Below are positions 1 through 34,541 of a stretch of 34,541 bases of DNA, one piece after another. Made by a program: the position numbers and the translations under genes. The stretch comes from a virus: the IMG/VR virus record IMGVR_UViG_3300046516_000428, positions 1 to 34,541 of that record. One strand, given 5' to 3'. Positions within the stretch are counted from its first letter, which is position 1. Each line of letters starts with the position of its first letter. Below the pieces are notes generated by a model, which did not search any database, had not been told where the DNA came from, and saw nothing but the letters and a program-made list of their open reading frames with translations.

Positions 1-180
1 TACCGGCACCACCACATGCGTCCCCGCCGCCTCTACCGCTGCGATGTGGTCGGATAGGGTGAGGATGGAAAGAGCGGCGTCGGTCAACTCAACGGCCGTT
101 TCTGGATCGCCGATCATGTCGAACATCGCCTGAATGATCCGCTCTCTTACGCCGGGGCTATCCTGTATCACATCGGCCAT
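1..180 (-). CDS. Hypothetical protein, partial (runs off the left edge)
   Basis: The reading frame starts at ATG 180-178 and is still open at base 1, so only about the first 60 residues are visible (MADVIQDSPGV...). A GGAG-type ribosome-binding site lies about 9 bases upstream. The start overlaps the end of the resolvase gene by 13 bases; a GTG at 171 that overlaps the resolvase stop as GTGA is an equally tidy alternative. The visible part is acidic and probably helical, and I do not recognise it. It is the last visible gene of the short leftward operon that begins at 1204, so it probably serves DNA metabolism, but that is inferred from position only. Confidence 0.6.
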   Translation of the reverse strand, partial: MADVIQDSPGVRERIIQAMFDMIGDPETAVELTDAALSILTLSDHIAAVEAAGTHVVVPV

Positions 181-554
181 ATCGAAATCTCCGCTTCCCC
201 GGCCTCACCCATGCGCAGGATATGCAGATCGTCAACGAGGCTGTCGTCCTCGATCACCCGATGCCGCACCAAGAGGTCGAGAATGCCCTTGATCGCGTTA
301 TCGAGATCGCGGCGCCTCGCCAGCCCCGCCTCGATCCGCACCCGCACCGGCCCCGCGACGGTAGCGCACATGGCCGCGGTCGGTGGGATTTGCAGCTTCA
401 GCCGCCAGCCGGCCTCGCGCAGCCATGCGCGATAGGCGGGAGCCTTGACCCGCCGCGAGACGCCGCTGACAAACAGATTGTTGGCCGAGGGCGGCACCGG
501 CAGGTTGAACCGCACCGCGCCCTTAGCGGATACGAGGCAATCGGCCATCATCAT
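168..554 (-). CDS. rusA: RusA-type Holliday-junction resolvase
   Basis: A protein of about 128 residues that resembles RusA, the small dimeric endonuclease that cuts four-way DNA junctions during phage recombination and prepares branched DNA for packaging. The diagnostic stretch is in the middle: RRRDLDNAIKGILD, followed by an acidic IEDDSLVDDL segment, which supplies the metal-binding aspartates of the family. Length fits RusA (about 120-140 residues). The frame is open further upstream, but ATG at 554-552 overlaps the stop of the preceding gene as ATGA and gives a normal N-terminus with the family's FNLPVPPSANN opening. It is co-directional with the HTH and zinc-ribbon genes. It probably works with the exonuclease and annealing protein encoded on the other strand. 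Confidence 0.88.
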   Translation of the reverse strand: MMMADCLVSAKGAVRFNLPVPPSANNLFVSGVSRRVKAPAYRAWLREAGWRLKLQIPPTAAMCATVAGPVRVRIEAGLARRRDLDNAIKGILDLLVRHRVIEDDSLVDDLHILRMGEAGEAEISIWPM

Positions 555-778
555 GGCCCAGCAATCCGAACCGGGATGAGCGTGGGCTGCTTCATTCTCG
601 GCTTCAGCATGTGAGCGCGGTAAAGTTCGACACATTCGCGCAGTCTTTCCAGCTTCATCCTGGCCGGGTCAGTAAGCGTAACGCCGGGCACGTGCTCTAG
701 GAACATCAGCAGATCAATAGCAGCGTTCACTAGCCGCAACTCTCGGCCTGTTGGCCGCTCGTCTGTCTCGCTCATCAC
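551..778 (-). CDS. Hypothetical protein, 75 residues
   Basis: A short soluble protein, MMSETDERPTGREL... to ...LIPVRIAGP. The middle (LRLVNAAIDLLMFLEHVPGV and MKLERLRECVELYRAHM) looks helical. I see no catalytic or metal-binding motif and do not recognise a family. It lies between the HTH gene and the resolvase gene, with a 4-base ATGA overlap to the resolvase, so it is almost certainly co-transcribed and translationally coupled. The next upstream gene ends 10 bases away. Confidence 0.6.
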   Translation of the reverse strand: MMSETDERPTGRELRLVNAAIDLLMFLEHVPGVTLTDPARMKLERLRECVELYRAHMLKPRMKQPTLIPVRIAGP

Positions 779-788
779 CCCTCCTCAC

Positions 789-1058
789 TCATTCCGCCGC
801 CTGCTGGCGCTTGGTGTACCGCCGCGGCAGTCGCGGTTCGTGCTTCAGCGCGTCCATCGCCTCGGCGTAGAGCCGGGTCGCCGGAATGCCGGTGTCGGCG
901 CTGACCCGTTCCAGCGTCGAGGTGCGGAAGAATTCCGGGGTCCGCGCCGCCCTGATCCCCGCCAGCGCATAGATCGCCGGCTTCGCCAAACGCTGCCGCC
1001 GGGCGTACACATACGGCAGCTCGCCCCGCTTCTGGAGCCAGCGGGCAAACGATGTCAT
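789..1058 (-). CDS. Small helix-turn-helix (Cro/XRE-like) protein
   Basis: An 89-residue basic protein. Residues about 3-60 read as a Cro-like five-helix domain: FARWLQKRG, then YARRQRLAKPAIYALAG (candidate turn and recognition helix), then TSTLERVSADTGIP. The tail is Lys/Arg-rich. Start chosen at ATG 1058, which overlaps the stop of the zinc-ribbon gene as ATGA; the frame is open further upstream but that part is antisense-like and overlaps the zinc-ribbon gene. Its place second in an operon that reads away from a divergent promoter fits a transcriptional regulator of the early genes. No operator can be assigned to it from sequence alone. Confidence 0.62.
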   Translation of the reverse strand: MTSFARWLQKRGELPYVYARRQRLAKPAIYALAGIRAARTPEFFRTSTLERVSADTGIPATRLYAEAMDALKHEPRLPRRYTKRQQAAE

Positions 1059-1204
1059 GCCAAGGCCCTTGGTGGGAAGAACCAGCCGTGGCACCAGGAG
1101 CAGTAACCGATCAGCCTGCCCTTTCGTTTCGTGCGCCGAAGCGTGAGGCAATGCCCACAGTCGGGGCATTGGGGAAGCGGCGCGTCTGTCTGTAAATTCG
1201 TCAT
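1055..1204 (-). CDS. Small zinc-ribbon protein, 49 residues
   Basis: The protein (MTNLQTDAPLPQ...) carries CPDCGHC, a basic linker LRRTKRKGRL, and then CSWCHGWFF, that is, two C-x2-C knuckles about 18 residues apart, as in phage zinc ribbons that bind nucleic acid. The start is ATG 1204; an upstream in-frame ATG would extend into the promoter region and is unlikely. It is the first gene of the leftward operon, and its stop overlaps the HTH start as ATGA. Target and role are unknown. Confidence 0.6.
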   Translation of the reverse strand: MTNLQTDAPLPQCPDCGHCLTLRRTKRKGRLIGYCSWCHGWFFPPRALA

Positions 1205-1284
1205 GCCGCACCCTCGCATATTTCCACTTGACGCGCAATAGCCGTCGTGCCATTTAATTGTCGTCAAACACGGGAGAACGGGCA
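1205..1284. promoter_or_regulatory. Divergent promoter region with inverted -35-like boxes
   Basis: This 80-base gap separates the leftward and rightward operons and must hold promoters for both. TTGACG at 1228-1233 can serve as a rightward -35 box, with CATTTA at 1251-1256 after a 17-base spacer (TTTAAT at 1253-1258 is the other choice). The mirror sequence CGTCAA at 1262-1267 is the same TTGACG on the minus strand. The two boxes face each other, so the promoters would overlap and polymerases would compete. A GGGAGA ribosome-binding site precedes the plus-strand start at 1285. The -10 matches are weak, so the exact promoters are uncertain. Confidence 0.45.
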
Positions 1285-1515
1285 ATGAGCTACGCAGACG
1301 AGATTTTCCGCCAGATTAAAGAGATCAACGGCGTCTACACGACGGCGTTGGAGCAGGGCGACGCGCACGGCAACTCGGCCCGCGCGCTGCGCCGGCTGGT
1401 CCAGCGCATCGAAGCTTTCGAGCGCGAGATGACGCTATCGAGGGCGCTGCCGATGGTGCGCATCGCCGAATTGCGCGAGGCGGTCGCCGAGGCGAAGGGA
1501 GCGCTGCCGAAATGA
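1285..1515 (+). CDS. Hypothetical protein, 76 residues, first gene of the rightward operon
   Basis: Starts MSYADEIFRQIKEING at ATG 1285 behind a GGGAGA ribosome-binding site; an earlier in-frame ATG at 1258 lies in the promoter region and is less likely. The protein is rich in Ala, Glu and Arg and predicted to be almost entirely helical (RALRRLVQRIEAFEREM and VRIAELREAVAEAKGAL), with no Cys and no recognisable active site. Its stop overlaps the next start as ATGA. Being the first gene after an early promoter it could act early in takeover, but there is no direct evidence for a function. Confidence 0.65.
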   Translation: MSYADEIFRQIKEINGVYTTALEQGDAHGNSARALRRLVQRIEAFEREMTLSRALPMVRIAELREAVAEAKGALPK

Positions 1516-1676
1516 GTTATCGGGCGCTAATCGGAGCGCTGACCGCCATCAACGCCGGGTTCTCGGCCCTGAACCTCTGGCTTGGCGATCCGCTCAATCT
1601 TTGGGTTTCCGGGTTCTGCGCCGCCGTCACGGTGGCTCTGACCATGCAGGTCATCCCCAGCGGGCATCGGTCATGA
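1512..1676 (+). CDS. Small membrane protein, 54 residues
   Basis: ATG at 1512 overlaps the preceding TGA, and its own stop overlaps the exonuclease start as ATGA, so it is tightly embedded in the operon. The protein begins MSYRALIGALTAINAGFSAL and continues with a hydrophobic stretch around VSGFCAAVTVALTMQV, giving one and possibly two membrane-spanning segments. I do not recognise a family. Confidence 0.55.
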   Translation: MSYRALIGALTAINAGFSALNLWLGDPLNLWVSGFCAAVTVALTMQVIPSGHRS

Positions 1677-2602
1677 GCGGGCTCACCGAGGAGCAACTGG
1701 CCTACCGGCGCCGCTATGTCTGCGGCTCGGACGCAGCCGATGTGATGAAGGGCAACTGGCTGGAGCTGTGGAAGATCAAGACCGGGGCAATCCCCGAGCC
1801 GGATCTTTACGACAAGCTCTCCCCGACGCTGGATTACCACGTCCTCAAGCATTTCACCCGCGAGCGGCTGGAACTGACCCGGCTTCTGGGCCACGCCACC
1901 GAGCCGCTCAACGCCTTCTGGTACGAGAAGCAGACCGGGCGTGAGGTGACGCGGCGCGGCGAGTGGGCGGTCAGCCGCCGGCACGCCTTCATGGGCGCGC
2001 ACCTCGACGGCGTGAGCACCACCAGCCGGGGCGAGCCGTGCTATTGGGACGCCAAGTGGACCGGCCGCGCCGACGAGGCCTTCGTGCTCAGGCAAACGCC
2101 GCAGGGGGTCCACAATGCGACGATCCTCGGCGTCGATTGGTGGGGCCTCTCGGTCTTCGTCGGCAACGGCAAGTGGGAGTGGATCGAGCAGCCGGTCGAC
2201 CCGCTCTACCAGGCGCAGCTTATCTCGATGGAGCGCCGCTTTTGGGATTATGTGACAAGCGAAGTTGAGCCGCAGGAAGGCTATGAGCCTCCTGTTGCTG
2301 CACCTAAGCCGCAGCCGAAACTGCGCACAGTCTCGCTCGACGGGGGCAAGTATGACCCGGAGACGCAGACCTGGGAACCCCCCGAGGGCGGCGGCGCGCC
2401 GAACTGGGCGTCCGACTTCGTGCGGCTTGCCTACGCCTTCCACAACACCGAGGCGGCGTTCAAGCGGCACGCCATCGTGCGCGACGAGTTGAAGGCGCTG
2501 GTTCCCGAGGATGTCGGCGTGGTCCTGCGTGGAGACTTCAAGCTGGCAAGGGACAAAGCGGGCGCGATCCGTATGTCGATAACCCGGGAGAAGCCCGAAT
2601 GA
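1673..2602 (+). CDS. YqaJ/lambda-exonuclease-like recombination nuclease
   Basis: A 309-residue protein with the layout of YqaJ-type viral recombinases, relatives of lambda exonuclease that degrade one strand from a DNA end to expose 3' single strands. Visible landmarks: GSDAADVM near residue 18, LWKIKTG at 32-38, GHATEP at 73-78 (metal-binding Glu), HLDGV at 110-114 (metal-binding Asp), YWDAKW at 124-129 (the D/E-x-K catalytic pair, here Asp-Ala-Lys), and a C-terminal DPLYQAQLISMERRFWDYV block where family members keep the FW..V end. ATG 1673 overlaps the previous stop as ATGA. Two genes downstream of the KTSC gene is an ERF annealing protein, its natural partner; together they form an exonuclease-annealase pair. 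Confidence 0.85.
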   Translation: MSGLTEEQLAYRRRYVCGSDAADVMKGNWLELWKIKTGAIPEPDLYDKLSPTLDYHVLKHFTRERLELTRLLGHATEPLNAFWYEKQTGREVTRRGEWAVSRRHAFMGAHLDGVSTTSRGEPCYWDAKWTGRADEAFVLRQTPQGVHNATILGVDWWGLSVFVGNGKWEWIEQPVDPLYQAQLISMERRFWDYVTSEVEPQEGYEPPVAAPKPQPKLRTVSLDGGKYDPETQTWEPPEGGGAPNWASDFVRLAYAFHNTEAAFKRHAIVRDELKALVPEDVGVVLRGDFKLARDKAGAIRMSITREKPE

Positions 2603-2733
2603 CATGCTCAACGACAGCGCGGGATCTTTGGTTCGCCTTTGAGATATTCCTGCTTGGCGGGATTCTCGGCCTGGCCCTCACGGCCCGCCTTCTTGGAGTT
2701 AGGTGCCACAAAGGGGATAAATCCGATGGTTGA
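2599..2733 (+). CDS. Small membrane protein, 44 residues
   Basis: ATG 2599 overlaps the exonuclease stop as ATGA. The translation begins MTCSTTARDLWFAFEI and has one strong transmembrane helix (IFLLGGILGLALTARLLGV) followed by a short charged tail, HKGDKSDG. Its stop overlaps the start of the KTSC gene by 8 bases. It looks like one of the tiny inner-membrane proteins common in early phage operons. No function can be read from the sequence. Confidence 0.5.
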   Translation: MTCSTTARDLWFAFEIFLLGGILGLALTARLLGVRCHKGDKSDG

Positions 2734-2938
2734 TATGGTCGCGGTACAAAGCTCAACGGTCGACAGCATCGGCTGGGATGCCGACGCGCAGGAGCTGGTC
2801 GTGCAATTCAAGAACGGCTCGCAATACGTCTACCCCGACGCGGGCGAGGGGGCTTACCATGACTTGTTGTCCAGCAACTCGCCAGGCTCGTACATCAATC
2901 GCTGGCTCAAGAACACTCACTATAGGAAAATCAGATGA
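2726..2938 (+). CDS. KTSC-domain protein
   Basis: A 70-residue protein that matches the small KTSC domain almost from end to end: VQSSTVDSIGWD, then LVVQFKNGSQYVYPDAG, then a helix and SPGSYINRWLKNTHYRKI. These correspond to the family's S.i..igYd, l.v.F..G..Y.Y..V and S.G.yfn..Ir..y phrases. The start is ATG 2726, 12 bases after a GGGGAT ribosome-binding site; a longer open frame upstream overlaps the membrane-protein gene and is not needed. KTSC domains occur in phages and in RNA-metabolism proteins, and their activity is unclear. Co-operonic with the recombination genes. Confidence 0.75.
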   Translation: MVDMVAVQSSTVDSIGWDADAQELVVQFKNGSQYVYPDAGEGAYHDLLSSNSPGSYINRWLKNTHYRKIR

Positions 2939-3066
2939 GCGCGGAAGAGCAGACTATGGCGATTTCAATACTCACGACCCTATACCAGGCGTTTACCGCA
3001 AATGGTGACCACGATGCGGCGGAAAAGGTGAAGAAAAAACTGCTTCTCCTAGTGGAGGGACTTTGA
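2935..3066 (+). CDS. Hypothetical protein, 43 residues
   Basis: ATG 2935 overlaps the KTSC stop as ATGA, and the stop directly abuts the ERF start at 3067. The translation is a single amphipathic helical unit (MAISILTTLYQAFTANGDHD followed by AAEKVKKKLLLLVEGL). I do not recognise it. The perfect coupling on both sides and an internal GGAGGGACTTT that serves as the ERF ribosome-binding site support a real coding region. Confidence 0.5.
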   Translation: MSAEEQTMAISILTTLYQAFTANGDHDAAEKVKKKLLLLVEGL

Positions 3067-3837
3067 ATGTCCGATAGCTACAACATCGAGACGGAGATCG
3101 CCGCGACGCACCGCTGGAGTAATCCGGCCGGCGAGGTGTTCGGCGCGCTCGCCAAGGCGCAGGCCGAGATCAAGAATGCGGTGAAAGACAGCACCAACCC
3201 GCATTTCAAGTCGCGCTATGCCGATCTCGCCGCGGTCAAGGAAGCGTGCTGGGGACCGCTCACGGGGGCTGGGATCGCCGTCGTGCAGATGCCGATAAAC
3301 CGTGCCGGCGATGTCGGGGTCGTGACCCTGTTCGCGCATTCCTCCGGCCAGTGGATCGAGAGCACGGTATTCGTCCAGCCCACCAAGTTCGACGCGCAAG
3401 GGGTCGGCTCGGTCATCACCTATCTGCGCCGCTATGCGCTGGCGGCGATGGCCGGGGTCGCGCCAGACGACGACGACGGCGAGGCGGCGGTGGGGCGGCC
3501 ACAGGGAAGCGCCAGGGCGCAGGAAGCGCCTCGGGGCGGCAATCGGCCGGCGGGGCGCGAACAGGCCCCTACAGCCTCGGCGGACGCGGAGAATGAGGCA
3601 AAGAAGCGGTGGGTCGAGATACGCGGGGTGATCGACGAGTTCAACACGGTCCCCGACCTCGACGGCATCGAGAGGATGCCAGCGTGGGCGGCGTGCCGGG
3701 ACAAGATCGCCGCCGCAAGGGGGCAGGCAGCCGCCAACGAGGCGATGGACAACCTGCGCAACCGGATCGAGGACCGCAAGGCGCTGCTACTCGACGACGC
3801 ACGCGGCAGTCTCCGCCCCTTCGATGGAGCCGATTGA
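3067..3837 (+). CDS. erf: ERF-family single-strand annealing protein
   Basis: A 256-residue protein with the N-terminal ERF core: FGALAKAQAEIKN, then the hallmark NPHFKSRYADLAAVKEA (residues about 42-58), VVTLFAHSSGQWIES, and GSVITYLRRYALAAMAGVAPDDDDGEA. The rest (from about residue 145) is a low-complexity linker and a helical C-terminal part, as usual in the family. ERF proteins anneal complementary single strands and promote recombination and genome circularisation; P22 Erf is the type member. The start has a GGAGG site 8 bases upstream. Its pairing with the YqaJ-type nuclease in the same operon strongly supports the assignment. Confidence 0.9.
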   Translation: MSDSYNIETEIAATHRWSNPAGEVFGALAKAQAEIKNAVKDSTNPHFKSRYADLAAVKEACWGPLTGAGIAVVQMPINRAGDVGVVTLFAHSSGQWIESTVFVQPTKFDAQGVGSVITYLRRYALAAMAGVAPDDDDGEAAVGRPQGSARAQEAPRGGNRPAGREQAPTASADAENEAKKRWVEIRGVIDEFNTVPDLDGIERMPAWAACRDKIAAARGQAAANEAMDNLRNRIEDRKALLLDDARGSLRPFDGAD

Positions 3838-4073
3838 TGGTCGACATTGCATGGTCGCACGCAGGCGGCGGGCGTTGGATTGCCACCGTCACGCGCGAAG
3901 AGGAGAAGCCCGGCCTCGCGCAACTGGCGATGATGAACGCCTACGGCATGACCAACGGCCTACAGCCGTACTGGGCATGTCGGCCGTGCCCATGCTGCGG
4001 CGGAATCTCGTGGCACGCCCCGCCATATCAGTCCGGCCTGTTTAACGGCCTCTTCGGGAGCCTCGGGATATGA
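3837..4073 (+). CDS. Hypothetical protein with a Cys cluster, 78 residues
   Basis: The start ATG 3837 overlaps the ERF stop (TGATG). The protein opens MVDIAWSHAGGGRWIATVTREE and carries CRPCPCCGG near residue 54, followed by a Gly/Phe-rich end. The C-x2-C-x-C-C arrangement could bind one metal ion, but there is no second knuckle, so a zinc ribbon is not certain. It is co-transcribed with erf. Function unknown. Confidence 0.6.
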   Translation: MVDIAWSHAGGGRWIATVTREEEKPGLAQLAMMNAYGMTNGLQPYWACRPCPCCGGISWHAPPYQSGLFNGLFGSLGI

Positions 4074-4390
4074 CCGAGCCGCAGATGCGCGCCTTCGCCA
4101 TCACCCTCGTCTTCGCTGACGGGTCGATGTTCAGCAACATCTCGCTCTCGCCGGCACGGGAGCCGGCTCTGGCGGGGGCGGTGCTGGCGGCCGCGCGCGA
4201 GAATCCCGCCGTCCCCGATCTGACCGGGTTCTCGATCAACGAGATGACGGCCGAGTGGATGCGGGCGACGCTGCGGCAGATGGAAGGGCAGCCCGGCCAG
4301 GTCGTCTCGCTGGTCAGCGACAACCTGCGCCCGACCAATCCGCTGAACGTGCGATTCCCTACCGGCCCGGTCGGGGGAGAGCCGGCATGA
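4070..4390 (+). CDS. Hypothetical protein, 106 residues
   Basis: ATG 4070 overlaps the preceding stop as ATGA. The protein starts MTEPQMRAFAITLVFADGSM and has beta-strand-like segments near the start (AITLVFADG, MFSNISLS) and helices in the middle (ALAGAVLAAARENP, MTAEWMRATLRQME). It is acidic to neutral, without Cys, membrane segments or a known motif. Position in the recombination operon is the only clue to its role. Confidence 0.6.
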   Translation: MTEPQMRAFAITLVFADGSMFSNISLSPAREPALAGAVLAAARENPAVPDLTGFSINEMTAEWMRATLRQMEGQPGQVVSLVSDNLRPTNPLNVRFPTGPVGGEPA

Positions 4391-4410
4391 CCGAGACGAA
4401 AGCCCAATAG

Positions 4411-4557
4411 ATGAGTTGGATTGCTGGATTTGTATCTCTAGACGAGATGCGCAAGCGTAAGAACCCGCCTCCGTTGCCGCCGTGGTGGTTTTGGTTGGCT
4501 TGCGCAGTGGTAACAGTTTCTCTTATCGTTTTTGTTTATTGGGATGCGCAAATATGA
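4411..4557 (+). CDS. Small membrane protein, 48 residues
   Basis: The translation MSWIAGFVSLDEMRKRKNPP leads into a transmembrane segment WWFWLACAVVTVSLIVFVYW and ends DAQI. The basic RKRK before the helix suggests the N-terminus stays in the cytoplasm. A 24-base mini-frame (4387-4410) separates it from the gene before; no strong ribosome-binding site is visible. The stop overlaps the next start as ATGA. From here to about 5600 the DNA is clearly richer in A and T. Confidence 0.5.
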   Translation: MSWIAGFVSLDEMRKRKNPPPLPPWWFWLACAVVTVSLIVFVYWDAQI

Positions 4558-4700
4558 CCGAGATGAAAGCCGAGAAAGAGCCGTCACCGGAGGCGCTGGC
4601 GGCTGCCGACGCTTCCTATGATGAGTGGATCGCCGCGCTAAAAGCCGGGGCCAACGGTAATTACGCAGCGCTTCAAAAAGGGATTTATATACTTGACTCC
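4554..4700 (+). pseudogene. Probable early gene cut short by the antisense moron
   Basis: ATG 4554 overlaps the preceding stop as ATGA, and the first 45 or so residues (MTEMKAEKEPSPEALAAADA..., then YDEWIAALKAGANGNYAALQKG) look like a genuine helical protein. Beyond about 4700 the frame stays open to 5459 only because it runs exactly codon-on-codon opposite the minus-strand gene 4701-5366; that part has the composition of an antisense shadow. I read this as the 5' remnant of a gene interrupted when the minus-strand gene was inserted. The alternative is a real 301-residue protein, which I consider unlikely. Confidence 0.35.
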
Positions 4701-5366
4701 CTATTTCGGCGGCGGTTTCACTCCGACATAGAGAAGAATTGTCCCGGCGGCCACCCCAGAATCAATTCGGATTGTCTTATCAGGCAGGATGTTGAGGTTA
4801 AAGAGCGATACAATCAACGTACCCGCAGCATCCGAAATGCCGCTGGTCGATCTCTCGACATCATTCATGAGAATCGCCATTCCAACGGGGTTTTTACTGC
4901 CGGGCTGCACTTGAGTTATGCCGCCCCCATAATCCCACCCTGCTTCACGAACGATGGGAATAAAATCGTAAGCAAAATCCTTGCTTTCTGTGTCACTAGC
5001 CACCGCCCAGATGGCGATCTTTTGCCCCCGAAAGGGAGAAATGGCCTTAATCAGCATTTGCTGTTGCTGTGGCGTCAGGCGGCGGGGCGCTTGTTGTTCA
5101 CGCATCTTAGCGAGTTGATCATTCGCCGATTTTGCGGCGTTGCGCGCTGCGATTACTTCTTGGTCGCGATGAGCATTCTCTTTTTGCTGTTCATCAGCTT
5201 TTCGGCTAGAAGCGGCAGCAACGAGAGCGCTATGCCTTTCTCCATAGTAATGGGAGACGACTTCAGATGTCCCGAGAAGAAACAAACAGACAATGCCAGC
5301 CCAAAAATAGAAAGTGTTCCAGAAGTCGGTCCAATCAATAGAGTCCCATCCGGGCCACCATTGCAT
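4701..5366 (-). CDS. Membrane-anchored coiled-coil protein; likely moron
   Basis: A 221-residue protein. Residues about 5-40 are Trp-rich and then hydrophobic (TFYFWAGIVCLFLLGTSEVV), an inner-membrane anchor. Residues about 50-95 are a charged coiled coil (SSRKADEQQKENAHRDQE). The rest is a compact alpha/beta domain: RRLTPQQQQMLIKAI, then GQKIAIWAVASDTESKDFA, and AGWDYGGGITQV. I recall similar hypothetical proteins from proteobacterial chromosomes, but I know no function. The start is ATG 5366 behind GGAGATAATC; an upstream TTG at 5378 is the alternative. It is antisense to the early operon and AT-richer than its neighbours, with TTA, AGA and other codons rare elsewhere here, all signs of a recently acquired, independently transcribed gene. 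Confidence 0.75.
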   Translation of the reverse strand: MQWWPGWDSIDWTDFWNTFYFWAGIVCLFLLGTSEVVSHYYGERHSALVAAASSRKADEQQKENAHRDQEVIAARNAAKSANDQLAKMREQQAPRRLTPQQQQMLIKAISPFRGQKIAIWAVASDTESKDFAYDFIPIVREAGWDYGGGITQVQPGSKNPVGMAILMNDVERSTSGISDAAGTLIVSLFNLNILPDKTIRIDSGVAAGTILLYVGVKPPPK

Positions 5367-5585
5367 GATTATCTCCAAATGCCACTCGCTCTACTGGCTG
5401 CCTTCTTGATTGGGTTCAAGTTGGGGGGCCGCGCGCTTCGATGGCGCGGTGCGAGATGACTTTTTTGTGTCTTCGCGGCCTTGGTTTTTGGCTTTGGCCG
5501 GTATGCAACAGGCCCAAGGTTATTGGGCGTCGGATGATGCCTGGACTGCGACATGCCAAATCATAATGATGATTGAGAGCCAGCC
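5367..5585. other. Intergenic leader of the moron, with a doubtful 61-residue frame
   Basis: No convincing gene. On the minus strand a frame at 5554-5369 encodes a Lys/Arg/Pro-rich peptide of 61 residues that ends two bases before the moron ATG; it lacks a ribosome-binding site and has a random composition, so I do not call it. The stretch should contain the moron promoter. A hairpin with arms CCGCGC 5429-5434 and GCGCGG 5444-5449 is followed 11 bases later by TTTTTT at 5461-5466 on the plus strand, a poor terminator at best. A short palindrome ATCATAATGAT lies at 5560-5570. Confidence 0.35.
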
Positions 5586-6059
5586 ATGACGGAGCGCGCC
5601 GCAGATGCCGAGCGACTGGCCCATATTCGTTATTGCCACGAACTACAACGAGGCATGGATGAAGCTTTGCCGTCGTTTCAACACATGGAAACGGCACTCG
5701 CGACAATAGCCCGCCTCGAACAAGAGCGCGACGCCGCCCCTGCGACCAGCGGGGAGATTCATTTGTCATACGACGAACTCGACAGAACCGCCAACGCGGC
5801 TGCTGCCACCCCGGAGCCGGCAGATTGGCGGCCCATCGCAGAAGCCCCATTGGCTGTGTGGGGATGGGCGTGGAATTTTGGTTGGCGCCACGCCTACCCG
5901 GCAATGCGCAACGGCAATAATGGTGCTGTCTGGGTCGATACTTGCGAGCCAGAAGCCAAAGGATGGCAGACATTTGCAAGCTATTGGCGACCGGCTGATT
6001 TGCCTGCCTTCGCCGCCCGAGACGCCGCCCTCAAGGCGAGGGAGGAGGAGACGAGATGA
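5586..6059 (+). CDS. Hypothetical protein with a DUF551-like WRPI...WRP segment
   Basis: 157 residues. The N-terminal 75 residues are helical (ETALATIARLEQERDAA). After residue about 80 comes DWRPIAEAPLAVWGWAWN, and near the end WQTFASYWRPADLP. The pair WRPI-x-AP ... WRP is the pattern of the small DUF551-type domain seen in many phage proteins. The end is charged (KAREEETR). It resumes the rightward operon after the moron insertion, and its stop overlaps the next start as ATGA. A biochemical function is not known for such proteins. Confidence 0.65.
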   Translation: MTERAADAERLAHIRYCHELQRGMDEALPSFQHMETALATIARLEQERDAAPATSGEIHLSYDELDRTANAAAATPEPADWRPIAEAPLAVWGWAWNFGWRHAYPAMRNGNNGAVWVDTCEPEAKGWQTFASYWRPADLPAFAARDAALKAREEETR

Positions 6060-6361
6060 AGCCGAGCATCAAAGATCGAGTCGTCGCACGATGCTTTACG
6101 GTGCCGAGTATCGGTATCCCTGCGGGACGAGAAGTGGTATTTGCGCGAGACGCAATAGAAATCGCAGCCGATGAGCGCCGCGACGGCCACGCCACGGGCT
6201 TCGCCGAGGCGCTGGAGATGGCCGCTGCTTATATCGACCAGATCGATATCCTGCGAGAACATGCACACATGTCAACAATTGATAATATGAAACTCGTACT
6301 CGCAATGGTTGCTGATGGAGTCCGCTCTCTCGCGACAGCCCCCACAGGGGAGAAGAAGTGA
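6056..6361 (+). CDS. Hypothetical protein, 101 residues
   Basis: ATG 6056 overlaps the preceding stop as ATGA. The sequence starts MKPSIKDRVVARCFTVPSIG and is then largely helical (GFAEALEMAAAYIDQIDILREH, MKLVLAMVADGVRSLA). There is one Cys and no known motif. Codon use is more AT-rich than in the genes that follow. The GTG start of the hydroxylase-like gene overlaps its stop as GTGA. Confidence 0.6.
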   Translation: MKPSIKDRVVARCFTVPSIGIPAGREVVFARDAIEIAADERRDGHATGFAEALEMAAAYIDQIDILREHAHMSTIDNMKLVLAMVADGVRSLATAPTGEKK

Positions 6362-6846
6362 GCAGCAATTTCCTCCCGTTAGCCTTCCTAGATCCGTTCG
6401 ATTTAATCGCGAGCTTGCCGCGGCGCATGGGCCTATTTCAGGCCGGCGAGCCGAACATAATCAAGGTCCGGTGGGACGCCGAGACGGGGTTCAGGCAGGG
6501 CAATCTCGCCAAATGGCCCGAGTTGCAGGCCGTCGTCAACCAGATCGAGCGCCTCGGCGAGCAGCAGGGCGGCATCGAGTTCGGCCGCATCCATCTGGAG
6601 CTACTGCCGCCCGACACCCACCTGCCGTGGGAACGCGACGACAGCACATACGCCGCGCGCTTCAACCGGCTGACAATGGCGTTGCGGACCTCGCCCGGCT
6701 GCATGCACTTCGCGGGCACGGAGTCGGCGCATCTCGTCCCCGGCGTCGTGACGTGGGTCAACCAGCGCACCTGGCACAGCATGGTCAATCTGGGCGAGAC
6801 GAATGCGATCCACTTGATCGTCGATACGAGGAAAAGGGATGCCTGA
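6358..6846 (+). CDS. Aspartyl/asparaginyl beta-hydroxylase-like protein
   Basis: A 162-residue protein (GTG start overlapping the previous stop as GTGA) that resembles the cupin-fold Asp/Asn hydroxylases, Fe(II)/2-oxoglutarate dioxygenases. Matching elements: FGRIHLELLPPDTHLPWERD, with His88 and nearby Asp93/Asp94 as candidate iron ligands; RFNRLTMAL, the family's hydroxylase strand; and CMHFAG...LVPGVVTWVNQRTWHSMVNLGE, where His140 in TWHSMVN is the expected distal iron ligand. It closes with AIHLIVDTR. In typical members a basic residue stands just before the IHL strand; here that place looks neutral, so activity needs testing. Substrate unknown. It sits directly before an HNH gene, overlapping it by 8 bases. 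Confidence 0.68.
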   Translation: MSSNFLPLAFLDPFDLIASLPRRMGLFQAGEPNIIKVRWDAETGFRQGNLAKWPELQAVVNQIERLGEQQGGIEFGRIHLELLPPDTHLPWERDDSTYAARFNRLTMALRTSPGCMHFAGTESAHLVPGVVTWVNQRTWHSMVNLGETNAIHLIVDTRKRDA

Positions 6847-7468
6847 ACCAGCAACCAGAACTTGCCCGGGGTGCAAACAGATCAAAGAACTGTCCGAGTT
6901 TTACGGGCACAAGAGGCTCAGGCAGTGCAAAACATGCACCGCAAAGAAAGCGAGAGAGTGGCGCCACAATAACCCCGAGCGCGCCGCCGAGCTTAGCCGG
7001 TCCTCCTATCATCGAAACAAGCACAAATACCGCTCAGACCCGGCCTGGATCGAGTTGCAGCGTAAGCGCACGAGAGACTCCACCAGAAAGAGCAAGATGG
7101 GCCTTTCCTCTGAAGCCTATGATGCAATTCTGGCTCGGCAAGGCGGCGGGTGTGCCATCTGCGGCAGGAAGACCGCCCACAATGGGCGACAACTCTACGC
7201 CGATCACTGCCACGAAACCGGCGAGGTGCGCGGCATCCTTTGCGACAAATGCAACAGCGGCATTGCGTTCTTCGCCGATAACCCCGACCGCCTATTGGCC
7301 GCCGCCGACTATCTCCGAGCTAGTACGCCATCCCAGTCGCAAAGCCGTGCTCTTGGAGTGCCGGAATCTGCTTTCTCAGCCGAGAACCGGCGTCAACGCG
7401 CCAGTAAGGCGACGACGGGATCGACAGACGGTTCAGCACCCGCAGCGCTTGGTCGCGCGCATGGGTGA
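6839..7468 (+). CDS. Endonuclease-VII-type HNH protein with an antisense-derived tail
   Basis: 209 residues. An N-terminal zinc module (C9, C12, C30, C33: CPGCKQ ... QCKTC) precedes a basic linker and a recombination-endonuclease-VII-like HNH core from about residue 95: QGGGCAICGRK, LYADHCHETGEVRGILCDKCNSGIA (split below 20 residues: LYADHCHE, GEVRGILCDKCN), and NPDRLLAAADYLR. C105, C108, C135 and C138 would hold zinc, and D122-H123 carry the catalytic motif. Such proteins cut DNA as free-standing homing enzymes or at branched DNA. The core should end near residue 161; the last 49 residues lie opposite the 3' end of the ATP-grasp gene and look non-native. Compare the second copy at 30756-31373, which ends right after the same helix. 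Confidence 0.8.
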   Translation: MPEPATRTCPGCKQIKELSEFYGHKRLRQCKTCTAKKAREWRHNNPERAAELSRSSYHRNKHKYRSDPAWIELQRKRTRDSTRKSKMGLSSEAYDAILARQGGGCAICGRKTAHNGRQLYADHCHETGEVRGILCDKCNSGIAFFADNPDRLLAAADYLRASTPSQSQSRALGVPESAFSAENRRQRASKATTGSTDGSAPAALGRAHG

Positions 7469-8642
7469 CGCTATCCCCAACGCCCGTGCTGACGAGGACA
7501 TAGGAGCCGGCGGTCGCCAAGACTGGCGACTTATCAATGGCCCCGTTCTGAATGCGGGGGGCCTCTCCCGCCTGCACCATGACATAGTGCAGGTTGTCCT
7601 CGATACCCGGTGTCACGCCCCAGATCGGCGAACCCACAACCTCCTCGGGTTTTTCATGCCCAAACGGGTAAGGGGGGATGGCGAGAACGATCCCCACGGC
7701 AACCTCGTTCATGGCCCGCGTCTTCGGTGGCTTCCCTGCGCAGAGCCCGGCGAGGTACTCAATCGGGTCGCCCCGGTGGAGCGCCAACTCGATGTTAATC
7801 GCGGGGTAGCCGAAGCGGCATGTAAACTCCAGGGGCCAGGGGGTGCCATTCTCGTCAACGATACAATTCACGTCAACATTGCCGCAAAAACCGAGGGAAA
7901 CCAGCCGGTCTTCAAACGGGGCCAGAACTTTCTGGGCCATCTTCGATTGCTTGACCAGCCGCATGACCGTGTACATCTCGCCGGTGTTAGGGCCGACATC
8001 GCCAGCGAACATGCGCTTGCCTTCCCAATTCTCCTCCCACCCGTCGGCGAACCCAGCGGGGCCGCACCAAGCGCCAACGGCGAACTCGACCCCCTTGACT
8101 AACTCTTGGAGGATAAAGCCTTGCGGAAACCGCTTGCCCTCACGCTTCCACCGCTGAAGCCGCCAGACAGCTTCGCGCCCCGTTTTCGCGACGAAGCTGA
8201 GCGATTTGTCGGTCACGTCCCCACATGGCTTTATTGCCACCCCGTCGTCGTTGCGCGCGACGATCGCGATCGCCTCGTCGTAACTGGCGCATTGCTGGTA
8301 CGGTGGCACCGGGATACCGGCGCGCTTGAACTGCTGCATCCCGACGAGCCGGTTCAGCTCCCACTCGCCGGCTAGGCCGGGGGCGCCGATGACCGGGATG
8401 CCGTCAGCCTTTAGCTTGTCGAACTCGGCCTGCGCATACCCGAGGCTGCCGAGGATGACGAGATCGACCCGGCGGGAGACGGCACGCCAATCCGGCACGC
8501 GCTCGACCAGGCCACGACCGATGGGGGCCTTGTATTGGTCGTAATCACGGCAATGAAAATAAACGTCGTGGCCTAGCTTTTTTGCCCTGATGGCGAGGTC
8601 TAAAAGTCCGTCGCCATGCGGCTCGACGATCAGTACCTTCAC
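7320..8642 (-). CDS. ATP-grasp enzyme related to phosphoribosylamine-glycine ligase (PurD)
   Basis: 440 residues, GTG start. The order of motifs follows PurD: N-terminal MKVLIVEPHGDG domain, DLVILGS and GIPVIGAPG, the ATP-grasp lobe with VAIKPCGD (Lys138), FILQELVKGVEF (Glu180 and Glu186), KRMFAGDVGPNTGEM (213-223, matching PurD's GD.GPNTGGM loop), and PLEFTCRFGYPAINIE (about 270-285, matching the metal-binding EFN.RFGDPE). It lacks PurD's canonical N-terminal GGREHA signature, so the carboxylate and amine substrates may differ. It is the last gene of the late operon, after the ejection proteins, far from any purine gene. That position argues for modification of a virion or surface component, or DNA, rather than purine synthesis. 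This role is inference. Confidence 0.82.
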   Translation of the reverse strand: MKVLIVEPHGDGLLDLAIRAKKLGHDVYFHCRDYDQYKAPIGRGLVERVPDWRAVSRRVDLVILGSLGYAQAEFDKLKADGIPVIGAPGLAGEWELNRLVGMQQFKRAGIPVPPYQQCASYDEAIAIVARNDDGVAIKPCGDVTDKSLSFVAKTGREAVWRLQRWKREGKRFPQGFILQELVKGVEFAVGAWCGPAGFADGWEENWEGKRMFAGDVGPNTGEMYTVMRLVKQSKMAQKVLAPFEDRLVSLGFCGNVDVNCIVDENGTPWPLEFTCRFGYPAINIELALHRGDPIEYLAGLCAGKPPKTRAMNEVAVGIVLAIPPYPFGHEKPEEVVGSPIWGVTPGIEDNLHYVMVQAGEAPRIQNGAIDKSPVLATAGSYVLVSTGVGDSVTHARDQALRVLNRLSIPSSPYWRVDAGSRLRKQIPALQEHGFATGMAY

Positions 8643-8764
8643 GGGGCACCGAACCCTGGCATCATAGCCGAAAACCCCGGCGCAGCTTGACCCTGCGACA
8701 TTGCCTCGGTCGGCCCGAGGTGGACCCGGCCCTGCCGGGAACTCTCCCGATGGAGATCAGTCAT
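8639..8764 (-). CDS. Possible short coupled frame before the ATP-grasp gene
   Basis: A frame of about 41 codons (ATG 8764, MTDLHRESSRQGRVHL...) ends with ...GFSAMMPGFGAP and a TGA that overlaps the ATP-grasp GTG start as GTGA, the standard junction in this operon. A shorter version starts at ATG 8701 (MSQGQAAPGFSAMM). No strong ribosome-binding site is seen for either. It may be a leader peptide that couples translation between the 1213-residue protein gene and the ATP-grasp gene. Support is mostly the overlap geometry. Confidence 0.3.
   Translation of the reverse strand: MTDLHRESSRQGRVHLGPTEAMSQGQAAPGFSAMMPGFGAP
8704..8739. promoter_or_regulatory. Two adjacent perfect hairpins in a late-operon gap
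   Basis: CCTCGG 8704-8709 pairs with CCGAGG 8715-8720 around a 5-base loop, and CCCGGC 8725-8730 pairs with GCCGGG 8734-8739 around CCT. Both are perfect 6-bp GC-rich stems, and neither is followed by a T-run in either direction, so they are not classical terminators. They lie in the 226-base gap 8643-8868 between the last two late genes, and could be an RNA-processing or attenuation element. Confidence 0.4.
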
Positions 8765-8990
8765 GGGAACTCGCGATTGGCTAGGCATCCTGCTCATGCT
8801 GACATATTACGCGGTCGGCTTTGCGGCTGTAATGATCGCGGACGCCAAGCGCAAGCGCCAGCTACGCTTCAAGGTCCGCCGATACTCGAACGTAGTTTAT
8901 CCGCCTTTTCCTCGATCCAGTTCTGCACCGGGTCGCGGCGCTCACGGGACCGCGCCCGGCCGCGTAACATCTTTTCCGTCCGGCCGCTAG
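8763..8990 (+). CDS. Possible small membrane protein on the plus strand
   Basis: ATG 8763 has a good GGAGA ribosome-binding site 8 bases upstream. Residues 1-35 (MGTRDWLGILLMLTYYAVGF..., then VMIADAKRKRQLR) form one clear transmembrane helix with a basic end, and exactly fill the gap before the stop of the opposite-strand ejection gene at 8869. From there to 8990 the frame is antisense to that gene and looks like a shadow (SSSAPGRGAHGTAPG). A real short membrane gene that lost its original stop is possible; chance is the alternative. Confidence 0.35.
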   Translation: MGTRDWLGILLMLTYYAVGFAAVMIADAKRKRQLRFKVRRYSNVVYPPFPRSSSAPGRGAHGTAPGRVTSFPSGR

Positions 8991-11900
8991 GCCCGGGCGT
9001 CTTGCGCGGCAAGCTGAACCCGACGAGACCACCCAGCGCCTGCGCCGTGCCGCCCTCCTCCATCGACTGCCGGGCCATGCCAAGCGGCGAGATGTGGCTT
9101 GTCGCCGCCTCGCCGGCCTGCACCGCCATGCCCATCGGCGAGGAGCGTGGATCGACGATCTCGCGGCCCATCCAATCGCGCCCCCAGGCGACCTCGGGAA
9201 TCATTGTCATGGTCGGCGCCGGGGTCAGCAGCGGCGCGACGATAGACACCCACTCCTTGTCGCCGGGCAACAACTGCTGCCCCATCGGATTGCGCAGGTT
9301 GGCCGACTCGCCGGTAAATTTCTGATAGGTGTTGCGGGCGAGGTAGCCCCCGGCCGACAGGACGCCGAGCGGCCCCGCCCGCTTCACCGTCGCATCCTGG
9401 TTGCCAGTGACCTGTTGCAGCAGCGCGTCTAGCGCCGGATAGCCGAGAATGCCGATCATGCCGAGGACGGTCAGTTTGCCGGCCGCCTCGGTGCGCTCCG
9501 CCAGTGTTGCCTTCGGGCCGATCATGTCCTTTATCATCTCGCCGAGCGAGCGCACCAAGCCATAGTGGTATCGGCCGAAATTGAACAGGCTCGGGCTCTT
9601 GAGCGCCAGCGAGAGGTTGCGGCTGCCCATCACCTCCGAGGGGATGCGGTAGTTCGGGATGTCGCGCTCTGCCTGGAAAATCGCCTCCCGCGTCGGCATA
9701 CCCCTGGCCTCTAGTTCAAACTGGCGTTGCAGCATCAGCATGTCGTTCGCCGCCCAGAGCGTCTTGCGCGACCAGCGGTACTCGGCCTTGATGAGATCGG
9801 CCAACCCCTTCAGGCCGAGCGATTTAGCGTAGGCGCCCCAGATTTCCGGGTTGCGCATCTGCTCGGTCCACGTCTTCTGGATCAACTGGTTGTAGAAATT
9901 CTCCATCGCGACATCGCCATAGAGGAGTCCCGATCCCTCGCGCAGCATGCGGACATATTCCGGCGTCAGGTTCCACACCGCGTTGAGCGCCTTGGCCCCG
10001 GCCTTGGCCCCTCGGACATAGGCCGGGATCGACATCCAATCCCAGCCCCGCCCGATCATCCAGTGCGCCCCCACGTTGTTGATGTGCGGCACCGGCGTAA
10101 TGAACAGGCTCCCGATCAGGAAGCGATTGATGTTGTTCAGCGTCTTCGACAGATCATCGCCGGGACTCCAGAAATCGTTGAGGACGTTGGCGACTTTCGG
10201 ATCGGCATGGCCGCGCAGTTGCGGCAGATCGACCGGGATGAAGTGTTCCGGCACCATCGCCTTGGTGTTCTCGGGATAAAACAGGCCATTCGCGCCCAAC
10301 TCGGTCTTCAGGTCGCCCAGCAACTCGACGTTGCGCTTGATCCGGCGCAGGCGCAGCACATTGCCGATCAGGTTGCCGACATAATCGTGAATGTAGCGTA
10401 CCGGCGTATTGGCCTCCATCTCGGCCATCGTCGGCCGTTTGACGGTCCACTTCTGGCCGTCCGGGGTCGTGATCTCCTGGCCGTACTCGTATCCCTTCTC
10501 GCCTAGCGTCTCATATTTCTGGAAGACCCGGTTGCCCGCCTCGTCCTGCAACACGAAACGCGGGGCCCGCGCCTGCATACTGGAGGCAAATTTCGACAGC
10601 GAGCGCCCACGCCCAGGCATCTTCCCGGTTACGACATCGCTGACCCGCGCCCTCTCGGGGTCGAGGCGTCCAGGCACCTCCTCGCGCCTTCCGCCCGGCG
10701 GGGCCTCGACGACGCGGTGAACATAGCCCTCGGCCGCGCTCGGCAGATCGGCGTACTTGGCATCGGCGCCCAGCATCCGGCGCAAGTCGTTAGCGATGCG
10801 GTTCTCGTTGGCGATCAGAACCCTGCCGGGGCCGTCGATGAATGCCTGCGTCAGCGGGTGCAACTCGGCCTTCGGGCCGATCATTCGGCGCTCGATGTCG
10901 TCGGCCATCATCGCCCGCGCCTTCGGGTCTTTGAATTGCCGCGGCAGGCTGTTCCACCAGCGCTTGACCTCGATCTTGTCGGCGGTGCCGTTGGTCATGA
11001 CCCGGTGCAGCGCATCGTCGATACGGGTCGCGGTCTGCTTCAGACCCTCGCCCGGAATCGGCGGATCGAGTAGCGGGAAGCGCCCCTTCCCACCGCCTCC
11101 TGGCTCCCTCGGTGGTCCGCCAGATGGCGGGCGGGGCGGTTCCCCCGTCCCGCCGCCAGCCACCGGCTGTTGCGGGGCGATCTCGACAAACGATTCGCGG
11201 ATTGGCCCCGGCTCACGCCGGGCGCCGCCTGGCAGCGGCGTTGCGCCCTGCTCGCTCGCCCATAGCCGCTCCATGACACCGGGCGTTGCGCTCGGAACGC
11301 CCCCAGGCAATCGCGCCAGCGGGTCCATCCCGGCCATGCCGGCGGTCAGCATCTCCTGCCCGCGCTCCGTCCCATAGAGCGAGGCGGCACTGACCGGCCC
11401 CTCCTCCACGGCCTGACGCAACGCCTTGCCGCCCGACGCGAGCGGCGATAGCATCCCGCCGGCGATGACGCCGGGGACCGCGCCGAGCGCCTCCGGCAGA
11501 CCTGAGACTGGCGGCTCTCCCGGACGCTCGATCGGCTGGCCCGTCACGCCCGCTTCCGCGCCGCGCCTGACGCCGCGAGCCACACCAGGCAAGACCTGCC
11601 CGCCGCCGGCTTTCATGCTGCTCAGGAGCCCGTCGAGGAGCGTTGACGGGTCTTTTGCGGGAGCCTTGGCCGCAGGCAACGGCGGCAGCGCTTGCCCTTT
11701 GCCCAACGGCTCGATCGGCTCGTTCAGCAGCGAGTCGAGGAGCGCGGACGGCTCATGCGGCCTGTCCTGCATAGGCGTGACCGCCGTGGTGGCGGGCGCT
11801 CCCTTGATAGGCTTGACATCAGTCGGTTCCAGCGGCCCTTGATCGACGAGGTTCGGTGCAGCCGGCACCGGGCTAGGCGGCTCAATAAACTCGTCTGCGA

Positions 11901-12510
11901 CCTGCGTCTGTGTCTCCGGCTTCGCTTCCTGCGGCTTCAGCAGATCGTCCAGCATCGCCATCGGCGATAGCGGCTTCTCGCCCTCGCTCTCCTGATGCTG
12001 CCCGAGGATCTGGTCGAGAATGGCGAGTGGGATGCCCTCCGGCTCGTTCGGCCGCAGCGTGACGTGCAGCGAACTATCGTAAAACCCCTCTTGCGGACCA
12101 CTGCGGCCCCCGGGGCTACGCAGGCCAGACGAGTAGCCCCCGGTCGCCTTCGCGTATTCCGCCGGGCTCGGGCGCTCAAAGTTCTTGCCGAAGGACCGGA
12201 AAGCCTCGTCCTCGGTCTTGGTGCTGCGCAACGCCCGCAACGCCGCCGCCTCCGGCCCAAGCATCTCGTCGGCGGCGAAGGAGAACTGCTGCGGGATTGA
12301 TGGCGAGCGACCGTAATTCTGGAACAGCGATGTCTTGCGTGGCCCAAGCCATTGACCGATGCCGTAGGCGCCGCTCGTCGGATTGGTGATGGTCGGGTTA
12401 AGCCCGCTCTCGACGTTCTGCATCCATCGAACGGCGCCGCGCGCCTGCTCCGGCGTCAGACCCAGCCTGGATGAAAAATAGTTGACGCCGTACTCGAACG
12501 GGTCGGCCAT
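8869..12510 (-). CDS. Large internal virion (DNA-ejection) protein with N-terminal lysozyme domain
   Basis: 1213 residues, starting MADPFEYGVNYFSS at ATG 12510, one base after the upstream stop. Residues about 5-125 look like a phage tail-lysozyme/transglycosylase domain: GLTPEQARGAVRWMQNVESG with the candidate catalytic Glu, then SGAYGIGQW and SFAADEML. Residues about 170-500 are Pro/Gly/Leu-rich with repeated LLDSLL-type phrases (MLDDLLKP, LLDSLLNE, LLDGLLSS). The C-terminal 700 residues are a conserved-looking, partly hydrophobic domain (NNINRFLIGSLFITP, GWDWMSIPAYVRGA). The design matches T7 gp16, which enters the cell, opens the peptidoglycan and helps DNA through. It follows two other internal proteins and precedes the ATP-grasp gene. 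Confidence 0.8.
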   Translation of the reverse strand: MADPFEYGVNYFSSRLGLTPEQARGAVRWMQNVESGLNPTITNPTSGAYGIGQWLGPRKTSLFQNYGRSPSIPQQFSFAADEMLGPEAAALRALRSTKTEDEAFRSFGKNFERPSPAEYAKATGGYSSGLRSPGGRSGPQEGFYDSSLHVTLRPNEPEGIPLAILDQILGQHQESEGEKPLSPMAMLDDLLKPQEAKPETQTQVADEFIEPPSPVPAAPNLVDQGPLEPTDVKPIKGAPATTAVTPMQDRPHEPSALLDSLLNEPIEPLGKGQALPPLPAAKAPAKDPSTLLDGLLSSMKAGGGQVLPGVARGVRRGAEAGVTGQPIERPGEPPVSGLPEALGAVPGVIAGGMLSPLASGGKALRQAVEEGPVSAASLYGTERGQEMLTAGMAGMDPLARLPGGVPSATPGVMERLWASEQGATPLPGGARREPGPIRESFVEIAPQQPVAGGGTGEPPRPPSGGPPREPGGGGKGRFPLLDPPIPGEGLKQTATRIDDALHRVMTNGTADKIEVKRWWNSLPRQFKDPKARAMMADDIERRMIGPKAELHPLTQAFIDGPGRVLIANENRIANDLRRMLGADAKYADLPSAAEGYVHRVVEAPPGGRREEVPGRLDPERARVSDVVTGKMPGRGRSLSKFASSMQARAPRFVLQDEAGNRVFQKYETLGEKGYEYGQEITTPDGQKWTVKRPTMAEMEANTPVRYIHDYVGNLIGNVLRLRRIKRNVELLGDLKTELGANGLFYPENTKAMVPEHFIPVDLPQLRGHADPKVANVLNDFWSPGDDLSKTLNNINRFLIGSLFITPVPHINNVGAHWMIGRGWDWMSIPAYVRGAKAGAKALNAVWNLTPEYVRMLREGSGLLYGDVAMENFYNQLIQKTWTEQMRNPEIWGAYAKSLGLKGLADLIKAEYRWSRKTLWAANDMLMLQRQFELEARGMPTREAIFQAERDIPNYRIPSEVMGSRNLSLALKSPSLFNFGRYHYGLVRSLGEMIKDMIGPKATLAERTEAAGKLTVLGMIGILGYPALDALLQQVTGNQDATVKRAGPLGVLSAGGYLARNTYQKFTGESANLRNPMGQQLLPGDKEWVSIVAPLLTPAPTMTMIPEVAWGRDWMGREIVDPRSSPMGMAVQAGEAATSHISPLGMARQSMEEGGTAQALGGLVGFSLPRKTPGPSGRTEKMLRGRARSRERRDPVQNWIEEKADKLRSSIGGP

Positions 12511-12511
12511 G

Positions 12512-13780
12512 TCATTCCTTGTCGGCGGCGCCCAGCACCGACTCGGCCCGCTTCCGCTCACGCTCCGCCAGGTCGTCGAACTGCTTGGCGAGGGCGTCGC
12601 GCGTCTGCTTGTTGGCGCCGCTCGTGGCGTTCGGCCCGTTGTCGATGACCGCGATGCGCTGCCGGATGTCGTTCATCTGTCGGTGCATCTCGGAAAGCGC
12701 CAGCTTGCTCTGCCCATCGGCCCGTGCCAGCGCCCGCTGGTAGCGCTGCTCGCTGATCCGCGCCTCAAAGCGTTTCTGCACGCCAGCCTGCCCGGCCGCA
12801 GCCGTGGCGGCCCGGGTATCCTGCCCGCGCACCGTCACGTCCCGCTGCGCACCCCGATCGGCGCTGGTCATGTCCTGCCCGCGCCTTCTGGTGCTGTCGG
12901 TTTGCGCCGCCAACTGCCGGCGGGTCGCGTCACCCATTAAATATTTCATCATGCCGGCAGCGGTCTGCTGCTCTCGCAGTCCGCCCTGCGCCAGCTTGAC
13001 AAGTGTTTCGGTCGCGCCAAGCACCGAGGAGTCATCGGCATCGGGCCTGATCTGTTTGATGCGCTGGGCGATCGCCACCGGGTCGACGTGCCGGAACATT
13101 TGCAAATAGGCTGGCATGTCGTCGAGGGTGATGCCCGCGCTATCGGTTGATGATGTCGAGGCCCCGCTTGACGCTGCATCGGGGATTGCGCTGGCCCCAG
13201 GCGCCGCTGACGGGGCGCCGCCACCTCCGAATTGGCGTTGATATTCCTCCGGGGAATATCCCTTTTGCAGCCCGTCAGCCCCGATGCGTGGAAGCCCGTC
13301 GTCCTGCGGTGGCGTAGCCGAAGGCGACGGTTCCCGTTCGGCGTCGGGGCTGAGAACCGGCACACCCATCGCCGCCCCGCGCTCCTGCGCATAAGCCTGC
13401 GACTCCGGATCGTCATCCAGCGGCATGACCCCGGTGGGCTTGCCGGTGTTGCCGCTAAGGGGCGGCGGTGCCGATGGCGCGCCCATACCCGCCTGCGGAA
13501 ACGAGGGCATCTGCGGTGAGCCGCCGCCCGGGGCCGGCAGCGTTTGCCCGCTAATCGGCGTCGTGGGCATGCCGGGAAGGCCACCCCCGCCGCCTCCGAA
13601 GCCGGGGATGCCGCCGGCCGACAGGGCCTGACCAGCAAGCGCACGCTCGCGCAGCGTTCGCTGGAGCTGGTCGAGCGCCATCTTGGTTTGCATCTGCCGC
13701 AGGGCAGATTCCTGCTGCCGCTGATACTGCTCGGCGAACTGGCCAAGGCCGGCACCGAGCGCCCCGAGACTGAATGCCAT
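12512..13780 (-). CDS. Putative internal virion protein (T7 gp15 position)
   Basis: 422 residues. It begins MAFSLGALGAGLGQFAEQYQ and a glutamine-rich helix (RQMQTKMALDQLQRTLRERA), then a Pro/Gly low-complexity stretch of about 130 residues, a short folded part (ITLDDMPAYLQMFRHVDPVA), and a long charged helical tail (QRYQRALARADGQSKLALSE). No Cys and no membrane segment. A GAGGT ribosome-binding site precedes ATG 13780. It lies between the Gly/Ala-rich 472-residue protein and the lysozyme-bearing 1213-residue protein, as gp15 lies between gp14 and gp16 in T7. The assignment rests on order and architecture, not on recognised homology. Confidence 0.62.
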   Translation of the reverse strand: MAFSLGALGAGLGQFAEQYQRQQESALRQMQTKMALDQLQRTLRERALAGQALSAGGIPGFGGGGGGLPGMPTTPISGQTLPAPGGGSPQMPSFPQAGMGAPSAPPPLSGNTGKPTGVMPLDDDPESQAYAQERGAAMGVPVLSPDAEREPSPSATPPQDDGLPRIGADGLQKGYSPEEYQRQFGGGGAPSAAPGASAIPDAASSGASTSSTDSAGITLDDMPAYLQMFRHVDPVAIAQRIKQIRPDADDSSVLGATETLVKLAQGGLREQQTAAGMMKYLMGDATRRQLAAQTDSTRRRGQDMTSADRGAQRDVTVRGQDTRAATAAAGQAGVQKRFEARISEQRYQRALARADGQSKLALSEMHRQMNDIRQRIAVIDNGPNATSGANKQTRDALAKQFDDLAERERKRAESVLGAADKE

Positions 13781-13787
13781 CGCTACC

Positions 13788-15206
13788 TCACGACAACGCG
13801 AGCGCCGGCAGCGCCGACATCAGCCCGCCCCCGCCGCCAACGTCCGCCGCCCCCATGCCGACCGTGCTGCCGAGAGTATCGAAGCCGGGCATCGCCGCCG
13901 CCCCGGTCAGGCCGCTAGACAAACCCGACCCGCCGCCGAACAAGCCCCCTCCGCCGCTCAACATCCCGTTGTTCCCGAACAGGGTGTTGGCCCCCGAGAG
14001 CGCGCCGCCGAGGCCCCGCGCGGTCTGGTCGAAGCCCATCTGCCCGAGCTGACCCGAGATGCCGGAAGCGCTTTGTCCGAGACCCATATACTGCATCATG
14101 TCTTGCATCACCTGCTGCGGCAGGACGAACTGGTTGTTGCCGATTTGGGTTGCCCCGGTAAGCTGGTTTTGCAGGTTGCCGAGGCCGGTCAGCGCATTGC
14201 CGGCGATCCCGGCCCCGGTCTGGTACGGCAGCCCCGCGAACCCGGCCATCTGGTTGCCGATGTTGGAGGACAGCGCATCGGCCTGCCCAAGCCCCGAGCT
14301 TACGCCGCCGAGGAGCGAGGGGAAGGCCGAGGCCCCGAGCGCGCCGGCCTGATTTTGCGATTTTAGCGCGTTCAGCACGTTGCCGATCTGGCTCATGTAG
14401 GTACTCGACGGCAGCGCGGCAGAGCCCGACGAGAGCGCCGAGGCGCCGGTGAATTGCGGATCGGCCGCCTGCGCGCCCGCAGTCTGCCGCCCGAGCTGCT
14501 GGTTCTCCCAGTTGATGCCGAAATTGCCGAGGGCGTTAGCCGTGGTCGAGGCCCCGTAGGGCGAGCTGCCGAGCCCCGACATCGCGTTGGCCGCGGCCGA
14601 GGTATCGGTGATCCGCTGCTGCTGCTGGTTGCGCAGCGCCGATTGCGGGTCGAATGCAGACTGCATGATGCCGCTGCCGGCATTGTACATCTGCCCGGCG
14701 CCGCCCTGGCCGTAGGTCGCTCCCTGCTGCGCCCCCTGCATCGCCTGGTTGAAATACGGGTTGTTGGCGGTTTGGTTGACCGCCTGCCCGTACATCGGGT
14801 TGAAGGCGTTTTGCATCAGCGGGTCGAGGTAGTTCAGCCCCGACCCGGCCCCCGCCGCTAGCCCCGGAATCTCGCCGGCGAATTGCGGGTACATCGAGTT
14901 GAAGAAGTTGCCTGCCGCGCTGGCCCCGCCGAGCGCATTGCCCGACAGCGTGTCGAACGCCGTCGGTGCGCCGCCGCCGAGCGAGCCCGTCAGGAACTGG
15001 CTGACCGCGTTGTAGCCGCCGGGGTAGAGGCTCTGCGCCTGCGGGTAGGCCCACGCGCCCGGGGTGCCCGCGCCACCGTTCATCGACATGCCAGCGAGCG
15101 GCCCGATGATGTCGCCGAGCTGCCCCGCGACCGCGCCTTGGCCTGGCGGGCTAAATACATTCGCTGTGGAGCCGCCTCCGCTGCCGCTCGATCCCATTGG
15201 CCCCAT
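13788..15206 (-). CDS. Gly/Ala/Gln/Asn-rich internal virion protein (T7 gp14 position)
   Basis: 472 residues with strongly biased composition: Gly, Ala, Gln, Asn, Ser and Leu dominate, and there is no Cys. Phrases such as YGQAVNQTANNPYFNQAMQG and GNMLTG-like NALTGLGNLQNQLTG recur, and the end is glycine-rich with a hydrophobic character (GGGGLFGGGSGLSSGLTGA). Proteins of this kind are common among podovirus internal or DNA-ejection proteins that form a membrane channel. The start ATG 15206 has a GAGGTGAT ribosome-binding site. It follows the GNAT gene after 9 bases. Confidence 0.65.
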   Translation of the reverse strand: MGPMGSSGSGGGSTANVFSPPGQGAVAGQLGDIIGPLAGMSMNGGAGTPGAWAYPQAQSLYPGGYNAVSQFLTGSLGGGAPTAFDTLSGNALGGASAAGNFFNSMYPQFAGEIPGLAAGAGSGLNYLDPLMQNAFNPMYGQAVNQTANNPYFNQAMQGAQQGATYGQGGAGQMYNAGSGIMQSAFDPQSALRNQQQQRITDTSAAANAMSGLGSSPYGASTTANALGNFGINWENQQLGRQTAGAQAADPQFTGASALSSGSAALPSSTYMSQIGNVLNALKSQNQAGALGASAFPSLLGGVSSGLGQADALSSNIGNQMAGFAGLPYQTGAGIAGNALTGLGNLQNQLTGATQIGNNQFVLPQQVMQDMMQYMGLGQSASGISGQLGQMGFDQTARGLGGALSGANTLFGNNGMLSGGGGLFGGGSGLSSGLTGAAAMPGFDTLGSTVGMGAADVGGGGGLMSALPALALS

Positions 15207-15215
15207 CAGATCACC

Positions 15216-15680
15216 TCAGTCGAGCAGCTTCCAATATAGGGTCGCGCGGGGATGATAGCCCAAATGCAGCAGGAAGGGCAGCAACGAGCGCTGGCCGTCG
15301 TGCGCCATCACGTAGCGCACCCCGAGCGCGCGCAACCCGGCCTCCGCCGTCTTCCACATATGCAGCCCGATCCGACCCGGCGTGTCCCGGTAGGCCGGCG
15401 CCAGATAGTGCCCACCATCGAGCGCGGAGAGCGTGTCGGCGTAGTTGTGGTGCGGGCCAATGAAGAACGAGATGAAGCCGGCGAGCGTGCCGTCGACCCG
15501 CGCGGTCCACAGGCGATAGGCGCCCTCTGCCTCCATCCTCGCGAGACGGTCCCAATCGGGCTTTACCGGGATCACGTTGCGCAGAGGCGACAATTCCTCG
15601 ACGTAGGCCCGGATCAGGTCGGCGGCGTTCGGCTCGGCCAGGACGGTCGCCAGCTTTTCCCAGCCATACGCCGTCTTCAC
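15216..15680 (-). CDS. GNAT-fold protein, likely T7 gp13-like
   Basis: 154 residues from GTG 15680 (MKTAYGWEKLATVLAE), which starts one base after the preceding stop. Landmarks of the acetyltransferase (GNAT) fold: LWTARVDGTLAGFISFFIG, GGHYLAPAYRDTPGRIGLHM (the motif A strand-loop-helix), and LLPFLLHLGYHPRATLYWKL at the end, a typical final GNAT strand pair. The classical Q/R-x-x-G-x-G/A loop is degenerate (RDTPGRIG), so catalytic activity is uncertain. T7 gp13 and relatives are GNAT-like and lie just before gp14, gp15 and gp16; the same order is seen here. It may act as a virion assembly or modification factor. Confidence 0.75.
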   Translation of the reverse strand: MKTAYGWEKLATVLAEPNAADLIRAYVEELSPLRNVIPVKPDWDRLARMEAEGAYRLWTARVDGTLAGFISFFIGPHHNYADTLSALDGGHYLAPAYRDTPGRIGLHMWKTAEAGLRALGVRYVMAHDGQRSLLPFLLHLGYHPRATLYWKLLD

Positions 15681-15681
15681 A

Positions 15682-16113
15682 TCAGCCGGCCGGGGTAATG
15701 ACGACGGTCGGCGCCGAGGGGAGGGCCGCGCCAGCGGGGGCGGGCTCCGCCACCTCAACGACGTGCGTCCCGCTCGGCAGCGGCTGCACGTCGGCCACCT
15801 GCATCTTATCCGCCGGGGCCGGCACATTGATGACGCTCGCCCCGGCCGGCACGTCCTGCGGCGCGGGCACCGAGAGCGGCGCGGAGAGGCTCATCTTGCC
15901 GTCCTGGTGCGGCCACGCCCAATGCGCGAGGCCGGTGCCGATCATGCCGAGGACGATTACCAACTGCTGCTGCAAAGCGGGGTCGTTCAGCACCTTGACG
16001 CCGAAGCTGCTGGCGATGCTGGCGATCAGCGTCACCAGCGCCCCGAGAACCACGGGCGAGAGCAGCGGGTTCGTCGTGTAGGTGATCTGTGCGGGCGGCG
16101 GTTGATCGGGCAT
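15682..16113 (-). CDS. Holin-like membrane protein with Pro/Ala-rich tail
   Basis: 143 residues from ATG 16113, which overlaps the preceding TAA by one base. Two hydrophobic stretches, VVLGALVTLIASIASSFGV and QQQLVIVLGMIGTGLAHWAW, flank a short loop VLNDPALQ. This resembles small two-helix holins of alphaproteobacterial phages. An unusual tail of about 75 residues rich in Pro, Ala and Val (SVPAPQDVPAGASVINVPAP) follows. The gene sits next to the endolysin and the small membrane genes. Two other genes compete for the holin role, so this is a candidate only. Confidence 0.55.
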   Translation of the reverse strand: MPDQPPPAQITYTTNPLLSPVVLGALVTLIASIASSFGVKVLNDPALQQQLVIVLGMIGTGLAHWAWPHQDGKMSLSAPLSVPAPQDVPAGASVINVPAPADKMQVADVQPLPSGTHVVEVAEPAPAGAALPSAPTVVITPAG

Positions 16114-16265
16114 TAGAACCTTCCTCGGCCCAGGAGTAGGTAGATGACCAGTATCACCAGCAGGATGCCCCCGATTCCGAAGCCGCCGCCGTAGCCCCAT
16201 TGGCGATAGCCGTAGCCGCCGCCGAACAGCAGCAGCAGCACGATGACGATAAGGATGATGTCCAT
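16113..16265 (-). CDS. DUF3309-like small hydrophobic protein, 50 residues
   Basis: Starts MDIILIVIVLLLLFGGGYGY and ends with a second hydrophobic run IGGILLVILVIYLLLGRG; between them is a Gly/Tyr/Trp turn. The layout leucine-helix, GxxPxWxxxxGYG-like turn, leucine-helix is that of the DUF3309 proteins found in many Proteobacteria. Start and stop overlap both neighbours by one base (endolysin stop and holin-like start), so it belongs to the lysis cassette. A role in membrane permeabilisation is plausible but unproven. Confidence 0.6.
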   Translation of the reverse strand: MDIILIVIVLLLLFGGGYGYRQWGYGGGFGIGGILLVILVIYLLLGRGRF

Positions 16266-16819
16266 CAGGCCCCCGGCTTGGCGATCCACGCCTGGTTCAT
16301 CATCGCATAAACGTGCTGCAATGTCGTGCTGGCATGGTTGCCCGCGCTGTCACCGTCGTAATGCGACCTCCCGCCGTTCTCCGGGTCGGGCAACGAGGCC
16401 CACTCGCAGGACAGGAGATGCGCGAACCCGACGTGATCGAGCTTCCCGCGCCACCACAGCTTATAGCCGCGCCCGACCATCAGATCGACCGCGAACTCAT
16501 CCTGCACCGCCGGGGTGAACAGCGCTGTGTCGGGCATCCCGTGCTTGCCCTGGAGGCCCTTCAGCGTGCCGCGCAGGAACTGATAGCGGCCGATCGCCGT
16601 CGAGCGCGGGTCGTGGTTCAGCATCCCGGCCTGGAAGGCGTAAATCTCGGCGAGGTTCTTGGTGGACAGGTCAACAGCCGAGTGCGCGTGCCCGAAATAG
16701 GCGTTGTAATTGCCGTCGCTCTCGCCGACCGGGTTGCCGAGCTTGTCGCCCCACACGCCCCCGGCGATGAAGTCGAGGATGATGTCGGTGCAGTCGTCCT
16801 TGCCCGCATAGCTGCTCAT
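16265..16819 (-). CDS. Endolysin (lambda R-like muramidase/transglycosylase)
   Basis: 184 residues. Catalytic-region features: GNPVGESDGNYNAYFG (candidate catalytic Glu33), LAEIYAFQAGML, the hallmark STAIGRYQFLRGTLKGL at about 73-89, LFTPAVQDEFAVDLM and EWASLPDP, which parallels WASLPG in lambda R. This is the pattern of GH104-type lytic enzymes that cleave the peptidoglycan glycan backbone. There is no signal peptide or SAR helix, so it needs a holin for release. ATG 16819 overlaps the preceding stop as ATGA. It sits amid several small membrane genes, as expected for a lysis cassette. Confidence 0.85.
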   Translation of the reverse strand: MSSYAGKDDCTDIILDFIAGGVWGDKLGNPVGESDGNYNAYFGHAHSAVDLSTKNLAEIYAFQAGMLNHDPRSTAIGRYQFLRGTLKGLQGKHGMPDTALFTPAVQDEFAVDLMVGRGYKLWWRGKLDHVGFAHLLSCEWASLPDPENGGRSHYDGDSAGNHASTTLQHVYAMMNQAWIAKPGA

Positions 16820-17070
16820 GCTTCCCTGTCCCTCTTCTCCGCCGCCCTGCCGCGCGCCTCGCCCTCAAGCCCCGAGCTTTTCGCCGTCGCCGCGACCAGA
16901 GCATCCTTCATCGAGTTGGTCGCGATCTCGATCTTTCGGATGTCGTCGCGAGCCGTCAGAACCTGCCCCCGCAGCCGGCGCAACTCCGCGACGGCATACA
17001 CGCACGCGCCGAAGAACATCATCGCCTGGGTCGCGATAATGAGCCACGGCAGGACGGATGGCGAGGGCAT
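16816..17070 (-). CDS. Membrane-anchored coiled-coil protein of the lysis cassette (spanin- or DUF2730-like)
   Basis: 84 residues from ATG 17070, which overlaps the previous stop by one base. It has one N-terminal transmembrane helix (VLPWLIIATQAMMFFGACVY), then a charged coiled coil (ELRRLRGQVLTARDDIRKIE) and a basic tail. That topology fits an inner-membrane spanin subunit or the DUF2730 phage proteins. A longer frame upstream is antisense-like and is not used. No separate lipoprotein (outer spanin) gene with a lipobox was found nearby. Confidence 0.6.
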   Translation of the reverse strand: MPSPSVLPWLIIATQAMMFFGACVYAVAELRRLRGQVLTARDDIRKIEIATNSMKDALVAATAKSSGLEGEARGRAAEKRDREA

Positions 17071-17462
17071 CAACTGAACTTGAGATGAGACAGCATGAAC
17101 CCGATGACCGCGACCATCGCCGCGGTAGCGCCGACGATCAGGCAGAATTTCTGGATAAAGGCACCCATCCCCTGCCGCTGCGCCTGCTCGGTTATCAGCG
17201 CGGTCAGCTTGCCCTCGAAGCGCTCGACCGTCGCGTTGATCGTCGCCAGCCACTCCAGGCACTTCTGCTCGCTGATGCTGATCTTCGTGACCTCGTTGCT
17301 GATCGAGTGGATGTGGCTTCCGATACGGTTCAGATCGGCCTGGAGGCCCGTCACCTTCGTTTCGACCACGGCGATCCGTTCGCCGGCGGCGGTGGTTGTG
17401 CGGGACTGGCCTGCATCGCCTTGGGGCACCGCCCCGCCCTCCTCGTCCATGTTCGTCAGCAC
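17070..17462 (-). CDS. Tail-anchored coiled-coil protein, candidate XhlA-like holin
   Basis: 130 residues. Residues about 28-75 are a coiled coil (RIAVVETKVTGLQADLNRIG and EVTKISISEQKCLEWLATIN), followed by helix ALITEQAQRQGMGAF and a C-terminal membrane helix (FCLIVGATAAMVAVIGFML) ending in SHLKFS. The XhlA family of phage holin-associated proteins has the same plan. I chose GTG 17462 because GGGGAT lies a few bases upstream; ATG 17450 is the alternative. It opens the lysis cassette directly after the first fibre gene. Confidence 0.62.
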   Translation of the reverse strand: MLTNMDEEGGAVPQGDAGQSRTTTAAGERIAVVETKVTGLQADLNRIGSHIHSISNEVTKISISEQKCLEWLATINATVERFEGKLTALITEQAQRQGMGAFIQKFCLIVGATAAMVAVIGFMLSHLKFS

Positions 17463-17477
17463 TTATCCCCGCTGCCC

Positions 17478-18953
17478 TTAGGGCGAGAACGCGGCGCTGC
17501 ATTCCCACGCCGTCGTCGGCTGATTATACGCGCAAAACTTCTTGTTCGTGCTGTCCCACACAATTGCCGTGCGCCCCGCCGCCGCGCTCGCCGGCGCGCC
17601 CGTTGGCGGCCCTGTCATCGTCGGGATATAGAGGAATGGATCGGTGCTGTTCGTCGCAATAGCGGTCGGGGACGACGCTAAAACACCACCCGTTGGTGTC
17701 AATAACAACGGGGTGATAGCTGAGGAAAAATCCCCCGCGACCGCCGTGTTTACCTGCCAAGCAACGGTTCCGACATTACTTACTGTCTTCCGCCACAGGC
17801 CCCCGGCCGATATGGAAACCCCTGTATTGGTCAGCCTCTGCTGCGGCGCCGCATTCGAGATGTAGTTGTTGCCGATCCCGTCCACGATAAACCCGGGGCT
17901 ACTCCACGCAGTGCCGGAAAACGTGCTCGTGGAGAAATCAATACCTCCGGTGTAGGCCCCGAGGAACGCCTTGATTAGCGTCCCGCCGGTGTTGACGAGA
18001 TTGTGTCCTCCGACGGGGGAAAAGGCGATGCCTGTCTTGGTTCCGACCGAGGCTCCGGCCCGCGAAAACATTAGTCCGGTATCGTATGGTCCCAACGCCG
18101 ACACCGCGTCGTTATGGTTGGAGGTCAGAGCAAGAATCCACTTGATGTAGGGTTGCGAACCCGCCTCCGCTGTCATGCTAAATTCAGCAGATCCCATCAG
18201 CATCCCGGTCGAGCCAGAGGCCACGCTCGATTGCGCCCCCAGGCCCTTCACGCTGCCCTTCCACCTGTAGACCAGATTCCCGGCGCCTGCTGCCGACCCC
18301 ACTCCAGTCGACAAGGTGATGACGTTGCCTACCGGAGCCCCGGAAACTGTATTCGTGCTAACCGTTCCTAGGTCGGTCACTATTTGCAGGTTTTTACCGT
18401 CCACAAATCCGGTGGAATCAACGACGGTAATCGTCATGTCGCCTGGGTTTGCGGGCGCCGCCAGGGTCGTGTCAACGCCTCCCTCGCCACCGGCCGCCGT
18501 CGCCCTGCCGGTTCCGAACATTCCGACGTAGCTCGGGCTCGCTTCGTCAATGTCGGAAACTGTGGATCTTATGTCCTGAAGCGCCGCGAAAATGCCTCCG
18601 TACATCCCATTTATGCCGGAAAGTGGCACGCCGTTGGTCTGGTGCAGCACGTAGAACGCCTTTAGGTCGGTCTGCACCGGGGCGGCCGTCACCAGAGTAA
18701 AAAGCACGTCGTCGGTAGCCGCACCCGGGGGCGCGAGGATGCCGATCCTCATCTTCGCCCAGGGGAAGGTCGGGTTTGCCGCGTTCCCCAAAAGGAAATT
18801 GTCGTTGATGTCGTGCCGCAGCGCGTTCTCGCGGGCGATGAACTGAGAGGGGTCCTGCGGCGCGATGATGTCGCGCAGCATGTGCGGCGGGTCTGCCCGC
18901 GCCTGCGTCGCCAGCATCAGCAGAACCACTACCGCTCGCAATAAGAAGTGCAT
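17478..18953 (-). CDS. Tail-fibre-like protein with signal peptide
   Basis: About 491 residues. The N-terminus MHFLLRAVVVLLMLATQARA is a textbook Sec signal peptide with ARA as cleavage site. The mature protein begins DPPHMLRDIIAPQDPSQF, followed by ENALRHDINDNFLLGN. A beta-rich centre contains DMTITVVDSTGFVDGKNLQI...NVITLSTGVGSAAGAG, a linker domain common in phage fibres, and later repeats of glycine-rich strands. The end has the only two cysteines, FCAYNQPTTAWEC. Start: ATG 18953, or GTG 18956 overlapping the previous stop. Patches between about 17640 and 17800 are AT-richer than the rest. Probably a virion adhesin; the export signal is unusual for one. Confidence 0.72.
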   Translation of the reverse strand: MHFLLRAVVVLLMLATQARADPPHMLRDIIAPQDPSQFIARENALRHDINDNFLLGNAANPTFPWAKMRIGILAPPGAATDDVLFTLVTAAPVQTDLKAFYVLHQTNGVPLSGINGMYGGIFAALQDIRSTVSDIDEASPSYVGMFGTGRATAAGGEGGVDTTLAAPANPGDMTITVVDSTGFVDGKNLQIVTDLGTVSTNTVSGAPVGNVITLSTGVGSAAGAGNLVYRWKGSVKGLGAQSSVASGSTGMLMGSAEFSMTAEAGSQPYIKWILALTSNHNDAVSALGPYDTGLMFSRAGASVGTKTGIAFSPVGGHNLVNTGGTLIKAFLGAYTGGIDFSTSTFSGTAWSSPGFIVDGIGNNYISNAAPQQRLTNTGVSISAGGLWRKTVSNVGTVAWQVNTAVAGDFSSAITPLLLTPTGGVLASSPTAIATNSTDPFLYIPTMTGPPTGAPASAAAGRTAIVWDSTNKKFCAYNQPTTAWECSAAFSP

Positions 18954-19204
18954 CACTTGGGTGTCTCGGCTGCCTTCAGCTTCACCTCGGCGGCGTCAGC
19001 CCGGGCCTTTTCCTTACGGTACGCCTCGACCAAAGCGGAAAGCGCTTCCGCGACGTTCTGCTGCCCGGTCTGCGCCGCCTGCCATTGCCGCGAAAGATTC
19101 GCCTCCACCGGATCGGCCTTCGGGGCGTCCTGCCCCGACGCGGTGCCAGCCATCAGCAGGACAGGGACGATCGCCCAGTGTGCGCCGCTCAAAACCCCCA
19201 CCAC
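18953..19204 (-). CDS. Small secreted coiled-coil protein
   Basis: About 83 residues. A hydrophobic N-terminal segment (HWAIVPVLLMAGTASGQ) ends with a plausible signal-peptidase site ASG|Q. The mature part is a single charged helix (LSRQWQAAQTGQQNVAEALS, then YRKEKARADAAEVKLK) without cysteine. The start is uncertain: GTG 19204 or 19201, or TTG 19192, which overlaps the previous stop as TTGA and has GGGGG just upstream. It lies inside the block of signal-peptide-bearing fibre genes, so it may be a periplasmic assembly factor or chaperone for them. No family recognised. Confidence 0.58.
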   Translation of the reverse strand: MVGVLSGAHWAIVPVLLMAGTASGQDAPKADPVEANLSRQWQAAQTGQQNVAEALSALVEAYRKEKARADAAEVKLKAAETPK

Positions 19205-20055
19205 GCCCTCTGACCGCTGGTGATGTAGGAGCGCTGCGCTGCCGTCGATGCCACCGCATCGAGGAAAAACGCCTCCAGAAAATCGCAGGTCGTCGACGCT
19301 GCCCCGACCAACTGAACGACCCCGGCCACGGTGCTGCCGGTGATGGTCCCGGTCCCCTCCACACCGTCCAGGCTAAAAACCGACGAGGCTCCGTTTATAA
19401 CCGCCACCCCGGAATGCCAGGCGTTGTCATTCGCGACCGCGCCGATGATGCCAGAGTTGCTAAGTGCCGACCATTGGTTGGCAATCGCACCGGCAGATCT
19501 TATCCGGTTCCCCGTCCCGGCATTCGACTTGATGAAATCACACTGTCCGGTGCCGGTCACGCGGTTGGCGACCACCGCCAGCGAGATAACCCCCGTCGTC
19601 GGGGTGAAGGTGGCCGCCGTGTTGAGCACCTGCGCGGCGGTCGTTTGCAGGCATGGCGATGTGCCGAGGCAGTTGAACACCAGCGCGGGCCGGTTCGCGT
19701 CCGTCGCCTGCGTGACGTTGGACGTGTTCCCGCTCTGGTCGTACATCGTGACGACCTTGCAGGTGGTGGCGTTGCAGAAAGTCGTCGCCGTCGCGGTGTC
19801 AAGCGCGCCGGTCGAGGTGAACCCGATATCCGTCACCGTGCTGTCGCTGGCGCGGACGATGTTGATGAGCTTGTTGGTCGAATAGCTGGTCAGGAGGCGA
19901 CGCAGCGAGTAGGCCCGCGTCACCGTGCCCAGGCCGTCAAGGGGGTAGCTTGTCGCGGCCGTTCCGGCGAAGCGCGATATTTCTTGCGCGCCCGCATCAA
20001 GCGGCAGCAAGAGCAGCGCCAGCAGGGCTGCGCGGAAGATCACCCGACGATCCAT
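19189..20055 (-). CDS. Adhesin-like protein with arabinofuranosidase-B/lectin-type domain and signal peptide
   Basis: 288 residues. Signal peptide RAALLALLLLPLDAGAQ with cleavage after AGA. The mature protein carries AYSLRRLLTSYS, IVRASDSTVTDIGFTSTGAL and VVTMYDQSGNTSNVTQATDA, the phrases of the AbfB-like/concanavalin-type domain that many phage receptor-binding proteins share; then a lectin-like sandwich with AVANDNAWHSGVAVINGASS and FSLDGVEGTG. There are six cysteines in close pairs (FCNATTC, NCLGTSPC, plus two single ones). Start ATG 20055; GTG 20043 overlapping the previous stop is possible. Likely binds surface polysaccharide. Confidence 0.72.
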   Translation of the reverse strand: MDRRVIFRAALLALLLLPLDAGAQEISRFAGTAATSYPLDGLGTVTRAYSLRRLLTSYSTNKLINIVRASDSTVTDIGFTSTGALDTATATTFCNATTCKVVTMYDQSGNTSNVTQATDANRPALVFNCLGTSPCLQTTAAQVLNTAATFTPTTGVISLAVVANRVTGTGQCDFIKSNAGTGNRIRSAGAIANQWSALSNSGIIGAVANDNAWHSGVAVINGASSVFSLDGVEGTGTITGSTVAGVVQLVGAASTTCDFLEAFFLDAVASTAAQRSYITSGQRAWWGF

Positions 20056-20306
20056 ACCGTGCCGTTGCAGATTACCGGAGCGACAGCCGCGCCGCCCGCT
20101 GCGATCGTTGCCAGCGCCACCGGCACGAGTGCGTCAGTCACGATATACATCGCGCCCCGCGACCCGGCGTTGCAGACCGGCAGCGCGCCTACCGTCGTGC
20201 TGGGGCGCACCGGGGAGGCGGCGTTGGAGCTGACGCCCATGCTCTGCGCGTGGGCCAGCAGCGGGAGGCAAATGGCCGCCGCCAGGGCCAACCGGCCAAT
20301 CATCAC
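20040..20306 (-). CDS. Small secreted fibre-tip-like protein, 88 residues
   Basis: Signal peptide RLALAAAICLPLLAHAQ, cleavage after AHA. The mature part ends LPVCNAGSRGAMYIVTDA and then APVICNGTVWIVG. The LP.CN.G..G....VTDA ... V.CdGt.W motif is a small domain often found at the end of phage tail fibres. The two cysteines of the mature protein belong to that motif and could form one disulfide. The start overlaps the upstream stop as ATGA. Probably a detached fibre tip or accessory adhesin. Confidence 0.65.
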   Translation of the reverse strand: MMIGRLALAAAICLPLLAHAQSMGVSSNAASPVRPSTTVGALPVCNAGSRGAMYIVTDALVPVALATIAAGGAAVAPVICNGTVWIVG

Positions 20307-21046
20307 GTCGTCCTCGCCTTGAAGAAGGCCGTCGCCGAGACCGTTTTGTTGAAACAGCCCGTCGTTGAGAAAACCGCCGTCGCCCCCGTCGAGTATCGGT
20401 CAGGCGGACCCGAGCCAAACGACAAAGCGACGGTGGAGTTGGCCGCCACCTGCACGCACTCGACAGGCGTCACCGCCCCATCAGCAGGCGCTGACGTGGC
20501 GTTGAAGGTCATCAGGAAGCCCGCCGATGCCCCGGCGGTGACGTAGATGCTCCACAGATTGCAGGCGGCGGCGCAGAAGACGTGGCTGCCCTCGGCCGAG
20601 GCCGAAACCACAGGGACGATACCGGCGGCGGATGCCGTCGTGGGGTTGATGTTGACGCCGTTTGTCGTCACCGGCGTCGTCTGGTCGATCCCGAACTTGC
20701 CCGCGATCGCCGACCCAGCGCCGAGCGCGAATGTCGCCCCGGTTCCGGGCGCGATGAAGACCGGGTTGCCAACCGCATTGAGCGCGCCGCCGATCGCCAG
20801 CGTGACCGGCCACGCATTGCCAACCACGGCAGGGGTGCCCTGGTTCGCCGTGGTCGTGCCGCTGACCGTGCCGTTGACCTGCACAGTGCCATCCGGGCCG
20901 ACCCGGATGCCAACAAGCTGCCCGTTCGTAACGGTTGGCGGAACAGTATGGTACTGGCCGCCGACGAGATTCGGCGTCAGGTCTTGCGCCGGCGCCGCCC
21001 CACAGACGACCAGGGCGGCTAGCAGGAACGGGAGGAGGCGACTCAT
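20303..21046 (-). CDS. Secreted beta-rich virion or accessory protein
   Basis: 247 residues with signal peptide RLLPFLLAALVVCGAAPAQ (site APA|Q). The mature protein has a short N-terminal part (TVPPTVTNGQLVGIRVGPDG), a Gly/Thr/Ala-rich middle, and a C-terminal beta sandwich: HVFCAAACNLWSIYVTAGAS, LMTFNATSAPADG, CVQVAANSTVALSFG, and CFNKTVSATAFFKARTT. Such a domain is common in phage and proteobacterial cell-surface proteins. There are four cysteines in the mature part. The start overlaps a tiny basic frame as ATGA. Confidence 0.66.
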   Translation of the reverse strand: MSRLLPFLLAALVVCGAAPAQDLTPNLVGGQYHTVPPTVTNGQLVGIRVGPDGTVQVNGTVSGTTTANQGTPAVVGNAWPVTLAIGGALNAVGNPVFIAPGTGATFALGAGSAIAGKFGIDQTTPVTTNGVNINPTTASAAGIVPVVSASAEGSHVFCAAACNLWSIYVTAGASAGFLMTFNATSAPADGAVTPVECVQVAANSTVALSFGSGPPDRYSTGATAVFSTTGCFNKTVSATAFFKARTT

Positions 21047-21126
21047 TTCTTGCCCTTCCGCTTGGCCGGTTTCTTCTTGACCGGAGGCCGCCCGACGGCC
21101 CCGGCCAAGCCGCCCGACGTGTTCAT
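21043..21126 (-). CDS. Tiny Lys-rich peptide, 27 residues
   Basis: MNTSGGLAGAVGRPP followed by a basic tail with VKKKPAKRKGKK. It fills the 85-base gap between two fibre genes exactly: the start is 4 bases after the upstream stop with AGGG just ahead, and the stop overlaps the next start as ATGA. The tail resembles nucleic-acid-binding or membrane-interacting peptides. It is the only gene of the block without a signal peptide. It may only serve to couple translation. Confidence 0.42.
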   Translation of the reverse strand: MNTSGGLAGAVGRPPVKKKPAKRKGKK

Positions 21127-21130
21127 GGCC

Positions 21131-22393
21131 CTACAGATCGGCCGAGAAGGTAAGGATCGAGCCGCCAGCCGCGCCCGTCAGGGTGCAGGTCTGCCCGGCG
21201 GTCAGGGTCGCCCCGGTGGTCGCTGTCAGGTTCGCCAGGCGCGTCGTGTTTCCGCCGGTCGTGACCGCCAGGAAGGGCGTCGAGAGCACCGTGTTGGTGA
21301 CGACGTGCGTCACAGTCCATGTCGTATTCGCCAACGCTGTCCCGGCCGCGGCAAAGGTCGGCGCGGCCCGCATCTCGACCGGGTGCGGGATCGAGAGGAT
21401 GCAGGTGGTGGTGCTGGCGCCCTGGCCCGCGGGACTGACCGAGATCGAGGCCGCCGGCTCCGTGATCTGGTAATAGTAGCGCTGCGCCTCCTCCAATTCG
21501 AACGAGCCGGCGAGGAATTGGTAATTGCTCGGCGCGACCTGATTGGGGCCGAGGGCCTCAAGCTGCGCACCCACGAAGGCGAAGCCATCGGTAGCGCCCG
21601 ATCCCGTTGCGGCCGGCGTGAAGCAGAGCGAGATTGATCCTTCTTGCATGTCGTTCGGCATCAGCACCGGCGCCGAGTAGATGCGGCTCCACGCCGCGGT
21701 GGTGCCGAGATCCCATGAGGGGCTGCCGGCCCCGGCGGTCAGGGTGTTGGTCACAAGGCCGGTGAAGGCCGGGGTCACGGCTGGGGCGGCGGTCAGGGTG
21801 GCCATGCCCTCGTCAGCCGAGGTGCCGGTCGCCAGCACCGCGAACACCGTGCCGTTGACCGCGGAAAGTCCCGCGAGCGGCTGGACGTAGGCCGAGAACA
21901 TCACCCGCTGGCCGCGCATCGCGACGGCGCGGCCTGACGAGATCGCCTGCATCGCGCATTGCGCCTGGGTCGTGACGCCGGCCGATCGCCAAATTTTCAT
22001 CGTCCGCAAAAAGCCCTTCGGCGGCGAGGGAGTTGCGGTGATGACCTGCCCGTGGTTGTTGCCGGCCGCGATGTTGCTGTCGGCGCACCAACGATCGGCA
22101 ACGTAGTTGGTGACACCGCAGCCGCCGATGGCGACGCCGCCGGTCGTATCCGCCGTGCCGCGCTGGCTGATGTTCATTGCCCCGTTGGCGAGGAAGTTGC
22201 CACTGAGGGCGCCACCCACCGGGTCGCCGATGCCAACCGTGTTCTGGTTGATCGACTGAATGATCCCGTTCAGCGTGTTAATCATGTTGCCGGGGTCGAG
22301 CGGCCCCCGGATCGTCGGCACCGAAGCGGCGCCAGCGACGACGCTGCCGAGCGCGAGGCCCACCGCGAGAGAGATCGAGATAACCCGCTTCAT
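21131..22393 (-). CDS. Receptor-binding tail fibre with signal peptide
   Basis: 420 residues. Signal peptide RVISISLAVGLALGSVVAGA. Then PLDPGNMINTLNGIIQSINQ, a helix-like trimerisation segment, and NGAMNISQRGT, the start of a carbohydrate-binding domain common in phage fibres. Near the end VGAQLEALG...PSNYQFLAGSFELEEAQRYY is the classical fibre phrase (QLE-G......e.R....EL..CQRYY, here without the Cys). The final 90 residues form a beta domain with two of six cysteines. The ribosome-binding site AGGAGG, 6-7 bases from ATG 22393, is one of the strongest in the window, suggesting high expression. Confidence 0.75.
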   Translation of the reverse strand: MKRVISISLAVGLALGSVVAGAASVPTIRGPLDPGNMINTLNGIIQSINQNTVGIGDPVGGALSGNFLANGAMNISQRGTADTTGGVAIGGCGVTNYVADRWCADSNIAAGNNHGQVITATPSPPKGFLRTMKIWRSAGVTTQAQCAMQAISSGRAVAMRGQRVMFSAYVQPLAGLSAVNGTVFAVLATGTSADEGMATLTAAPAVTPAFTGLVTNTLTAGAGSPSWDLGTTAAWSRIYSAPVLMPNDMQEGSISLCFTPAATGSGATDGFAFVGAQLEALGPNQVAPSNYQFLAGSFELEEAQRYYYQITEPAASISVSPAGQGASTTTCILSIPHPVEMRAAPTFAAAGTALANTTWTVTHVVTNTVLSTPFLAVTTGGNTTRLANLTATTGATLTAGQTCTLTGAAGGSILTFSADL

Positions 22394-22542
22394 ATTAAGC
22401 CTCCTGCCGAGTGCCGCTCATATACCGGATTGCGCCCGGAATAACCATTGGATACGCTAGACCCGCGAGTAGGTGTCGGGGGACGCCCTCTCGCTTGAGC
22501 GTTGGGGAAGAGAGGGGCCGGTCTTCGGATCGGCCCTTTCCT
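22394..22542. other. 149-base gap with a stable UUCG-loop hairpin and a strong ribosome-binding site
   Basis: No gene seen. A hairpin with arms 22515-22523 and 22528-22536 around a TTCG loop lies just beyond the stop of the 91-residue gene. Read on the plus strand it has one G-U pair, a C(UUCG)G tetraloop and is followed by TTTCCTTT, a fair terminator that would stop antisense transcription. Read on the minus strand (the direction of the operon) the same stem has one A-C mismatch and no T-run. A TATATG at about 22419-22424 (minus strand) could be a -10 box for the fibre gene, but no good -35 is seen. Confidence 0.45.
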
Positions 22543-22818
22543 TTAGTACGTCACGGTCTTGACCGTCGTGAGCCATGCCGAGAACGCCTGTTGCCGCAAG
22601 GTACGCGCCGCCGCAATCGCCGTGGCGCCGGCAGCAAAGGTTGCCGCCCGCGCCTGCGGGGTGCCGCATGCCGCCGCTATCGCCGCCGCGTGGGTGTTGT
22701 CGAAGCCGGCATAGAAGTTCGCCTGCCAACAGACATCGTTGAGTTGCGTCGCCGGGGTCAGTTGCCCGGCGTGGGCCGGCAATGCCACCAGCATCAGGAC
22801 GAGCGCCAGGGCCTTCAT
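22543..22818 (-). CDS. Small secreted protein, 91 residues
   Basis: Signal peptide MKALALVLMLVALPAHAG (site AHA|G). The mature part, QLTPATQLNDVCWQANFYAG, then THAAAIAAACGTPQARAATF and an alanine-rich helical end, contains two cysteines about 23 residues apart. ATG 22818 overlaps the stop of the spike gene (TAATG). It may be a helper or a small secreted partner of the spike. No family recognised. Confidence 0.6.
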   Translation of the reverse strand: MKALALVLMLVALPAHAGQLTPATQLNDVCWQANFYAGFDNTHAAAIAAACGTPQARAATFAAGATAIAAARTLRQQAFSAWLTTVKTVTY

Positions 22819-24296
22819 TAGTATGTCCCGGTGTTGCATACGCCCTGGATCTCGTAAGTCAGGCCAGCGCCCAGATTGACCCCGCCATTGTCCCACTGGA
22901 GAAAGAAGCCGTTGGCCGTCTCGAACCCGCTGCCCCAGAACGTGGACGGCGGATTGCCGGCAACGATCGGCTCCCATTGCCCGGTGCCGTTGGCGCGGGT
23001 CCACGAGCAAAGACCGTTGAGCAGGTAGGCGGTCTTGCGGCCGAGATAGACGAAGCCGGTATTGCCGATCCCGGCCCCAGCGGGAGAAAGCTGGATCGCG
23101 ATCCCATAGGCGCTGCTACGGCTCGACACGCCGACCGTCCCCGATGCCCCCAGGTTGTTCGCCGTCAAGACCTGCGGGCACCCGGCCGAGCCACCGATGC
23201 AGGGAATACTGTCAACCGCCTGGTAGCGGCTGCCGTCGGCGATGATCCCCTGCGTCCCCGGCCATACGGTCGGCGGGGTCGCCACGTTCATGACCGAGTT
23301 GCCGCCGAGGTAGAAATGCGCCCCGGTCATCGGCGCGCCGCCGCCCGAGTTGTCGTCCACCGCCGGATTGCCCGACAATTTTATCAGGCTGCCCGTCTCG
23401 GCCAGGAACAGAAAGCCGCCGGTGAACGTGGGCGAGTTTTTGATCCCGACAGTCGAGTCCGCGGCGAACCACGAGTTAGCGCCGACGTTGACGCCATACA
23501 CGCCAGCGTTGCCGCCGAGGACCAGGGCCTGCGCCCCCGACCCCGCCGACACGTAAAGCCCACCCTGCTCCTCCATCGCGATCAGATTGCCGGTCGCGTC
23601 GAGCAATTCCACGTCGGCGTCGATGTACATGATCGCGCCGCTCTGGACGAAAAGATCGCTCTGCGTACAGGCGCCGCCGCCGACATCGGCCTTGACCGCG
23701 AGGTTGCGCAGCGACACCTGGGCCATGTTGGTCGCCAGGATCGTGTAGCAGAAGGAGTTGCCCGAGATCAGCGGGACGCCCCGAATGATCGTGGCATTCG
23801 GGCCGACCTGGAGGGGCGATCCCTGGCCGCTCAAGACAAGCTGCGGCATCGAGACATTGGTGATGAACGGCGGGTTGCCGACCGTGCCGACGCTGTAGCC
23901 GGCGAAAGAGATATTCTCGTTGAAGGTGCCGGTGCCGATGTTGATGACGACATTGCCCTGCTTCGCGTCGGTCGCGAGGGCAACCGCCAGCGCGTGGTTG
24001 ATCGTCAGGCACGGCCCATCGGCCCCCGTCACCGTCGCGGCGGCGCAGTTGTTGCTGTCGCTGCCGGCGGTCGAGACGTAGTAGTTGATGTCGGTGAAAA
24101 GCCGGGTCGAGGGCGGAACCGCGGCGTTGATGCAGTTGCGCAACGCGGTCCAGTTCGCATTCGCCTGGGTCGGGTCGATCGTCGTGCCGGGGCTGAAAAC
24201 GAACGGGATGACCGGGCAGGTCGCCTCCGCCTGCCGAGCGCCCATCAGTAGGCAAAGCAGCCCGAAGAAGGCGGCGAGAACCGCATTACGGCGCAT
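22818..24296 (-). CDS. Beta-helix tail-spike-like protein with signal peptide
   Basis: 492 residues. Signal peptide AVLAAFFGLLCLLMGARQAEA. The mature part starts with an ANANWTALRNCINAAVP helix and NYYVSTAGSDSNNCAAATVT, leading to GPCLTINHALAVAL, the entry phrase of right-handed beta-helix (pectin-lyase-like) spikes. Successive strand-rich turns follow (NVVINIGTGTFNENISFAGY, QLVLSGQGSPLQVG, ATIIRGVPLISG). The end is a separate beta domain (YLLNGLCSWTRANGTGQWEP). It has ten cysteines after the signal peptide, unusual for a spike folded in the cytoplasm. The helix may bind or cleave host polysaccharide; no catalytic residues can be assigned. Confidence 0.77.
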   Translation of the reverse strand: MRRNAVLAAFFGLLCLLMGARQAEATCPVIPFVFSPGTTIDPTQANANWTALRNCINAAVPPSTRLFTDINYYVSTAGSDSNNCAAATVTGADGPCLTINHALAVALATDAKQGNVVINIGTGTFNENISFAGYSVGTVGNPPFITNVSMPQLVLSGQGSPLQVGPNATIIRGVPLISGNSFCYTILATNMAQVSLRNLAVKADVGGGACTQSDLFVQSGAIMYIDADVELLDATGNLIAMEEQGGLYVSAGSGAQALVLGGNAGVYGVNVGANSWFAADSTVGIKNSPTFTGGFLFLAETGSLIKLSGNPAVDDNSGGGAPMTGAHFYLGGNSVMNVATPPTVWPGTQGIIADGSRYQAVDSIPCIGGSAGCPQVLTANNLGASGTVGVSSRSSAYGIAIQLSPAGAGIGNTGFVYLGRKTAYLLNGLCSWTRANGTGQWEPIVAGNPPSTFWGSGFETANGFFLQWDNGGVNLGAGLTYEIQGVCNTGTY

Positions 24297-26808
24297 TGGG
24301 CAGCCCCTGCATCATGTAGCCAAGGATCTGATAGCGGAAATAAAGGTTGCCGATAACCATGCTGGCGCTCGAATTTCCCCGGATGTTGAAGATGCCCTGC
24401 TTGAACACCAGCGGCTGCGACCACGGCAGTTGCCGCTGCATGTACGCGCCCGAGGCCGGGCCGACGACGGTATAGCCCCAGATCCCGGTGCCCCACAGCG
24501 CCTGCGGCACATTCCACCCCGCCAGGGTCACGCCGTCGAGGTTCTGCCGCACCTCGTTCAGGAAATCGACCTGCACGCTCTCGGAGGGCGGCAAGGCAAT
24601 CGCCAGCGCGCTCTCGATGACGGCGTTCTCGGCCATGCCGCCGGTATCGGGCAAGAGGCAGGTTTCAAATTCCCAATCGAGCTGCACCCCGGCCTCGGTG
24701 TAGACGGAGGTCGGCAGCTGCGTGTCGTCGGAGCGCGCCAGGACCGCGGGCCGGCCCGTTGGGGCTAACACAAAGGTGTTGCTCCAGTTCTGGATCTGGC
24801 TCGCCGTCGAGGTGTGCGGGCCGGTCCAGATGCCGCGCGTCGTGTCGTACCAGTATTCCGCGAAGCCGCCGGTCACGGGCACGGTGATGCGGATATTGCG
24901 CCCGTTGGCGGCGGCGCACATGCGGGAAGCCGGCAGCGGGCCGATGATCGGCGGGTTGGTCACGAGCAGGAACGGCCCGACCACGCCCGAGCCGTCCTGG
25001 CCGATCGGGTCCGATACCTGCGCCTGGAAATTGATGATGCGCAGGCCCTCGGGGCTGACGAAATAGAGGCCCTTGGTGCTGGAGCAGATCGTCAGCGGCG
25101 CGTGCGTGCCCGTGGCGACCGGCATCGAGTTCATCGAGAGGTTGCCGGTGGTCGGGTCGCCGGTGATCTGCTGCATCCCGCCGTCGCCCTGGAACACCAC
25201 CAGCGCCTGCACGATGCCGCCGACCAGCGAGGTCAGCTGGAGTTCGCCGATCGCGGTACAGGGCAATCCGTTGCCGGGGATCAGTGCCTGCACCGCCGTT
25301 GTGTTGCTGACGATGCACGGCAGGAGCGCGTCGGAGAACACGATCCCGTCGTCACCGAGCGCGTACCACGCCCGCCCGTTCATCTGCCCGACCCCGACCG
25401 GGTTGGACGGCAGCGAGTTCGGCGAGGTATCGCCGGCGCCCCAGAGCGGGCTCGTCGCGGTGCCGCCGGCGATGGTGATCGGCGCGCCGTTGACCGAGGC
25501 GGTCAGGGCCGGGGTCACGGTGATCTGCGCGCCGGTGAAGGTCAGCTGCGAGTAGCCGGCCAGGAACGGCGGGTTCGACAGCGTTATCAAGGTCGGCGGC
25601 GTGCCGGCGCCCTTGGAGAGCAGCTTGGTCCCGGGCAGGATGCCGACCCCCGACACATCCATGCCTACCGAAAGGCCTCCCGGGTCCACGTAGGCAAGCG
25701 CGATATTGGTGCCGAGCGACAGGAACACCGTGACCACGGCGGTCGTGGTAAAGGCCGAGACGACTGACGTGTTCGGCGCGATGCCGGGGCCGGTCGATGT
25801 CACGCTCATCCCGGGCTGCACCCCGACGATCGACGGATTGCCGGATATGACGAACAGATCGGCGAAGGTGAAGGTCACCCCGTCGGCGCTCGCGGTCACG
25901 TTGTTCGACAACTTGACCTGCCGGCCGAGCGCCGCCAGCGGCTCGCCGACGATGCCGCCGCCGGTCGCCGGGACCGAGAGGGTGGCCGAGAAGGCGCCGC
26001 GGTTGATCGCGGTGATCGTCGTGTTGGCCGGGATGTCGCTGCCCTGCACCACCTGCCCGATATAGATGCCGGTCGTGTCGGGCACGCCGTTGATCGCCAT
26101 ATTGACGATGCCGGTCGTGCCGTTGGTATCGGCCGAGAAGGCAACGCTGACATCCTCCACCGCGTCGATGAAGGTGTTGGCCGGGATGCCCGCGCCGGTC
26201 ACGGTGAAACCGATGTCGGCCGACCCCGGCAATGTCCCTGGGGCGAGGCCGACGATGTACGGCTGGTGCGTCGTATCGGTGTCGCCGATAAAGGTGCGCT
26301 GCTCGTCGAGGTTGCCGGTGGTGTCGAGCGTGAAGCCCGAGACATCGAACCAGCCGAACTTGACCGCGCCGCCCGGGAAGCCGGGGTGAGTGACGATGAC
26401 CCGAGACCCGACCTTCTTCAGGATCGGCGGCACCCAATCGCCCGTCGTCGCCGGACTGACCGGCGTGTTTGCCAGCGTCGCCCCGGTGACGGGTTCGAAC
26501 ATGCCGGTGGTCAGATCGAGGGCGAACGGCTCATCGTGGCCGGGGAAGTGCGTGCTGGCGATCATGCCATACTCGATATTCCCCACGACCTTCGTCCCCG
26601 AGATGAAGCCGGGGGCGATGAAGCCGGGAAAATCGGTGATGTCGGTGTAGGCCGGGCGGCAGACCCAAGTGCCGAGCGTGCGCGGGTTGGGGATCATATT
26701 GACCAGCCGCGCCATCGCTCCGCGCTGCGCGTTGGTGCCGTCGACCGCATCGCTCAGTGTGCGTCCGACAAAGCTCATCGGCTGGCTATTGCGGAGCGAG
26801 GAGGCCAC
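24286..26808 (-). CDS. P22 gp10-like tail nozzle (packaged-DNA stabilisation) protein with inserted repeats
   Basis: 840 residues, GTG start directly after the stop of the adaptor gene. The N-terminus (SFVGRTLSDAVDGTNAQRGA, then ARLVNMIPN and TLGTWVCRPAYTDI) and later MNGRAWYALGDDGIVFSDAL, PEGLRIINFQAQVSDPIGQ and MCAAANGRNIRITVPV match the general plan of P22 gp10-type beta-propeller nozzle proteins. Between about residues 185 and 430 is an insertion with at least four copies of a G.gIpaNT.I repeat (near 200-213, 250-265, 333-349 and 382-396). Together with the gp4-like protein it would close the portal and connect it to the spike. Confidence 0.72.
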   Translation of the reverse strand: MASSLRNSQPMSFVGRTLSDAVDGTNAQRGAMARLVNMIPNPRTLGTWVCRPAYTDITDFPGFIAPGFISGTKVVGNIEYGMIASTHFPGHDEPFALDLTTGMFEPVTGATLANTPVSPATTGDWVPPILKKVGSRVIVTHPGFPGGAVKFGWFDVSGFTLDTTGNLDEQRTFIGDTDTTHQPYIVGLAPGTLPGSADIGFTVTGAGIPANTFIDAVEDVSVAFSADTNGTTGIVNMAINGVPDTTGIYIGQVVQGSDIPANTTITAINRGAFSATLSVPATGGGIVGEPLAALGRQVKLSNNVTASADGVTFTFADLFVISGNPSIVGVQPGMSVTSTGPGIAPNTSVVSAFTTTAVVTVFLSLGTNIALAYVDPGGLSVGMDVSGVGILPGTKLLSKGAGTPPTLITLSNPPFLAGYSQLTFTGAQITVTPALTASVNGAPITIAGGTATSPLWGAGDTSPNSLPSNPVGVGQMNGRAWYALGDDGIVFSDALLPCIVSNTTAVQALIPGNGLPCTAIGELQLTSLVGGIVQALVVFQGDGGMQQITGDPTTGNLSMNSMPVATGTHAPLTICSSTKGLYFVSPEGLRIINFQAQVSDPIGQDGSGVVGPFLLVTNPPIIGPLPASRMCAAANGRNIRITVPVTGGFAEYWYDTTRGIWTGPHTSTASQIQNWSNTFVLAPTGRPAVLARSDDTQLPTSVYTEAGVQLDWEFETCLLPDTGGMAENAVIESALAIALPPSESVQVDFLNEVRQNLDGVTLAGWNVPQALWGTGIWGYTVVGPASGAYMQRQLPWSQPLVFKQGIFNIRGNSSASMVIGNLYFRYQILGYMMQGLPNAP

Positions 26809-27969
26809 CTACCACCCGGCGATCTTGGTGTTACGCGCCCGCGAATACGGGGTGCCCCCGCCATAGGTGCGTGGATCGAGCTGAATCTGCTGCGCGCGGT
26901 TGGTCTTGTCGTCGCTCAACTCCAGATATTTCTGCAACCGGCGCATCGCCCGGGCGGTCATCTGGTCGGAGCGGGCGTCGTCGCTGATCTCGGTCAGGCG
27001 CGAGGCCGTCTCCAGGATCAGGTAGCCCTCGTCGGGGAACCACGGCACCGCGTTCAGATCGACGATCGGCGGCATCTGGCGCTGGTAGCGGATCGTCACC
27101 GGGTAGGTGCCCAGCGGCGGCGGGTAAGCATAGCCGACGGGCGGGATGCCGAGGAAGACCGAGGCTTGCGCGATGGCGATGGTCGGCGCACGGCTCAGCG
27201 CCGCGGCGCCGCCCTCGAACACCAGATCGGTCCCGGTCGCCGAGCCCAGCGTCGGCTGCGACAGGGTGATGCTGGTGCCGCCGCCGGGGATCGCCGCGAC
27301 GTAGGTGTAGAGCGGGATCAGCGCGCCGCGCACCGGCTGGCCGACCACGACGCCCACCGTTGAGGGGATGTTGTCGATGAGCGTGCTGCTGTGCGCGTCG
27401 CCGGTCGTGACCAGCGAGAACCCGGCAACTCCCGTAATCGTCGTGCCGGGCAAGATCGCGTCGCCCGCGATCGAGAGGCCGCCCGACAGGCGCGACACAT
27501 CGTTGAGGCCGACCAGCGCGCCGCCGCCGAGGATCGCGGTCTGGGCCGAGACGATGCGCTGCGAGAGCGGCCCGCCCATGTCGGTCGCCCACAACTCCGG
27601 CAGGCTCTGGTTGGGGAACTGAGGGTAGCCGTCGAACTCGGCGAGGTCGATCGGCGTCATATACATCGGCTGACCGGAGGGGAAGGCCGGGGTCGGATAG
27701 AGATACCACGCGCTGCGCGAGGCGCCGGTCGAGCCCGACGAGCCCGAGGTGCGCAGGTAATCCAGCGGCAATGGGTAAGGGCCGCTGCCGTACATCGTCG
27801 CCAGCGTGGGGTTAAAATTGAAGTTGAAGGTGCCTCGCGCCAGGGCAAAGTCGTAGTGCTGGCAAAGGTCGGAGAGGACCGCGTTGAGGTTTTGCAGCCC
27901 CTGCGTGACGTAGCCCGGGACCTTAGCCCGCTGCCCGGCCTCCGCGATGATCTGCCCGGCTGTGAGCAT
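26809..27969 (-). CDS. P22 gp4/T7 gp11-like head-tail adaptor with inserted repeats
   Basis: 386 residues. The opening GQIIAEAGQRAKVPGYVTQG, LNAVLSDLCQHYDFALARGT and the end GYLILETASRLTEISDDARS, MRRLQKYLELSDDKTNRAQQ (then LDPRTYGG) are typical of tail accessory factor/adaptor proteins that bind the portal and form the neck. Between them, about residues 160-255, lie two copies of the same G.aIlPgTtI-type repeat that is found in the neighbouring gp10-like protein. Length is about twice that of P22 gp4, partly from this insert. It is separated by 3 bases from the 165-residue gene upstream. Confidence 0.72.
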   Translation of the reverse strand: MLTAGQIIAEAGQRAKVPGYVTQGLQNLNAVLSDLCQHYDFALARGTFNFNFNPTLATMYGSGPYPLPLDYLRTSGSSGSTGASRSAWYLYPTPAFPSGQPMYMTPIDLAEFDGYPQFPNQSLPELWATDMGGPLSQRIVSAQTAILGGGALVGLNDVSRLSGGLSIAGDAILPGTTITGVAGFSLVTTGDAHSSTLIDNIPSTVGVVVGQPVRGALIPLYTYVAAIPGGGTSITLSQPTLGSATGTDLVFEGGAAALSRAPTIAIAQASVFLGIPPVGYAYPPPLGTYPVTIRYQRQMPPIVDLNAVPWFPDEGYLILETASRLTEISDDARSDQMTARAMRRLQKYLELSDDKTNRAQQIQLDPRTYGGGTPYSRARNTKIAGW

Positions 27970-27972
27970 CCA

Positions 27973-28470
27973 TCATTCCGCCGCGAGCCGAATGTCGGTT
28001 ACCGGGAACAGCTCGGGCGGCTCCTTGCCGGCGATGATCGCTTGCAGGTACGCGACCATGCGTTCGTCCTGCACGATCTGGCGCTCAAGCTGCATGATGC
28101 GCTGGTCGAACTGCGCCACCGCCATGACATCGACCTGCGTCGCCTGCGCCTGGTTGCGGCGGTTCTCGCTCATCCGCAGGACGTGCATTTCCTGGGTCGC
28201 GACCGCCTTCGCGCGCTCCTTGTGCTGCTGCGCCAGCATCTGCTTGGCACCGTTGAGGCTGAGTTGGGTCAACGGCAGGTCGAAGATCGCCTTCCGCCGC
28301 GCCGCCGCTCCGCCGATCCGGTCGAACAATTCGTCGAGGGCGAGGCGGTCGATGGTCGAGTCCACTCCGATCTCGTAGGCAATGCCCTGCCCGTCGCCGA
28401 GTTGAATCTGATACGTCACCTTCATGCCGGGGATAGCGGTCGCCGGTACGCTGAAAGTCTGATCGCTCAC
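27973..28470 (-). CDS. Hypothetical helical virion-operon protein, 165 residues
   Basis: Begins with SDQTFSVPATAIPGMKVTYQ (GTG start overlapping the upstream stop as GTGA), has a short beta N-terminal part, then a long helical region (AKQMLAQQHKERAKAVATQE, FDQRIMQLERQIVQDERMVA) and a short end, LFPVTDIRLAAE. Likely a coiled-coil assembly protein; position just before the adaptor gene suggests a head-completion or tail-chaperone role, but I recognise no family. Confidence 0.6.
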   Translation of the reverse strand: MSDQTFSVPATAIPGMKVTYQIQLGDGQGIAYEIGVDSTIDRLALDELFDRIGGAAARRKAIFDLPLTQLSLNGAKQMLAQQHKERAKAVATQEMHVLRMSENRRNQAQATQVDVMAVAQFDQRIMQLERQIVQDERMVAYLQAIIAGKEPPELFPVTDIRLAAE

Positions 28471-29177
28471 GCAACCCTCATCATGCTGTCCATGCCAAAT
28501 TCCGAGATGTTGCGGCGCAGGTGATGCAACCGGCCGCGACCCTCGAAGTCCATCTCGTGCTGCCGCAGGCGGTACAGCATCTCGCGGCAGGAGAGCCACT
28601 CGGCATAAGTCGTCGTGACCTCCTGCCCGTGGTAATAGGTCCGCCCGTCGATCTTCAGGCCCTCGTCGGCGGTGCCGCCGGTGTCAGCCACGAAGGGCAG
28701 ATTGACCTGCCACTTGACCTTGCGGTTGTTGCGCTCGCGCAACGCCTGTACCTCGGCCTGCTCCTTCGGCACCAGCCCGGCATCGGCGCGGGCCATGCCC
28801 AGCGCCTTCTCGGCCGCCTGCTTCTGCAACTGCGCTCGCCGCTCGTCCTTGGCCTTCTTCTCCGAGGCGGCGAACACGGCGCGCAATTCTGCGTCTTCCA
28901 GCAATTCGCGCGTCTCGTCGGAGAGCGAGGCGAGAAACACGTCGTAGCGCGAGACGGGCTCGGCCACCGGGGGCGGCTCGTCCTCGACCATTTCCGGCCC
29001 GGCGTCCTCCCGGTCCCAAGGGGTGACGATCGTCTCGACCGGCACTTCCTCGACCACGTTCGGGATCTGCATCGGGTTGAACGGGGCAAGCGTTGCCTCC
29101 GCTGCTGCCTTCTTGGCGGCCCAGCGCTCCCGCTGCTTGCGAGCATGCTCGGCCCGCTTCTCTTCGGACATTGGCAT
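28467..29177 (-). CDS. Hypothetical protein, 236 residues
   Basis: A basic N-terminus (SEEKRAEHARKQRERWAAKK) leads to a Pro/Glu-rich acidic stretch, a charged coiled coil (AASEKKAKDERRAQLQKQAA), and a compact C-terminal domain: VKWQVNLPFVADTGGTADEG, KIDGRTYYHGQEVTTTYAEW, then CREMLYRLRQHEMDFEGRGR. The KIDGRTYYHG segment resembles the small structured ends of phage head-associated proteins. Start ATG 29177 (AGGG upstream). The stop overlaps the next gene as GTGA. Function not recognised. Confidence 0.62.
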   Translation of the reverse strand: MPMSEEKRAEHARKQRERWAAKKAAAEATLAPFNPMQIPNVVEEVPVETIVTPWDREDAGPEMVEDEPPPVAEPVSRYDVFLASLSDETRELLEDAELRAVFAASEKKAKDERRAQLQKQAAEKALGMARADAGLVPKEQAEVQALRERNNRKVKWQVNLPFVADTGGTADEGLKIDGRTYYHGQEVTTTYAEWLSCREMLYRLRQHEMDFEGRGRLHHLRRNISEFGMDSMMRVA

Positions 29178-29189
29178 ACGTAGTTTCCC

Positions 29190-29501
29190 TTACACGAAGG
29201 CCCAATCGACGCCGGCAATCGCCCGCGCCGAGACGAGAACCGGCCAGCCGGTTACGTCCCAGGCGATGACATCACCCGGCAACAGCAGCAGCGAGCCTCG
29301 GTTCGGAATCCAGAGTTTGCCCTCCCGTACCACGCCGCCGATCCCGAGATTGGCAGCGTGGTCGTGCGCGACATTCTGATCGTCGAGGATCGCGTAATTC
29401 GCGGTCGCCAGATCGGCCGGCAGCAGCACCGCCTGATCGCCCGACCAGGTGATCGCCGCCAAGGTGTTCGATGCCGTGGTTCCGGCAGTGCCGACAGCCA
29501 T
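29190..29501 (-). CDS. Small beta-rich virion-operon protein, 103 residues
   Basis: From ATG 29501, overlapping the upstream stop (TGATG). The sequence alternates short strands: AVGTAGTTASNTLAAITWSG, QAVLLPADLATANYAILDDQ, LWIPNRGSLLLLPGDVIAWD, and VTGWPVLVSARAIAGVDWAF. It looks like a small beta sandwich, as in head-decoration or fibre-type proteins. No Cys. Position in the head-to-neck part of the operon fits a minor structural role. No family recognised. Confidence 0.6.
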   Translation of the reverse strand: MAVGTAGTTASNTLAAITWSGDQAVLLPADLATANYAILDDQNVAHDHAANLGIGGVVREGKLWIPNRGSLLLLPGDVIAWDVTGWPVLVSARAIAGVDWAFV

Positions 29502-29782
29502 CAGGGGTTCTCGCTCTTTGCTGTATCGAATGCCCGGCCGATTTCCCGGTCGAGGGTTTCCCGAAACTGATCCGAGACGAGCCGCACGATATTGGAGGCC
29601 ACCTTTGAAACGATCATGTCTTCCGGTAGATCCTCGAAATAGCCGCAGCCCGTCCACACGGGGGTCGGGCCGATACGTCCACCGTTCGACCGGACGCGGA
29701 AGGCCCATTCCACGATGAACTCGCCGGACTGCAAAACCTGACGGTTCTCGTCGGCGATCGCGAATTGGGACGGGTCGGCCAT
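29501..29782 (-). CDS. Hypothetical virion-operon protein, 93 residues
   Basis: Starts MADPSQFAIADENRQVLQSG and has a beta part (FIVEWAFRVRSNGGRIGPTP), then helices (MIVSKVASNIVRLVSDQFRE, LDREIGRAFDTAK). The ATG at 29782 overlaps by one base the stop of the homing-endonuclease gene that is inserted upstream. Probably a small structural or head-completion protein. No family recognised. Confidence 0.58.
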   Translation of the reverse strand: MADPSQFAIADENRQVLQSGEFIVEWAFRVRSNGGRIGPTPVWTGCGYFEDLPEDMIVSKVASNIVRLVSDQFRETLDREIGRAFDTAKSENP

Positions 29783-30345
29783 TAGGGATTTCCCCCGATG
29801 CCGGTTAGCCAGCCCCAGCGGCGACCCTTGACCACATCCTGTATCGTCATGTCAGCCACCCCGAAGGAATCCGCTATGCTCCGGAACGTCGCGCCCCCGG
29901 CGCGCATCGACAATATCACGGGAATATCCCGCTCCCTAAGCTTGCTGCCGCCGTGTTTCTCACCGCGGGAAATCACCGGTTTCCAGTTGCCATTCGCGGA
30001 CCTGTCACGAGCGTTCTGTGCGGAAGTCCCGTAATAGAGGTTCTCCGGGCAGTTTCTTGTCTTGTTGTCGTCCTTATGCAGAACCAACATCCCGGGCGGA
30101 CGCGGCCCCAGAAATGCGGCCGCCACCAAATGGTGCAGCCTCTTCTGGGCCTTATTGCCGTCTGCGTCGGTCAAAACCACTCTCCAATACTCCTCGCCCC
30201 AGACGATCGGGCGCAGTAGCCGCGGCTTCCTGACCCTCGTTTTCCCGCCGCGAGCCCCAACTCGCCGAGGAAGCGACCTGATTTCCGCGAGATCGCTTAC
30301 CTCATAGAACTGCTCGTAACCAACCACCGGGCGCCACTCAGCCAT
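29782..30345 (-). CDS. NUMOD4-HNH homing endonuclease
   Basis: 187 residues. NUMOD4 module at the start: EWRPVVGYEQFYEVSDLAEI (residues 3-22), RSLPRR. HNH module: KRLHHLVAAAFLG (His71, His72) and GMLVLHKDDNKTRNCPENLY (about 85-104), with Asn102 as the third motif residue. The C-terminal part (about 142-175) carries a helix-turn-helix-like DNA-binding unit (GATFRSIADSFGVADMTIQD). Homing enzymes of this kind cut a site in phages that lack the gene and spread by repair. Its DNA is less GC3-rich than the flanking head genes. The start follows GGGAGGGG, which is paired in a hairpin described separately; it interrupts the head genes without breaking any frame. Confidence 0.86.
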   Translation of the reverse strand: MAEWRPVVGYEQFYEVSDLAEIRSLPRRVGARGGKTRVRKPRLLRPIVWGEEYWRVVLTDADGNKAQKRLHHLVAAAFLGPRPPGMLVLHKDDNKTRNCPENLYYGTSAQNARDRSANGNWKPVISRGEKHGGSKLRERDIPVILSMRAGGATFRSIADSFGVADMTIQDVVKGRRWGWLTGIGGNP

Positions 30346-30348
30346 CGT

Positions 30349-30376
30349 CCCCTCCCAAATATAGGAGGGGATTATA
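30349..30376 (-). promoter_or_regulatory. Ribosome-site hairpin with an overlapping promoter for the NUMOD4-HNH gene
   Basis: On the minus strand a perfect 7-bp stem is formed by CCCCTCC (30370-30364) and GGAGGGG (30355-30349) around an 8-base loop; the 3' arm is the endonuclease's ribosome-binding site. Immediately upstream is a perfect TATAAT (30376-30371), with TGGAAT 17 bases further on as a weak -35. Transcription from this promoter should start inside the 5' arm and so leave the ribosome site free, while read-through transcripts of the late operon would carry the whole hairpin and be poorly translated. Confidence 0.62.
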
Positions 30377-30378
30377 CC

Positions 30379-30693
30379 CTAGGGCGAGCCGCTATTCCAG
30401 GCGTTGATCTCGGCGAGCGTCGCCGCGTCGATGATCGGCGTGCCGGTCGCCCCCGCGATGTTGTTGGCGGCGTTGTTGAGCGCCGTCAGGATATTCGCCA
30501 GCGTGATCGAGCCGGCGGTGCCGGGCACCTGCTGCGAGGTTTGGAAGCGCTTGGTCTGCGCCACCGCCGTGTCGCCCGCCGTCAGCCCCTGCCCATAGGC
30601 CGGGTCGTTGGCGTTGAGGCCGCCCATCAGCGCCGTTCCGGTGCCCCGGCCGACGTAATCGATGTCCACATAAACCCGGACCCGGTTTGCCAT
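30379..30693 (-). CDS. Hypothetical virion-operon protein, 104 residues
   Basis: From ATG 30693 (AGAAGGAAAC upstream): MANRVRVYVDIDYVGRGTGT, then ALMGGLNANDPAYGQGLTAG, AVAQTKRFQTSQQVPGTAGS, and an Ala/Asn-rich helical end (NILTALNNAANNIAGATG...EINAW). Probably a minor capsid or head-decoration protein, since it follows the major capsid gene once the endonuclease insertion is ignored. No family recognised. Confidence 0.6.
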   Translation of the reverse strand: MANRVRVYVDIDYVGRGTGTALMGGLNANDPAYGQGLTAGDTAVAQTKRFQTSQQVPGTAGSITLANILTALNNAANNIAGATGTPIIDAATLAEINAWNSGSP

Positions 30694-30755
30694 AAACTGT
30701 TTCCTTCTCAAGCGCCTTCTGCTACAATTCCCATATCGTAGCTGGAGGGGAAATT
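30694..30755 (+). promoter_or_regulatory. Promoter and leader of the plus-strand HNH gene
   Basis: This short, AT-richer stretch lies between the 104-residue gene (minus strand) and the plus-strand HNH gene, and reads against the late operon. TACAAT at 30723-30728 is a fair -10 box; TTTCCT at 30700-30705 is at the right 17-base distance but a weak -35. The leader ends with GGAGGGGAAATT before the GTG start at 30756, a strong ribosome-binding site. A separate promoter is needed because the gene opposes its neighbours. Confidence 0.45.
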
Positions 30756-31373
30756 GTGGAAAAGGTATGTAGAGATTGCGGCGAGACGAAGCCCACGACC
30801 GAGTTTTTCAAGGCCACCGGATATAAGGACGGCCTCGCGATCCGATGCAAGCCCTGCTACATGACGCAGCAGGCCCGATACAAGATGCGGCCGCCCCGCG
30901 CGCAGACGCCAGAGGGGATGAAGCGGTGCACCCTGTGCAAGCTGACGCAGCCGGTCGAGGCGTTCACCAAGAACAAGGGGCACCACGACGGGCTTGACCG
31001 CGCCTGCAAGACGTGCTGCGCGGCGCGCAATGCGGCCTACGGCAGAGCCAACCGCGAGCGGCTCAACGGCAAGCAGCGCGAGCGGTACGCTGGGGACACC
31101 GAGCGTTATGCCGACTACGACCTCAAGCGGCGTTTCGGCTTCTCGATGGGCGAGTATAACCTGATGATCAAGGCGCAGGGGGGTGTTTGCGCCATCTGCG
31201 CAAACAACGATCCCGGCTCTCGCACAAAGCGCTTCCATGTCGATCATTGCCACGATTCCGGCCGCATCCGTGGGCTGCTCTGTCAAAGCTGCAACAACGG
31301 TATCGGCCGGTTCCGGGACAAGCCTGACCTCCTTAGACTGGCGGCGGAATACTTGGAAAGAATAACCAAGTAA
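30756..31373 (+). CDS. Endonuclease-VII-type HNH homing endonuclease with two tandem zinc modules
   Basis: 205 residues, GTG start behind GGAGGGG. Two similar zinc modules come first: CRDCGETKPTTEFFKATG...RCKPC (residues 5-34) and CTLCKLTQPVEAFTKNKGHH...ACKTCC (58-88). The catalytic core from about 135 is QGGVCAICANND, HVDHCHDSGRIRGLLCQSCN and KPDLLRLAAEYLERITK, closely related to the protein at 6839-7468. C145/C148 and C176/C179 would hold zinc, and D163-H164 belong to the active site. It is encoded opposite to the late operon, tail-to-tail with the capsid gene (12 bases apart), a typical free-standing homing position; the likely target is the capsid gene's 3' end. Confidence 0.85.
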   Translation: MEKVCRDCGETKPTTEFFKATGYKDGLAIRCKPCYMTQQARYKMRPPRAQTPEGMKRCTLCKLTQPVEAFTKNKGHHDGLDRACKTCCAARNAAYGRANRERLNGKQRERYAGDTERYADYDLKRRFGFSMGEYNLMIKAQGGVCAICANNDPGSRTKRFHVDHCHDSGRIRGLLCQSCNNGIGRFRDKPDLLRLAAEYLERITK

Positions 31374-31385
31374 TACGACTGCCGA

Positions 31386-31495
31386 TTACGTCCACGTACC
31401 AGTGCTAGATGACGTACTCTCAATTCTTGCCATGAACTGCTGATTGAGAATGCACCATCCTTCCATATATTTATACCCAATCACTCTTAACTGAT
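31386..31495 (-). other. AT-rich, rare-codon tract at the 3' end of the capsid gene
   Basis: The last 36 or so codons of the capsid gene differ sharply from the rest. They use TTA, AGA twice, ATT several times, TAT, AAA, GGA, TCA and TCT, whereas the remainder ends nearly every codon in G or C. The change is abrupt at about 31495 and the tract ends at the stop codon, 12 bases from the opposing HNH gene. It looks like DNA carried in with the endonuclease by repair (co-conversion), which also removes the cutting site. Confidence 0.6.
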
Positions 31496-32735
31496 TGTGC
31501 GGGTCGCTCTTGTCGGCATTGTAGAGCCGGTTCCACTCGACGTTAACCAGCTTCAAGCAAGCGAATGCTTCCTTGCCGAAGATGAAGGTCGGGTAGACCG
31601 TCAGCGGCGTGGTCGGGGCGGCCGGCGGAATCTGGAACAGCCCGAGGCCGGTGATCGTCACGACGGTCGAGGGCGGGATCATGATCGCCTGCCCGGCATA
31701 GGGGCCGGTGGTCGGGCCGCTCGACGTGACACCGAGATTCTGCGGTGCCGCTGCCGCGCCGACGCCGACATAGATCGCGTAGGTGTAGCCCGGGGTCGAG
31801 GGGGTGGTGACGACGATGCCGCCATTGTTGACCGTGATATTGGCCGAGAGCTGGTAAATCTGGCTCTCGTAGAAATTCTGGTTGTCCCAGCCCGTGACCT
31901 GCACCGTGTAAGTGCCGTTGGTCAGCGAACCCACCGCGTCGGCGCCGTTGACCTGGGCGATGCCGGTCCAGTTCGGCAGCATGTTCGACGTGACGAACGT
32001 CATGCTGCCCCAGTAGCCGTGCTGGTTGGTGTAGAGCTTGACGTGATCGGAATACTGGTAGGTCTGCACCACCAGCGGATTGTTGCGGAAATCCTGCAAG
32101 GTCCGGGGGTCGCCGATCGCCACCAGATGCTCGGCCGATTTGGTCGAGGTCTTGTCGGCCTGGTTCACGTTGTAGTCGATCGAGCGCTGGATCGTCTCGC
32201 CGGTCTGCCCGTTCCAGAACGGCGCACCGACAACCTGGAGGTTGGTCGCGGTGCGGGTCACGGTCTGCGGGTCGAGGTTGTTGCCGGCGACGAGTGCGGC
32301 CCGGCTGCCGACGCTGGCGACGTAGTTGACCTGCGTCCCGGCCATCAGCGCGTTGTAGCCGTTGCGCTCCTTGGTTTCCGCCAACTGCATGCCGAGGCGC
32401 TCGCCGGCGATGCGCAGCAGATCCTGCTGGATGGCGATGGTCGCAACATCGGTGAAGACGATGCGGCCGGCCCATTGCAGGGCGACGCCGGCGACCTGCG
32501 TGAAAGTGAGCTGGTTCGGCGGCGGCGGCACGCCCTCGGCGATCGGGGCCTGCGCCAGCGGCAGGCGGTTCCAGCGGATCGCGGTCCAGACCGTGCCCCG
32601 GCCCTGCTCCAGCGTGCGCTTGTCGGCGAATTGGTAGAGGACGAGATAGCGCTGGGCGACCTGCAAGGCCGTCCGGTCGATCTTGCGCTCGATGGCGCCG
32701 GCAAATTGCTGAGAGGTGTTTACCGTGACTGCCAT
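31386..32735 (-). CDS. Major capsid protein, N4-gp56 family
   Basis: 449 residues. N-terminus SQQFAGAIERKIDRTALQVA, then TVWTAIRWNRLPLAQAPIAE with the family's L.EG-type loop (IAEGVPPPPNQLTFTQVAG), and WAGRIVFTDVATIAIQQDLL, all typical of the N4-gp56 group, a branch of the HK97 capsid fold. From about residue 250 to 370 there is an inserted beta-sandwich domain (TNGTYTVQVTGWDNQNFYES, ITVNNGGIVVTTPSTPGYTY, IYVGVG). The end, FIFGKEAFACLKLVNVEW, KYMEGWCILNQQFMARIES, closes the P-domain. It follows the scaffold gene by 37 bases with a hairpin over the ribosome site. Confidence 0.85.
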   Translation of the reverse strand: MAVTVNTSQQFAGAIERKIDRTALQVAQRYLVLYQFADKRTLEQGRGTVWTAIRWNRLPLAQAPIAEGVPPPPNQLTFTQVAGVALQWAGRIVFTDVATIAIQQDLLRIAGERLGMQLAETKERNGYNALMAGTQVNYVASVGSRAALVAGNNLDPQTVTRTATNLQVVGAPFWNGQTGETIQRSIDYNVNQADKTSTKSAEHLVAIGDPRTLQDFRNNPLVVQTYQYSDHVKLYTNQHGYWGSMTFVTSNMLPNWTGIAQVNGADAVGSLTNGTYTVQVTGWDNQNFYESQIYQLSANITVNNGGIVVTTPSTPGYTYAIYVGVGAAAAPQNLGVTSSGPTTGPYAGQAIMIPPSTVVTITGLGLFQIPPAAPTTPLTVYPTFIFGKEAFACLKLVNVEWNRLYNADKSDPHNQLRVIGYKYMEGWCILNQQFMARIESTSSSTGTWT

Positions 32736-32741
32736 CTAAGT

Positions 32742-32760
32742 CCTCCGTCCGAGACGGAGG
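32742..32760 (-). promoter_or_regulatory. Perfect hairpin over the capsid gene's ribosome-binding site
   Basis: CCTCCGTC (32742-32749) and GACGGAGG (32753-32760) form an 8-bp perfect stem with a 3-base loop; read on the minus strand, the 3' arm ends in GGAGG, which is the ribosome-binding site 6 bases before the capsid ATG. There is no T-run, so it is not a terminator. It may be an RNase processing site that stabilises the capsid message, or a translational switch between scaffold and capsid. Confidence 0.6.
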
Positions 32761-32772
32761 GCAGGCCCCCGC

Positions 32773-33564
32773 CTAGAGCTTGAATCCTTGGCGAAAGCCT
32801 TCCTCGATAATGAGGTCGTCGTGCTCGGGAGTCCCGGGCGCCGGGCGTCGTCCGCCAGAGGCCCCGTCACCACGAGCCCCGCCGGGCCGGGTCTGCTGAC
32901 GAGCCACGTTGGCAGCAGCGGCACGCCTCTGCCGAGGGGCAGCGCGAGCAGCCCGCTCGATGACATCGCGCCCGTATAGCCGACAGAAAATGTCCTCGCG
33001 GCTGGCGCGCAGATTGCCGGCCTGGCGCTCGGTGGCAAGCTCCTGCTCGACCCGATCCCTGTATTGGGCGCGGGTCCGGTCGGTTCTCGCTGCGAGGTCG
33101 AAGTCCCGTTTGTCAAGCCTGTCCTCGTTTTGCAGGCTCTGAAAGAGCATCGCCTGCTGAAACTGCTGCGCCTTCTCGTTCGCGATGAACTCCGCCTGCT
33201 CCAGCGGGCTCATCATCTCTAGCTGGGCTCGCCGCTGCTCCGCCTGCTGCCGCGCCAACCCCGGATCGGGCTGCTGACGGAATTGCTGCTGGCCTTGCGT
33301 AAAGCCCTGAAACTGGTTCTTGAGAGCCTGAAGCTCCCGCTCGTTCCTCTCCGATCTCTCCCGCCAGCGCTGCGCCTCGGTCTTGCGACCGCGGCGAGGC
33401 TCGGGAGTTACATCGCCTTCTTCTTCTTGCCCTTGCCCATCATCATCGCCTGCATCCCCTTCTTCGCCATCGGCAGGGGCATCGGCTTCTTGGTCTTCGG
33501 CTTCATCGATTTCGCCAAGGTCAAGCTCCTCGCCCCCATCCTGGGGGTCAGGTAGATCCGACAT
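32773..33564 (-). CDS. Capsid scaffold protein
   Basis: 263 residues. The first 60 are extremely acidic (EELDLGEIDEAEDQEADAPA, EGDAGDDDGQGQEEEGD), followed by a Gln/Glu/Arg-rich coiled coil (WRERSERNERELQALKNQFQ, QQQFRQQPDPGLARQQAEQR) and a basic, proline-containing end with EHDDLIIEEGFRQGFKL. This is the usual layout of phage scaffold proteins, in which the basic C-terminal helix binds the capsid protein. Position directly before the capsid gene agrees. ATG 33564 has GGGAG upstream. An antisense or alternate-frame lysine-rich peptide at its start is a composition shadow. Confidence 0.8.
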   Translation of the reverse strand: MSDLPDPQDGGEELDLGEIDEAEDQEADAPADGEEGDAGDDDGQGQEEEGDVTPEPRRGRKTEAQRWRERSERNERELQALKNQFQGFTQGQQQFRQQPDPGLARQQAEQRRAQLEMMSPLEQAEFIANEKAQQFQQAMLFQSLQNEDRLDKRDFDLAARTDRTRAQYRDRVEQELATERQAGNLRASREDIFCRLYGRDVIERAARAAPRQRRAAAANVARQQTRPGGARGDGASGGRRPAPGTPEHDDLIIEEGFRQGFKL

Positions 33565-33579
33565 TCCGAACTCCCGTGG

Positions 33580-33648
33580 GTTACGTCCCGCGACTCGATA
33601 CGCACTCTGACGCTGTGCGCGCGGGCCAGTTACGTCCGGCCACTCGAT
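33580..33648. repeat. Two 20-bp direct repeats upstream of the scaffold gene
   Basis: GTTACGTCCCGCGACTCGAT (33580-33599) and GTTACGTCCGGCCACTCGAT (33629-33648) match at 18 of 20 positions and are 49 bp apart. They lie in the 122-base gap between the small HTH gene and the scaffold gene, the only sizeable gap in this part of the operon. Shorter related words (GGACGTAA) occur at the end of the capsid gene and near 29253. The pair may be a late promoter or an operator for the HTH protein encoded next to it. Confidence 0.55.
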
Positions 33649-33686
33649 TTGGTGGCGATAGGCTATTCACCTACCACGCGATGTTG

Positions 33687-33929
33687 TCAAGCCCGATCTC
33701 GGATGATCTCCCGCACGAGGTCGGCTTTCATCCCCGGAAGGCGGCGCTCCCAACGCGCCCGCACGTCGGCCTCTGGCTCGGGGACGAAATCCATCCCCTG
33801 CTTTCTCGCCGAGTCCAAGATGTGCGCCGAAGTGGTGCCGAGTCTCTCGGCGATGATCTCGATGGGGTAGCCGAGATTTCGCATCCGGCGCACCCGGTCC
33901 ATGTCGATGCGCGTCGCAACGGCAGCCAT
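33687..33929 (-). CDS. Small helix-turn-helix protein, 80 residues
   Basis: MAAVATRIDMDRVRRMRNLG is followed by a compact HTH (YPIEIIAERLGTTSAHILDS) and a tail with EADVRARWERRLPGMKADLV. The segment I-x-x-L-x-x-L-G-T-T-x-x-x-I is like the DNA-binding part of small sigma-70-region-4 or terminase-small-subunit-like proteins. It lies between the portal and scaffold genes, 3 bases after the portal stop. Possible roles are late-gene regulation or packaging. The direct repeats just downstream could be its binding site. Confidence 0.6.
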   Translation of the reverse strand: MAAVATRIDMDRVRRMRNLGYPIEIIAERLGTTSAHILDSARKQGMDFVPEPEADVRARWERRLPGMKADLVREIIRDRA

Positions 33930-33932
33930 CGT

Positions 33933-34541
33933 CTAGTATTTCCGGGGCATCTGGAGGCCCCCGGCTCGGGCGGCGCTGTCGGGGTGGATGGCCCCCGGCG
34001 GGCCTTTGACGAGGCGCGGGCCGGCTGGGGCGGCGCCGGGTTGCGGCTGCCCCGGGCCTTGCGGCCGAGGCGGACCGCCGGCTCCCTGCATCTGCTGCGC
34101 CATCTTCTGCATCATCTGGGCCTGCGCCTTAGCCTGACGCTGCTGCATGTGCGCCTGGAGGTGGACGCGCAATGTGCCGTGCGGGTCGCCTGTTTGCTGG
34201 ATCGCCGCCATCGCCACCGGGATGTGCTGCTCGTCGTTGTCGAGCGGGTGGACCGGCACCATGAAGCCGTCCAGCAGCATCTCGTTTTCCTGGTCCTGCG
34301 GGATCGTCAACTGATCGCGCTGGTCGATCAGCACCGAGGAGCCGAGTTCGGGGCCGAAGGCGTTTGTCACCCATTGCGAGATCAGCGGGCCGAGGCGGAG
34401 CTGCATGCCCTCGGCCATCAGATCCTGCCGCATGCCGCGCAGCACGTTCATCATGCCGGTGCCCTGCTGGATCATCATCGCGTTCTGGCGGACCTGCTCG
34501 CCGCCGCGCCAGACGAAGGTGAAGCCGTGGCGGTTCTGTAA
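33933..34541 (-). CDS. Portal protein, C-terminal part (runs off the right edge)
   Basis: The frame is open at the right edge of the window; about 202 residues are visible. It opens LQNRHGFTFVWRGGEQVRQN, continues MMIQQGTGMMNVLRGMRQDL, then GPLISQWVTNAFGPELGSSV, and ends with a Gln/Met/Pro-rich tail (QQRQAKAQAQMMQKMAQQMQ, GQPQPGAAPAGPR). The sequence Phe-x-W-x-x-G-x-x-V-R-Q followed by a helix resembles the C-terminal clip and barrel part of podovirus portal proteins. The position upstream of scaffold and capsid genes supports this. The terminase genes should lie beyond the edge. Confidence 0.7.
   Translation of the reverse strand, partial: LQNRHGFTFVWRGGEQVRQNAMMIQQGTGMMNVLRGMRQDLMAEGMQLRLGPLISQWVTNAFGPELGSSVLIDQRDQLTIPQDQENEMLLDGFMVPVHPLDNDEQHIPVAMAAIQQTGDPHGTLRVHLQAHMQQRQAKAQAQMMQKMAQQMQGAGGPPRPQGPGQPQPGAAPAGPRLVKGPPGAIHPDSAARAGGLQMPRKY

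Follow-up and report, generated by a model that had tools for sequence, protein, structure and literature searches.

Tail-fibre and spike proteins with predicted Sec export signals and paired cysteines in an uncultured lineage of tailed phages

A widespread but uncultured lineage of tailed phages encodes tail-fibre and spike proteins that carry predicted cleavable Sec signal peptides (SPs) and, with them, paired cysteines, so that these proteins are probably finished outside the cytoplasm and would have to join the virus particle only when the cell bursts, which is not how tailed phages are known to be built. The starting point was a 34,541-nt viral sequence (IMG/VR record IMGVR_UViG_3300046516_000428, hereafter the window), in which a preliminary description had pointed to a run of eight tail/adhesin genes whose products each begin with a Sec signal peptide and, after cleavage, hold an even number of cysteines. 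We found that observation to be correct. All eight open reading frames exist, on the minus strand, although the gene starting at 17478 ends at 18956 rather than 18953, and 22543–22818 begins at the inner ATG at 22818. The block and its neighbours are as follows.

24286–26808, minus strand: 840-aa tail-hub protein (P22 gp10/tip-attachment-like by gene order only), no SP, the marker gene for the lineage
22818–24296, minus strand: 492-aa predicted exported fibre; SP at 24222–24296 (MRRNAVLAAFFGLLCLLMGARQAEA, followed by TCPV), then the fibre N-domain CPVIPFVFSPGTTIDPTQANANWTALRNCIN with its Cys pair; 10 mature Cys; its start overlaps the hub gene stop
22543–22818, minus strand: 91-aa predicted exported protein of no assigned function, SP at 22768–22818, 2 mature Cys
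21131–22393, minus strand: 420-aa predicted exported fibre-like protein, SP at 22328–22393, 6 mature Cys; a 419-aa relative in the related locus L005 is also SP-bearing with 6 Cys
20303–21046, minus strand: 247-aa predicted exported protein, SP at 20987–21046, 4 mature Cys
20040–20306, minus strand: 88-aa predicted exported protein, SP at 20247–20306 (AHA followed by QSMG), 2 mature Cys
19189–20055, minus strand: 288-aa predicted exported lectin-like protein (Pfam ArabFuran-catal, concanavalin-type fold), SP at 19987–20055, 6 Cys
18953–19204, minus strand: 83-aa predicted exported coiled-coil protein, SP at 19133–19204, no Cys, weak Rz-spanin PHROG match
17478–18956, minus strand: 492-aa predicted exported fibre-like protein, SP at 18894–18956, 2 mature Cys; a 944-aa protein in L005 (12444–15278) with a similar mature N-terminus is SP-bearing with 8 Cys
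16265–17462, minus strand: the three genes next downstream, which close the block (holin-like, 17070–17462; small membrane protein, in 16816–17073; 184-aa endolysin-like, 16265–16819), no SP; functions suggested by size, position and hydrophobic segments only

To score signal peptides, we built a scorer on 26 E. coli signal peptides. The eight proteins scored 15.2–23.6, the 26 known signal peptides 18–31, and the other 28 window proteins at most 11.8 (12.2 for one holin-like gene with a different start). The cleavage sites given in the preliminary description hold: ARA, ASG, AGA, AHA, APA, AGA and AHA for the first seven in coordinate order, while for the 492-aa protein at 22818–24296 cleavage between AEA and TCPV agrees with its relatives (TCPV/ACPP). 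The n-, h- and c-regions and the AxA site of Sec/signal peptidase I substrates are present. The mature cysteine counts of 2, 0, 6, 2, 4, 6, 2 and 10 are exact, and the 472-, 422- and 1213-aa internal proteins indeed have none. Within this window alone the parity is weak evidence, since seven non-zero counts would all be even with a chance of 1/128, and other SP-less virion proteins do contain cysteines (six in the 840-aa protein, two in the capsid protein). One correction is needed: three of the eight (83–91 aa) are not shown to be adhesins, and the 83-aa protein looks like a periplasmic coiled coil. No lipobox was seen in the window proteins, which rules against reading them as lipoproteins.

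We next asked whether the pattern extends beyond this one sequence. The lineage comprises at least 202 contigs in public viromes. In 80 related viral contigs, none from an isolate, 163 of 523 genes downstream of the tail-hub gene carry an SP, against 3 of 638 upstream of it or the hub gene itself (Fisher p = 5e-59). At the false-positive rate of 3 of 638 in the conserved upstream virion genes of the lineage, eight in a row is not chance. Of 42 informative non-redundant loci, 38 have at least one SP-bearing protein, an undercount because some starts were called too far inside. Among non-redundant SP-bearing proteins with cysteines, 75 of 79 have an even mature count (p = 3e-18; 67 of 70 at <25% identity), versus 51 of 107 for SP-less neighbours and 25 of 76 for core virion proteins; lineage-wide, the parity becomes decisive. 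Counting cysteines in the precursor spoils the parity (58 of 81), so the SP is evidently removed. Alanine occupies position −1 in 81 of 90 cases, which is partly imposed by the scorer, and Q or A occupies position +1 in 70 of 90. A circular genome with 24% capsid identity shows the same pattern. Two related loci, L086 and L087, hint at soil or freshwater alpha- or betaproteobacteria as hosts, and L086 encodes an SP-less homologue at 13316–14035.

A fibre N-domain directly after the hub exists in both forms. SP-bearing copies have a cysteine pair in 26 of 33 cases and SP-less copies in 0 of 14 (p = 3e-7), so that seven of the 33 non-redundant SP-bearing N-domains lack the pair. The mature N-terminus starts where the SP-less protein starts, with 3–7 aa from the mature N-terminus to the motif in most of both forms. 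Within 150 nt of the hub gene we found 69 SP-bearing and 19 SP-less copies, and on the hub tree there are at least eight gains or losses of the SP on supported branches. A strictly phylogeny-independent pair test points in the same direction (4.2 vs. 0.5) but is not significant (median p = 0.22). Related phages with the same protein but without a signal-like N-terminus had been set beforehand as a condition that would refute the idea. Such copies do occur, at 21 of 79 loci on the hub tree, but they also lack the Cys pair, and they therefore strengthen the export reading instead of refuting it.

The SP-bearing proteins of the lineage match known adhesin families. The N-domain profile hits solved tail fibres (8vbx, 2.7e-8; 7z47, 2e-7), and SP-bearing proteins hit tail-fibre and tail-collar PHROGs (523, 1858 and 8469), Collar (PF07484), the S74 chaperone (PF13884), the Mtd second domain (PF21916) and pectate lyase. 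For the window itself, the evidence is the N-domain of 22818–24296 and a virion-protein PHROG hit for 19189–20055; the other window proteins have no significant family hit. In a 44-kb record of the lineage, every gene over 85 aa between the hub and the lysis region is SP-bearing apart from one membrane protein, and we recognised no SP-less fibre candidate there. The hub gave no PHROG, Pfam or PDB profile hit, so its identification as P22 gp10 is not supported by profile search and rests on gene order alone. Searches by tblastn and megablast of 50,697 phage records with the hub, the 420-aa protein or the block gave no match, and a search for related loci with the 492-aa fibre alone found none. 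An AlphaFold model of the 492-aa mature fibre made without an alignment was uninformative (pLDDT 34).

In our preferred explanation, the block is the adhesin (fibre/spike) module of a podovirus-type tailed phage lineage. The genes are probably expressed late, translationally coupled behind the tail-hub gene, and their products would be exported by Sec, cleaved by signal peptidase I and disulfide-bonded in the periplasm. Virions would assemble in the cytoplasm up to the hub and meet the finished fibres, spikes and spike bases only when lysis mixes the compartments; the fibres would then bind, as P22 tailspikes do when they add last. The sequence statistics establish the presence of the SPs and the pairing of the cysteines. 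Export, cleavage and disulfide formation are inferred from them, and we regard export and disulfides as nearly certain; membership in the virion, host binding and the timing of assembly are further inferences, which we consider only somewhat more likely than not, in the absence of an isolate or virion proteomics. The interpretation in the preliminary description is thus partly supported: it had proposed export to the periplasm, where disulfides form, for which the independent evolutionary evidence is strong, followed either by joining of virions at or after lysis or by action as secreted factors, and between these two the present data do not decide.

The main rival is that the exported proteins never join virions but are secreted or surface-displayed factors that block re-adsorption or superinfection, hydrolyse or mask surface glycans, or coat the lysed cell, with some of the small ones being lysis helpers in the periplasm. 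Export itself speaks for this view. Some blocks hold O-antigen-ligase-like, glycosyltransferase and Tat-type glycan-enzyme-like genes, which fits a surface-modification role; there are small coiled-coil SP proteins with a weak spanin match and lipobox proteins in the distant relative; and some phages of the lineage keep an SP-less fibre beside SP-bearing proteins, so the latter may be accessory there. Dilution after lysis is also a problem for post-lysis assembly. We nevertheless consider this rival unlikely, though it remains a real possibility, given the fibre, collar, S74, Mtd and spike-base homology. In addition, the N-domain copies next to the hub occupy the same place with or without an SP, so the two forms look interchangeable; translational coupling behind a structural gene suggests late expression, unlike typical exclusion genes; and the 44-kb record would have no recognisable fibre left.

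A less radical reading offered in the preliminary description, that the hydrophobic N-termini are uncleaved attachment helices, here taken as membrane or virion anchors on proteins that fold in the cytoplasm, is disfavoured and very unlikely. The RcGTA head fibre protein does bind its base through a short hydrophobic N-terminus (PMC7296036), and our scorer cannot prove cleavage. However, uncleaved anchors would not predict a parity that appears only after the SP is removed, nor the A-x-A sites followed by Q, nor the agreement of the mature N-terminus with the start of SP-less homologues, and even cysteine counts would not be expected for cytoplasmic proteins. It is also conceivable that alanine/leucine-rich N-termini mimic signal peptides in GC-rich DNA (65% GC) or that gene starts were misplaced, as the scorer is our own and gave one false positive among 14 cultured tail proteins and 4 of 62 in one conserved small virion family. 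This possibility is remote and already contradicted by the parity test, as the cysteine parity is a trait that the scorer does not use, only 3 of 638 genes upstream of or in the hub gene of the same genomes are positive, and SPs were found with an ATG and in frame upstream where starts had been miscalled.

Tailed phage assembly is taught as wholly cytoplasmic. If our reading is right, which we judge slightly more probable than not, a whole lineage of tailed phages has an extracytoplasmic branch of virion assembly, in which receptor-binding proteins are Sec-exported, processed and disulfide-bonded in the periplasm and added to cytoplasmically built particles during or after lysis. Signal peptides and cysteine pairs would be gained and lost together, so that fibres switch between the cytoplasmic and the exported route in evolution. 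This would explain how disulfide-stabilised fibres can be made by a tailed phage, and would change how receptor-binding proteins are found and expressed (the mature part, in an oxidising compartment). The lineage also offers a clean evolutionary experiment, the same fibre domain with and without export, with cysteine pairs that follow the signal. Literature searches found SAR endolysins, spanins and Lom but no report of signal peptides on tail fibres, although these searches covered few subscription papers and a precedent may exist.

How do these proteins compare with known systems? They share domain content, a place behind the tail-hub gene and strong variability between relatives with the fibres, tailspikes and collar proteins of tailed phages, but known ones have no signal peptide and are folded in the cytoplasm, which is usual of the family though not strictly defining; of the 14 cultured tail proteins checked, 13 score below 11, and the one at 15.8 is the false positive, in a collar domain. 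The filamentous phage adhesin pIII is likewise Sec-exported, folded in the periplasm, disulfide-bonded and receptor-binding. However, filamentous phages assemble in the membrane without lysis, whereas here the 44–48 kb relatives have capsid, hub and large internal virion proteins, and these other virion genes are those of a tailed phage and carry no SP. Lambda Lom (PMC12309495), like other exported phage products of the exclusion or conversion type, is an SP-bearing product encoded among tail genes, but it is a single outer-membrane barrel, while here there are up to eight or more fibre-like proteins per genome with even Cys. The head spike of RcGTA, formed by the Rcc01079 base and the Rcc01080 fibre, lies on the virion surface and binds polysaccharide (PMC7296036). 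One protein of a related locus (L035, 16882–17199) matches the spike-base model (NF048002) above its curated cutoff, at 39 vs. 28 bits, while no window protein matched; this relative has an SP and 2 Cys, and the paper mentions no signal peptide.

The ArabFuran domain of 19189–20055, with its concanavalin-type fold, is shared with GH54 arabinofuranosidase and with SP-less homologues in Gordonia, Microbacterium and Aphanizomenon phages. The six cysteines of the window protein are shared with its SP-bearing relatives, but the homologues of cultured phages have neither an SP nor Cys at the aligned places, where the window protein has FCNATTC and further Cys. Toxin entries returned by a fold search with this protein only reflect the common concanavalin-type lectin fold.

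The window, a virus record of 34,541 bases, has 65% GC. On the minus strand it runs from the end of a portal-like gene through a scaffold-like gene, the presumed capsid gene (449 aa), several small genes, a 386-aa gene and a gene for an 840-aa tail-hub-like protein, followed by the eight genes examined here, a lysis-type region, and genes for internal virion proteins of 472, 422 and 1213 aa, the last with a phage tail lysozyme domain. Several of these assignments (portal, scaffold, hub and lysis genes) rest on gene order, size and comparison with relatives rather than on significant family hits. Two further minus-strand genes lie near the internal virion genes:
7320-8642 (-), an ATP-grasp (GARS-like) gene of 440 aa after the internal virion proteins, with similar genes of 440-447 aa in the same place in the related records G001, G004 and G005, which is odd for a neighbor of a virion module
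15216-15683 (-), a GNAT acetyltransferase-like protein of 155 aa between the lysis and internal virion genes, conserved in 28 loci

The preliminary description had reported that eight consecutive tail/adhesin proteins each carry a Sec signal peptide (SP) and an even number of cysteines, and this observation holds. Using an in-house SP scorer built from 26 E. coli signal peptides, the eight proteins scored 15.2 to 23.6, compared with 18 to 31 for the known signal peptides and at most 11.8 for the 28 other proteins of the window (one holin-like protein reached 12.2 with another start). Of 14 tail proteins from cultured phages, 13 scored low and one collar protein was a false positive. After cleavage the eight proteins contain 2, 0, 6, 2, 4, 6, 2 and 10 cysteines. 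The genes overlap or abut (24296/24286, 22818/22818, 20306/20303, 20055/20040, 19204/19189 and 18956/18953), so they look translationally coupled behind the hub gene. However, three of them encode only 83-91 aa and should not be called adhesins, as the preliminary description had done.

Our next question was whether the trait extends to related viruses. A search with the hub protein returned 15 relatives directly and at least 202 with a profile, of which 80 were kept. None is an isolate, and nothing in 50,697 phage records matched the hub. Two contigs sit in metagenome bins of Acetobacteraceae and a Burkholderiales bacterium, a weak hint at the host. In these fragmentary metagenomic contigs, with genes called by an in-house procedure, 163 of 523 complete genes downstream of the hub carry an SP, while in or upstream of the hub only 3 of 638 do. 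Conserved virion families have essentially none (hub 0/81, the next families 0/78 and 0/72, capsid 0/53), with one 102-aa family at 4/62. Thirty-eight of 42 informative non-redundant loci have at least one SP-bearing protein. Some apparently SP-less genes were start errors with an SP just upstream, so the true fraction is higher.

Cysteine parity provides an independent test, since mature cysteines should pair if the proteins are exported and oxidized. Among SP-bearing proteins made non-redundant at 40% identity, 75 of 79 with cysteines have an even number (2 to 16; p=3e-18), and at 25% identity the figure is 67 of 70. In contrast, SP-less neighbors are even in 51 of 107 cases and core virion proteins in 25 of 76. 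Counting the precursor with its SP gives only 58 of 81, so the parity belongs to the cleaved form. As the scorer does not count cysteine parity, this result also validates the SP calls.

The first gene behind the hub often begins with a fibre domain of the form [C]xxxPYTLTNGTxADATQVMANFNxIxx[C]xN, which offers a natural experiment. In a set widened to 122 copies and made non-redundant at 70%, SP-bearing copies have both cysteines in 26 of 33 cases and SP-less copies in 0 of 14 (p=3e-7). The predicted mature N-terminus lies 3-7 residues before the motif in most copies, where the SP-less proteins have their methionine. Within the set, 69 SP-bearing and 19 SP-less copies lie within 150 nt of the hub gene. 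In one related locus (L059, 8500-9750), the tail-hub ORF runs in frame, without a stop, into a signal peptide and fibre N-domain, either a real fusion or a lost stop codon. On a tree of the hub, the trait changes at least 8 times on supported branches. In independent pairs the cysteine pair follows the SP in 4.2 pairs on average and goes against it in 0.5, but these are too few for significance, a limit that should be kept in mind. A second domain shows the same pattern: the ArabFuran-like protein at 19189-20055 has six cysteines shared by its SP-bearing relatives, while three SP-less homologues in cultured phages have none at those places.

When scanned as a set of 89, the SP-bearing proteins matched tail collar, tail fibre, tailspike, Peptidase S74 chaperone, Mtd second domain, pectate lyase and, in the related locus L035, the spike base protein of the Rhodobacter gene transfer agent, above its curated cutoff. 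The N-domain profile matched the solved tail fibres 8vbx and 7z47, mostly through the repeat NGANSDITSLSGLTTPLSxxQGGTG that follows the helix. The 288-aa window protein (the ArabFuran-like protein) was modeled as a concanavalin-type sandwich closest to GH54, with a mean pLDDT of 62. Most window proteins themselves have no significant family match, and their assignment rests on the N-domain, the ArabFuran match and synteny. A conserved SP protein of ~105 aa, usually without cysteine, is found at L006 (14680-15006) and in 19 further loci. Its mature N-terminus (APITGPVDP...) resembles that of the 420-aa window protein (ASVPTIRGPLDPGN), and it is possibly an adaptor. In the 44-kb record G001, all genes over 85 aa between the hub and the lysis region are SP-bearing except for one encoding a polytopic membrane protein, and we saw no SP-less fibre candidate, although only part of the remaining proteins of that record was scanned against family libraries.

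In the most likely scenario, late genes would make fibres with signal peptides, Sec would export them, signal peptidase would cleave them, and disulfides would form, presumably by the host's DsbA system. At lysis, the fibres would meet the particles built in the cytoplasm and bind. P22 tailspikes, for comparison, can be added last. The interpretation in the preliminary description, that these proteins are exported to the periplasm, form disulfides there, and either join virions at or after lysis or act as secreted factors, is partly supported: export and cysteine pairing are supported by statistics on sequence alone, from which cleavage and disulfide formation are also inferred, while virion incorporation and its timing remain inference. 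The main alternative is that the proteins are secreted or surface-acting factors. This alternative gains some support from possible surface-conversion genes in or beside the SP block of G001, where locus L171 encodes an O-antigen-ligase-like membrane protein (9038-10144; weak Wzy_C match) and a group 1 glycosyltransferase (16325-17467). It also gains some from the last gene of an SP block in the related record G002 (L180, 6081-7265, minus strand), which encodes a 395-aa protein with a twin-arginine type signal (MDRALITRRALVGGAAVASLIRPRPVVA|Q) and weak matches to the glycan-enzyme families WbsX/DUF5010.

To ask how wide the trait is, we looked at further genomes. The isolated Stenotrophomonas phage StenR_269, with a similar gene order, has no such proteins. 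A circular genome of a distant uncultured phage with only 24% capsid identity (MW202637; locus L182) has SP and lipobox proteins in the same region (21407-38818), again with even cysteine counts once the lipid cysteine is removed.
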